DNA from: Paramyrothecium sp. XJ0827
Lineage: Eukaryota > Ascomycota > Sordariomycetes > Hypocreales > Stachybotryaceae
Direction: 5' to 3'
Assembly (NCBI GenBank): GCA_020881915.1
Contig: JAJFPB010000008.1
Span: 1,550,001 to 1,614,000 of the forward strand
Length of the DNA: 64,000 bases
A program made the translations under genes and the position numbers. The notes beneath the pieces were generated by a model that was not told where the DNA came from, searched no databases, and was given only the letters and a program-made list of their open reading frames with translations. Positions 1-64,000 of this stretch are shown here, one piece after another (positions within the stretch are counted from its first letter, which is position 1; each line of letters begins with the position of its first letter).

Positions 1-189
1 CCGGCTGTGAAGAATCGGTTGGACAACAACATTTCTCAGTATTCGCAAGATACACTGTCCAGACTCTCTACATCCACGTTGGTGAATTCGATCGGGAATC
101 AATCACCGTGGCGCAACGATATATCTGGACAGCTTCCCTCCGAACTGTCAAGTGACGGCAGAACTATAGGTTTCCGACGGAACGCTTGA
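1..189 (+). CDS. Possible 3'-terminal exon of an upstream gene (partial)
   Basis: A reading frame is open from base 1 to a TGA at 187-189, about 62 codons, rich in Ser, Asn and Arg. It has no ATG in a start context, so if real it is the C-terminal exon of a gene that begins left of the window. I recognise no domain. The following 575 bp lack coding features and hold the RAV1 promoter, which is compatible with a gene ending here. It could equally be a chance open frame. Confidence 0.3.
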   Translation, partial: PAVKNRLDNNISQYSQDTLSRLSTSTLVNSIGNQSPWRNDISGQLPSELSSDGRTIGFRRNA

Positions 190-765
190 CACAGGTTGAG
201 AAAAATGTGGACGTGGTACGGAAGCGGCGAAGCAGGAGTCGCAAAGTCACTTTATGAGGTCAATGATGAATGGTCATTGTTTGGATTTCTGGTCAAGGGC
301 CAGTTTTTGTATATACGAGTTGTTTTCTTGGATTTGACTTGTTAGATACCCTTGGGAAGAATCGGAAGCTGATAGCCGGCGTTATCAATCAAAAAGATTT
401 GTCCAAAAGAACAAAATTCCCTCCAAAACTTATGTTGGAGGGAAATCTGATTCACATGATGCCTGTGCCAGACTTCCCTCGAGGCATGCTCGGACGCATT
501 GCGGTCTTAGACAGGGCAGGTACCTGAAGGTAAGGTAGGTGATTACCCAAATTGGACGAGCCCGATAAGATAAGGCTGTCGCATCGGGTTGCGCTGTGGG
601 CAATACGTAACCACGCAGCTGCTGTACGCTACAGCTCCTAATGCCAAGTAATGCATCTCTATCCAACCGAGCTGTCAATCTAGCTCTTCAATTAGTCTTC
701 GGATCTTACAAGCTACGGGCCTTGAAATATCATAGATATGCGCTCACGTCTTACTCATCAGTAGA
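190..765. promoter_or_regulatory. Intergenic region upstream of RAV1
   Basis: No convincing coding sequence is seen. A palindromic GGTACC lies at 519-524, followed by AGGTAAGGTAGGT-like direct repeats, about 245 bp upstream of the RAV1 ATG. The same hexamer recurs upstream of several other genes here. No clear TATA box was found. Confidence 0.4.
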
Positions 766-3700
766 ATGAGCGCTGTGCTGCCTGGGCAACCGCCGCCTCG
801 GCTTCAAGCTCTGGCAACGGCCTACTGGAACGGCAGACACATCAGTGTAAGGCTAATGCCGGGCGTTTCACGACCGCACCGCTGACGATGGTGATTTTCT
901 AGGCATACATATCGGGCCACGCTTTTACGGTACTCGATGGAACGCAGAACATTCTTCAGACCACCTACGATGACGACGAACAGCCTCTCCGAGCGATCGC
1001 GGTCGACGAAACGACGGGCAAGATTGCTACCTGTACAGCCACTCAGGTTCGCGTATATAGACCCTTAGGGTTAAGAGATGAGATACCTAAGGTACGAATG
1101 ATTTCGGCCTCTGATCGCATGGTATTCGCGCATGCTGATTAGGAAGCAGTGGGCATTGGATTTGAGCTTTGAGCTTCCCGACAAGGATTCCGACACGGAC
1201 TGCGCTTTGTCTTGGGGTGGTTCTGACGAGCTGCTGGTAGCAGCAAAATCCTTACACCTCTTTTCCACACAAGGAGAAGCCACCTGTCGCTGGGAAAAGT
1301 CGCTTCCGTCCCCTGTCAAATCGGCAGCGATTTCATACGACTCGGCATACATTGTTTCCATTAGCCAATTCGACCGCCTGCCCAAGGTCTGGCGCCGTCT
1401 CAACTACGGACAGGACGAGGTCCGGTTTGATCTGACATATCTGCGCCATCCTTCGATAGTCACGACTGTGAGGTGGCGTAAACCATTTCACATCGAGCAG
1501 ACTGTTGAAAATGTATTATACACCTTCTGCCTCGACAACATCGTTCGTGTCTGGGTGCCTACAGACACGGTTGATGGTCACCACTGGAGGCTCTGGGGGC
1601 AAATCAACGTGGCAGCTGGACCAAGTCGCAACCCCGGCACTGATGTGAAACACCTGGTTTACATTGTAGATGGACGGGATTTTACAGCATCCGTGGAAAA
1701 AGCCGTCGCACTTCGGATGGCAGATGATTCAAGCACCGACGATGTCGCTCTCGACCACCTGGTAGCCATTGCCAACAAGAACCCCGAGGTTTGCATCGCG
1801 GTTGATAGCAACGGTCTCATGTCAGCGTGGGCCCTAGAGAATGTGGGCAGTAGCACCGCCGACAAACCGACTGTCTTCAACATAGCACAGGTCACGTCCC
1901 GAGAGTTTGAACAACTTGGAGGCTTGATTTCAATAAGCCAAGCACCTCATTTGGACGTGCAGACTTATTGTGACAAGAAGTCCGGCAACCTGCACGTCCT
2001 AGTGCATTCGTTTGATGGCAGAATAGGTATCTTGTTTAGTAGTGTGGCAGATCTCCTCGATCCGACAACTAACGATCGCCGCATGGCACTTCATTCTATC
2101 TGGTCCGGACATTCAGAGCCCATCAGGAAGATAATTCGCAACTTCAGCGGTCGAGCCCTTGTGTCGAGAACTGCCTCAGGAGAGAGCATAGTTTGGTCGC
2201 ATCGACTTCAGGAGAAAGGTGCATTTGGCCTTGGTTTGACTCGCCAAAGCGTCATACCCGAACACGGCAGCATTCACCGTATAAGCGTCTTTCGCAAAGG
2301 CCGCTTTGTCGTTACACTACGGGAGAACAGCGTGAGTCTTTGGGACTGCCGGGCCAAGCAGGCCCTTTCTCTTGCCGAAATTCCTTACCAGGTCTCTGGT
2401 AAGCCCCTGTGTCTAATCATACTTCCACGGCCACAAGTTAAGGACTACACAACTGCGCACATTGCTACGATAACTTCCGAGCGTCAAGGCATTGTATGGG
2501 AAGTATCCCTTCCTCGATACTTCGAGGACCCTAATGCAACCACTGGAGGCAACTTGAGGGAATACTGTCGCTTCACTTTGGATGCGCCTGAAGATTTAGC
2601 ATACGTACTTCCAGTCGACCCAGCAGGCTCTAGTCCTTCTGCCTCTGGGTTTCTCGACATTTTTGCACGCGACGTTGCCATTTCCTATACGGCGACTGGC
2701 CGGGTTGAGTTCTGGACAGCGAGAGTCAACATTCGGCAGCGCAGTGTGGAGTGGCTGTCCACATGCTATACAGAGACAGCCATCTCCGAGCCCGCTCTAG
2801 TCAGCGGAAGTATGCTGAAGAAGGCGGCTTTGGTGAACTCAAGCAGGTCGCGCCTGACGATCTGGGATATTGGAGGGTCTCGACTTGAGTTCGAGGCGGA
2901 CTACACGACGCGAGACGTGATACGTGACCTTGACTGGACATCAACACCAGATTCTCAATCCATATTAGCCGTCGGTTTCCAATTTCGAGTTCTTCTGCTG
3001 TCTCAAATGCGGTTCGATTATCTCAACAAGGGCCCAGCATGGGCACCAATACGCGAGATTGGCATTCGTGACTTCACACCACACCCGATCGGAGATTCCG
3101 CCTGGCTGGGTGACGGTAACCTAGTGATTGGTGCAGGCCATCAGATGTTTGTCCATGACAGGCTGTTTGGTCGTTCAGAGTCACTCATGGCTGATCTCCG
3201 GTTGCCTGCACGAAAGGATGGCACTTGGGATCTGTTCCAGGTCGTACAGCGATTCAATGGTCCCCTTCCGATTTTCCATCCTCAGTTCCTTAGCCAGTGT
3301 ATTCTGTCTGGCAAAAGCAGCCTTGTGCGCAAGATTCTCATATCGTTACACAAGACTCTGAAATACTACATATCTGGTGAAAGAGTGGATGATTATCTGG
3401 GTTTGGAACCAAGTGAATTTTATGCACCTGCTGTAAGTCACTTCCTAGGACAAGCAAGATGTTACTAGCTACTGATTGAACAACTTAGGGGATTCAAGAT
3501 TCATCTGCTGGTAAAGCTGGCACGCAATTTTTGGACCGGGAAGGTAATGACGAAGATGAGGATGAGACATTTTCCGAGAACACAGCGGCACTTATCAATG
3601 AGAAGCTTACCAAAGTCGCCATACCCCAACTCTCGGGCCACGAGCAAATCCAACTCGCGGACATCATAGAGTGTGCCTCTCTAGTAGAACGCCATCGACG

Positions 3701-5112
3701 GTCTATGGATGAGAATGGTGCTAGGTTCATGTTGTTTTCCCGCCAGCATGCTCTACGCAAAGGCCGAACCAACGAAATGCAGCTGTCGTGGAGAGAAATC
3801 AATTGGGCGTATCATTCCACCAGCCAAGATATCCTAGTGGACTTTGTTTCACGACAGTATCATGGTACCATGCTTTGGGAGCACGCTCGTGAGAGTGGCT
3901 TATTCATGTGGCTAACTGATAGCAATGCTCTGGTAAGTCGAAGAAGGTTGCCACAGCCTGAGCCTACTGAACTAATGTCGTCCAGAAAACCCAGTTCGAA
4001 ATCATTGCTCGAAACGAGTATACGAAAAGCGAAGCAAAAAACCCGGTGGACGCAAGCCTCTTTTATCTAGCCTTGGGAAAGAAGGCTGTGCTGCAGGGTC
4101 TTTGGCGCATTGCCCATGGTCACAAAGAGCAAGCTGCCACACAGAAACTGCTGGCAAACAATTTCAACGACGCTAAGTGGAAGACGGTAGCCCTTAAAAA
4201 CGCATATGCCCTTCTCAGCAAACGCCGGTTTGGTACAGTCTGACCCTTCATTTACCGCACTGAAGCCAGTAACTGACTTGAGAAGCGTATGCCGCGTCGT
4301 TCTTTTTACTCGCCGACCATCTGGAGGATGCTGTTGAGGTGTGCCTCCGCCAGTTGAAGGACATGCAGCTGGCGATTGCCGTGTGCCGCGTCCATGGAGG
4401 AGACAACGGCCCAGTGCTCGCCAAAATACTTAAAGAAGAGGTCCTGCCTCTAGCGGCACAGGAAGGAAACCGTTGGTTGGCATCCTGGGCGTTCTGGATG
4501 CTGGGGCGTAAAGATATGGCGGTCAGGGCCCTGATTGTAAGGACTAACATTCTGGCCCCTATCTTCAGAACTTGCACTGATCAACTTTCGCAGACCCCAG
4601 TCTATGCTCTAGTAGAAACGCCTCGCTCGCCGGATATACGATCTCGAATGTTCTTAACGGACGACCCCGCGCTTGTTGTCTTATATTCGCAATTACGTGA
4701 AAAGACACTGCAAACCTTGAGGGGTGCCTCGAAAGTGACGCCGAAGGTTGAATGGGAGCTTGTTCTGCATAGTGCGAAGCTTTACGATCGTATGGGATGT
4801 GATTTACTCGGTTTAGACCTCGGTACGGGTTTTTCCTCATGCTTCTCTTTGTTCTGCTGAACTAACAATGCTACAGTACGCAACTGGGAGTTCCAGCAAA
4901 CGAGCACCTTCGGCCTCGGGGGAGACGTCAACCCCCTGAAGCTGTTGCGGCGACGCAGCTCTCTCGTCGTGGATGACATGCCAACGTCTAAGCTGCATAA
5001 GCTGGCTGTGCACCATGAAGGAGGGGGAGGGGGAGGAAAGACCTCGAAGGCGCCACCAACGACCTTCGAGGAACCCGACGCATCGTCCCTGCTCGACAGC
5101 TTCGGGTTTTGA
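766..5112 (+). CDS. RAV1: Rav1, RAVE complex subunit (V-ATPase assembly factor)
   Basis: Rav1 is the large WD40/RAVE subunit that helps V1 reassemble on Vo at vacuolar and endosomal membranes. I model eight exons: 766-846, 903-1091, 1150-3432, 3489-3932, 3986-4232, 4283-4536, 4594-4822 and 4877-5112. All joins are GT-AG and in phase, giving 1,320 residues. The N-terminal two thirds look like WD repeats. The conserved RAVE C-terminal domain is clear in exons 5-7 (SLFYLALGKK, LANNFNDAKW, KNAYALLSKRRF) and a NWEFQQ stretch opens exon 8. The tail is glycine- and acid-rich and ends LLDSFGF. The start was chosen because exon 1 (MSAVLPGQPPPRLQALATAY) resembles fungal Rav1 N-termini. The intron at 4537-4593 is 57 nt and stop-free, so retaining it would add 19 residues. 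Identification is by family recognition. Confidence 0.93.
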
Positions 5113-5660
5113 GGCCTGCATATGCGAACATAATAGTAATGAAGTGAAGAAGTTGAGAATAAGTGGCCAACGGCTAGTAAGCGAACATTATGTGATAGTA
5201 GTAGTTAACCGGAATAAGTAGTGGACAGTCAGAAGTAGCAAGCTGTATTACTCAAGAGGAATTATGAAGACTAATGCCTGCGTAGCATACGAAGCCCAGT
5301 CTTCTGTATGATTACAAATTCTACTCTGCCGACCCGCTCAGTGATTAGGTAGGATTGTGAAACCACGGAACACAGAACATCACGTACTGGGCGAAGCTGT
5401 CATCAAATCTGAAGTTGGTGGCTGAGTTCCTGAACTAGCAAGGTAGGTAAGGGTACCGAAAGAAGTTGCGCCTTTGTAATCTGTAGCTTGGATCTACCTT
5501 GTGTGACCCTGGATGGATTCCACTTTGGGAAATTTAGCGCCGAACCAGGACTAGCCTGGAGCAATGCTCGGAGCTCCCACCCTCTTCCGATATTGTACCT
5601 CAAGCACCATTGGTCACCTAGTAACATCAGCTCGTCCTTCCACGCAATATACTGGCCGTG
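5113..5660. promoter_or_regulatory. Intergenic region upstream of the OPT transporter
   Basis: This 548-bp gap lies between tandem genes. No supported ORF or RNA gene is visible. It contains AAGGTAGGTAAGGGTACC around 5440-5457, with GGTACC at 5452-5457, about 205 bp upstream of the next ATG. Short antisense frames here have no family resemblance. Confidence 0.35.
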
Positions 5661-8134
5661 ATGGCGTCTCGACTACCGCAGGGACGCAGCTTCACGGTCC
5701 GCGGTGTAGCTGCCGGCCTCGCCGTAGGCACTGTCATATGTGCCGCCAATGTTTACTTTGGCCTGCAGACGGGATGGGTGTCCATCATGTCGATGCCTGC
5801 GAGTCTTATGGGCTTCGGCATCTTCAGGCTTCTGAGGCGTCACCTCAAATTCCCGTTCTCTCCGGTCGAGAATGTGCTGTTGCAAAGCGTGGCATGTGGC
5901 ATGGCAATCATGCCCTTGGGTTGCGGCTTCGTCGGCGTGGTGAGTCCGATTCAACCGGCCTCCGATATGGCTTCCTTCGTCTGACGGTTCATAGATACCT
6001 GCCATGAATTACCTGTTGGAGCCTGATGAGCAAGGGCCTTTGTATCTCAATGTGTGGCAGCTCATCATATGGTCGCTTGGGCTTTGTTATTTTGGTGTTG
6101 TCTTCGCCGTACCTTTGTGAGTCAACCTGAACATAGCTTCATTCTTCACGATGAAAAGCTGCTGACTGGCGCCGTCGTGTTGGTCTTCGCAGGAGACGGC
6201 AAGTCATCATTCGCGAGCGGTTGAAGTTTCCAAGTGGTTTCAGCACCGCCGTTCTCATCTCCATGCTTCACGGCCGCGGAGGACAGTCATCCAAGCAAGA
6301 GCTGGATGCAGCCGCCAAGGGCGGCTTTGCCAGTCTGGTTCCCAAGGAGCAAATCGAATCGCCCAGCGTCATTGAAGACGACCCAGAGCCAGAACTTAGC
6401 GCATCAGACAAGGCAGAGTGGGCGGCGAACATGCGGTTGCTGCTGATTTGCTTCGCCATTTCCGGCATGTTTACCATTTCCACCTACTTCTTCCCTATCC
6501 TGCGAAATCTCCCAATTTTTGGCTCGATTGCTGCCCAAACCTGGCTGTGGACGTTGAATCCCAGCTTTGCCTATATCGGCCAGGGCATCATAATGGGTAC
6601 AGAAACCACAATGCATATGCTACTGGGCGCCGTCCTTGGATGGGGAATACTGAGCCCTCTTGCCAAAGCTAAAGGATGGGCACCAGGCCACGTCGATGAC
6701 TGGGAACACGGAAGCAAAGGCTGGATTGTATGGATCTCACTTGCCATAATGCTCGCCGACGCGATCGTCAGCCTTTCGTACGTCGCTCTGCAACCCATCA
6801 TCGGAGCAAAAGTCGCCGCAATTCTCAACACAGTTCAAGAGCAGATACAACAAACCGGCTTGATGCGCCGCCTTTCTTATCGGTACTCCCTAATTCCGGA
6901 CCGAGACGCCAGTCAAACAGAGCGCCTAGCAGCGACGTCTGATGATGGGACCGAGGATGATGATGACGAAGATTTCGAGTCAACAACGGAGGAAGCGCAA
7001 GAGGATGCTCCCAAAGAGCACCGGATTGGTCCCTGGACTGTTGTCGTTGGCTTGATCCTCTCCATTGCTTTGTGCATATTGACGGTGCATATCGTTTTTG
7101 GAGACCTGGTGCCGGTTTATGCCACCATCATAGCTGTTCTCATGGCGCTCGTCCTAAGCATTATGGGTGTGAGAGCATTGGGCGAAACTGACCTCAACCC
7201 AGTGTCTGGAATTAGCAAGTTGGCTCAGTTGTTTTTTGCTTTTATCATCCCGCAGACGCACAAATCTAGCGTTCTAATCAACCTGGTTGCGGGTGCCATC
7301 GTGCGTATTCCCCCAAGTATTCCATTTTAATCGAGCAGGAGCTAATTTGAGTCACTCGGCAGTCTGAAGCAGTAAGGACATTACGATTGTTTTTGTGGAT
7401 AACCTTGGCTGATTTCTTGCGCAGGGAGCTTTACAAGCAGGTGATCTTATGCAGGACCTGAAGACCGGACATCTGCTCGGAGCGGCTCCAAAAGCCCAAT
7501 TCTGGGGCCAGGTCATTGGTGCCACGGCAGGAGCCTTCCTCAGCGCGTTCATATATCAGGCTTATACACGGTAAGAGGCCTCGTTCAGTCTGCCACTGGA
7601 TGGGTTTGTCCTAACATCTACCTTGCGAAGTGTTTACGAAATTCCCGGTGAACTTTTCCAAGTGCCAACTGCCTACGTATGGATATTTACGGCTCGGCTG
7701 GTCACAGGGCAGGGTTTGCCACATATGGCCAAAGAATGGGCAATCGGAGCTGCTGTTCTGTTCGGTTTTGCGACGATCATGAGGACTGTTTGCGTTGGCA
7801 AGAAATGGCGCTCATGGATCCCAGGAGGAATCGCAGTTGCCGTCGGTATGTCGACCAAATGCTTATATCGTTACCTGGTAATTAACGAGGCGTAGGCATG
7901 TACAACGTACCGTCATTTACATTAGCCCGAGCAATAGGCGGACTGGTCGCATGGTACTGGATACACGTCCTGCGGCGGTCAACAACATTGCTTATCATCC
8001 TCGCATCGGTACGTCGACTTTCAAGGCAAAGCGTTGGGCTTTCACTAAGCTTCATCTAGGGGTTCATACTTGGCGAGGGATTCTTAAGCATAGTCAATTT
8101 GCTGCTGCAAAGTTTGAATGTCGCGCATTTTTAG
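5661..8134 (+). CDS. OPT-family oligopeptide/metal-chelate transporter
   Basis: A predicted multispanning plasma-membrane or vacuolar proton-coupled OPT transporter, closest in feel to the YGL114W-type fungal branch. Eight exons: 5661-5939, 5995-6116, 6193-7300, 7363-7371, 7425-7570, 7631-7845, 7896-8008 and 8060-8134, giving 688 residues in phase. Diagnostic stretches are GLAVGTVICAANVYFGLQTG near the N-terminus, LKFPSGFSTAVLISMLHG and GDLMQDLKTGHLLGAAPKAQ. A hydrophilic Asp/Glu-rich loop lies around 6930-7020. The fourth exon is a 9-nt microexon coding Ser-Glu-Ala; without it the family pattern SEAGALQAGDL is lost. The ATG at 5661 gives a rather short N-terminus, so an upstream exon is possible. 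The stop lies 76 bp from the convergent PRMT stop. Substrate cannot be told from sequence. Confidence 0.9.
7363..7371 (+). other. 9-nt microexon of the OPT gene
   Basis: The bases TCTGAAGCA (Ser-Glu-Ala) are preceded by an intron 7301-7362 (gtgcgt...ggcag, branch-like gctaat) and followed by an intron 7372-7424 (gtaagg...gcgcag, branch-like gctgat). Both have acceptable lengths (62 and 53 nt). Inclusion restores the conserved SEAGALQ motif of the family; skipping keeps frame but removes three residues. Confidence 0.8.
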
Positions 8135-8210
8135 GCATCAGACATTTTTACTACCTCTAGGCTACAATGCTGGGATACTGGAATCGACACGCTGCATGGC
8201 ATCGCGACCC

Positions 8211-9951
<1,741 letters not shown>

Positions 9952-10194
9952 GGCTGCGCTTGTTTGGAAATGTGAAGTTTCTTTGCCCGTTTTGTGTGGG
10001 CTGCACATCCTGCCTGCGTCGCGCCACACATGCGTTGTAAAGTCCCTTACTAGCCGTGGCTGGTTTCTGTGGGGTTGTGTGGATTTTTTTTAGTGTGAAT
10101 GCAATCTGCCGAGGCGGCTCTGTCGATATCTCTGTATGGGGTAAAGTATGCATCATGGTCAATTCTACAATGATTTGTGCACAATTCTTGCCAT
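9952..10194. promoter_or_regulatory. USO1 3' flank and PRMT promoter
   Basis: A 243-bp gap between two minus-strand genes. It must hold the USO1 terminator and the methyltransferase promoter. A T-rich run near 10085-10092 is visible; no other defined element was recognised. Confidence 0.35.
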
Positions 10195-13100
10195 CTACTC
10201 GTCCTCGTCATCTTCGTCTTCGTCTTCGTCTTCCTCGCCGCTATTGTCATCCTCTCCATCTGAAACATCCTCGCCGAGCTCTTTCAGGCGAGCCTAGTAG
10301 CGGAGATATACGTTAGTCACGGCGGACATAGTTCAATGAGCAATTGCCAACGCACCTTGTACTTCGCCACCTTTTCTTCCAAGTCTCCAAATACCATGAG
10401 CAGGTCGTCCAGCTCGGACTGGGTGGACGTTCGAGCTTCCTTGGCCTCCGCGGTTTCAGCCTCGGCCTACCAGTTCATTAGCTTGATTGGCCTGTCTGAA
10501 GTAATCAAGGGAACGCACCTTTTTGGTCTTGGTTTGAGCCTCCGCCACGGCCGACTGTGAACTCTTTAACTGTGCTTCTAATTCCTGTGCCTTGATCTCG
10601 GCTTCATTTATTTTTGCCGCCTGGTCCGCTGCGCTTTGTTTCTGATCCTCCTGCAGGGTTCGCAATGCCTGAGAATGTTCTTCTCGCAGCTTTTGGAGCT
10701 CCTGTGTTTTGCTCTTGTTCGACTAATTCGGGCATCGCATTAGTTTACCTCCTTGATCAACGTGGTCAATGAGCGTGTGCCTTGTCTTACCTTCATTAAG
10801 TCTACCTCTAGACGACTGATGGTTGCTTTCAGATCAGCCACCTCTGCTTCTGTCCGCCTTTGTATCCTCTCAGCCTCCGTTTCTAGGGTCTTCCGCACGT
10901 GGGCAAGCTGCTTCTCATGCTCCGAGACCTTTGCAGCTGTTTCAGCTTGCACGCGGCTTAGTTGCTTCTCATGATCTGTTTGCTTAGCCGCGAGCTGCGC
11001 TTCAATCTGGGCTGTATGTTTGTTGTGCTCGGCTGAAAGTTGTGCTTTAACTCGTGCTATTTGCTTCTCATGCTCCACTTCCTTGGCTGTAAGCTGTGCT
11101 TGAATTCGCGCTATGTGCTTTTCATGCTCCTTATCTTTGGAGGCGATTTGCGACTGGATACGCGCCACATGTTTCTCATGTTCGATCTCCTTGGCGCTCA
11201 TCTGGCTTTGGAGTTTTCTAGCATGTGGTTAGCAGGGCGGCTTCTTCTAGCTTTGGAAGAAAACAAATACCGTAGTTCTGCTTCGTGGGATCGCTGAAGT
11301 CCTTCGTTGATTGTTTTCAATCTGCCAAGTTCGGCTGCCAATTCTTCCCGAGCACGCCGATGATCAGCTTGGTCCTGTCCAATACGGGTCTCCAAAGTCT
11401 GGAGCTGTTGCTCTTGCTCAGCCACCTTGCTTCGCAAAGTGTCCACGAGCTCCCTCGAGATACCCTTCTGTACACCATTGGTGACCACCGAAATCTCCAT
11501 ACCCGGCTCTCGATCAATCGCGCGCACCACACGGCTATGGTTGTCCTTGAGAAAGTTTACGAAAACCGCGTCAAAGAACACCTCGGCCTGCTGTCCTGGT
11601 ATAGACATATCCAACTTTTGTGGCGTGACATCGAACTCTCGCACCAGCGGATGACTTCGGAGTTTGACCAGACGGTCAAGGTAAGTATCTCGACTCAGGC
11701 GTGACGTCAATATAGAGTGAAGGGTCGCCCGTGGAATCGGCGAATCCTTGGTTGAGAACTCATAGGCGATGCCGAGAAGCATTACACATAGCCCTCGCAC
11801 CACCTCGCTGCCGGTGACGGAAGGTTGAATTGCTGCCTGAATCAGGCTTTGCACGTTGCTTCCCTCAGACAAAAAGTCATTGACAGCGTCAAGATCTTCG
11901 AAGAGCCAACCAAGTAGGAGCATGAGATAGCCAACAATAACGCGCGGGTCGTCGTCACGCCGAAGGCCACTTATCAGGTGGGCGGCGACGGTCTGAAGAC
12001 TGGTAACGACCTCCTCACCATTTTCAGCATCGCCTTCGGTAAGACTCAATGCCTTCGACTTGGCGGCGGGATTATCATAAAGCAAATGGAAGGTTATCAC
12101 TGCGGCAAACCATAAGCGATACGGATCGCCCGCAAGGTCCTCCACGGATGGTCTGAGCAACACGCTTAGGACATTGGCAGAGTCGTCACGTCCAGCTTGA
12201 TGGCCTTCAATGGCCCGGCCCAGGAAATGCAACCTTACTTCAGCATGATTTGAGAAGTAGGCTTTGAGGCATTCACACGCTGCGAAACGGACATCAAACG
12301 ACGACAAGTCCCGCAAGCCCAAAGTGAGGTCAAGCAAACCATCAATGACGTAGACCGTTCTAGGCGCACCCGCGTTCTTGGAGGTCGGCTCTGGGGGTTG
12401 TAAGGGCGCGGGAACGGTCAACTGAGCGAACCCTTCCTGAAGCGTCGCGTTGTCTCGGATAATGTCTCCACAGGTGACGAGGGCCTGCCACGGTTTGTTT
12501 TTAGTGAAATGCCTCATTACGATGGGTAATTAATATGCTCGCACCTCTGCTTTAATGTGGGTTTGGGTGTCACGACTGAACGCAAGTTGGAGGACATGAT
12601 ATGCCAGGCCATGCTTCCAGAACGCGGACTGGTTCTGAAAGGTACCTGTCGAGCCGGTGGGCAAAAAGAGTCTGAGCACGGCCAAGAATGCGAAGGTATT
12701 GCGGTTTCGCTGAGCTTGGCCCCAATTGGCAATGTCAGGGTCTTGCTCCAGGGCCTTGAGAAGACGACTCAGCAAATCGGCCAGACGAGCGATGCAACCA
12801 GATTCTCGGAATAGAGATTGATTAGAAGCATTGTGACGTAGGAGATTCGCCAAAAATATCAGACAATCCTCCACAGTCCTGCCTCCTTCGGCCAGGGCAC
12901 CGTCAGCCTCAACTATCCCAAACACCCTTTCAAAAGCATTTTCAAATGCTACTAGTTTCTGGATCTCAACAGAACTCGGGGTGAGGTAGGTCAATAGGCT
13001 GATCGCCTCGTTTCGAACAGCCTCGCGCTGATCGTCAAGAACTGCAACCAAACGTGAAATTCCAAGCGGAGCGGTAAAAATGCATTCTTCAGTCCTCTCT

Positions 13101-13564
13101 GTCCGAGCGGAAAGAATGGCTCCGAGCAACTGGAGCGAGTACAACCGAGAGTAGAAGTCAGCCGACTCAAGGAAGTCAAGAAGCAAGGTAATGTTCTCTT
13201 GTCGTTGCGTAAACTCGTCAGCTAGCCATAGGGCGATCTCGTCTGAAGCTTCCGGGCTCTGTTCGTTGGGGTTGAACAGCATCAACAACGTCTCCAACAC
13301 CACCTTCACCGTATCGACATCCTCTCCATCTTTGGACAGACTCCCGATCAAGCTTCGGAGAGCTCCAGAGGCAACACTGGCAGGGTAGTCTTTCGAAAAG
13401 CTTCTCAGGCCAAGGATAGCTGCTCGCCGATCCTCGAGAAGGGTTGCAGAGCCAAGGCGGCCGCTCAAGGTTGTGATAGTTTCGGTCACCGATTGCTTCG
13501 CAGGAGCGGTCGAGATGGAGAACATGGTGTCGTTCGTGAGCTGCGTGCCATTGGACGAATCCAA
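10195..13564 (-). CDS. USO1: Uso1/p115 vesicle-tethering factor
   Basis: Uso1 tethers ER-derived COPII vesicles to the cis-Golgi before SNARE pairing. Six exons (13564-12545, 12484-11271, 11217-10791, 10722-10519, 10466-10356, 10293-10195) give 1,024 residues in phase. The N-terminal globular head is an armadillo-like region (ATLLEDRRAAILGLRSFSKD, ASGALRSLIGSL, EIALWLADEFTQRQ). Residues from about 700 form a coiled coil. The C-terminus has the hallmark LLMVFGDLEEK, then an acidic tail rich in Asp and Glu, as in yeast Uso1 and p115. Exon 3 encodes about six near-tandem 15- to 18-residue repeats with core EHEKxIARxxAQL, unusually regular for this tail. The total is much shorter than yeast Uso1 (about 1,790) and close to animal p115 and other filamentous fungi. 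It shares a divergent promoter region with RAT1. Confidence 0.95.
10790..11200 (-). repeat. Intragenic 45-54-bp tandem repeats encoding EHEK coiled-coil units
   Basis: Within USO1 exon 3 the protein repeats units of about 18 residues (one of 15): SKDKEHEKHIARIQAQLT, AKEVEHEKQIARVKAQLS, AEHNKHTAQIEAQLA, AKQTDHEKQLSRVQAETA and others. The DNA shows the matching repeated 'tgcttctcatg' word on the plus strand. Such arrays can change copy number by slippage without breaking the frame when whole units change. Confidence 0.8.
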
Positions 13565-14259
13565 GGGCTAGAGAATGCTCATTGAGCTTCGAGTTCCATT
13601 GAGTTGTAGCGATCGTTGATTGAAGCGTAATACAGCTGTGACTGAGAACAGCTCCAAGCATCTCCTGTCCAATCTACCTACTACGATTTGCTGTTCCGAA
13701 GCTCAAAAGGACAGTATGGAACATGAAGCTACCCCTATATATGCATATCGATAAGCAGATTCCCAAGTCTCTGCTCGCAGTGACAAGCCCGGTACCTCGA
13801 CGGGGGATAATGCAGGGTCCACGGATAGTGCCTGCAAGTCGACCTTCCAGCGCTAGGTGGAGGTAGCCGATGGATTTGGGTCATGGTGGGTGCAACAGGT
13901 ACCCGAGGTACCTGGAGCGCAGCCCGGCCTCTCTGCGGTTAAGGTACTTCGCTTGTCAGATCCACTTAAATCTTGATAAGCCTTGTGCGATTTCTTATCC
14001 GCGTCTGCGCATTTCAAGTTCGCAAAGAGCGTGACGGTATTGTTTCCTGAAGGAAATGACTGTCGCCCGAACCCGCGCTTCTCTTAAGGCCCCCCGTTTT
14101 CGAGGCAATCAACACCTAGAGCTTCTGTTGTCGCTTGAATTCCTCTTCGTGCGACCGGTCTCTACCTCGAAACTCGAGTCTTCATCGCGGCACCGAGCTT
14201 TTTGATCATCCAACCTGTTTTCAACCCAGCGAAGAGCGAACACTTTTTGAACAGGCACG
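13565..14259. promoter_or_regulatory. Divergent USO1/RAT1 promoter region
   Basis: A 695-bp gap between oppositely transcribed housekeeping genes. GGTACC occurs three times (13791-13796, 13899-13904, 13908-13913) near its middle. CT-rich stretches precede the RAT1 ATG, as is usual for fungal promoters. No RNA gene was recognised. Confidence 0.5.
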
Positions 14260-17200
14260 ATGGGTATCCCCGCGGCTTTCCGATGGCTTTCCAACAAGTA
14301 TCCCAAGATTATTTCACCGGTGATCGAGGATCAGCCAGTCGCCATGGAAGATGGCGTCACCATTCCGGTTGACACGACACGTCCGAATCCGAATGGCGAA
14401 GAGTTTGACAACCTCTACCTTGATATGAATGGCATTGTCCACCCATGCTCCCATCCTGAAGATAGGCCAGCTCCCAAAGATGAGGAGGAGATGATGCTTG
14501 AGGTATTCCGATACACAGATCGTGTTGTTAACATGGTACGCCCGCGAAAGATCCTTATGATCGCCGTTGGTAAGTTCTCCTCCCCTAGCCTTTTCGACAC
14601 GCAAGCACGTTTCTCGGCATACGCAAATGAGCTTTGGCATTCTAACTTCTGTCAGACGGTGTCGCCCCTCGTGCAAAGATGAACCAGCAACGATCGCGCC
14701 GTTTCCGCTCGGCCCAAGAGGCGAAAGAGAAAGAAGAAGACAAGCAGGAACTTCTTAAGCTCCTGAAACAACAGAATGGTGGCACTTTGCCTGCGGAGAG
14801 TGCCGAAAGTGTTGTCAAGAAAGCTTTCGACTCAAATTCCATCACTCCAGGTACCCCATTCATGGATATACTTGCACTAAGCTTGAGGTACTGGTGTCAG
14901 TACAAACTCAACACAGATCCTGGCTGGGCCAAGATGAAAGTTATAATTTCGGATGCCACCGTTCCTGGTGAGGGTGAGCACAAGATCATGAACTTTGTGC
15001 GATCTCAGCGAGCGTCCCCGGACCATGATCCGAACACACGTCATGTGATTTATGGCCTCGACGCTGATTTGATCATGCTTGGCTTGGCCACGCATGAGCC
15101 GCATTTCAGAGTGCTTCGAGAGGATGTCTTCTTCCAAGATGGAAAGGCCAGGCTATGTAAGCTCTGTGGCCAAAAAGGCCATGAAGCTCGGAATTGCCGC
15201 GGCGAGGCCAAAGAGAAGGAAGGCGAGTTTGGTGAAAAGGATCATGGTGTGACGTTGAAACCATTCATTTGGCTTCACGTGTCTGTCCTTCGCGAATACC
15301 TGGCTGCAGAGCTGGCGGTTCCTGAGCTACCATTTCGTTTCGACTTGGAGCGAGCAATTGATGATTGGATTTTCATGTGTTGCTTCGTCGGTAATGATTT
15401 CTTGCCTCACCTCCCCGCTCTGGAGATTCGCGAGCACGGAATTGACACTCTGACGACGATCTGGAAAGACAACTTGCCATCCATGGGCGGCTATGTCACG
15501 AAGGATGGTCATATTGATTTGACACGCGCTCAATGCATCTTGGACGGCTTGGCCATACAAGAGGATGCCATTTTCAAGCGCAGAAAAGAGCAAGAAGACC
15601 GTCGAGAGGCAAATGCAAAGCGGAGGAAGCTTCAGCAAGAGCAGCATTCCTCAAGGAACGGTCGCTTCGATGGAGGTTCTGGTGGACAAAACGGCGGGTC
15701 TCTACCAGGACAGCCGCCTCCAGTCATCACTCATGACATGGTCGTTAACCGCAAGGCCATTGATGTGGCCAACGTCGCGAACAAGAGCGCAGCCAGCGTG
15801 CTTAAAGGACAGTTGCGAGGAGACAAGCCACCATCAACCGAAGCTGTTGACGGTGCCCAGACCTCGCCATCCGTATTGGGCAAACGCAAAGCCACAGATG
15901 TCGGAGACGACCCGGCTGGGCCATCAAAAACACCCGGTGACTCTACTCCAACTCCCGCAGAGGACGGGCCTGTCGACGATGTGCGCATGTGGGAAGATGG
16001 GTACCAAGATCGATATTACCAACAAAAATTTCACAGGGACCCAAAGGATATTGAGTTTCGCCGCAGTGTTGCTCAGGCTTATGTCGAGGGACTGGCCTGG
16101 GTCTTGCTTTACTATTTCCAGGGATGTCCCTCATGGGAGTGGTATTACCCTTATCACTACGCGCCATTCGCGGCAGACTTCAAGGATTTGGCGAAGATGG
16201 AGATCTCGTTTGAAAAAGGCCGAACATCTCGACCGTTCGAGCAGTTAATGAGTGTTCTTCCGGCGGCTTCCAGGCACGCCATCCCCGAGGTGTTTCATGA
16301 CCTCATGCTCAACAAAGATAGTGAAATCATCGATTTCTATCCCGAGGAGTTTGAAGTTGATCTGAATGGCAAGAAATTCGCTTGGCAAGGTGTCGCATTA
16401 CTTCCTTTCATCGACATGCCACGCTTGTTGACAGCGGTTCGGAGCAAGTATCCACTGCTAAGCCCTGAAGACGCCGCGCGCAATGACCCGGGCAGGGATG
16501 TCTTGATCTTTTCTGATGCTCACGAAAGTTTATATGACGAGATTCTCACCAAATTTTACTCAAAAAGACAAGGTCCTCCCAAGCTCAAACTGGATCCAAA
16601 GACCAGCGATGGCCTGTCGGGACGAGTTGAGAAGCAAGATGGATATGTACCTCATGGCGCACTCCATTACCCTTTGGAGCGGCACTCAATGCCAGATCTC
16701 GAGTATGACCGCTCAGTCAAGTACGCAGATGTCAATCCCTCCCGATTACGAGTAGGTGCGCTAACATGATTCTTAGGGTCTACTACGATATGCCCAGTAC
16801 CACACACACACATAAATCCATGCTCTTACGAGGAGTGAAGCTGCCTACACCTGCGTTGAGTCGGAGCGATATTGAAGTCATCCGAGGTAAGGTTAATCGC
16901 GGGGGTCGCAGCTACGGAGGAGCACCACTGGGAAGGTTTGACGCGAACACGGGTCGTCATGAGCCTATCCACTACGGGTCTCGCGATGGCTCGAATCCGC
17001 GACACGGCCAGGGAGGGAGAGGAAGAGGTTACGGAAGACCCGACGGATACGGAAGACCTGGGGGGCAAGCACCTTCGTATCACCAGCTGCCTTCAGCACA
17101 AGCTTGGTATCCCCCCCCTCCAGGGGCCGCGGGCTTCGGGATGGGTGCTCCCCCTCCTCCACCACCGCCTGGTCACTTCTCTGCAGGTCAGCCGGGAGGT

Positions 17201-17335
17201 GGCTATCAGGGGGGGTACAACGATCATCGGCAGCAATGGCAAGCTCCTCCACAGCACGGCCGTGGCCACAATCATGGCGGCCGGGGATCTGGTAGTTACG
17301 GAGGGTACCAGCAAGATAGAAGAGATCATCGCTAA
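14260..17335 (+). CDS. RAT1: Rat1/Xrn2 nuclear 5'-3' exoribonuclease
   Basis: Rat1 degrades 5'-monophosphorylated RNA in the nucleus, matures rRNA and snoRNA and drives torpedo termination of Pol II. Three exons (14260-14569, 14656-16720, 16777-17335) give 977 residues. The N-terminus [17 protein letters not shown] is classic XRN. Active-site acidic motifs are visible: [35 protein letters not shown] and [17 protein letters not shown] knuckle ([14 protein letters not shown], about residues 270-283) is present as in fungal Rat1. The last intron (16721-16776, branch gctaac) was set by homology, joining DRSVK to [10 protein letters not shown]; reading through 16721 gives an unrelated tail and a stop. 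The C-terminus is Gly/Arg/Tyr- and Pro-rich, probably disordered and RNA-binding. Confidence 0.96.
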
Positions 17336-18137
17336 AGAAGTTACAGGGCCGAGGAAGGGTCTTGCGATGCGATGTATCGGCCTCCATTTATGAACTGTTA
17401 CGTTTGCATAATGGGTCCCTGGTGGCCTTGGAGGGATCAAATTGAACAGAAGAGATATTCGAGACCTGGGACAATGATTCTCCCTAATGTAGCTGTACAA
17501 TAGTCAATGACTTTTCCGAGCATCTTCAAACTGTGACCAAGGGTGACGGGGGATATGTTGCCCACGATATCAATCAGCAATGCAGGCTTGTGTACAGATC
17601 CACGCGCCAATGTCATCCAGCACTTGGGTTGGTTGTGTGAGGGAACCGGTCTTCTGGCACTGTTCTCGGCAAAAGACAAAGCGAAGGCGTTCGCACGTCA
17701 ATCTACCCGGTTTCATGTTAAACAGATTGCTTTCTAGCCAGAATCAGCTCTTGATAAATTTCGGCACGACATCCCAGTTTCTGCCCACGCTCCGTCAGTC
17801 GGCGCTGGAAAGCTCGCGCGGGGTATCATTAATGTGATTGCGGATCCCAATCAAAAGTGTTGGCCACTTGGAGAAGAAACGCAGGAGACATCACACGTTG
17901 GGCGCAGCGAAACAGAGGTACGAATAGAGCAAAGGAGGATCAGGTACCTCCACTTTGCGGAGGGAGTATCCCTACCGCCTGGCCAACTCCTGCGGGTACC
18001 TGAAGTGGTCTTAGCAGGTACCCGTGCGTCAGGGGTCTAACTGTGTCTACCCACACCACCTCCTCCACCATGAATCCTCGCTCGCCGTCGCATTTTTGGT
18101 TTTCGAGCTCCCAGCCTTTTCTCTCGATGTTATAGCT
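17336..18137. promoter_or_regulatory. RAT1 3' flank and promoter of the Ras-GAP gene
   Basis: An 802-bp gap. The right half carries three GGTACC hexamers at 17943-17948, 17995-18000 and 18017-18022, that is 195 to 116 bp before the ATG at 18138. A CTC-rich pyrimidine tract follows (about 18058-18110). Open frames here lack recognisable similarity. Confidence 0.45.
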
Positions 18138-21100
18138 ATGAATGGAGACGCGGGCCTGGTCGGCTGCCTCGTCGACAGGCTAGCTACGAGGGTAAATGCA
18201 GACTTCCCCTTTCTACAAGCTGTGACGGTTCGAAGACGGCTAACTTGCGCCACGGCGTGTACAGCTTCCGCATCGCACAGGCACCGATGGCCAAACCTTA
18301 CCGCACGATGATATCCTTCACATTACGCGTGCCACACTCGTGGACCTAAGTAGAACCGACCCGAGTATCATTCTCAACTCCCTTTTGGTCCTCCTTGAGG
18401 AACTCTCGCGCCCGTACGCCAGCATAGCAGCGCATCCGAGCCATGTCTTGCTTTCCGAGGTCTACCTGGTAGCCTTGGCTGCCGACTGTTGCTCGGCCCA
18501 TTGGGCAGCTCATTCTCCCAATGGCGAAGTGGAATCAAGACCTCCACCACCACTGCACGATGAGACGCTGATCGGCCGCATATTCGATGTCCTAAAAGTA
18601 CTCCTCGATCCTATACCCGAAACCTATACTCTTCCAGCCCAAACCCTGTTAGGCAATACGTCACGACGCGATGGCTCGGTTCAGCGACTTGCAAATACAC
18701 AAGAACCTAGCCCGCAGGGCTCACCAGTTAGCAGCGCGCATGTCGTTCATCAGGACGAGCTTGAACCCCATGCCCAGCTGCTCATTGAGTATGTCAGTGC
18801 TTCCAATTGGAACGTCGCCTTCGATTACTTCAGGAAGACTGTGTATGGTATCCGCTCTACCGCAGCGAGTGGCGCGAACCATGAAGCCTCGAGTGCCTTG
18901 GGCGAGATTGAGAAGGCCACTCTCGTGGTGATGCGACTTCTATCATTCTTCTGGGTAGACGCGCCAAAACTTGGGCTAGTCATGCAAGAGCTCTGCTCCA
19001 GCTACCTCCATTTTCGGAAGCCACACCAGAGCGCGGTAGCCGTTGTAGCTCCGTTGCTCATTACTCGGTGGATCGAACGTTGCCCCCGGGAGTTTGTGCA
19101 GCTACATCATCTACAGAGACGTCTTGATGGAGGTGTTGATACACTCTTCGACATGACCTACACTGTCATTGATAACAACAAGCGCAACTCGTCTCTATAC
19201 GCTCTACAGACATCATTGCTCCTCCTTCTACCTGACGTTTTTGAAGTTGCAAGTAACTTGCGCGAAGCAAAAAGTGGGAGCATGATCAAAAAGGTTTCCT
19301 TCCTCGATGGCTTGAGAAAGTCACTTAAGAACGGTAATGAGCAGGCCAGTTATTGTCTTGTATCCCTGTTACGCGCGGCACGTCACTTTGATGACAGCGA
19401 CTCCGCCCTTGTTAGCTATGCTATGGATGTTCAAGATGAAGTTCGGGATGCTGTATTCCACCAATACTCGTCTGTCGCTCAAACTCCCGCGTTTGGGCAA
19501 GACATGATGACCGCAACCTTTGTCAATATTGCCCACCTCAATGCTGGTGATTGCGCCGGTTTGATCGACATATGCATGGCTCCAGCGGCGCCGCAAACAT
19601 TTAAAATAGCTGCTGTGCAGGCGTGCTGTTACTTTACTCAGCGATCAGATGCGCAAGTGCATCAACACTTGTTCCGCAGCACGCTTGGCTTCATTAAATC
19701 CCACTTGGAGGTATGTGCGCATCTCAAAGTACAATGCAACCTTCTCACCATTTGACATAGACAGAAGACCTCAACTCAGCAGATGGACAGACGCATCCCG
19801 GTAACCGAAACACGGATATGATGTGTAGCATCCTTCAACTTTTTGATGCATCTCCTACGTTTCTTATGGAAGATCTCACCGATCCTTCCGTCTCTCGAGG
19901 CCTGTTGGTCCCCTTTCTGCTGTGTGTTGTGTCTTCAAATTCGGCGATTCGGCAACTAGCCAGCAACGTGGCGACTAGGCTCTTTTCCAGCTCACGAGAA
20001 GCTCTACGCACAGAGAAGGCTCGTCGTCGGTTTGGAAACTTGGAGTTCAGAAGAGAACTATGGAATCGAAGGTAAACATACAGTCTAATTCAATAAATGT
20101 ACGTTCTTGCGCTTACCAGGCACAGTTCCAAAGTCCTGCTTGGGCTATATGAGCGGATCGCAAGACAACAAAATGGCGAATCCGATCTTACGACCCTTCA
20201 TGATTACCTAAAGGCTCGCCTACTCCTTTTACAAAATATTCCCGTAAGTCAGCTTCGTCAACATGCTCCTCTCACATGCTGATCAGCCCAGGAATTGTCA
20301 GAAGCTCCAACAGACCTTCCCGACGTTACAACCGCTGCCTCTCGACTCGAGACCCTTCTCCTCGTCGCTCTCTGCTCGCCCAATGTTGAAAGCTGCCGTT
20401 TAGTGACTTCTTGTATTGGCCTGTTTGTCGAGGAATGCTCCATTGTGGATCAACATGCTGAGGCATCGAAGTCAACGGTATCCATTCTCCGTAATGGGGA
20501 TACTTTCCGCGAAATAGCATCACGAGACTTTCGATTCACTGGACTAGTCGCCTTTCAAAAGCGTGTATGGAGCCTCTTGCGACAAATGCAATTTCCTACT
20601 ACGGGCATTTTGAATGCGTGGGAGACAGTCTTCGATCGCTGGATCCATTTGGCGAAGGACGTTTCCACTTCCACCACCGACTCAGTAGATGATAAGGTGT
20701 TGTCAGAATGGAGAAACTGCTCAGGCTTTCTCGCATCTCTTGGCGGCATTTGTCTTGCAGACCAAGTCATCATCCTCGAAGAGCCAGCTTTAGGAGGGCT
20801 CCGATGGATTGATCGGGTATCATCGGAGCAACAGGAAGAGCCACTCTTGACACGCTATCTTCGTCTGAGTATTCAGCTGCTCGCTTGCGCAAATGTGAAA
20901 GTTCGCGAGGCGATGCGGGAGATGTTGTCTAACGAGACATCTCACATCCTCTATCAACCCCTTTTCAGAGCCTTGGAGTCCGAACTTGAGGTTCTATTCA
21001 CTGGTGCTCTAGCTCCGGTAGACAAAGCACAAGACAGTGAGGTTATCTTCGCGGAACAAGCTTCATCCTTATTACGAGCATTAGTCGAGAGACTTGAGAC

Positions 21101-24100
21101 ACCTTCGGACATGGGGGCCGCAGCTTCCGTCCACCTTGGTGCCTTGACACTTAACTTTGCCAAGTTCCTCGATGGGGTGACAGAAACAGTCAACAGCTTG
21201 CGGGTCAAAATAAGAGTCTGCCAGCTCTGCGAGGCAGTCACCAAGAAAAAGGAACACTTGAATCTGAGGGACGACGTGAGGATCAGGAATCAGCTTCTGG
21301 AATATATATTCGGCTGGATTGCACGCCCACGAACGCCTCCCCGAGAAACCCACAGTATCAGCGCCCTACGCCAGGATGACACGACTCGAGTACAGCGCGA
21401 CCTTGACAAGGCTTGCTTGAAATCTCTTGCTAGCTTAACTTTTCGCCTGCCGCTGCAAGCATCTGATGGTCAAACTGATGCAGGCATGAGCGAGCTGAAA
21501 TCACAGATGTTCCAGACGTACTTCAACCGCTTCTTATCGCTCCTGAATCACGAATCGCCAGAATCAGGGCGATCAGAACCCTCTTCCGGCATTATTGGCC
21601 GTGATGATGCTGTTTCCAACTCTGATCTTGCCATCAACATTCTCTCCAATCTCCTCAGTGCCAATATAGACGTTGGCCTCAAGCATTCGCTTCGTATTGG
21701 GTATCACGACAACGTCGAGATTCGGACCGCCTTCATCAAAGTTCTCTACAACATCCTCGTTCAAGGAACGGAGTTCAATAACATAACAGACTCAGCTGTG
21801 ACGGAGAGATATGAAGAATTGTTGGAGGTAAGGCATTGCGCGGCCCACAAATCGTTCCCTGGCAAAGACTAACTCTATTGGCAGCTACTCACCAAGGATC
21901 TTTCACTTGCTGTGTCTATGAGTGCAATATGCCCCAGCAATGAGGTGGATGAGCTCACAATCTGCCTTTTGACAATATTTGAGCAGCGTGGCCTAACTTT
22001 CGATTTCCTCGAGGCAATCATTAGACAGGAGATTGAGGAGACCGGTAAGCACCGATCAGACAGTAGAGAGGGCAACAGCCACTGACAAGACTAGAAAACG
22101 AAGCAGAGATCCTTCGACGTACTTGCGTGGCGACCAAGATGCTCTCCGTGTACGCGAAGTGGAAAGGCGCTGCGTACCTCCGAGCGACACTTCAGAAGGT
22201 TTTGGAGCGGCTCATGCTCACTTCTCAAGATCTTGATTTAGAGTTAGATCCAAGCCGGGTCGGTACATCGGAAGAATTGCAGAAAAATGCCCTGCAGCTT
22301 CAGATCGTCGCCAAGGTATTCATCGACGACATATGCTCGTCTTCCTCGAGCATCCCGCCGGCTTTTCGAAAGATTTGCAGCATCGTGAGTACTGGTCAGC
22401 CGAGTGACAGGTTAAGATGCTAAAGCAAACCAGATTTCTGAAGCTGTCCTTCCTCGATTTCCCGACGCCAAATACACAGCCGTCGGTGCCTTCGTATTCC
22501 TACGCTTCTTCTGTCCAGCCATTGTGGCCCCAGATGCAGAGGGTCTCGTCGCCTCTGCTCCCTCGAAGGAAATGCGACGGGGCCTGCTCCTCATTGCCAA
22601 GGTTATTCAAAACCTAGCAAACAACGTGCTCTTCGGTGCCAAGGAACCTTATATGTTCCCCCTTAACCACTTTCTGACTCAAAACATTTATCGTGTGACC
22701 ACCTTCCTTCGAGAGATTTCGGTAAGCAACTCCACAGCAGCCACCGAGGATTTGATCTTAATCATGGATAGGTTCCCCCTACAAACCTTGAGACCCGCAC
22801 GAGCACAGAGATATTTGACTTCGGGTCATGTGTTGCTCTGCATCGATTCCTTTACGATCACTGGGATCATGTACGTCAGACACTAATCTCACGCGAGAGG
22901 AGAGAACATGTGAGATCGCCTGGAGAAGCTACACGCGGGCGTTCCCCTGTGCTTGAGCCGATACGTAACTTGATCGTGAATCTGGGGCCACCTCCTCTTG
23001 CAGTCACATGGAACAGGCCGCAAATATCGTCCAACACACCACCATTGTACTCTCGGTTCCAGAATTTTATGCTTCGTCATGCCTTTAAGAGCACGGACTC
23101 ATTTCTCACTGCACGGGCAGTATATGATGGAGGCGAGAGCAAGGATGGTCTGTCCGTGATTTGCATAATCCTACGACACGTCGAAACAGACAACATTGAT
23201 TACGAAACTCTCATCTACTGCTATCTCAAGATCGCTAGCCGGCTCTGGCAGCAACCCTTCGGTCTTCTCATCGACGCTACATGTTTCAATGGACGGAACG
23301 AACCACAGGATGACATCTTTAAGATGCTAGAGCTCCTAACACCTACAGAGCTCTCAACTAATTTGTCGAGAATTTATGTTTATAACATGAATGGCGCTTT
23401 CAAGCGATGCTTTCGACGACTTCTACGAGTCTGCACAAAAAATGAGAAGAGCATCTTCAATCCTAGGAATGTGGAGTACCACTTGATAGGAAGCTTTCAA
23501 GATTTGCAGACGCATTTCCACTTGAGCCAACTACATCTTCCAAAGGAGACAATCAGCGTTGTTACAGACACACGATACATGTTTCAGCCGATCATCCGAT
23601 TGTCCAAGTGGAAGGGTAAGATAGAAGTTGTCATCAAGGTGGGCAGCCAATTCGTCCAGATTACAACAACCAAAAAACAGGAGATCTTTACTGGATACCG
23701 TTTAAGCACAACGATAAACGATATCTTCCGCTTGGGAGACGTGGATGAAGCTGCGACATCCATTCAAACTGAAGACGACTCTGCATTCGGACTCAGAGCT
23801 GATGGAGGGAAGGTGGTGATGTACTTCACCAGCCCCCGGAAAGCCGATATCTTGCAAACGATTCGTAGTGCGAAGACGAAGCACGGCAAAGATGGCCGAA
23901 CACTCAAATCATTTGAACGATTAATCAGGCCCCAGGATGTTCCGGGCACTCTTCTGAATCTAGCGCTGACCAACCTGACGAGTTCTGATCACGTTTTGAG
24001 ACTGTCATCTTACAACTTGCTCGGCGCTCTTTGTAAAGCCTTCAAGTTCAAATCGGGAGGGCGACTGGCCTGCGCCAAAGATCTTTCGATCCCCATGGGC

Positions 24101-26310
24101 TCCACACGCTTCATCGTCGACATCAGTAAAGAGTTAGCAGCAACGGAGCCACAGCTTACCTCGGACTTTTTGACCGAATTCTTTGTCGGCTGGGAGAGCT
24201 TTCCAGAAGAGCAAAAACCTCTTAGCCTTGCGTATATGGCGCCATGGCTTTCGGGTCTGCGTACCAACGTCCTGACTGGAGAGGCGGATGGCGAGAAAGG
24301 AAGGGAGAAAGTGACGTTTATTTTCCGTAAACTCATCGACATCGCTCTGATTGACCAGGGCCTATCATATGCTCTTGAGCGGTCGGTGTGGCCTGCCGTT
24401 GCTCAGGATGAGATCCTTCTTGATATATTCCTCGATGAGCTGATGAAGACGGCACTCAATTATGGCGTCCACGAAGAAGCCCTAGACGTGATCTCATCCA
24501 TAGTCATCGGCCTTGGCACGGTGACTTTGAGAGGCAAGGTTCTCTCTCGCCTGCGCAAGGCCCTCAATCGATCCTCCCTTCGACCCACCCGACATCTTCC
24601 AGACAACCCGGTCTGGGCGGAGATTTGTGTTCTTCTTCAATTTTGCCTATCTTTATCCTTTGATGATGGCGTACAAGCACAGCTATTTCTGCCCGAAGTT
24701 TTCCACATTGTAACCATGCTGGCGAATACAGGCGGACACGGCGTACGTCTTCTGGTGTACAAATTCCTTGTCAACACGATTCATGCCGCATGCACGTCCT
24801 TCACATTGGACGATGTGAAGTCCAGCAGACTTCGTTCCAATCTAGATATGCTCTGCGAGCCTCGGAACGATCTGTTCACGATGCCCGCTATGTTGGGGCG
24901 CGATGGTGCCTCGGTCTCTACAGCTCAGGATTCCGGCTCAAGTCTAGCTGCAACAGAGAACTTAGCAGCAGTGCTTTTCGACATATGTGCCACTGCCGCC
25001 CCATCCGTCGATATGGCTAATGTTTGGCGCTCACGGTGGATGAGCCTTGTGGCCAGCACCGCATTCCAGAACAATCCAGCCATACAGCCACGAGCATTTG
25101 CGGTCATGGGCTACTTGGCGCGCGAAGAGGTCGACGACGACTTACTCTACCAAGTATTGGTCGCTCTTCGAAACAGTCTCAGTCGATTTAGTGATGACGC
25201 GAGCAGCGAAATGTTGGTTGCCATCATAACCTCCCTATCCAAGATGATGGCTAAGCTGCCGTCAACCTCTCGATACGGTCTTCAGTTGTTCTGGCTTGCA
25301 ATTTCATTGGTTCGCCTAGTCCCAAGTAGCCTTTTTAACTGCACGGCCGCGTTTTTGGAGGCTGTGCTGAACAATATCGGCACAGCCGGGGTTGTGAGAG
25401 GTGAGAATATGGTATCATTACTACTTCAAGCGAGACACCAATTAGATGAAGCCGCGCTTTCTCTCGACGAGACTTACGGCATACACTTCACGGAAGAAAA
25501 CTTCCATTTCGCAGTCTGTGCCACTCTATCTCGAGGGTTGACCGATACTGTGACAAGAACAACGACAATGCATGTTCTGTCAACGTTACTCGAAATGACA
25601 ACGCAGGCACCAGATCAAGCGCCGAGGGTACCTCTTGCGACTCATAACTCCCCTTACCTTAGCTTGATCGTGGCTCGTGCTCTCAGTTCCGAGGAGCTCA
25701 AGGAGATTTTGTGGTTGGCTGGCATCGTTCCGGAAGGCGCCGAAGACCTTCTGAGTTCTGGGCCAGTCAAGAGTCTACGTGAGATGGATGAGAACGATCT
25801 CATACTAGCATCGGCCATAGAGTTGGTCGATTTCCAGTTCCTGGAGGACAGTGTTCAAGCTCGTAGGGTTCAGTGGTTGAACGAGCTTGCCAAAACCCGA
25901 CAATCTGTCATCGTGCCTCTGTAAGCATTTCCAAAGTTTCTGAGTTCAACGCATAGCGCTGGCTTGACTAACTATCCCTCCAGATGCGGAGCTTTGCAAC
26001 CTATCCTAGACGAAATCCTGCTCCATGGCCAAAATGCTGTCACACTTGGTGCAGCCCAAGCTCTCCTGCGGACCTTGACAATTGACAATCAACTTTCTGA
26101 GGCTATGGGGATCATGCACCCCTTGACTGATGCCTTGGAGGACATGGGATTTAGCGGGCTCTGGCGATCTTGTTCGCTGGGATCAATGGAAGACTTCAAC
26201 CACGAATGTTTTGATCTGACGGAGAAGCTGGTTGAGGTATGTTTGATTCCAAAATCCCAATACAAGAAAACAACTAACAAGACGGTTCCCAGCTTATCAT
26301 TCACCTCTAA
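18138..26310 (+). CDS. Neurofibromin/Ira-type Ras GTPase-activating protein
   Basis: A very large RasGAP that switches Ras off by stimulating GTP hydrolysis; fungal Ira1/Ira2 restrain the Ras-cAMP-PKA pathway at membranes. Eleven exons (18138-18191, 18265-19710, 19761-20071, 20120-20243, 20292-21827, 21885-22044, 22095-22384, 22434-22721, 22772-25920, 25984-26236, 26293-26310) give 2,542 residues, all in phase. The GAP domain spans about residues 1158-1403. The arginine-finger region is ILRRTCVATK, where the first Arg aligns with the neurofibromin finger; FLRFFCPAIVAP and QNLANNVLF are the other GAP signatures. Exon 9 then encodes the Sec14-like module (NIDYETLIYCYLKIASRLWQQPFGLLIDATCF) and a PH-like part, the neurofibromin order. 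Flanks are helical-repeat-like. The last exon is only 18 nt (LIIHL, stop); failure to splice it would extend the protein to a stop at 26447-26449. Confidence 0.94.
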
Positions 26311-26760
26311 TATAACCGTGGCTGTGTCAGGTCTTGGTATTGAACCCTCATCTAAGTGTTTAGTGACTAGGCGAAGGTCTTGGGTCGCTTGCGTAACGAA
26401 ACATTTCTGCTCTTCTTACGAATTTACGCCCGTGATGTGGTATGCATAGCACCATATAGCATTATTGTTATTTTACGGAGAAGAACAACGATTCGTCATT
26501 ATACCTAAACTGTAGCCTTTGCAATATATACCCGAGTTTTGTCTTTGAAAATTCAGTGACACAAGCACTTCGACTGGCGCTTGCTTCTATCATGCGGGCT
26601 TTCCAAGCGTGCCGTCGTAGATTTTGCTGGCATCACAAGCGAGAGTTTTCGCCCAGTACTGCTCCATTGTCTTCATAGCTGAAGGTGCATTGGATAGGGC
26701 ATCCAAACAGCGGTCAGGGTAGCCGGCGATGGAGATACGAGAGTGCGATTGAGCTTGCAT
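26311..26760. other. Convergent intergenic region, RasGAP and MFS 3' flanks
   Basis: A 450-bp AT-leaning gap between convergent genes, holding both 3' ends. AATATATA-like and TTATTGTTATTT-like stretches near 26460-26530 could serve in 3'-end formation. No gene was recognised. Confidence 0.4.
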
Positions 26761-28768
26761 TCAGTGGGCGAATCTGAAATCAAGCCTTTTCATGCCCTCA
26801 TCTTTCGTGCTCAACGTGTAATCCTCCTGTTCCTCCGGGGTCATCGCGTTCCACTTCCGGTCTCGCAATTTGTTCCTCCAAATATAGAACAGCTTCACCA
26901 AGTAGAACTGTACGATGTTCCAGCAGGTGATTGCAAGCAAGATCTTGTTACCTCTCTTGTAGAGCGGTCTGTCATCTTCCCTGTAAATGTTCGAAGCCAC
27001 AATATTGCCCGTCTGCACAAACATATTGTAGAGCGCTGCGCTGACGGCTCTCGTCCTAACAGCATTGCTGTTCTTCGCATTCCAACCAACAAGGATCGCG
27101 TGACAATAAGGGTAGCTGAGTAGACCGGTAAGCAGAGCGTACCTGATCCACGGTGATGCATCATCCCGCAAGGTTATCAATGCGACAAGCCATGGGAAGA
27201 TCCAGATATTGGAGATGGATGCTACGATAGCCCGCTCTTTGATCTTCTCGGAAAACCAGGAAAGTGCCAGAAGGTTGACCGCAAACAAAAATTGAGACGG
27301 GATAGCAAGAAGGTTAGCTTGAAAGACGCTGAATCCCAGATTGCGAAGAATTAGGGAAAGATAAGTGTTGGGAGGAGAAGGGGGGATGTAGGTCGTCAGT
27401 CCAATGGCGTAAAGTGGCCATTGCTCCCAATCCGAAGCCGCTTTGATTAGTAACTTAATGCCCACTCCTTGCCTGGAGAACATCAGCTAAGAGCTTTCTA
27501 AGGAATGAAGTGAGTCACGGACCTGTTGTTCATATCACCTTTACTGGGGTCGTCACGGAGTAGCCGATTTACCATGATGGACTCCTCATGATCCGTAAAC
27601 CAGCCATTCTTTCCGCGGAACCAGTTTCGCGTCTGGCAAGGGCCTGGAGGCATGAGTCCCCAGGATAGAATTCCAATGAGCACAGTAAAGATACCCTCGA
27701 GCAAGAAGCTATATGATGTCAGAATCGCACACATTTAGTTGCTGTGGGATTTGTACTTACAGCCATCGCCAGCCACCCCAGCCTAGGATGCCTCTCATCT
27801 GTAACACGCCCGCGGCCACCAACGAGCCGACAATGTTCACAGTGCTGAGCGCAGTCCAGAACCAAGCCAGTCTCACTGGAAGTTCGTTGCTCTTGTAGAA
27901 ATAAGTGAGCCAGAGTACAATGTCTCTGTTAAACATCAATGTCAGCAGCCGATGACGACTGGTAGTGAAGGGTTACATACGGGATGAACCCTCCCATGAG
28001 GAGCCCGAGGAGCGCCTTAATGGCATAATAGCCACTTCGGTTGGTGAGAAAAGCCTGTGCTCCAGCTGTGATGGACCAGCCAACCATAATGGTGGGTATC
28101 CAAACATCGGCACCAAGTCTTTTGCTGATCAGTCCGCTAGGCAGCTCTGCGGCAAGAAAGCATACTAGAAAGATCTAGTTTTCTGCATTAACACAACCTG
28201 TGACCATCTAGTTCTTCCACGGGAATTACGAACCGTTTGTCCATAGTTGAAGTCATTTGTGTCCATTCCAAGCTCCGGAAGCTACATATGAGTTAGGACC
28301 TTCCATACTCTTGTCTCCTGAAAGTGTTGCAAATACCATGTTGTCAGAAATTGCTCGGTTGATGTTTCGGCGGTGCAAATCAAGAGCGCAGAACATAACC
28401 CATGCCCATACCATAATTCTGGCGTCAATCTACAGCTTGTCAGTCATTGGCAGTCCATCCTTCATACCGAGCCACACCTCCAGGTCAACTGTGTCGCTGC
28501 TCTGTGGCTGAAAACTCATGATTCGGGGAGCAAGTACCTTTCTCACCAACTTTTTCTCCTCCTCGGCCGTCCATTTGTAATTGGGGTCAAACCGGTGACG
28601 ATTCTCGTATTTAGCGCCATTGTATACATTGAGCCAGTGGGCTGCAACGGCCGGATCCTTGAATATGTGGTCATCCGTCGAGCCATAGCTCTCATTGGTT
28701 ACCGGAGGCGTGGAGGAATCCTCAGAAACCGCCGTGGGTGTGTCCGCTTTCTCCGTTCGCAAAGCCAT
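26761..28768 (-). CDS. MFS transporter, anion:cation symporter (Dal5/Vht1/Liz1-like) family
   Basis: A predicted 12-helix plasma-membrane proton symporter for a small organic anion or vitamin-like substrate. Seven exons on the minus strand (28768-28538, 28429-28337, 28281-28234, 28174-27981, 27925-27761, 27708-27523, 27472-26761) give 542 residues in phase. Family marks are the cytosolic leader with EEEKKLVRKIDARI, LHRRNINRAI and MDTNDFNYGQT in the first helices, ELPSGLISKRLGADVWIP in the conserved loop 2-3, a RDDPSKGD loop, and the C-terminal EEQEDY...KRLDFRFAH. The KRLDFRFAH ending favours the vitamin/pantothenate/allantoate permease group, but substrate cannot be assigned. The first intron is longer than usual (108 nt), the donor of the last intron is GTCCGT, and exon 3 is only 48 nt. 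Confidence 0.88.
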
Positions 28769-30807
28769 CTCCTCGGAAATACTGAGTTAAAGAAGGGGTT
28801 GCAATGCAAAGGATGCGTACGGGTGTCCCAGTTTAGTAATATAGGGCCACGACGTATAAGAACCCTTCGTCCGCGGCTACACACAGCTGGTCCCCCAAGC
28901 TTGTCTGCAGGCAGTTGAGGTCTACCCAACTAACCCTTTCTGATAAAGGTATGCGCGGCTTCAGCTTGGCAAGCCACCGCCTGTGAGCACATCATAGCAA
29001 GATATGCCATCATCTAGCCAATGGTGTTATGTGGTTGGCCTGATTAGGCAATCTTATCTATGGTGCAATCTACACGCCCAATGGCGATGCGAACCAGTGC
29101 AATTGCGAAAACGGCGCTTCGATTTGTCTATGATAATCTGCGCAAGCAAGCACTGACTCTATTACAGCAGTCGGGAGGCCTGTGCTGCAAGCAATTAGGC
29201 AAGCGCCGTTATTCATTCGTTGGCTTCATTGCTATTCCGAGATGCTGGTGACGCGATCGATCTCCTCTGTTCTCGACCTTCATAGTCTCATCGACACACG
29301 AGCTTTGGGTGTTTTTCCGTTCCGCTTTCTTTCCGTGCCTGCATGCTCTCCCTCCATCTTATTATTGCAATGGCGTGATAGAACATATCAATGGCGAAGT
29401 TGCCCTTTCGACAAGGATACCCCACGTTTTTGCCGATACCAGGGTTAGTGCCACTCATGCACGATCGCGGTGATAAGATGGCAGCATCGTTCCCAGGCAA
29501 TTGCCCAATCGGCTCGTCAAGCTTATGATCATGTTGTATTCGGTTGACGAGATGTTGTTGGAAATGATTGCTTTATCAATCACATTGGTCAATTCCTGCT
29601 AATTGATGACGCTATCGATCCGACCCAAGGACTAGTGCAACGTCTTTCGCATATTGTTGTCTTCCAGCTATCCCCATGTGATATAGTCTGGCAAGCAAGG
29701 CGATGTTCTAGACTGCACGTGGCTGGTAGTCCCTGCCATGCACTGGGCAATGTGATTCATTGTGATATGCAATCGGATTCTGTAAGCGAGCGATTTTGAA
29801 GTTTGCCAGATCGCTGCGCTAACATTGGATTTTTTTATCATCGATGTGTTCTGTCATTACGAAGTCCCGGATTAATGTGGGAAATAGTTCTGTCAGTGAA
29901 TGGTACCATAGTTGCAGTCGTGAATCCTTTTGCCAACATACCTAGGCTCATGCACTGTCTTCAACTCAAGTATCCTAGCCGTTAGTTCTAGTTGGCGATT
30001 TTTGAACAACTGACAGTCTGGGTTGTTGAGCAACAGTAAACAGACTAGTGTTCTACGCCGTTGACTGTCGATTCACTCGATAGAAAGTTCAAGTTTCACA
30101 AATCCTTGCAACTAATCATATATTTTGAGTCAAATTCACATGAATGACTTTTGGGCAATCCCCAGAACAAGCATTTGTTATTTCAAGTAGCTTATGGATT
30201 TCGACTGAATTCGTTCGTGGTCTTTTCTTTGCAAGGCCTAACTGTGATTGACCCTCACCAAAGATCATTGAAACTCGATTATGGGTCGAGCCAGTCATTG
30301 GCAAGAATGCGTTCATTTACATTTTTTGCAACCATTGCCGCCAGCTACCGTAGAAACTCGAAAGATTCGAAATCCAAGAGGGTCCTCTTTTTCTCAGCTT
30401 ACAGAGGACTACAGATAAGTATTGCGGACAATCCAAAAGATCTTTCTGAGCTATCTAATTGGCATGCCTCCTTTAATACTTAATCTTGGATTTTCGAATA
30501 TCTCGAATTAAGACGGTACTAATACCGGAAAGTCCGCAAGTGGTGGAATCATCAGCAAAACGATGTCACGTGAGGTGGGTTCTATTTCATTCCTGAATTT
30601 GGCGGAGCTCAAGCCTAACACAGTCAGCTTGAAATCAGAAGTCATGACTCGGCTTGTTTTACGACATGCTTGGTTTCCTCTTCTCTCTCTGACTTGACCC
30701 AACTTCCCAAAGTACAGACAGCTTGACCAGGCTGTAAAATCGTCGGTTCACCAGCTGTAGTAAGCTTCGAACATTACTGATTCATTTCTTTTCGTATTTG
30801 TGTCAAA
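28769..30807. other. Gene-free 2-kb interval
   Basis: About 2.0 kb without a supportable gene. Both strands have only short open frames with no recognised motif. From about 29,050 the composition drifts to T/A-rich with many TTG/CAA words, unlike neighbouring promoters, and could be a decayed gene or repeat, but I could not identify a parent. The last about 100 bp before 30808 serve as promoter of the next gene (CAAAATG start context). No tRNA-like fold was seen. Confidence 0.4.
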
Positions 30808-31649
30808 ATGGCTCCCAAGCTCGTGCTGATACGGCATGCCCAGGCACTCCATAACGTTGCCAATAAGTATCCCTTATCATACCAAGCGCTGGGAAGATCC
30901 CAGCTAACATCTTTTCACAGGATTACTCTATTCACGATCCGCCATTATCGGACTTAGGCATAGAGCAGTGCGTGACTTTGAGAGATAGTCTGCGGGACCG
31001 CTTCTCTTCTGTGCCGAAGGCAGATGTAGCCATCATAGCAAGCCCCATGCGACGGACGCTACAAACAGCCCAGTTGGCTCTTGGATGGCTTCAAGATCGT
31101 GGCATCCGAATAGAGGCTGATCCCGATTGGCAGGGTAAGCTTCAACTGTTCGAGCGTAGTAGAACTTTGCCTCCTAACTTTTTCCATGCAGAAAACTCGT
31201 CCAAGCCGTGCGATACAGGGAGTTCCCTTGAATCGCTGAGCCAAGATTTCCCTGAAGTCGACTATCAATTCGTAGATGATATTTGGCCTGATAAGACATC
31301 ACAAGCAGCCCAAAAATATGCCTACTCAAAGGTGGAAATTCTTGAGAGAGGTAAACGATGCCTCGAGCGCCTGTACAACCGGCCTGAGAAGTTGATCTTC
31401 GTCGTTTCCCACTCTGGCTTCTTGAGACTGGGTGTCGTTGGGTGGTGGTTCTTCAACAGTGACTACCGTATCTTTCACTTCCAGGAATGCCGACAAGGTA
31501 GCCTCACAGAAAGATTAAGTCAGGATGAGACAACCACGGCAGGCGGATTAGGTCTCTCCAGGACGCATCGCGTCGAGCTAGGCTCTGATATACCCGAGGA
31601 GGATTTGAAAATACAAGGAGCCACAAAAGAAGCGGCCACGATGGATTAG
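30808..31649 (+). CDS. Histidine phosphatase (phosphoglycerate mutase-like) family protein
   Basis: A small cytosolic-looking phosphatase/mutase-fold protein of about 258 residues. The catalytic loop is LVLIRHAQALHN (RHG-type motif with Ala for Gly), the second phosphate-binding Arg is in ASPMRRTLQTA, and the later catalytic His is in VVSHSGFL. Two exons: 30808-30855 and 30921-31649. The frame needs a phase-0 join after LHN. The only GT that gives it is the weak donor GTTGCC at 30856; the more usual-looking GTATCC 11 bp later gives the wrong phase. The site reads AATAAGTAT, as if a GTAAGT donor after Val-Ala-Asn had lost its first two bases, so the gene may be mis-spliced or the intron non-standard. 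It is convergent with GUF1, with stops 86 bp apart. Substrate unknown. Confidence 0.8.
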
Positions 31650-31735
31650 CTCCCGCTATGCCAATTGAACTGAATTGTACATAAGGGTTGGTACAGAGTA
31701 GCGAGTTCCGCCTCGCATGAGTTGAAGTCCTGTGA

Positions 31736-34000
31736 CTATTTCGACAAGAAACTTTGAAATGCTGATTGATCAATCATGACATTGCCTACGGCCCTGAGCC
31801 GCTTCCTGCCTAGCTTCTGCTTCTCCAGTAATTTACGTCGCCTAGTAATGTCACTTGCATGAAGCTTTGCAAGTACATCTTTTCGAAACGGCTTTATGGT
31901 CTCTCTAGCCACAATGCGATTGCCAACAGTAGCTTGAATGACAACCTCTATTCGGCGGTTTAGCAAGATGACGTGAAGCGAAAGCGCTACAGGAAGAGAG
32001 GGGAGACCCACCAAACATCTGACGGTCAACATGTTCTTTGAACTTTGTGACCCAATGGCGCCCAAGACGGTCGACCTGGGACGTGTGCACTACCCTGCAG
32101 ATTGCATCAACGGGTTGTTTGTTGACTAGAAGCTGCAGTTTGGCAAGCTTGCTTTCACGCCACCCAGCGTCCTCATAATCCAGGGTCGCATAACCTTTTC
32201 TGTTCATAGTCCAGCATTAGTCCTCTGACCAGGGCGTAACTTAATGCACTTGAGAAGGACTTACGTTGCGCCTTTGAGTTTCCCAAACAAATCGTCGACA
32301 AGCTGAGCCGCTGGCAGTTCGTAAACCAATATAACTTGCGTGGTGTGGAAGAACTCTATGCTCTTCTGGACTCCTCGATTGGCCTCGCAAAGCTCAATCA
32401 CACGGCCAAGATACTCTTCAGGAAGCGTAATAGTTGCGGTGACAAATCTAATCTCTGATTAGACACTGTTCCAGCGGGACCAGAAGCGGGTTTCTCTTAC
32501 GGTTCAAGCAGCTGCGCGCTTCGTATGCGTGGATCGCTGAGGTCCGGGAATAATGCCGGGTTCTCGACAATTTCTTCTGATCCGTTACTCCGGATGATCT
32601 TCGTCGGAACAGTGGGTTCTGTGATGATAACGCTTCGGCCATGCTCTTGTCTGAGACGATCTTGGAAGACGGAACAGTGCAGACTACCTAAGAAGCCCAA
32701 CCGCCAGCCAGATCCTAGTGCCTCGGAAAAATCCTTCTGTATTGTAACACTGCGGTCGTTCAGAACCAATTGGTTGATACTATCGGCAAGCCGATGGTAG
32801 TCGCTCTGATCCGTAGGGAAGGCCGCGACGAAGACCATTGGCTTTGGCTCCTCAAATCCCGCGTATGCCTCAACAAAATCCTCCTGACCAACAGTGGTAA
32901 ATGTATCGCCAAGTTTTGCATCTTGAATCTTCTTCATTCCTGGGTTGAAATACACATAGCCCACTTGTCCCGCACGAAGTACACTCTGCGGCGTAGCATC
33001 AGGATATTGTATCCCAACCTGACCGACTGTGTATTTCATGCCAGTTCCCATGGACACAACATTGTCGCCTGCCCTGATCGTGCCATCGAATATCCTCACC
33101 AGCAGGACGACGCCACGAAATGTATCGTACCACGAATCAACAAGGAGCATTTTCAGTGGCTTGCTCTCTGACCCTTGAGGCGATGGTATAGAATCGATGA
33201 CCGCAGGTAAAACGTTCGGGATGCCCTTGCCTGTCTTAGCACTGACAAGGACAGCCTGTTTTGGGTCGAGTTCGAAGGTTGTTTGCATCTGTTCTAATAC
33301 GCGCGGGACGTCGGCCGATGGCATATCTATCTTGTTGATAACAGGAACAAGGGCAAGATCCTGGGCGAAGGCTAGGTGGAAATTGGACACGGTTTGAGCT
33401 TGAATACCTTGGCTGGCATCAATAAGTAGCAAGGCACCGCCACAGCTGGCATAGGATCGCGTAACCTCTGCACGAAAGTCGACATGCCCAGGTGTGTCAA
33501 CGAGGTGTAGCAGATAATCCTGTCCGCTGTGTTTGTAGATCATGGTGCATGTCTGAGCCTTTACTGTAATACCTCGTTCACGTTCGACGTCGAGCTTATC
33601 CTGTTAAAGTCGTTAACTTCTACCCCGCTTCAATCAGTTGTTGTGGGTGTTCCGAGTCGCTCTGTGGAAACGACAAGTCGGGCCGCTGCCCGTATGGAAC
33701 AGAGGAACATACGAGAATCTGCTTGTTCGCATCGTTCGCTGAGATGGTTCCGGTGTACTCCAAGAGCCGGTCGCTAAGAGTACTTTTGCCATGGTCGATA
33801 TGCGCAACGATACAGAAATTTCTATAGCGTTCAATGGGAATCGCGGCAATTCGGGCTTCAAGTTCTGCGGGTGTCGGCTTAGCTGGGTAGGACAAGGCGC
33901 GACGATGAAGCGAAAGCGAAAATGTCGAGGTAGAGGTAAGGGGCTTGCGCCGGAGGCATGTTCGACTCCATGCTCGCCCGACACACCAGGCCCAGCTCAT
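31736..34000 (-). CDS. GUF1: Guf1/LepA (EF4), mitochondrial translation GTPase
   Basis: Guf1 is the mitochondrial EF4 that back-translocates ribosomes and supports fidelity under stress. Five exons (34000-33713, 33600-32501, 32447-32265, 32199-32012, 31947-31736) give 656 residues in phase. The N-terminus is Arg/Ser/Trp-rich with no acidic residues, a likely mitochondrial presequence. G motifs are clear: AHIDHGKST (G1), ERERGIT (G2), DTPGHVDF (G3), NKIDMP (G4) and SAKTGKG (G5). The LepA-specific C-terminal domain is present and ends in the conserved ...[22 protein letters not shown] region. The first intron is 112 nt and holds an in-frame stop. The length is usual for the family. Confidence 0.96.
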
Positions 34001-35736
34001 CTAGACGTCGGAATTAACTGCGGGCCACCAACAGCCATTGACATAGGGGTTGACTGTAGTCGCATTGACTCTAAGCGGCGTTTCTTAGCAAGTCAACCAA
34101 GAAGATGTCTGAGGTGTAGCTCTGGTAGCGAAGAGAAATTGAGTGGGTCGCATTCCCTGAAATGATAACGATAAGCTATCGATAACACATGTTGATCCTT
34201 GGCCAAGTGTGCCTTACCTTACTCTCTTGACCGACAACGCAGACCACTTCCTTACGCAAGACTACAAAACATGCAGCTGGCGCTATATTGCTGTCCTCGA
34301 GTTGGTCTTGGGAAAACATCCAGGCCTTCGAGTCATTCCATATAGTAGGTGTTGCATCACAGTAAACCCAAAATGGCTCGGGTGAGAATCGGGTAGGTGG
34401 GAGTTCGGATGTCAGACAATTGCATCCTTAGAGAATCTCACCAGATGACACGATGACCGTGTCATGTCGCCGAAGCTGGGCGGAAATAATACAGGTTTCA
34501 TGCAAGTAGAACGCTAGCTCTTAGAGTGCAGGTTCGTCGGTACCTTTCTCCACCTGTGATGACATCGACTCTGCTGGATGGACAAGCGCCTTGAGTAGCT
34601 GGCATGAATATTTTTGTTAATAAGAGTAGCTGTGCATCACGATGAGACATTGCACGAGGCGATACTAATGGTGCGTCCTGTTTATCAAGACAACGTTAAT
34701 AAATATGAAGGCTGTCGGAGCTGTCTCTCTTGCCTATGATATACAATGGCGGGACATTTCAGTTCAGTTCAAATGACAATGAATAAGACCCTGCGTAAGT
34801 TAACCTGCCTGCCTTACTTGAGCTTACCTTACCTTGTGTACCACTGGGCTGTGGACCAGGCACGGGAAAGACGTTTCAGGCACTTCAGGTGGGGCTGCCC
34901 AGGTCCACTTCTCCCTGCAGGATCTTCTTGCCTGACAATGCCTGTGTAGTGCAGAGGTACCATGACCTTGAATTGTGGCAACCGTAGCACCGATGCCAGT
35001 ACTGGCAAGACTGGGGGATGCGCAAGACTGGGGTGCTATCTACTATGGTTCTTTAATTTTTAACCAAGGCACACTTGATAGAAGATAATGCAGGTATCAA
35101 GATTATGTACGGCGCAACATTTGCTGCCTCTTCGGACAGATTGCCCCAAATAGATCCTTCGTGATCAACATAGCTGCACTGGCAATCTCAAGGTCACCAT
35201 ACTGCCGCCGACCGAAAAGTATCACCTTAGCTAGCAGGCGTGAAATTGACTTCAAGACCCCATTCGTGTTATACGCGGATCCGAGCATTGATGATCAACA
35301 ATTCATACGCCCAACGGCTTGACGGCTCGAATTTTACATCAGATTCTAGTTCTCCCATGTTCTCACCAACGCGCATTGCTTCATGACGTAACGGACAGCC
35401 CGGGATCGACCTCGCATGGGGCTACCTCCGGCCGCCGTGTGGAGACCGGAGCTTTACGGCCACCAGTGAGCTCAACGGCGTCGTCAACAATTAGACCTAC
35501 TTCGTAAACGATGTGCAGCCGTCCTCCAGGTCGAGCATGTATATTTTCTAAGCGACGCCTGTAGTTTATTCCTCTCGCCATATTTAACCCATCAGTCATT
35601 GCACATCTTGGTTCAAACCAAAGCTCCCTTCTTGCATGCACTCTGCTACAAGCAATTCTTGCTTCCTGCCCGCCATTGATCCACGCCTTTCCTCCCATAC
35701 ACCTCAAATAACGTAACAAAGCCCACCACGATCGCG
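34001..35736. other. Gene-free 1.7-kb interval upstream of the SDR
   Basis: No supported gene. GGTACC occurs at 34539-34544 and 34956-34961, and CCTTACCTTAC-type repeats occur around 34800-34840. The right third contains the SDR promoter, and the proximal left part the GUF1 promoter. Short open frames do not resemble known proteins. Confidence 0.4.
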
Positions 35737-36800
35737 ATGCGTTCAGCCACAAAGATTCTACTTCGCTCATCAGCGCGCATGTCACCCACCACGAGAGGCA
35801 TCGTCCCTAATAGTTTCAACCGACTTTCAGCTACGGCGTCTCTAAGCACTACCTGCAGGCTTCAGCAAGACTCTCAGCCCACAGATGGCGCTCCTCTCGT
35901 CAGGCCAGGCCTAGCGGACAAATCGCGGATTGAGAGGAAGCAATTTGCAGACTATGACCTCGCTGGCAAGGTATATATCGTCACGGGTGGTGCAAGAGGT
36001 CTTGGTTTGACCTTGGCGGAAGCTCTTGTAGAGGCTGGAGGCAAAGGTATGTCCGGTATTCATCATCCGACCATAGGCTCACGCCAACTCTGAAACTGCC
36101 AGTGTATTGCCTCGACAGGGCAGATCATCCGGATCACGAATGGGATGAAGCTATGCAGCGCGTTGTGCCCGAATGGGGCGGATCCCTGTCATATCGTCAG
36201 CAGGATGTCACCGATACAAAACATCTCCATGAGACGATTGAACAAATTGCCAATGACAACCAACGTCTTGATGGCGTTATCGCGGCTGCTGCTATGCAGC
36301 AACTGTGCCCTGCCATGGATTACACAGCTGAGGATGCTCAACGCATGATGTCTATCAATTACACTGGAGTGCTGCAGACGGCTTCAGCATCCGCCCGCAT
36401 GATGTTCAAGTACAAGTGTCCTGGAAGCATTCTGATGGTAGCCAGCATGTCCGGAACCGTCGCCAACAAGGGCCTCTTGTCACCCGTCTACAACTCGTCG
36501 AAGGCTGCAGTCGTTCAATTAGCCAGGAACTTGGCCATGGAATGGAGCCATGATAGGCAAGACGGCACCCCTGGTATTCGAGTCAATTGCCTTAGCCCGG
36601 GTCACATCCTTACACCCATGGTCTTGAAGAATTTCGAGGAGGTGCCGGGATTGAAGGAGAAGTGGAGCAAGGAAAACATGCTAGGCCGTCTAGCGGAAAC
36701 TCATGAGTTCAAGGGAGCCGCGCTCTTCTTGCTCAGCAATGCGAGTACCTTCATGACGGGAAGCAATTTGACAATAGATGGTGGTCACACGGCCTGGTAA
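35737..36800 (+). CDS. Short-chain dehydrogenase/reductase (polyol/sugar dehydrogenase-like)
   Basis: An NAD(P)-dependent oxidoreductase of 335 residues in two exons (35737-36046, 36103-36800). The cofactor loop is VTGGARGLG, the catalytic Ser lies in MVASMSGT and the Tyr/Lys pair in PVYNSSKAA; GHILTPM and SNLTIDGGHTAW complete the SDR core. The pattern resembles fungal proteins annotated as D-arabinitol 2-dehydrogenase or related polyol dehydrogenases, though the substrate is inference. About 70 residues precede the core, starting MRSATKILLRSSARM, Arg/Ser-rich and suggestive of a mitochondrial presequence. The join at VEAGGKVYCLDRA matches the beta-2 region of the fold. Confidence 0.88.
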
Positions 36801-37756
36801 TAGAGCGCGAGGTTAGTTGCCCGCTTGGACGATCTCCCTTTCCGTTTTTTAGTGGGCATTCTCCTTGCTTCGAGGGCAGTGCCCACACGATGTATTCTTA
36901 ACAGTGGTCCTGTCACTCCTTGACATACTGCGACCCTCCTGGCTTTCACATAGACTTATACCAAGATAGATGAATGTAATGGGGAGCAAGACATGTACTT
37001 GCACTTTACACGGCGACCCAAATACCCCGCTGAAACCCATTAATATTACGTTTTTCTGATGCCGCGGACTGATTTCTCCCCCAATTTTGTGTATAGAAAA
37101 CATCCATGAGGCAGACTTTATCCAATTGTGCACGACTAGTGACACTGATCCAAGGAAGGTTCGACTCTGGTCATGCAAAGATAAACGCATCATCACTAAC
37201 AAATCATCCAATCAAACGGCTCAATTTGCCTGCGCTGCTGGGCGATCATCTTCCAGAACAGCCATACAGGGTATGGTTAGCACCCTGACCCGATAAATCT
37301 ACACTCATGTTCTGCTTGGTGAAATGGCAAGGTTTCATCAGCAGGACCGCTCATTCAGCGCATCATAGGCACTTTGCGTTCTTCTACTGTTCAGGCACAG
37401 CATGCAAGGTAGGGGAGAAGATTACAACAGGGAGAAAAAACAATGTGTTATTTCCTTTTTATGTGGAGTGTACCAAGACGGTCGCAAGATTGTGTACTAC
37501 GTACAGTGACATCCTTGCCCGTCGACCTCGTCAATTGGTCAACAATTGTCGATGTGTTTGTTGTGAGCGTCATCCATTTTGTTTGACCAGCCGTTGACCT
37601 AGCAAGACAAGTGGTCCGCGACAAAGAGATCATGCAACGTCCGCTTCTGTCGCAGCGGCCTTATTGCAGGATTAGTCTATTTGTCTATTTATTACACCTT
37701 TTCCCATCGTAGGCTCAGCAATAAGTCGGATTCTGACCCGACTGACCAACATGTAG
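36801..37756. other. Intergenic region between SDR and hydrolase
   Basis: About 0.95 kb with no supportable gene on either strand. It contains SDR 3' flank and the hydrolase promoter. Short open frames near 37087-37597 have no recognisable domain. Confidence 0.4.
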
Positions 37757-38902
37757 ATGTCAATTGAGCAGTCTCCAAAAGCCTTCCATCAACTCAAACC
37801 AAACCAAGTCGCAGTCCCTACATACTACTTTGTGCCACATATCGCAATGTCTTCACCTACTTTTCTCCAGTTCGACCAGAATTCGCGAATTCCACTATTG
37901 AAGAAACAGCAAGAACCGGGAGGTCATGGCAACTTTCGGGTCAACGTGAAGCACGCTCATCCCAACGGTGCTTCTGGCACTGAAGATGCCAGTGTCTTCT
38001 TCATTGGGACGGCAACCACACTTATTGAATGGCAAGGCTTGCGCATCTTGACTGACCCGAATTTCCTACATGCTGGAGACCATGTTCATCTTGGACCCGG
38101 TGTTGATGCCACACGGCGCACAAATCCAGCGGTTGAGCTTGACGAACTGCCGCCGATTGATTGCATATTGCTATCCCACTACCACGAGGATCATTTTGAT
38201 CGCGTGGTAGAGGAAGCGTTGAATCGCGACTTTCCCATAATCACAACTCCTCATGCAAAAGAATGCCTGACGTCAACCCGCTCTCGAGACGAGCCCTTTA
38301 GATCCATCACCAGCCTGGACTTCTTCGAGGGCACTCTACTGAACATTAAGAAATCCCCAGGAGTGCAAGCTAAGCAGCCTGTGGTTAAGGTTTCGGGCAT
38401 GCCTGGCAAGCATGTGCCACCTGGTCCTCTTTCCATTGTCAATGACATGCTCCAGGCCGTGCCTCCGACAAATGGTTGGCTTTTGGAGCTTGGATATGTG
38501 CCAACATCTAGCTCAAATTCGGAAGGCAAAGCTGAGCTTGAAGTCGGGTACCGTATCTACATATCCGGCGACACGCTCCTCGTCGACGAGCTTAAGGAAA
38601 TCCCCAAGTATCTCCAAAACGAGCAGATTGATCTCATGCTCGTTCATCTGGGCGGAACGACTATCCCAGGACCTTCGCTTCCGATGTTGATGGTCACAAT
38701 GGATGCGAAACAAGGATTGCAGTTGATGCAAATGATGAACCCAGACGTCACAATTCCCATTCATTTCGACGATTACGATGTTTTCATGTCTCCTCTATCC
38801 GACTTCAAGAAGGAAGTCAACCAAGCAGGGTTCGAGCACAAGGTGGTATATCTAGATCGGGGAGAATCCTACAATTTCACGGTGAAAGGAAGCCAAGAAT
38901 AA
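37757..38902 (+). CDS. Metallo-beta-lactamase-fold hydrolase (UlaG/NAPE-PLD-like)
   Basis: An intronless gene for up to 381 residues. The metal motif LLSHYHEDHFD (HxHxDH type, about residues 139-148) is intact. Further likely ligands are the Asp in YISGDTLLVDE and the His in TIPIHFDDYD. The leading FFIGTATTLIEWQGLRILTDPNF is typical of the UlaG/L-ascorbate-6-P-lactonase-like and NAPE-PLD-like branch. Two starts are possible: ATG 37757 or ATG 37847 (MSSPTFLQFDQNS); the latter fits similarity better, as the first 30 residues look unconserved. Substrate is unknown. It sits beside a FAD/Rieske oxidoreductase, also of accessory type. Confidence 0.85.
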   Translation: MSIEQSPKAFHQLKPNQVAVPTYYFVPHIAMSSPTFLQFDQNSRIPLLKKQQEPGGHGNFRVNVKHAHPNGASGTEDASVFFIGTATTLIEWQGLRILTDPNFLHAGDHVHLGPGVDATRRTNPAVELDELPPIDCILLSHYHEDHFDRVVEEALNRDFPIITTPHAKECLTSTRSRDEPFRSITSLDFFEGTLLNIKKSPGVQAKQPVVKVSGMPGKHVPPGPLSIVNDMLQAVPPTNGWLLELGYVPTSSSNSEGKAELEVGYRIYISGDTLLVDELKEIPKYLQNEQIDLMLVHLGGTTIPGPSLPMLMVTMDAKQGLQLMQMMNPDVTIPIHFDDYDVFMSPLSDFKKEVNQAGFEHKVVYLDRGESYNFTVKGSQE

Positions 38903-39429
38903 AAGAATACTCGATTATTAACTAAGCGCTACAAGACGAGAAGCTTCATTCGTTGTGAATTGGACAATTAGGTCCACATCTGCCAACCACATTTTTATGG
39001 CCGTCGTACAACTGAAATGTCCCTCAAGCCAAATAATAGCTTTCATGTTTTAGAAATCTACCTGCACTCAGCGCAAATCTTGCCAGAACGACTAGATGCA
39101 GCGACTGTTCGCTGTTCGCTGGATCAACATGCCGGCCGCCTAAGAATAAGTGACTGTGCACTCGCTTCCATGACGTCAACGTACCGCCTGAAAGGATCCT
39201 CTGCCAACCACCGAAAGTCGTGACGTCTGTATGTGCGTAGAGCAGTCATCGGCTTACAGACTTACAGAAAAAGTCATTATGACGCCTACTCGGGCCTGGT
39301 AGAGTTCGTAAAGAAAGGTTTGTTAAAACGGACTTGTATTCAGCTACTTATTCTCAATTCCATAATTTTATCACTTCACCAATTCGTTAATCTATTCACT
39401 ATTTCGAAGTCGTGAAGAGAATTCTCGCC
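38903..39429. promoter_or_regulatory. Intergenic region upstream of FAD/Rieske gene
   Basis: A 527-bp gap. An AT-rich stretch (about 39340-39410) precedes the ATG at 39430. No gene was recognised; the open frames here are short and featureless. Confidence 0.4.
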
Positions 39430-41043
39430 ATGCCGGCCACATTGAACCCCGAACACTTCACCCAAACATCTGGCGCGACCGACGCCGTGTGGATTCATAA
39501 GGACAAATACGAGAACAGGCCACAGTTTACCAGCTTGAGCGAAGATGCAGAAGCCGATGTCTGTGTAGTTGGTGCCGGCATCTCTGGAATATCAGTTGCC
39601 TACGAACTTGTCACTCGTGGAAGGAATGTGATCCTACTTGAAGCTCGCGATATCTTGTCCGGCGAAACAGGTCGCACGAGTGGCCACCTTGCCAACGCTC
39701 TCGACGACCACTACATTCATATTGCGAAGAAACACGGCCGGGAAGGTGCACAGGTAGCCGCCGATAGTCACACTTGGGCTTTGAACCGCGTAGGAGAGAT
39801 TGCAAATGAGTTGGGTATTGATTGCGAGTATCGCAAAGTGCCTGGATACGAGATTTCACAATTTCCCCGCGGCGACAAAAACCATGCCAATGATATGAAA
39901 GAACTTGAGGAAGAAGCGGACTTGGCCAAGCAGCTCGGTCTCCACGCTGAGTTTCGTGAGGATCTAGCTGTTAGAGGATGGGATGGTGAACCCGATCAGC
40001 GCGGGGGAGCCATTTTCCAAGGCCAAGCTGCGTTTCATCCTACGTTGTATCTTGTCGGCATACTCCGATGGCTTCAGAAACAGTCGAACTTCAAATGTTT
40101 TACATCAACGAGAGTAATGTCCCTCGAGGAGCATGGCAGTTTCCTTGGATCAGGCGCCAAAGGCGTCACGGTTCAGACTGAAAAGGGGCATGTCGTCCAA
40201 TGTGGACATGCAGTAGAAGCTACTTGTATTCCTTTACAGAAGCTTGCCGTCATCGTCGAGATGGAGTACTACCGCACATATAGCCTTGCCATTCGCATTC
40301 CCAAGGGTTCGGTAGAAGATTGCTTCTTGTACGACTCAGCAGAAGAGTACAAGTATGTTCGTTTTACCGCTTGCGATGAGAAGGATGACTATATGATCGT
40401 TGGTGGGTGTGATCACAAGGTAGGCCAAGATACCGCCGCAGGGCGGTTCGAGGAGCTAGAAACCTGGACCCGAGAACGTTTCCCAACTGCGGGCTCGGTA
40501 GATTATAAATGGAGCGGTCAAGTAAACGAGCCAGTCGACTTCATGGCATTCATCGGCAAAAACCAAGGTTGCGATCGAATTTATGTTATAACGGGAGACT
40601 CTGGTAATGGACTCACCCATGGTGTGATGGCTGGGCGCATCATTGCAGACGAACTTGACGGACAAGCAAATCCGTGGACCAAGTTGTACTCGCCCAAGCG
40701 AATCGCATCTATCATCAAATCGGCAAAGTCCATGATTACGCATGACCTCCAGGTCAACGCTCAATACAAGCGGTTCGCGCAATCAGATATCACCGATATT
40801 GAGGACCTTGTTCCAGGCTCGGGTGGTGTGATGAAGAACGGTCCCCTTGATTCAGTTGCTGTTTACAAGGATGAGAATGGCAATGTGACGAAGATGAGTG
40901 CCCTATGCCCACACTTGAAGGGAGTTGTTTGCTGGAATCCAGTCGAGAAGTCTTTCGATTGCCCAATCCACGGCAGTCGCTTCTCTAATAAAGGTCTCTG
41001 CGTAATGGGGCCAGCAAAGGCTAATTTGCCGATTATTAGTTAG
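39430..41043 (+). CDS. FAD-dependent oxidoreductase with C-terminal Rieske [2Fe-2S] domain
   Basis: A 537-residue intronless gene. The N-terminal DAO-type flavin domain starts at VCVVGAGISGIS (dinucleotide-binding GxGxxG, about residue 46) with LLEAR following; a second flavin-contact stretch is YVITGDSGNGLTHG. The C-terminal Rieske cluster motif is complete: CPHLKG near residue 492 and CPIHGSRF near 511. Such proteins pass electrons between the Rieske centre and FAD; the physiological substrate is unknown. The ATG at 39430 is the first in frame (MPATLNPEHF). The coding sequence ends GPAKANLPIIS exactly where the AT-rich block begins, so the native C-terminus and 3' UTR may have been replaced. 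It is the last gene before repeats. Confidence 0.88.
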   Translation: MPATLNPEHFTQTSGATDAVWIHKDKYENRPQFTSLSEDAEADVCVVGAGISGISVAYELVTRGRNVILLEARDILSGETGRTSGHLANALDDHYIHIAKKHGREGAQVAADSHTWALNRVGEIANELGIDCEYRKVPGYEISQFPRGDKNHANDMKELEEEADLAKQLGLHAEFREDLAVRGWDGEPDQRGGAIFQGQAAFHPTLYLVGILRWLQKQSNFKCFTSTRVMSLEEHGSFLGSGAKGVTVQTEKGHVVQCGHAVEATCIPLQKLAVIVEMEYYRTYSLAIRIPKGSVEDCFLYDSAEEYKYVRFTACDEKDDYMIVGGCDHKVGQDTAAGRFEELETWTRERFPTAGSVDYKWSGQVNEPVDFMAFIGKNQGCDRIYVITGDSGNGLTHGVMAGRIIADELDGQANPWTKLYSPKRIASIIKSAKSMITHDLQVNAQYKRFAQSDITDIEDLVPGSGGVMKNGPLDSVAVYKDENGNVTKMSALCPHLKGVVCWNPVEKSFDCPIHGSRFSNKGLCVMGPAKANLPIIS

Positions 41044-41438
41044 ATAGTACTAGATATATAAGTAAGTGCCTATTAAATGTTTTATCTCTTCCCCCTAAAT
41101 TAAGAAAATTAGTAAGATATATAGAAAGTAAGTACTATAGTAACTTAGTTATTATATTACTATAGCTATTATAAGAATTAAAGAAAATATAGAGTTATAT
41201 ATAATAACCGGGCCTAGACCTAAGTATAGGGTATATAGTTTTATAATTTATAATTTTATCTAGGAAATAAGATTCTCCCTTAAAGTAATAAATTACTTAT
41301 TATTAATTTATAAGACTTTATTTTTAGAAGCTAATTAGAGATTATCTTAGGGACTACATAATATTAATAGCTAGTAAGTTCTAATCTAAATATAATATAT
41401 AGAACCTTTTATTTTTATAGATCTATTATATATAATTT
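41044..41438. other. AT-rich boundary sequence
   Basis: About 395 bp immediately after the Rieske gene stop. It is AT-rich with TATATA and TAAGTA words and has no coding capacity. No terminal repeat was recognised that would date the junction. Confidence 0.4.
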
Positions 41439-42587
41439 CTCCTAGGTACTAAGGATAAAAGACCTATTATTACTACTACTACTAAGGTTATATAATAGGC
41501 TACCTGGCTACGTAATTAGCTTGACTACTACAGCGGCTTATATAGACCTATATTAGATAATATATATTATTATATACTAAGGAATTTGTTTATATGTCTT
41601 TATGACTACAAGTAGGATTAAGTAGAATAACTAATTTTATAGTAAGCTTCTTAGGGAATAGATATTATTAATTTAAATAAGTTAGATTTACTTAATTATC
41701 TACTATAATAATAAGAGCTTAGTAAATTATATCTCCTTAGCTAGATACTTTATTTTCTTTATACTTCTCTTGATCTTTAGATTATAGGCCTTATTTTTTT
41801 TAAGAAAATATAACTTATTTCTAAATTTACTTAGATTCTCTTTTATTTTATTAGAGCTAGTTTTCTTTTATAGTTCTTAAATTATATTATAGCTTATACT
41901 TATTTTTATATTTACTTTAGCTATCTTAAGATCTTCTATATATTATATTAGTTAGTATTTAGCTTTACTAGCTTTCTTTACTTAAGTAATTTTACTTATT
42001 AGGGCTTACTCTAGATTTAATATAGAAATTTAAGAGATCTTAATAAATATTAAGATTAAAAGTAGAAGTATAGCTTCTTACTTTAGTATTCTTAATAAAG
42101 AGAGATTTTAATTATAATAAGGTAGAAATAAGTAGATTTTTATATTACTATTTATTAAATAACTTTACTACTATAATTTAATTTAACTTTATTAAAGTAA
42201 ATAATATATATTACTATAGAACTTAAGTATTAACTTTAGCTTTATTACTAGTATTACTATAGCTATAGCTATAAGACCTTAGTAGTATAGTAATATCTTA
42301 ATAGCTCTATTAAGTTCTTATATATATAGGCTAATTATAAGTTTATAAGTTCTCTTTTAATTATATATATATTAGATTAATAATTAGAAATATATATAGT
42401 AAAATAGATAGCTTAAGTCTTATAAGTACTTATAATATATTATATTTATTATAAATATCTTTATTATTAACTTTATTATTATTATATTTAAGGTTCTAGG
42501 TATTAGATCTCCTTATTAAATTATTTTTATTATATTTAGGTCCCTATTTAAGATTCTTAAATTTAGGTTATTTTAATAAATTTTTTA
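41439..42587 (-). repeat. 1.15-kb repeat, copy C (inverted)
   Basis: Reads, in reverse complement, as a copy of the repeats at 46.5-47.5 and 48.5-49.6 kb. It begins CTCCTAGGTACTAAGGATAAAAG and contains the reverse complement of the 'AAGCCGCTGTGGTAGTTAAGC' word (41510-41540). It ends with the complement of the AACCTAAATTTAAGAATTTT end. It includes a segment also present in copy B but missing in copy A. Its nature is uncertain; an LTR or a transposon fragment are both possible. Confidence 0.7.
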
Positions 42588-43995
42588 ATAATAAATATAT
42601 ATATATAATAAATATAATAAAAAACTTAATTCTTAAAATATTATAAATTATTTAATTAATTAAAATTAATTATTATATTTTTATTAAAAGATTTTTATTT
42701 TTATTTTATATATTTATATATTATAACTAGACTTATTATATATATTTTATTATTATTAAATTAATAGTTTTAATTTTTTATTATCTTATTTTAATAATTT
42801 AATTATTATTTATATATTTATATTTATTTAATTAATTAATTTTTAGTCTTTTATAATTATTTTATTATTATAAAAAAGAATTTCTTTAATATTAATATTA
42901 GAAGGGCTTTTTTATATATATAGGAAGAGAAGGTAGGATTAGTGTATTTCTTATTATTATCTATCTTAGGAGTATATTATAAAATATAATATACTTTTAA
43001 AGAAGTATCTAAAGTAAATACTAAGTTAGTATTAACTTTATTTACCTAAATCTATAATTAATTTAATATTTTATTTATTTTTAAAAAATATAAATTTTAA
43101 TTTTAAATAATATTATTTTATATTAATTTATAAATAACTTCTTTAAAAATAAATTTAAGATCTTAATAATTAATATTAAAATTAGGATTTTATTTTTTTA
43201 TTATTATTAAGATTTTTAAAATTTTTAAAATAATTAAATTAAATTTATTAATAATAAATATTAAAATTTATAATTAAATATTTAATTTTAAAAATATTTA
43301 ATTTAATTATAATAATTTAATATATAATATAAAAAATAAAAAATCTTAATTTTAAAAATATATATTATAAAGTATTTAATTAAATATTATATTATTTAAT
43401 TATTAGTTTTTTTAAATAATTTAAAGGAATTTATATTTAGTAATTAAAGTAAATAAAATAATATATAAAATATAATAATTTTATTTTTTTATAAAAATCC
43501 TTAAAGATAATAAAATAATAGTTTTTATATTTATTTAATTATATATTAATTAAAGTACTTTAATTACTTAAGATTTATTTTATTATTAATTTAATTATTT
43601 TTAATAATTATAATAACTTAATTAATAAAAATATTTTTATAATATTAATTTAAGAAATAATATTAATTTATAATAATAATAAATAATAATAATTTTTAAT
43701 TCTTAATATTAATTAATTTAATTATTATATATTAGTTATAGTTCTTAAATTAAAATTTTTAAGATTTATATATTTTTATATTTATAATAATTATATTACT
43801 TATAATAATATCTATTATAAAGCTAATTTTATTAAAATTATATTAATTATTTAATTTAATATTATACTTTATAATTATATTTTTTATAAGTAAGAATTAT
43901 ATATATTTATTATAATTAAATCCTTATTTCTTCTAAGTACTAAAAATAAAAGATCTATTATTACTACTATTACTAAGATAATATAATATATTATA
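42588..43995. other. Extremely AT-rich spacer with inverted partial repeat end
   Basis: About 1.4 kb of almost pure A/T, too degraded to classify. At its right end (about 43,920-43,990) lies a partial, RIP-mutated copy of the same repeat end (TAAGTACTAAAAATAAAAGATC), cut off by the hAT miniature element at 43996. Confidence 0.5.
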
Positions 43996-44365
43996 CAGGC
44001 TTGGGAAGATTAGTTAACTAAAATTTAGTTAACTAATTTTTATTTAGAATAATTTTTAGTTAACTAAATTTTAGTTAGTTATTTTTAGAAGCTTTTTAAA
44101 AAACCTTATATAATAAGGGGCTTATATTATATTATCTATTTTATAGCTTTTATATATATTAGACTTTAATCCCTTTATTATAAGCTATATATAGTATTTA
44201 TATATATAATAGATCTTTATATATAGCTATATATATATAATAATATTAGCTGAATAAATTTTAGTTATTCTGAATAACTAATGAATAACTAAAAATTAGT
44301 TAACTAAATTTTAGTTAACTAAAAATTAGTTATTATTCAATTAGTTAACTAATTTCCCAAGCCTG
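43996..44365. mobile_element. hAT miniature element (370 bp), TTAGTTAACTAA type
   Basis: Terminal inverted repeats: left CAGGCTTGGGAAGATTAGTT, right complement CAGGCTTGGGAAATTAGTT. Subterminal parts hold several TTAGTTAACTAA palindromes joined by AAATTT spacers. The interior is AT-rich and non-coding. The 8-bp flanks (ATATTATA and ATTTATTA) do not match, so the duplication is degraded or the ends recombined. Confidence 0.75.
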
Positions 44366-44613
44366 ATTTATTATAAGCTCTACTATAACTTTTATAAGCT
44401 ATAGTATATATAATTATTTATAACTATAGTATATATATATAGTATTTTATAGTTATATATATAACTTAGTTATAATATATAAAAATACTAAAGTAAATTA
44501 AGTAACTTATTTAAGTTAACTAAAAATAAGTTAACTAAAATTAACTTAACTTAAAATAAGTTATAAGTTAATTTAAGTTAACTTAGATTAAGTTAACTTA
44601 TCTTCCCAAGCCT
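44366..44613. mobile_element. Partial hAT miniature element (right end only), TAAGTTAACTTA type
   Basis: A right terminus TTCCCAAGCCTG ends at 44613. It is preceded from about 44490 by AAGTTAACTTA-type palindromes. No matching left terminus is found to its left. It abuts directly on a truncated hAT transposase copy (starting ATAATAGCCCTTATATTAG), so it probably inserted into that copy. Confidence 0.55.
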
Positions 44614-45571
44614 GATAATAGCCCTTATATTAGATCCTAGGTATTGATTACGGCATTTTGAACCTAGGGAAATATTATATCATTATCCTACTATTAAATC
44701 AGATGCTATTAAGCTAATTACAGTAGAATATAATAAGTAAGTAAATTCCCTATATTATATATATATATATATAACTAATATTATTTATAGGCTTAAAGGG
44801 CCTTCTAATACTACTAGATCTTTTAATAAACTGGCATATAATAGCCCTAGGCCTATATCTTCTAAAGGCTCTATACCTACCTTAGAAGATAAATTATATA
44901 TAGATAATACTAATAATAGTAATAAATTATCTTTATATTTTAAAGATGAATATATTCCTAAGCATATAAGTTATTTATATTATTTTTTCTACTAGTAATA
45001 ATATTATTACTAAGTAAAGGTCTTGATTATATCTAGATATAGTTAGGGAATTGATATTATTAAAGAGCTAGAAATATAGGGATTTTAAGAGTTTAAAGGA
45101 GGATTTAAATTAGTATTATATAGTAACTATTTTCCTTACTTTTATAGTATTTATATAGCTAGTTCTATAGTATTTATATAGCTAATTATATAGCTAATTA
45201 TATAGCTAATTATATAGCTAATTATATAGCTATTAAAATTAAAGTGCAGTTTAGAGCGAATTAGAGCCTAAGGAATTATTTAATTTTAACAATACTATAT
45301 ATAGCTATTACATATATATTTAAATAGATTTAAAAAACAATATATATAATAATTATATAAAAGATTTATATAAATATTTATAGATATATAAATATTAACT
45401 ATAGCTAGTTATATAGTATTTTAAACTAAGGTAAAGTTTATAGTAAATTAGAGCTTAAGAAATTATCTAATTTAAGAAGTACTATATATAGCTATAGTAT
45501 GTATATATAATAACCAATATTTGGTTATTATAAGTCAACCAATAATTGGTTAACCAATCTTCCCAAGCCTG
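44614..45571 (+). pseudogene. RIP-mutated hAT transposase fragment with right terminus
   Basis: An inverted partial copy of the 53-59 kb hAT element. It covers the end of transposase exon 9 (LDPR region), exon 10 and the last exon, then about 185-bp subterminal repeat units and a terminus TTCCCAAGCCTG at 45571. Against the intact copy, differences in the first 150 bp are C-to-T (for example GGCATCGATT to GGTATTGATT). Its subterminal palindrome is TTGGTTAACCAA, not the CTAGTTAACTAG type of the intact copy. A 12-bp tandem (GCTAATTATATA, four units) lies at 45181-45228. Confidence 0.75.
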
Positions 45572-46516
45572 CTTTATATTAGTTTATTTATTTAAATAGG
45601 TTCTAGCTCTTTTATATATAAGTTTAAATAAATAAAAACTTTACCTTTTTTAATATTCTTACTAAATATATAATTAGATATATAATATAGCTAATTATAT
45701 TATATTATTTTTATATTTCTTTACTTTTATTATTATAGTAATCTTATTAAATAGGGACTTTTTTCCTTATTATTATAGTAGCCCTATATTATTAGGATAT
45801 ATATATATATATATATTTTTATTAATTACTTTAGTATTTACTTCTTATTATAAAGAAATAAGTATTTTACTTTATTTTATATTTTCTAGTTATTCTTTTT
45901 TCCTTTAAGTAATATATCTATAAATATTAAATTTATATTATTAAAGCTTAATATATATATATTCTTATTATTAGCTAATCTATAGATCTAATAATATTTA
46001 CTTATTAAGAATAAAGTATATTAAAAATATTATTATATATTATAATTAGTAATTATATTTCTATATATTTATAATAATATTTAATTTATTTATTTTACTT
46101 ATTATTTATAGATATAAATTACTTAGTAATTAAATTAATATATTTATAAGAGAAGATTATTACTTTATATAAGTAATTAGTAATAATAAAGAAGAAGAAA
46201 ATATAGATTTAGTATATCTTTATAGAACTTATATATATTTTACTTAATTATTTTAATTATTTTAAGTTTATTTATTTTTATAATTTATAAAATATATTTT
46301 ATTTAAGTTATATGAAATTAGTAGTATTAAATAAAAGTAATAGTTCTTATTTTAATTATATTAATAAAATATATTATATTAAATATATTAAAAGTAATAA
46401 TATATATATTAATATATTACTAGTATTATTTCTATTTATATATTAGATTCTTAAGTACTAAATTACTTTATTAAAGAGCTTCTTATTAAATTAATATAAG
46501 TAAGTAACTTTATTTA
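45572..46516. other. AT-rich degraded sequence
   Basis: About 0.95 kb of AT-rich sequence between the hAT relic and repeat copy A. No open frame or recognisable terminal repeat; probably an old mutated element. Confidence 0.4.
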
Positions 46517-47500
46517 TTAAGAAATTTATTAAAATAACCTAAATTTAAGAATTTTAAATAAGGACCTAGATATAATAAAAATAATTTAATAGGGAAATCT
46601 AATACCTAGAACCTTAAATATAATAATAATAAAGTTAATAATAAAGATATCTATAATAAATATAATATACTATAGGCACTTATAAGACTTAAGCCATCTA
46701 TTCCAACGGGAACTTAATAGAGCTATTAAGATATTACTACACTACTAAGGTCTATACTAAACGAACCTTGTAGCTGTAGCTGTGGCAATGTTAGTAGTAA
46801 AGCCAAAGTTAATATAAGTTCTTTAGCAATATACGTTACCTGGCCTCAACAAAGTTAAATTAAACTACTTGAAGAATAGCAGTATAAAAATCTGCTTATA
46901 CCCTGCCTCGTCGCAGCCAAAATCTCTATTTATCACTAACACCAACACCAGAAGAGCTACCTGACCTGCTGCAATAACCGATCCTCAAGATACTCTAATA
47001 GTTATTAATTAGTCTTTAAAGCCTATAGGTAAGGACCCTTAAAGACTATAAGTACTATTTCCATATACTAACTAAATTAATATATAGAAGCCCAAGTTAT
47101 AGCTAAGGGAGATATTAAAGATAGCTTAACTATTAGTAAGGTCTAGTAACTAAAGAAAAGTACTATAGATCTAGCTAAGAGATAAGAACTAGACTATATC
47201 TAAGATATAACTAATTAATCTAAGAATAAGAAGCCTAGTAAGGTTAATAGGAAATTATTTAAGAGTATAATAAAGAGATTAGAAAAGGTATAAGATAAAC
47301 TAAAGCTCTTACTATTATAAGAGATAGTTAAGTAAATTCAACTTATTCTAATTAATGATATTAAATTCTTGTTATATAATAATATATATTATCTAAAGTC
47401 TGTATAAGCCGCTGTGGTAGTTAAGCTGATTACGTGACCTATTACATAACCTTAGTAATAGTAGTAATAATAGGTCTTTTATCCTTAGTACCTAGGAGGA
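46517..47500 (+). repeat. 1-kb repeat, copy A (least mutated)
   Basis: Direct repeat of copy B. It runs from TTAAGAAATTTATTAAAATA to TATCCTTAGTACCTAGGAGG. It keeps many C and G (CCAACGGGAACTTAATAG, CCTGCCTCGTCGCAGCC) where copy B has T and A, so it is the least mutated copy. It is about 170 bp shorter than copies B and C because an internal segment is absent. No protein was recognised; an LTR-like or 3'-element fragment is possible. Confidence 0.75.
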
Positions 47501-48459
47501 GTAACTTTATTTATAATATATAATTATATTATTATTACTTAAAAGGTAATAAAAAATCTAATTATTTTTAGTAGATTTAATTTACTTATAATATATAAGA
47601 GAAAGGTAAATAATAATTTATATATTCTAGAATTTATTAAATAAGTTCTTTTAAAGTACTTTAAGAAATAAATATAAATAAAAAAAATAAAAGAAGAATA
47701 ATAAGAATATAAAAAGCTTTAAAAATAAGTTTTTTTGAAAGAAATTCTTCTTAAAGAATAAAAAAGAAAAAGATTTTAAGAAAGTAATATTCTTTTTAAA
47801 TATAGAAATAAAGAATTTTAGGGCTAAGTTCCTTTTTAGAAATAAAAAAGAAAATAAGAAAATAAAGAATTTTAAAAAAAATAAGCTTATTTAAATTTAT
47901 TTTAGGTATATATAAGATCTAGATCTATTAATTAACTATTTTTAAAATAATTACTTATTTTTATATAATTTTATAAAGTATATAAGAAGAAATAAATTAG
48001 TTTTTTTTATAGGAGGTACTTTTTATAGTTATTTCTATTTTAAGTAATTAAGTAAATAATATAAATAAATAGAGAAGAATATATAATTATATAATTTATA
48101 GTATTTAATAATTATATTAATTTAATATATAATATTAATTATTTATTTAATATATTATAAATTTTTAGATTTCTTTAATTTCTATATATTACTTTAAATA
48201 TAAATATAAAGTATATTAAAATTAATAAATCTTATAAGTACTATATTTAGGTTTATTTTTATTATAGTATTTATAGGATTATTACTTCTATTAATTTAAT
48301 TTATTTTTATTATTTTATATTATTTATAAAATTAATATAGTATTATAATATTTATTATAAGTTATTTTTTAGTTATAGTACTTAATTTAATAAAGTACTT
48401 ATATAATAATAATAAATCTATATAAATTATAAGAAGTACTTTAGAGATTATTAATTATA
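47501..48459. other. AT-rich sequence between repeat copies A and B
   Basis: About 960 bp, A/T-rich with purine-rich stretches (GAAAGAAATTCTTC-like, 47,690-47,900). If A and B are the long terminal repeats of one element, this would be its shortened interior. No coding remnant was recognised. Confidence 0.35.
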
Positions 48460-49615
48460 TTAAGAAATTTATTAAAATAACCTAAATTTAAGAATTTTAA
48501 ATAGGGACCTAGATATAATAAAAATAATTTAATAGAGAGATCTAATATCTAGAACCTTAGATATAATAATAATAAAGTTAATAATAAAGATATCTATAAT
48601 AAATATAATATATTATAGGAACTTATAAGGCTTAAGCTATCTATTCTAATAGGAACTTAATAGAGCTATTAAGATATTATTACACTACTAAGATCTATAC
48701 TAAATAAACCTTATAGCTATAGCTATAGTAATACTAGCAGAAAAGCTAAAATTAATAATACTAAGTTCTTTAGTAATATATATTACCTAGCCTTAATAAA
48801 GTTAAATTAAACTACTTAAAGAATAGTAGCATAAAAATCTACTTATACCCTGCCTCATCGCAGCTAAAATCTCCTACAGATCTATTTATTACTAATACTA
48901 ATACTAAAAGAGCTACCTAACCTACTATAATAACTAATCCTTAAGATATCTCTTAAGAAGCTAGAATCTACTTTAAAGCATATAGGTAAGGACCTTTAAA
49001 GACTATAAGTACTATTTCTATATACTAACTAAATTAATATATAGAAGCCTAAGTTATACCTAAGGGAGATATTAAAAATAGCTTAATTATTAATAAGATC
49101 TAGTAGCTAAAGAAAAGTACTATAAATCTAGTTAAGAGATAAGAACTAGGCTATATCTAAGATATAGCTAATTAATCTAAGAATAAGAAGTCTAGTAAGG
49201 TTAATAGGAAATTATTTAAGAGTATAATAAAGAGATTAGAAAAGGTATAAGACTAAATACTAGAGTTAGAATATTAGGCCTTAAGCCTAGCTAGTTAGGC
49301 TAACTACCTACTACAAGTATAGTAGGGTACTAACTAGAATATATCCCTAAAGCTCTTGCTATTATAGGAGATAGTTAGGTAAATTTAACTTATTCTAATT
49401 AATAATATCTATTTCCTAAGAAGCTGCAAGATTAGCTGTTCTACTTAATCCTGCTTGTAGGCATAAAGATAAACCAAATTCTTGTTATATAATAATATAA
49501 TTATCTAATATAAGTCCATATAAGCCGCTGTGGTAGTTAAGCTGATTATATGATCTATTATATAATCTTAGTAATAGTAGTAATAATAAGTCTTTTATCC
49601 TTAGTACCTAGGAGG
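48460..49615 (+). repeat. 1.15-kb repeat, copy B
   Basis: Direct copy of the 46.5-47.5 kb repeat with the same two ends. Relative to copy A it shows many C-to-T and G-to-A changes on both strands (CCAACGGGAAC versus CTAATAGGAAC; GCTGTGGCAATG versus GCTATAGTAATA). It carries extra internal segments around 49255-49345 and 49410-49480; the second is shared with copy C. Confidence 0.75.
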
Positions 49616-51421
49616 ATTATTAATTATATAGTAATTATTTTAAATATACTTATAATTATAATACCTAAATTAAATTCTTTTTATTATATTATAGATTTTT
49701 AATATTGGTATATTATATATAATCTTTTTATATTTTATAAAGAACTAATATAAAATATTCCTTATTAATTAAAAAGCTAGCTTTAATTCTTTTAATTACT
49801 TTTTAGTTCTAAGAATAATTAAAAAACTAATTTAAGAGCTTATATTCTTATTATTTATTAGAGAGCTATTTATAAAGATATATAGCTTAAAGTAGTTTAA
49901 ATCTAATATAATAAACTTTAGTTCTTTATTTAAATATATTATTTATTACTTTAGTTTTATATTAAATCTCTTATAATTTTTATTTATAGAAACTTATTAT
50001 AATCTTATTACTTTAAATAAATTAAATATAATTTCTAGTTATATAATACTTATTATTTAAGTATTTTTAATATATTATAACTTATAATTTATATTCTTTA
50101 GTTTTAATTTTATTAACTTAAGTAACTTAATTTATTTTTTTTAAGTAAAGTAAATTATTATATTTTATATTATAACTTTTCTACTATTAAAGTCTAAATA
50201 TTATTATTTAAAAAGTTATATTCTAGGCTTTATAAGAAATTCTACTACTTATAATTAGCTTTTTTTTATTATAAATATCTTATTAAATAGACCTAATATA
50301 TTATTTATTTATATACTAATAAAACTAAATTTAATTAAATTTTTATTTAAAATAAGAAAATAAGAATTATAACTAAATATATTTATATATAGGTACTTTA
50401 AAAGATATATATAGTATATTTTATATTAGTAAATACCTATCTTAGTAATTCTATATAGTAACTTAATAATATATATAGTTATATTTAATAAGTAACTTTA
50501 TTTAAGTTCTTTAGGGAGCTATATATAAATAAGGTATTATAATTTAATTTTTAATTATAAATATATTTATATAATATTTCTTAAAATTAAAATATATTCT
50601 TTAGAGTATATAAGTAATAGTATTAATATTATAATAAAGTACTAACTATAGTATTAGATTATAAATAATTAAATTAAAATAGTTTTTTATTTTAATTATT
50701 ATATTTTTATATTATAAATTAGATGTTCTTATATAGTTTTTTTTGGTAAATCTTTAATTTTATAAATAAGTTATATTTTAAAGATTTAATTAATATAAAT
50801 TATCTAATTAAATTAAAGAAATTTAAAAATACTTTTTTTATAATTATTGAATTTTAAGTACTATAGAAGCTTTAAATAACTTATTTAAAATTATAATTAC
50901 TTCTTATATATATAGTATTAAAACCTTCTTATATATATTAATTTTCTTTTATATAATAAATATATTATTTAATTTATTAATTTAATTAAAATTAATTATC
51001 TAAAGTAATATTAAAGTATTTTATTTTTCTATATTTTATAAAAAATTATATATATATTTTAGGCTTATTCTTTAATTTCTTTAAATATTCTTTTTTATAT
51101 AATATTACTATTTTTAATCTATTTAAAGCTTATAACTCTAGTTTATTATTCTTTATTATTAGTAGTAGTACCTATTTTAAGATTATAAAATTTCTTTAAT
51201 ATAATTTAATATATATAAATTAAAATATCTTTAGATTATTAAGTATTTTAATTATTATATTATAAGAGTTATTTAATAAGATTTAATATAATTTAAATTA
51301 TTTTTTTAATTTCTTTATATTAAGATCTTATTCTATAATAATAATTTAATATATTATTTATATTTAAATTATTTCTAATAACTAATATAATTAATATTTA
51401 TTACTTTATATAGTATTTTAT
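49616..51421. other. AT-rich degraded repeat sequence
   Basis: About 1.8 kb of strongly mutated AT-rich DNA. Word pattern and length suggest old retroelement coding sequence, but no motif could be read with confidence on either strand. Confidence 0.35.
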
Positions 51422-51871
51422 TATAACTGGATACTAATAGGGTAGTTAGGTAGAGGGGCACCAAGAGGTCTATTATAGCTATCCTATTATAGAGACTAAA
51501 GCTTACTAGCTTTAGGATTTACTATGCTAATACACTGCTAAATACCTACTGATCTAGTGGTATTATATAACCCTAGCTCTAGGTTCCTTATAATAACTAT
51601 TTCCTCCTACTAAAATAATTAGCTTAATTATAATTATATAACCTTAGCCTTATACCTATATAATCTAAGCCTTGTAGCTATACCTATATAAGAGCTCTTC
51701 CTCTTGCCCTAGTTTTCTTTCTTTTCTTTTCTTTTCTTTTCTTTTCTTTAATAATCTTAGATCTAGTTAATTTAAGATTAGAGATTATTTATATTTTATT
51801 TAATATATATAAGTAGAATATAAATAATCTTTAACTTTAAATTAACTAGATCTAAGATTATATATTTTAGT
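51422..51871 (+). repeat. Less-mutated island with TATA-like box, (CTTTT)n and inverted repeat
   Basis: About 450 bp that retain more G and C (for example AGGTAGAGGGGCACCAAGAGG) than the surroundings. TATATAAG at 51685-51692 is followed by a short C/T-rich stretch and a pentanucleotide CTTTT run (about 51716-51749). An inverted repeat follows, with arms of about 46 bp at 51752-51797 and 51815-51860 (outer word TAATCTTAGATCTAGTTAAT). It could be a long terminal repeat with its promoter, or a small foldback element. Confidence 0.5.
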
Positions 51872-53141
51872 GAGGTAAAGTATTATAATAGTAGGTTATA
51901 GCCTATACTTTACTTCTAATTTATTAGGGAGTTATATATAGGGCTTTATTCTTTATATAGGCTATAGCCTAATTTTATTATATTTCTATTAGTTATCTTA
52001 TTATATATAAGGTATTACTTATTTAGTAGTTATTTATAATAATATTACTTATATTATATTACTAGTAATAAATAATAAATTATTACTATATATATATATT
52101 TATTTTAGTAAATAGTAAGTTATTATTATATATATATATTTATTTTTCTTATAAAGTCTTTCTATATTTACCTCTCTCTCCCTTCTCTTTCTCTCCTTTA
52201 TATCTCCTTATATATATATTACTAGGTAAATAGCTAGCCCCCCTTTATATATATTTTTTCTCTTTTATATCTTATATCTCTTTCTTATATTATTCTCTAA
52301 TTAATTTCTTATTAATATAAGTTCCTAGAATAATTACTTATTTCCTTACTTAGGCTCTTTACCCCCTAACTAATAATATCTTTTTAATAAGATATAGTAG
52401 GAAATAATACCTAAGACTTATATCTATTTTACTAATTAAGTATAATATTCTTACTTATATACCTTAGGTACTTCTTCTTATTACTTATTCTCCTTAGGTA
52501 CTCTTTTTTAGGGCTTATTTTCTTTCTATTTTTTCTTTATATTATTTACTAATATAGTTTTACTTAGCCCCTAAAATATCTATTATATACTTAATTCTAT
52601 TAAGGAAAATAATAATAATAATAATAAGAATAAGAATAATAATACTACCCCTACTATTATATTTATACCTAAGTTCTCCCAGTATATCTTTATTTTATTT
52701 AGTTCTCTACCCCTTCTTATTAATATTTATATCTTTTAATATACTACCTCTATATATTATAGAAGAAGTATAATAATAGTAATTTATTATATAAACTAAA
52801 GAAAATTAATTATTACTTTAGTAATAATTTCTTTATAACTTCTAGTTATTATATATAATATAAGTATTAAAAAATACTTTATAACCCTATAAATTATTTC
52901 TTTTTTTATTCTTATTAGCTTATTACTAATTCTTTAGTAGTTTTATTTTAGTCTTAAGACTAACTTAGATCTTCTTATTTACTAGTATTATAAGCTTATA
53001 AAGTAAATTAAAATAACTAAGGTTACTAAAGGATCTAATAAATATATTTATATATTCTTAGTATCTTTTTAAATAGAGCTTATTAGGGCTAATTAGTAGC
53101 TAATTTAGGATATTAATTTCCTTAATATAATATATAGCTAT
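51872..53141. other. AT-rich sequence left of the hAT element
   Basis: About 1.27 kb with T/C-rich blocks (52160-52560) and no readable gene. It is continuous with 59440 onward once the hAT element and one target duplication are removed, so at least its right end belongs to the same older element. Confidence 0.4.
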
Positions 53142-53149
53142 AAGTATAG
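53142..53149. repeat. Target-site duplication of the hAT element (left)
   Basis: AAGTATAG immediately before the left terminus; the identical octamer follows the right terminus at 59432-59439. Eight bases is the length made by hAT transposases. Confidence 0.92.
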
Positions 53150-55433
53150 CAGGCTTGGGAAGACTAGTTAACTATTTTATAGTTAACTAACTATTAACTA
53201 ACTAACTATAAAATAGTTAACTATTTTATAGTTATAACTATTTTCTAGTTAACTATTTTATAGTTATAACTATTTTCTAGTTAACTATTTTATAGTTAGT
53301 TAGTTAATAGTTAGTTAACTATAAAATAGTTAATTTATAATATATAAATATAATTATATATATATATATATAGATATATAGTTTAAATAACTTTATAAAT
53401 ATTATATAATTAACTAAAGAATTTATATATAGACCTATAAAATTCTATATGAATTTCTTATATAATTATAATATATATAGTACCTTTTAATAGATATATA
53501 TATATATATTATAGCTAAATATAGTACCTTTTAAATTATATAATTCCTTAGGCTCTAATTTACTCTAAATTACACTTTAGTTTAAATAGCTATATAATTA
53601 GGTTTAGAAAATATATATATATTTAAAAATATTTATATAAATCTATTATATAATTATAATATATATAGTTTTTTCTATAATATATATATATATCTATTAT
53701 AGCTATATATAGTACTTTTTCAATTAAATAATTCCCTAAGCTCTAATTTGCTCTAAATTGTACTTTAGTTTAAATAGCTATATATCTAGCTATAGAAAAT
53801 ATATATAGATCTATAAATATTTATATAAATCCTTTATATAATTATATTATATATAGTAATTTCTAATTATTATATATATATATATAATAGCTAGATATAG
53901 TACTTTTAAAACTAGATAATTCCTTAAGCTCTAATTCGCTCTAAACTATACTTTAAGTTAAATAGCTATATAACTAGCTATAAAAATACTATAAAATACT
54001 ATAAAAAATACTATAAAAATAGGGAAGATAATAACTATATAATACTAATTTAAATCCTCCTTTAAATTCTTAAAATCCCTATATTTCCAGCTCTTTAATA
54101 ATATTAATTCCCTAACTGTATCTGGATATAATTGGGACCTTTGCTTAGTAATAATATTATTACTAGTAGAGAACATAGCCTCAATAGCAGCAGATGTAGC
54201 CGGAATAGCTAGATAATGCCTAGCTAATATAGATAATATAGGAAATCAATCAATATATAATTTCCACCAAGCTAATATATCTGTCTATATAATAATTAAT
54301 AAATATATAATAATAATAGTAGTAAAATAGGGAAAATAATATAAATAACTTACATGCTTAGGAACACATTCATCTTTAAAATATAAAGATAATTCATCAC
54401 TATTATTAGTATTATCGATATATAATTCATCTTCTAAGGCAGGCGTAGAGCCTTTAGAAGATATAGGCCTAGGACTATTATCTGCTAGTTCATCAAAAGA
54501 TATAGCAGTATTAGAAGGCCCTTTAAGCCTATAAATAATATTAGTTATATATATATATATATATATAATATAGGGAATTTACTTACTTATTATATTCTGC
54601 TGTAATTAGCTTAATAGCATCTGATTTAATAGTAGGATAATGATATGATATTTCCCTAGGTTCAAAATGCCGTAATCGATGCCTAGGATCTAATATAAGG
54701 GCTATTATATAGGATTTATAGCTAGTAAGACCCTTAGGGCCTCTAGCTACTAGCTTATTAGGGAAATATTTCTCTAATTTAGCTAGGCCCTTAGAAATAG
54801 AGGATCCTAAATGGGTAAAAAAGTCCCCCTATATATATATATATATATTAGTATATATTAATAATAATAATAATAATAAGAAGAAAATAACTTACATATT
54901 CCTTATAATTAGGATTAGTGACCATTTTAGTACACTTTTCCTTATATCGATTTAAGTCCTTATATAATAGATATATATATAAGAGACTTTCTGGAAGTGT
55001 TATATATAGCTGGCCTTGTAATATTTCTGAAGGCCTTAAAAAAACCCTAAATAGGTCGGCTAGGGCCTGGGTTTTTTCCCAGTCAATTTCGGTTAGGAAT
55101 ATATTTTTAAATTCCTTATTAGTAGTATTCCTATATATATAGGAAAGAGGCTCTTTTAATTCAATAGTAGCCTCAAGCATAAAAAAGGTTGAATTCCAAT
55201 GGGTTACTATATCTATATATTATTATTAGTAATTATATTATAGTATATATATATATATATATATATATAAGAAGTTTAGAAATAACTTACCTATAGGAAT
55301 CCGTTGTTTTTTAGTTTCTAAGGTATTAGAATCCTTATATTTTAAAATAGCCTCTTCTAATAGTTTTCTAGGCTCTTGACTATATTTTATAAGAGAAACT
55401 ATTCGACGAATTCGGCTTAGAAGATCTATATAT

Positions 55434-55549
55434 AATAGATATTAGTAAATATATAAATATATATATATATAATAGATATTAGTAAATATATAAATATATA
55501 TATATATAATAGATATTAGTAAATATATAAATATATATATATATAATAG
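55434..55549. repeat. Intronic tandem repeat, about 37 bp x 3
   Basis: Three units of AATAGATATTAGTAAATATA plus a TA-rich tail lie in tandem in the intron between transposase exons 6 and 7. They are nearly identical, indicating recent slippage. Confidence 0.7.
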
Positions 55550-55886
55550 TTATTATATATATAAATTAGTAAAGGGGATAAAATATAGAAAATAATATAC
55601 CTTTTAATTCTAAATCTTCTATTTCTGCTGCTGGATTTCTATTTAATTCATCTATAGTTGAATGAATATAAATAGATAAATTAGTAGCTGTTTTTTCGGA
55701 TAATAAAAAATCCGATAATATATCTTGTGCTACTAAATTAATTATATGTGCTGCACATCGAATATCGGCCTCAAAAGTCGTTGATGTTCCGGTTATATTT
55801 AAATTCGATTTATATGCTTGTAAAAACGTGTTATTATTCGTAGCATTATCTCTAGTAATACTATAATATAGTTAGTTATATCTATC

Positions 55887-55917
<31 letters not shown>

Positions 55918-56650
55918 ATTTATAATATATATAACAAATAATAAATAAATAGAAAACTTACCTTAAAATCGTAAATTCTGTAATACTAGAATAAGGGGAT
56001 AAGGCAAATAGGAATTCCTTATAAATATTAAGGCCTGTATGAGCCTCTTGAAGCTCATTAAAACCTATATAATAGTTATATATATATATATATATAATAT
56101 AATAATATAATAGTAAATAATATAATAAAATAAATAACTTACTTATAAGCTTATAGTGTAGGGTAAAATTACTATCTAGAAAAATTGCAATAATTCCTAG
56201 ATAGGAAGCCCCTGTATTTGAAGACCATATATCGAATGTAAGGGAAAATGCCCCATTAGTTCGAATATTATCTTCAAATTGGCTATTTAGGGCCCTAAGG
56301 CCCTTTTCGAAGGTATTAGATAATAATAATCGTATTTTCTTCCTATTAATAATAGGGGCCTCACTAAATAGATATATATATATATTAGCTTATATATAAT
56401 AAACCAAGTAAATAAAAATAATTATAGTAATTTAGGAGATATAGGGTAGTGACTAAGGAATTATATATAGGGAAGTGTTATATAATTACTATAAAAATCC
56501 TTACTTACCTATTATAATAGGATAATAGGCTTTGAAAAGCTGGCGAATCCATTATATTAAAAGAGATATTATTTTCTATAAGGAAATTTAGGACCCTATT
56601 AAGGGCTTCCTTTTCAGAAAATCGATTTGCTATAGCTATAATATCCCTAG

Positions 56651-57351
56651 CAGGCATGGGAATGTAGTTAACTATTAACTATTTAACTACAATGTAGTTA
56701 ACTACAAAATAGTTAACTACAATATAGTTAACTACAAATAACTACTAACTATAATGTAGTTAACTACAAAATAGTTAACTATAAAATAGTTAACTACAAA
56801 ATAGTTAACTACAAAATAGTTAACTACAAAATAGTTAACTACAATATAGTTAACTACAATATAGTTAACTACAAATAACTACTAACTATAATATAGTTAA
56901 TTACTAAATATAATAATAAATATTATTATAATATCTATTATATATAGAATAATATAATATACTATAGGAAATTAAAAATAAATTATATAATACTATATAG
57001 GATTTAAAAATAATTATATTAATATTTTTAATAATAAAAATAATATATATTAATTTTAATATTTATTATTATATTATAAAGAATATATAACTAAGATCTA
57101 TATAATATTTAGATATTTATAAGCTATATATAAATAGTAGTTATAAATTTTAGTAAAATTAGTAGTTAACTACTAACTACAATATAGTTAACTACAAAAT
57201 AGTTAACTGCATTGTAGTTAACTACAAAATAGTTAACTATTATGTAGTTAACTACAATGTAGTTAATAGTTAAAAATAGTTAACTATTTGTAGTTAACTA
57301 TATTGTAGTTAGTAGTTAACTACAAATAGTTAACTACTCTTCCCAAGCCTG
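56651..57351. mobile_element. Nested hAT miniature element (701 bp), GTAGTTAACTAC type
   Basis: Left end CAGGCATGGGAATGTAGTTA, right end in complement CAGGCTTGGGAAGAGTAGTT. Perfect 8-bp duplications ATCCCTAG lie at 56643-56650 and 57352-57359. Both ends are packed with TAGTTAACTACAAAA units (more than ten on the left). The interior is AT-rich and non-coding. It lies in exon 3 of the hAT transposase, and excising it with one duplication restores the frame. Being CAGG-ended, it is probably mobilised by the same or a related transposase. Confidence 0.9.
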
Positions 57352-59431
57352 ATCCCTAGGGCGTTTACTAAGGGTTTGAGGTATTATAGAGCTAGTAGTA
57401 GTTGGGCTTAAGAGATCGGCTTCTATAATAAATTAGTATATATATATATTTAAATAGATATATATATATATATATATATATATATCTAAAATAGGGAAAA
57501 AAGGAAATTAACCTACTTCTTTTTCTAATAGATTCTGAACTTTTATTATAAGCAATTTCAATATGCTTATTTTGATAATGCCGAGCTAGATTAGGAAGGC
57601 TACTATTTAATTTACTAGCTTTATAAGTAGCCTTAAAATCGCAACTATATATATATATATATATTAGTATTATATTAGTATTATATTAGTATTATATTAA
57701 TAGATATAAATATAAAGAAAGAACTTACATAGTACATTTATATAGTATCTCTCTTTCCTTATTATTATTATAAGGTAAAAGAACCCTAGTAAATAGATTA
57801 TTTGTAAATATATATACTGATGTAGGTAGTAGTTGAAATTTAGGGTCAAAATAGGCAGCTGTTGCAGCTGCAGAGCTACTAGTAGTAGATGTAGGTGCCC
57901 TAGGGGTCTCAGGGGCCCTAGGGGTCTCTTCTAGGTCCCTACTACAATTAAATTCTATAAGGGAAATAGTTGAGGCCTCTATAGGGTCTATAATTAACTG
58001 GGTATCAGGCATAGAGGCCTCAGAGCCACTAATAGATTGAAGGTCATCCGAATAGTTAGACATATTGAATATATATATAGATATATATAGAAAATAGGGC
58101 AGTTATAATAGATAGATAGTAGTAGAGTAAATAGATAGTTGGTTGTAGAAGAAGAATAGGATTTCTAGAGAGAAATTAAGTCTTCTTTTATAGAAATTTC
58201 CTCCTTACTAATTCCTAGGAATTCCTTTCTCTTTAAAAATCAAGTATTTCCTATTTCTAAGCATTAGAAATCAATTCCTTCCTATTTTATCTGCCGGCAT
58301 TTTCAGCTGCTTTGGCATTGATAAGGAATTTAGATTTATCCTATAGTAGGTTATATAGTTATTAAAGCTAATGCGGGCACCAATAGAAATCCCTATAGTA
58401 AATGTAGCTAGTTATGTAGCTAAAACCGGATATTAACCGAATGTAGATCTTTTCCTAATTAACAAATTATATATATTTATATAGCTCTAGGATTAGGTAT
58501 AATTATATATATTTTTATATATTTTTACCTACTATAATTAGCTAGTTATATAGCTATTTAAACTAAAGTATAGTTTAGAGCGAATTAGAGCTTAAGGAAT
58601 TATCTAATTTTAAAAGTATTATATATAGCTATATTATATATATAATAATTATATAAAAGATTTATATAATCTTTTATAGATCTATATATATTTTTTATAG
58701 CTAGTTATAAGACTATTTAGGATAAAGTGTAGTTTAGAGTAAATTAGAGCTTAAAAAGTTATCTAATTTCAAAAGTACTATATCTAGCTATTATATATAT
58801 ATATATATAATAATTAGAAATCATTATCTATATTATAATTATATAAAGGATTTATGTAAATATTTTTAGATCTATATATATTTTCTATAACTAGATATAT
58901 AGCTATTTATACTAAAGTATAATTTAGATCAAATTAGAGCCTAAGGAATTATCTAATTTTAAAAGTACTATATATAGCTAAAATAAATATATATATATTT
59001 ATCCGAAAATATTTTATATATTATAATTCTATAATAGATTTATATAAATATTTTAAGATCTAAATATATTTTCTATAGCTAGATATATAGCTATTTAAAC
59101 TAAAGTGTAATTTAGATTAAATTAGAGCCTAAGGAATTAATTAATTTAAAAAGTACTATATATAGCTATAGTATATATATATATATATATATTTTTATAG
59201 GCTTATATATAAATTCTTTAGTTAATTATATAATATTTATAAAGTTAGTTTATATATATATCTATATATATATATATAAAAGTACTTATATATATATATT
59301 ATAAATTAATTAGAAAATAGTTAACTAGAAAATAATTAACTAAAAAATAGTTAACTAGAAAATAGTTAATTATAAAATAGTTAACTAGAAAATAGTTAAT
59401 AGTTAAATAGGTAACTAGTTTCCCAAGCCTG

Positions 59432-59439
59432 AAGTATAG
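59432..59439. repeat. Target-site duplication of the hAT element (right)
   Basis: AAGTATAG directly after the right terminus CCTG, identical to 53142-53149. Confidence 0.92.
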
Positions 59440-62400
59440 TCTTATTAAATTAAAGAAGAAAATAACTATAAGTATTATTACTATTTTTTTATTATATTTT
59501 CTTTATACTAACTTTTTCTTTTTTTAGGAGATCTAAGGCTATTACTATATCTAGCTTAAATAAAAGTATCTTAATACTACTATAATTTATTTTTATTTCC
59601 TTCTTAAGGCCTTATATTATAAGTAAGTTACTTAGTAGTATTTTATTATACTTAGTATAGAAAATAATAATATAGGAATAATAGGGTAGTAATTAACCTA
59701 GAATACCTTTAAGAACTATATTTATAAAGTACTTTTCTAGGTTTTTTTTTATAAGATTAATTAGAATTTATAATAACTTTATTATCTCTTAGGTACCTAG
59801 AAGATTAGGTATATCTACTATAAGATAAAGTAATTATATATATTCTATTTTAGTAGTATATTTTAGACCTAAGATTACTTTTTTATTTTTATTTTTATTT
59901 TATTTTATTCCCTTTAGAGGAAGAAGATAATTTATCTTATTTTATTAGTTATTTTTTACTATAGTTTTTTATTTAATTAATAGTTAGGCTTTATTAGTAT
60001 TTATTTTTTTTAATATTATATCTTAGTTAGGTAATACCTAGTTATTTTTTATTTTTTAGTATATAGTTATTACTTTTATAGCTATATAATTAATTATTTT
60101 CTTTTATTATACTTATATAATCTATCTCTTTTTCTAGATTTAATAAGTATCTATAACTTTAGTAATATTTTATTTACTTTTTAGCTCTTCTTCTTATAAG
60201 AGTCTTTAAACTTATAAAGTAATTTTAGGACTATAATATCTCTAGCCTTTACTTATTAATTAAACTTTAATAGCTAGCCTTTCTACTTAATAAGGTAATA
60301 AGTCTTCTACCTAATAATACCTTTATTCTAGATCTTCTTAATTTTCTATTAATTTTCTTTCTCTTATAGATTAGGTATTAGTATTATTTTATTATTTTCT
60401 TTCTTCCCCTATTAATTCTATAGCTCTAGGAGGCTAATATAGAATATATTATATAGTTTACTATACTTTTTTAGTAAAGTAATATAGTAGATCTATTTTT
60501 TAATATATACTAAGATATAAAAAGGGCTAATATATTTAGGGACTAGTTTTTTCTTTTTTTCCTTAAATTAAAAGTTCTTTATACTTAGCTTAATTAAGTT
60601 CTCCTAATTTAGTATTAATAATTTATATATAATATTATATTCTTTTATTACCTAAGTAGCTACTTCTTCTTAGTTTTTTATTAATTAGGTCCTAAACTTA
60701 AGTAGCTTTTATAATTACTATTATATACTAGGGATTATAGTATATTAGCTATTAACTTCTTTATATACTTAAAAAGAAGGCTTATAGTTTAGTAATACTT
60801 TATTAGCTAATATCTTAGTAAATATATTTATTATATTATTATATATAAATTCTATAATTTATAGTAATTAAGTCTAATTTACTTACTAGATATTAATAAA
60901 GTAATATAAGTAGTACTTTAATATTTAGTTTATTTTTTTTATTTACTTATTAATTTATAGGTAAAATATTATAAATAATCTCTATTTAATTTATATTTAG
61001 TAATATAGTTCTAATTAGAACTTACTTATAAATAGTAATCCCTAATTAATTATAATTTCTTTAGGTATATTATACTTAAGTTCTATATTATAGTAGAAGA
61101 TTTCTACTAAATCTATAATATTAATTTTACTACTTATAAAAATAAAAAAAGAATACTTAGTATATTAGTTTATAATTACTAAAATTATATTAACTTCCTA
61201 GCCTTACTAATTAATAATAAGTAGTTCTATAATAAAATCTATTAATATCTCTTCCTATAGTCCTTAGGGTATTAGTAGAGATTCTAGTACTTTATATAAG
61301 TAGTATCTCTTTATAATTACCTATTAATATATAATATAACTTTTAATCTAATTAGTTATATTCTTATAAATTTCTTATTAATAGAACTTCCTTTAAATTA
61401 ACTCTACTATTTATACTTAACTAAAGTAATCTACTAATAGATTATTATAGTATAAGTAAAGTAGCTCCTACTTTATACTTAGCTCCTTTAGTATATAAAT
61501 TTAGCCCTTATATTTAATAAATCTAAATAAATCTATAGATTATTAGGAGGGTTTTTATTTTTATATTTCTAATATATTATTAGTTCTAATTTATTATATC
61601 TTAAGATAATACTACTATATCTTATATATAATATCTATTAGCTCTTCTAAGGGTTCTTTTCTTTAGATTACCTTATTATAGAGGGCCTTCTTTATTTCTT
61701 TATAGGGGAGATATTATTTATAATTAATATTTCTATTAATCTAATTTACTATTTCCTTATAAATTAATATCTTATTATTACTATTTTTATAAATATAAAC
61801 TTAAGATATTTTTAATTTATATAAAGATCTTTTATTATATTTAGATTAGTTTATAACTTAGGATCTCTTCTTCTATAAAGGTCTTTTATTTAGTTACTAG
61901 AAATTACTATTTTTTATTAGTACTACTCTTATTTCTTATATTAGTACCTTCTATACTTTTTTTATTTTACTTCTTAGCTTAGAAAGTAGGTCTTTATTTA
62001 GTAATATATTATTTTTATAATTAGATTTTCTTAATAATTTATTTACTAAATTACTTTTCTTTATATAGTACTTAATTATAAAATTAAAGAATATAAGAAA
62101 TATATACTATTTTACTTATTTTCTATTTAGTTTCTACTAGCTTATAAATCTCTATAGGTTTTAGTAATTTAATTATATTTCTACTATTTTCTCTAGCCCT
62201 TTAAGGTAATATTATTAGTATTTAAATAACTTAATAATAGCTATAAGTTCTTAGTCTAAGGTCCTATAATTTAATTTTAGGCCCTTAAACTTTCTTAATT
62301 AAAATATAATTAAATAGTAGTTCTCTTTATTATTTAATTATAATAATATACTAGCTATTATAAACTTTAATATATTAATCTTTAGTTTAATTTACTACTT

Positions 62401-63350
62401 TAATTTAAAGTATTAGAGTAGTAATATCTCTTAGAAGGCTATAATTAAATATTAAAATACTCTTAATTTCTTTTTTATAAGTATAATTAGCCCTAGTTTC
62501 TTTCTTATTCTTCTTATTACTCTTTAGTAGTAAATATAATAGTACTATAATACTAATATAATTATAAATAAATCTCTAATAAAAATTATAGAACCCTAAG
62601 AATATTTATATATTATAGTAGGTTTTTAGTTCTTCTTATTAAGTAATTATTTCTACTTAGCTTAGATCTATAGTAATCTCTTTATTTAATAAAATAAAAT
62701 CTAGGAACTTAATTTAGTATTTATAGAAATTATACTTAGAGGGTTTTATAAATAACTTTACTTTTTATAGTCTCTTAAGTATTTATTTAATATATTTAAT
62801 ATAAATCTCTTAGTTCTTTAAAAAAAAAAATATTATTTAAATATATAATATATATAATATTAATAAGTCCCTAAAGTACTTAGTAAATATATATTTAAAA
62901 TATAGTAGAGGTATTTATAAGATTAAAAGGTATTATTAGGTACTTAAAATAACTATATTAGATATAAAATATAGTTTTCTACTTATTCCTTTCTACTATA
63001 TAGATCTAGTAATAAATATTTTTAATATTAATTTTTATAAATTAAATATATTTTTAGATCTAATTAAGAATCTCTAATATTAAGGGAAATAAATAATAAT
63101 TCTTCTTTATTACTTTATTTAATCCCTAGTAATTAATATATAGTTATAGGCTTCTATTCTTCTTAGATATAAATAAAATAGATATACTTATAGGGCTTTT
63201 TAATAAGTAAATAAAGCCCTTAGTTAGATTCTTTTTTAAGTATTCTTATAATTCCTTAAGTTTATTCTAAGATAGTAAGTATATTAGCTTATAAAGGGGC
63301 TTATATTCTTCTATAATATTAATAATATAATCTATAGCCTTATATCTTAG
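59440..63350 (-). pseudogene. Ty3/gypsy-like retrotransposon polyprotein relic, RIP-mutated
   Basis: On the minus strand a mutated reverse transcriptase can be read. Around 63160-63057 the frame gives KKNRSL-stop-LYINY-stop-GLNKV...PLILEILN, matching the gypsy motif KKDGSLRLCVDYRGLNKVT..PLISEILD. Further on (about 62,830-62,900) lies a YLNN-like remnant of the YLDD box after one frame slip, and then KPSKYNF...VKFLDFIL-like words. Stops are where Arg or Gln codons would become TAA/TGA/TAG by C-to-T change. RT lies on the right and later domains (integrase) would lie to the left, at about 60-61.5 kb, but are too mutated to read. The 5' end is beyond the window. Confidence 0.75.
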
Positions 63351-63820
63351 CAGGCTTGGGAAACAGGTTAACCTATTAACCTATAACCTAAAATAGGTTA
63401 ACCTGGATCAGGTTTAACCTATTTCAGGTTAACCTATTTCAGGTTAACCTATTTTAGGTTAACCTATTTCAGGTTTAACCTATTTTAGGTTACTTATATT
63501 ATATTATATATATAATTAAATAATATATATAAAATAAATCTCTATTCTTATAAGGCCTTTATTTATATAATATTATATAATAGAGCTATTATATAGATAT
63601 AGATATAGATATCTATATATATTAGATAACTTATTTCAGGTTAACCTGGCCAGGTTTAACCTATTTCAGGTTTAACCTGATTTAGGTTAACCTATTTCAG
63701 GTTTAACCTAATTCAGGTTAACCTATTTCAGGTTTAACCTAATTTAGGTTAACCTATTTCAGGTTAACCTAAAATAAATCAGGTTAACCTGGAATAGGTT
63801 AACCTGCCTTGCCAACCCTG
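63351..63820. mobile_element. hAT miniature element (470 bp), CAGGTTAACCTG type, not RIP-mutated
   Basis: Left end CAGGCTTGGGAAACAGGTTA, right end in complement CAGGGTTGGCAAGGCAGGTT. Perfect 8-bp duplications TATCTTAG lie at 63343-63350 and 63821-63828. Both ends consist of AGGTTAACCTATTTC units. It keeps abundant GG and CC in an otherwise C/G-depleted neighbourhood, so it arrived after the surrounding gypsy copy was mutated. Non-coding. Confidence 0.92.
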
Positions 63821-63828
63821 TATCTTAG

Positions 63829-64000
63829 TAAGATCTCTATATTTTTTACTATAAAGATATCTTAAAAGTTTATAAGTTCTATTAATAAGAAATTAATTTT
63901 CTTAGGATTTATTTCTACTTTATCTAGGAGTAGATATAGTTCCTTTATTACCTATACTAAGAAGATATATACTTATTTTCTTATTTCTTTATAAAATTAA
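63829..64000 (-). pseudogene. Gypsy-like relic, continuation to window edge
   Basis: The right side of the gypsy relic resumes after the miniature element and its duplication, with the same AT-rich composition. It continues beyond the window; the upstream pol and gag parts and the 5' long terminal repeat would lie to the right. Confidence 0.5.

What the first reader, a model, noticed from the sequence alone, without database searches (positions are those of the whole stretch)
43996..63820. hAT elements share a GTTAAC palindrome core but each has its own symmetric flanks
Six different ends carry arrays of 12-bp palindromes with a constant GTTAAC centre, and the three flanking bases differ by element: TTA-TAA (44.0 kb), TAA-TTA (44.6 kb), TTG-CAA (45.57 kb), CTA-TAG (53.15/59.43 kb), GTA-TAC (56.65 kb), CAG-CTG (63.35 kb). 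Changes are symmetric and repeated within the element, while the outer CAGGCTTGGGAA terminus is conserved. This looks like an element-specific subterminal code kept uniform by local copying. Possible roles are transposase-binding specificity, limits on cross-mobilisation, or escape from homology sensing by RIP. I know no described hAT family with this behaviour, but could not search.
Basis: partly seen in the sequence, partly recalled or inferred. Interest (0 to 1): 0.82.

Follow-up and report, generated by a model that had tools for sequence, protein, structure and literature searches.

The report
Centromere hATs with matched DNA-reading fingers
A family of jumping genes found in AT-rich blocks that look like the centromeres of one fungus-like genome is split into about eight types, each with its own version of a short repeated DNA signal at its ends and its own version of the few amino acids predicted to read that signal, while much of the rest of the element is nearly the same within each of two branches.

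Summary
GTTAAC palindromes, often 15 bp apart, fill the ends of hAT elements with 8-bp TSDs. Flank "dialects" differ between elements and match between the two ends of one element (27 exact-TSD elements, 0 of 20,000 shuffles as good). Symmetry is strong at the first two flanking bases (95%, 88%), partial at the third (55%), absent beyond; only 24 of 54 palindromes are full 12-mers. The new finding is a partner: an intron-rich hAT transposase. Within the main branch its body differs by 3-6% between dialects, but exon 2, a BED-type finger, mostly by 12-21%. The finger's loop before N-L-A-R-H holds the most variable of 721 windows in the protein and lines up by motif with base-contacting residues of Hermes (PMC10368747). 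Finger type tracks dialect in 18 elements (p 5e-5), with one chimera, mixed cases, and types with near-equal dialects. The body rejects two same-type copies as a clade (AU p 0.004), so backbones seem to recombine while finger and ends stay matched. Best reading: diversified transposase-end recognition types. RIP does not explain the types. Binding is untested.

The parts
53150..59431 (-). full-length hAT element E3 (dialect CTA/ATA, finger loop NSSLP), 6282 bp with a nested MITE; TSD AAGTATAG on both sides
   Evidence: ends and exact 8-bp TSD; exon order
53150..53320 (.). subterminal GTTAAC array at the 3' (gene-wise) end of E3, six copies
59320..59431 (.). subterminal GTTAAC array and terminus at the 5' (gene-wise) end of E3, three copies
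57731..58063 (-). transposase exon 1 of E3 (111 aa), ends in the first half of the BED-type finger
57512..57643 (-). transposase exon 2 of E3: BED-type finger with loop NSSLP before NLARH; 68-75% identical to exon 2 of the four better-preserved clade-I copies read, whose body exons are mostly 91-100%
54048..56648 (-). transposase body of E3, from part of exon 3 to the last exon, with AT-rich introns
54048..54245 (-). last exon with the hAT dimerisation domain (PF05699; Hermes match)
54246..54248 (-). in-frame stop before the last exon piece: the E3 gene is broken here
56651..57351 (.). 701-bp MITE of dialect GTA inside E3 (predicted exon 3); TSD ATCCCTAG; terminal 61-80 bp 95-99% identical to the full-length GTA elements on C14 and C11
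63351..63820 (.). 470-bp MITE of dialect CAG/TAG; TSD TATCTTAG; terminal 61-80 bp 95-97% identical to the full-length element C7:2444677-2449775
43996..44365 (.). 370-bp MITE-like element of dialect TTA; no clean TSD
44515..44614 (.). right end of a truncated element with TAA-TAA and TAA-TTA palindromes; no finger partner found for this dialect
44603..45571 (+). 3' remnant of an element with a TTG right end: parts of transposase exon pieces p09, p10 and p12
41044..64000 (.). AT-rich block (GC about 6-26% per kb) with RIP-like dinucleotide make-up in which the elements lie; probable centromere edge

Best explanation
These are hAT DNA transposons and their MITEs. A pair of BED-type zinc fingers of the transposase reads each subterminal palindrome: the invariant N and R of the motif N-L-A-R-H read the invariant GTTAAC half-sites, and the hypervariable residues just before it set the preference for the flanking -1 to -3 bases. 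About eight recognition types exist in one genome, five in one branch (clade I) and three in another (clade II). The finger exon and both end arrays of a type stay matched, while the rest of the element is homogenised or exchanged between types by recombination. MITEs carry the ends of one type and so should be moved by that type's transposase. Shown here: the dialects, the end-to-end match, the finger differences, their association, and conflict between backbone and finger histories. Inferred: that the finger binds the palindrome, that the loop sets the flank, and that cross-mobilisation is limited.
For: 8-bp TSDs: 27 of 81 candidate end pairs exact, against 0-1 when displaced. Left-right dialect distance 0.120 in the 27 against 0.338 shuffled, 0 of 20,000. 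Symmetry reaches three flanking bases: 280, 261 and 162 of 295, then no more than chance. Three regions of divergence in the four comparisons within clade I: both extreme termini (about 41-63% identity in the first 200 bp and, for most, in the last 200-300 bp) and the exon-2 region (76-97%), against mostly 85-100% over the rest, introns included. Exon 2 against body: 11 of 44 against 14 of 599 codons nonsynonymous in E3 versus C7:2444677 (p 9.6e-8); p<0.05 in 13 of 15 clade-I pairs, the other two being the same-type pair B/C12 (0.72) and the CAG/TTG pair (0.35). Exon-2 codons 13-16 are the top four-residue window of 721, codons 14-17 tie for second. Finger type and dialect: 18 elements, same-type distance 0.160 (16 pairs), different 0.383 (137 pairs), p 5e-5. 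After four codes were written down, one full element and three finger/end pairs fitted cleanly (one on a single palindrome), two TTG-type pairs were mixed, and two pairs were of types not in that note. Same-type copies B and C12:2674435 are rejected as a clade by the body (AU p 0.004, lnL 50.6 lower), while in the exon-2 tree the four TTA copies lie on one side of a branch (support 64/85). [quoted passage not shown] N67-x-x-R70-H71 lines up with N-L-A-R-H here, by eye.
Against: No binding was tested. The code is not one-to-one: loops RSAQS and KGTQL both go with GTA, NSSLP and ITGIL/IAGIS both with CTA, and the TTA and CTA/TTA types are nearly alike; leave-one-out nearest neighbour is right for 13 of 16. 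Copy C4:203578-208613 has a TTG finger and 5' end but a TTA 3' end; it looks like a recombinant (TSDs differ, 3' end 93-95% identical to the TTA element), and that end was left out. Exon 2 also shows raised synonymous change in several pairs and dN/dS below 1, so positive selection is not shown. In Hermes two of the loop residues contact bases only by main chain. The finger misses Pfam's zf-BED cut-off (1 of 9 members, E 0.075). Same-type copies share descent, so the 18 are not independent. The pair tested was picked after its distances had been seen, and the two CAG copies do not form a group in the exon-2 tree.
Confidence: 0.78

Rival explanations
1. Ordinary subfamily descent: types are old lineages whose ends and finger drifted, and the backbone looks uniform because gene conversion between neighbouring copies homogenised it; no selection for a match is needed.
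For: Same-type copies share ends by descent; synonymous change is raised in exon 2 in several pairs as well, as expected if only the backbone was homogenised; dN/dS in exon 2 is below 1.
Against: Exon 2 is flanked on both sides by far more similar sequence yet keeps its type, and the two ends about 5 kb apart keep the same type; the predicted base-contact loop is the most variable window of the protein.
Confidence: 0.17
2. RIP made the flank differences: CpA to TpA changes on both strands of a palindrome are symmetric and hit every copy (TTG-CAA to TTA-TAA, CAG-CTG to TAG-CTA), while GTTAAC itself has no CpA.
For: Within types, TAG/CAG and ATA/GTA mixtures and TTG to TTA changes fit RIP; stops of RIP type lie in the finger of C12:2674435; the DNA around is saturated (0 CA and 0 TG in 3,919 bp).
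Against: Between types there are transversions (C, G or T at -3; A or T at -2); the eight full-length elements keep (CpA+TpG)/(ApC+GpT) of 0.49-0.72; the finger loop changes with the dialect.
Confidence: 0.03
3. Arrays are only a by-product of replication slippage in AT-rich DNA and have no protein reader.
For: 15, 30-32 and 45-49-bp tandem units in the arrays.
Against: Arrays sit at the ends of TSD-flanked elements, both ends match, symmetry stops at three bases, and finger type follows.
Confidence: 0.02

Closest known systems
Hermes (hAT, housefly) BED finger on its left end (PMC10368747; section 7 and passages seen)
   Same: hAT dimerisation domain (E 5e-7); N-terminal zinc finger; two fingers on a quasi-palindrome; N-x-x-R-H in the recognition helix; several subterminal repeats
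   Different: Hermes binds AAGT followed by AT-rich DNA, sites irregularly placed; here a perfect GTTAAC core, often on a 15-bp grid, with about eight flank/loop types in one genome; zinc ligands by motif C-x2-C-x20-H-x4-H, against C51-x2-C54-x16-H71-x-C73
Tol2 and Ac (hAT), as described in passages of PMC10368747
   Same: subterminal repeats thought to be bound by the N-terminal finger; Tol2 has a palindrome AAGTACTT
   Different: no set of matched finger/repeat types on one backbone is described in what I saw
hAT elements of Fusarium oxysporum such as Folyt1, Hornet, Drifter and YahAT (PMC3599309, passages seen)
   Same: fungal hAT elements; this genome also holds many other hAT copies, mostly on C2 and C4
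   Different: the ten such loci fetched from C2 and C4 are 50-53% GC; the elements here are 22-27% GC, intron-rich and lie in AT-rich blocks. Not compared by sequence with the named families; that the host is a Fusarium is a guess
mariner elements that share one genome after losing transposase-DNA cross-talk (Lampe and others 2001; recalled, not read)
   Same: recognition divergence as a way for related elements to become independent
   Different: here divergence is concentrated in one exon and the end arrays, in several parallel types whose backbones seem to be exchanged

Membership tests
hAT superfamily DNA transposon | 8-bp target-site duplication | tested here: met
   27 of 81 candidate pairs exact; 0-1 in displaced or other-register controls
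hAT superfamily DNA transposon | hAT C-terminal dimerisation domain | tested here: met
   PF05699 E 1e-13, 51.3 bits against a cut-off of 21.4; Hermes chains E 5e-7
[quoted passage not shown]
hAT superfamily DNA transposon | DDE catalytic triad | not tested
   FDIWSS, RDNATNN and AIEAMFS look like the D, D and E motifs (recalled); only the third lies in an alignment made here (Hermes)
BED zinc finger | Pfam zf-BED above its cut-off | tested here: not met
   1 of 9 members at E 0.075, 13.5 bits against 20.6; no BED chain in the PDB profile search
BED zinc finger | C-x2-C ... N-L-x-R-H-x4-H motif at the N-terminus of a hAT transposase | tested here: met
   second C, N-L-A-R-H and last H invariant in the nine rows of alignment A1; the first C is lost or unread in some rows. 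Motif recalled and set on Hermes by eye
MITE | short, without transposase, TSD-flanked, ends shared with a full-length element | tested here: met
   the window MITEs at 56651 and 63351 pair with full-length GTA and CAG elements; several other MITEs had no clear single partner
centromere | CENH3 chromatin | not testable with these tools
   inferred from AT-rich blocks, one on each of C7 to C15; in F. fujikuroi the main AT-rich region of each chromosome is the centromere (PMC3694855, passages). C4 with two blocks and contigs without one do not fit simply

The most novel reading that the evidence does not exclude
The types form a self/non-self recognition system of a centromere-resident transposon. 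Elements swap backbones but keep three matched modules (finger exon and two palindrome arrays), much as restriction or mating types do. The finger, bound to arrays of resident copies, also steers new insertions back into the centromere, so that the code governs both who moves and where.
Probability: 0.15. Interest if true: 0.95.

Novelty: new variant of a known kind. Interest (0 to 1): 0.78.

Why it matters
How a transposase changes the DNA it recognises without losing function is an open question, because protein and both ends must change together. Here one genome seems to hold about eight such states on two backbones, including a near-minimal pair (fingers with loops NSVHS and NLMHS differ at two residues of exon 2; their palindromes differ mainly at -2). 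That would give a ready-made table for BED recognition, and a natural case of transposon types becoming independent while still recombining, inside probable centromeres.

Tried and rejected
RIP as the source of the types: rejected (transversions, finger co-variation), kept as a source of within-type mixing. Positive selection by dN/dS: not shown (exon 2 dN/dS below 1 in all 15 clade-I pairs). Assigning exon 2 to a database finger family: Pfam and PDB gave no match over a cut-off (the top PDB hits look like chance). Relatives elsewhere: one search, one protein of 136 aa from a 1.2-kb contig at 46% identity, not followed. Host not identified. Literature: searches were seen as listings; three papers were opened in part (PMC10368747, PMC3599309, PMC3694855). 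In these I saw no hAT family with matched finger/repeat types and no centromere-confined hAT in Fusarium; most subscription papers are not in that library. Structure prediction was not tried because the finger spans two exons.

Rows dropped or chosen: three further fingers read (C7 loops KGTQS, GNAQL and NLVHL) were left out because no end could be assigned, as was the 3' end of the chimera C4:203578-208613; several elements are represented by one end (the ones, C15:1376045, C7:2441709). Copy B on C4 is placed in the TTA type by its finger, and by two end pieces that an inversion seems to have separated. The 27 elements were chosen for an exact TSD. In one search E3 ranks first for GTA MITEs only because E3 contains one; the C11 element likewise contains a TTG MITE. 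About two thirds of the termini found were not read with their flanks. Intactness of the copies other than E3 was not checked exon by exon.

Full report
What was checked. Just after 41.0 kb the GC content falls from about 50% to 6-26% per kb, with the dinucleotide marks of RIP; one stretch of 3,919 bp (59432-63350) has no CA and no TG. GTTAAC is far over chance (59 in the window, shuffle mean 14.4), and GTTAAC-N9-GTTAAC occurs 22 times with none in 100 shuffles. In all sequence then fetched, spacings of up to 70 bp between GTTAAC are 15 bp in 120 of 266 and 30-32 bp in 83 of 266.

What the units are. Paired ends with an exact 8-bp duplication show hAT elements: 27 of 81 candidate pairs match, against 0-1 in displaced or other-register controls. 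In the window, 53150-59431 is one 6.3-kb element (E3) with a 701-bp MITE inside it (56651-57351), and 63351-63820 is another MITE. E3 encodes, on the minus strand, a transposase in about a dozen exons with AT-rich introns; the last exon matches PF05699 (E 1e-13) and Hermes (E 5e-7). The gene is broken by the MITE, in predicted exon 3, and by one in-frame stop.

Where they are. CAGGCTTGGGAA occurs 152 times (reversed control 8). By my count of the places listed, 135 of 152 lie in one block on each of C7 to C15 and in two blocks on C4, and 17 lie elsewhere; the one of the 17 that was read (C1) has no GTTAAC in its 3 kb. Terminus plus GTTAAC occurs 122 times with control 0, and all 100 places listed are in the blocks (22 not listed). 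Transposase exon piece p08 gives 42 matches, 40 in or within about 8 kb of the blocks and two weak ones (25% identity) on C2; exon 1 gives 37, all in or within about 8 kb of the blocks. The three blocks read end to end (two on C4, one on C7) and the window's left edge are AT-rich with sharp edges, with some less AT-rich patches inside. In F. fujikuroi the main AT-rich region of each chromosome is the centromere (PMC3694855, passages). No CENH3 data were available, and C4 with two blocks and C1, C2, C3, C5 and C6 with none do not fit simply.

The code. In the 27 elements the flanks are symmetric at -1 in 280 of 295 palindromes (59% expected from base use), at -2 in 261 (64%), at -3 in 162 (30%), and no more than chance at -4 and -5. 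The two ends of an element share their dialect (mean distance 0.120 against 0.338, 0 of 20,000 shuffles). Half-sites are not pure: type CAG mixes CAG and TAG, type GTA mixes GTA and ATA, type TTG mixes TTG and TAG.

When E3's exons were compared with copies on C4 and C7, the body exons of the better copies were mostly 91-100% identical but exon 2, with a BED-type finger, was 68-75%. Full-length elements fall into two clades whose bodies differ by about 21-23%; within clade I bodies differ by 3-6%. Within clade I, identity to C7:2444677 is mostly 85-100% along the element, introns included, but about 41-63% in the first 200 bp and, for most, in the last 200-300 bp, and 76-97% around exon 2, least so for the TTG copy, whose exon 2 differs at only two residues. 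Over nine copies the most variable four-residue window of 721 is exon-2 codons 13-16, with codons 14-17 tied for second; the same window is first in clade I alone. [quoted passage not shown] Setting N-L-A-R-H here on Hermes N67-x-x-R70-H71 puts codons 14-17 on residues 63-66 and the constant N and R on the residues that read the core. This alignment is by motif; a profile search did not recover Hermes BED.

The match. Loop and dialect of the same element: NSSLP with ATA/CTA (1 element); NSVHS with TAG/CAG (2); NLMHS, NLIHS and NLIYL with TTG, mixed with TAG or TTA (4); ATGQS and ATGQL with TTA (4); ITTSHP and ITTSYP with TTA/CTA (2); RSAQS with GTA/ATA (2); ITGIL and IAGIS with CTA (2); KGTQL with GTA (1). 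Same-type elements are closer in dialect than others (0.160 over 16 pairs against 0.383 over 137, p 5e-5); nearest neighbours agree for 13 of 16, the misses being one TTG-type element that looks RIP-altered and the two of the CTA/TTA type. The one clear mismatch, C4:203578-208613, has unlike TSDs and a 3' end 93-95% identical to a TTA element, so it is best read as a recombinant.

Recombination. The TTA copies B and C12:2674435 differ by 5.1% in the body, more than 10 of the 14 unlike-type pairs of clade I, but by 4.5% in exon 2, where unlike types differ by 12-21%, the exception being CAG and TTG at 4.5%. A body tree that joins the two TTA copies is rejected (AU p 0.004); the pair had been picked after seeing the distances. 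In the exon-2 tree the four TTA copies form one side of a branch (support 64/85), so do the four TTG copies (84/95) and the two GTA copies, but the two CAG copies do not. The backbone therefore seems to move between types while finger and ends stay together. Synonymous change is also raised in exon 2 in several pairs, so backbone homogenisation, not proven positive selection, may explain much of the contrast.

MITEs. Over the terminal 61-80 bp, the GTA MITE in E3 is 95-99% identical to the full-length GTA elements on C14 and C11, and the CAG MITE 95-97% to the CAG element on C7. MITE C4:888028 is 97% identical to E3 over 37 and 78 bp, and MITE C7:2415503 99% and 89% to the TTA element. Others of the 17 compared had no clear single partner among the elements read.

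Verdict. The palindromes are real and type-specific, and the strongest evidence for their role is the co-varying finger exon. The family is hAT; a set of matched types on shared backbones, in probable centromeres, is a new variant in what I could search.

Noticed in passing
59432-63350: 3,919 bp with no CA and no TG dinucleotide (113 AC, 138 GT): RIP-saturated DNA between an element and a MITE that are only mildly affected, so these inserted later or escaped.
   Followed up: partly
G000 C4:195001-245000 and C4:865001-935000: The 1.02-Mb contig C4 carries two AT-rich blocks with these elements about 650 kb apart, while C1, C2, C3, C5 and C6 show none by terminus, exon 1 or p08; a join of two chromosomes, or a second or dead centromere, is possible.
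   Followed up: no
53396-53993 and 58633-59189: 188-bp tandem repeats (about three copies) inside both end arrays of E3; role unknown.
   Followed up: no
44515-44614; C7:2422255-2422654: A further dialect, TAA-TTA/TAA-TAA, in a truncated end and in a TSD-flanked MITE; no finger type was found for it.
   Followed up: partly
G000 C2 and C4: By my count, 116 of the 150 scored hAT dimerisation-domain matches are other hAT copies on contigs C2 and C4, many with long open frames, as might be seen on accessory chromosomes.
   Followed up: no
55427-55563: An intron of the E3 transposase holds a 37-bp tandem repeat of 3.7 copies at 97%.
   Followed up: no
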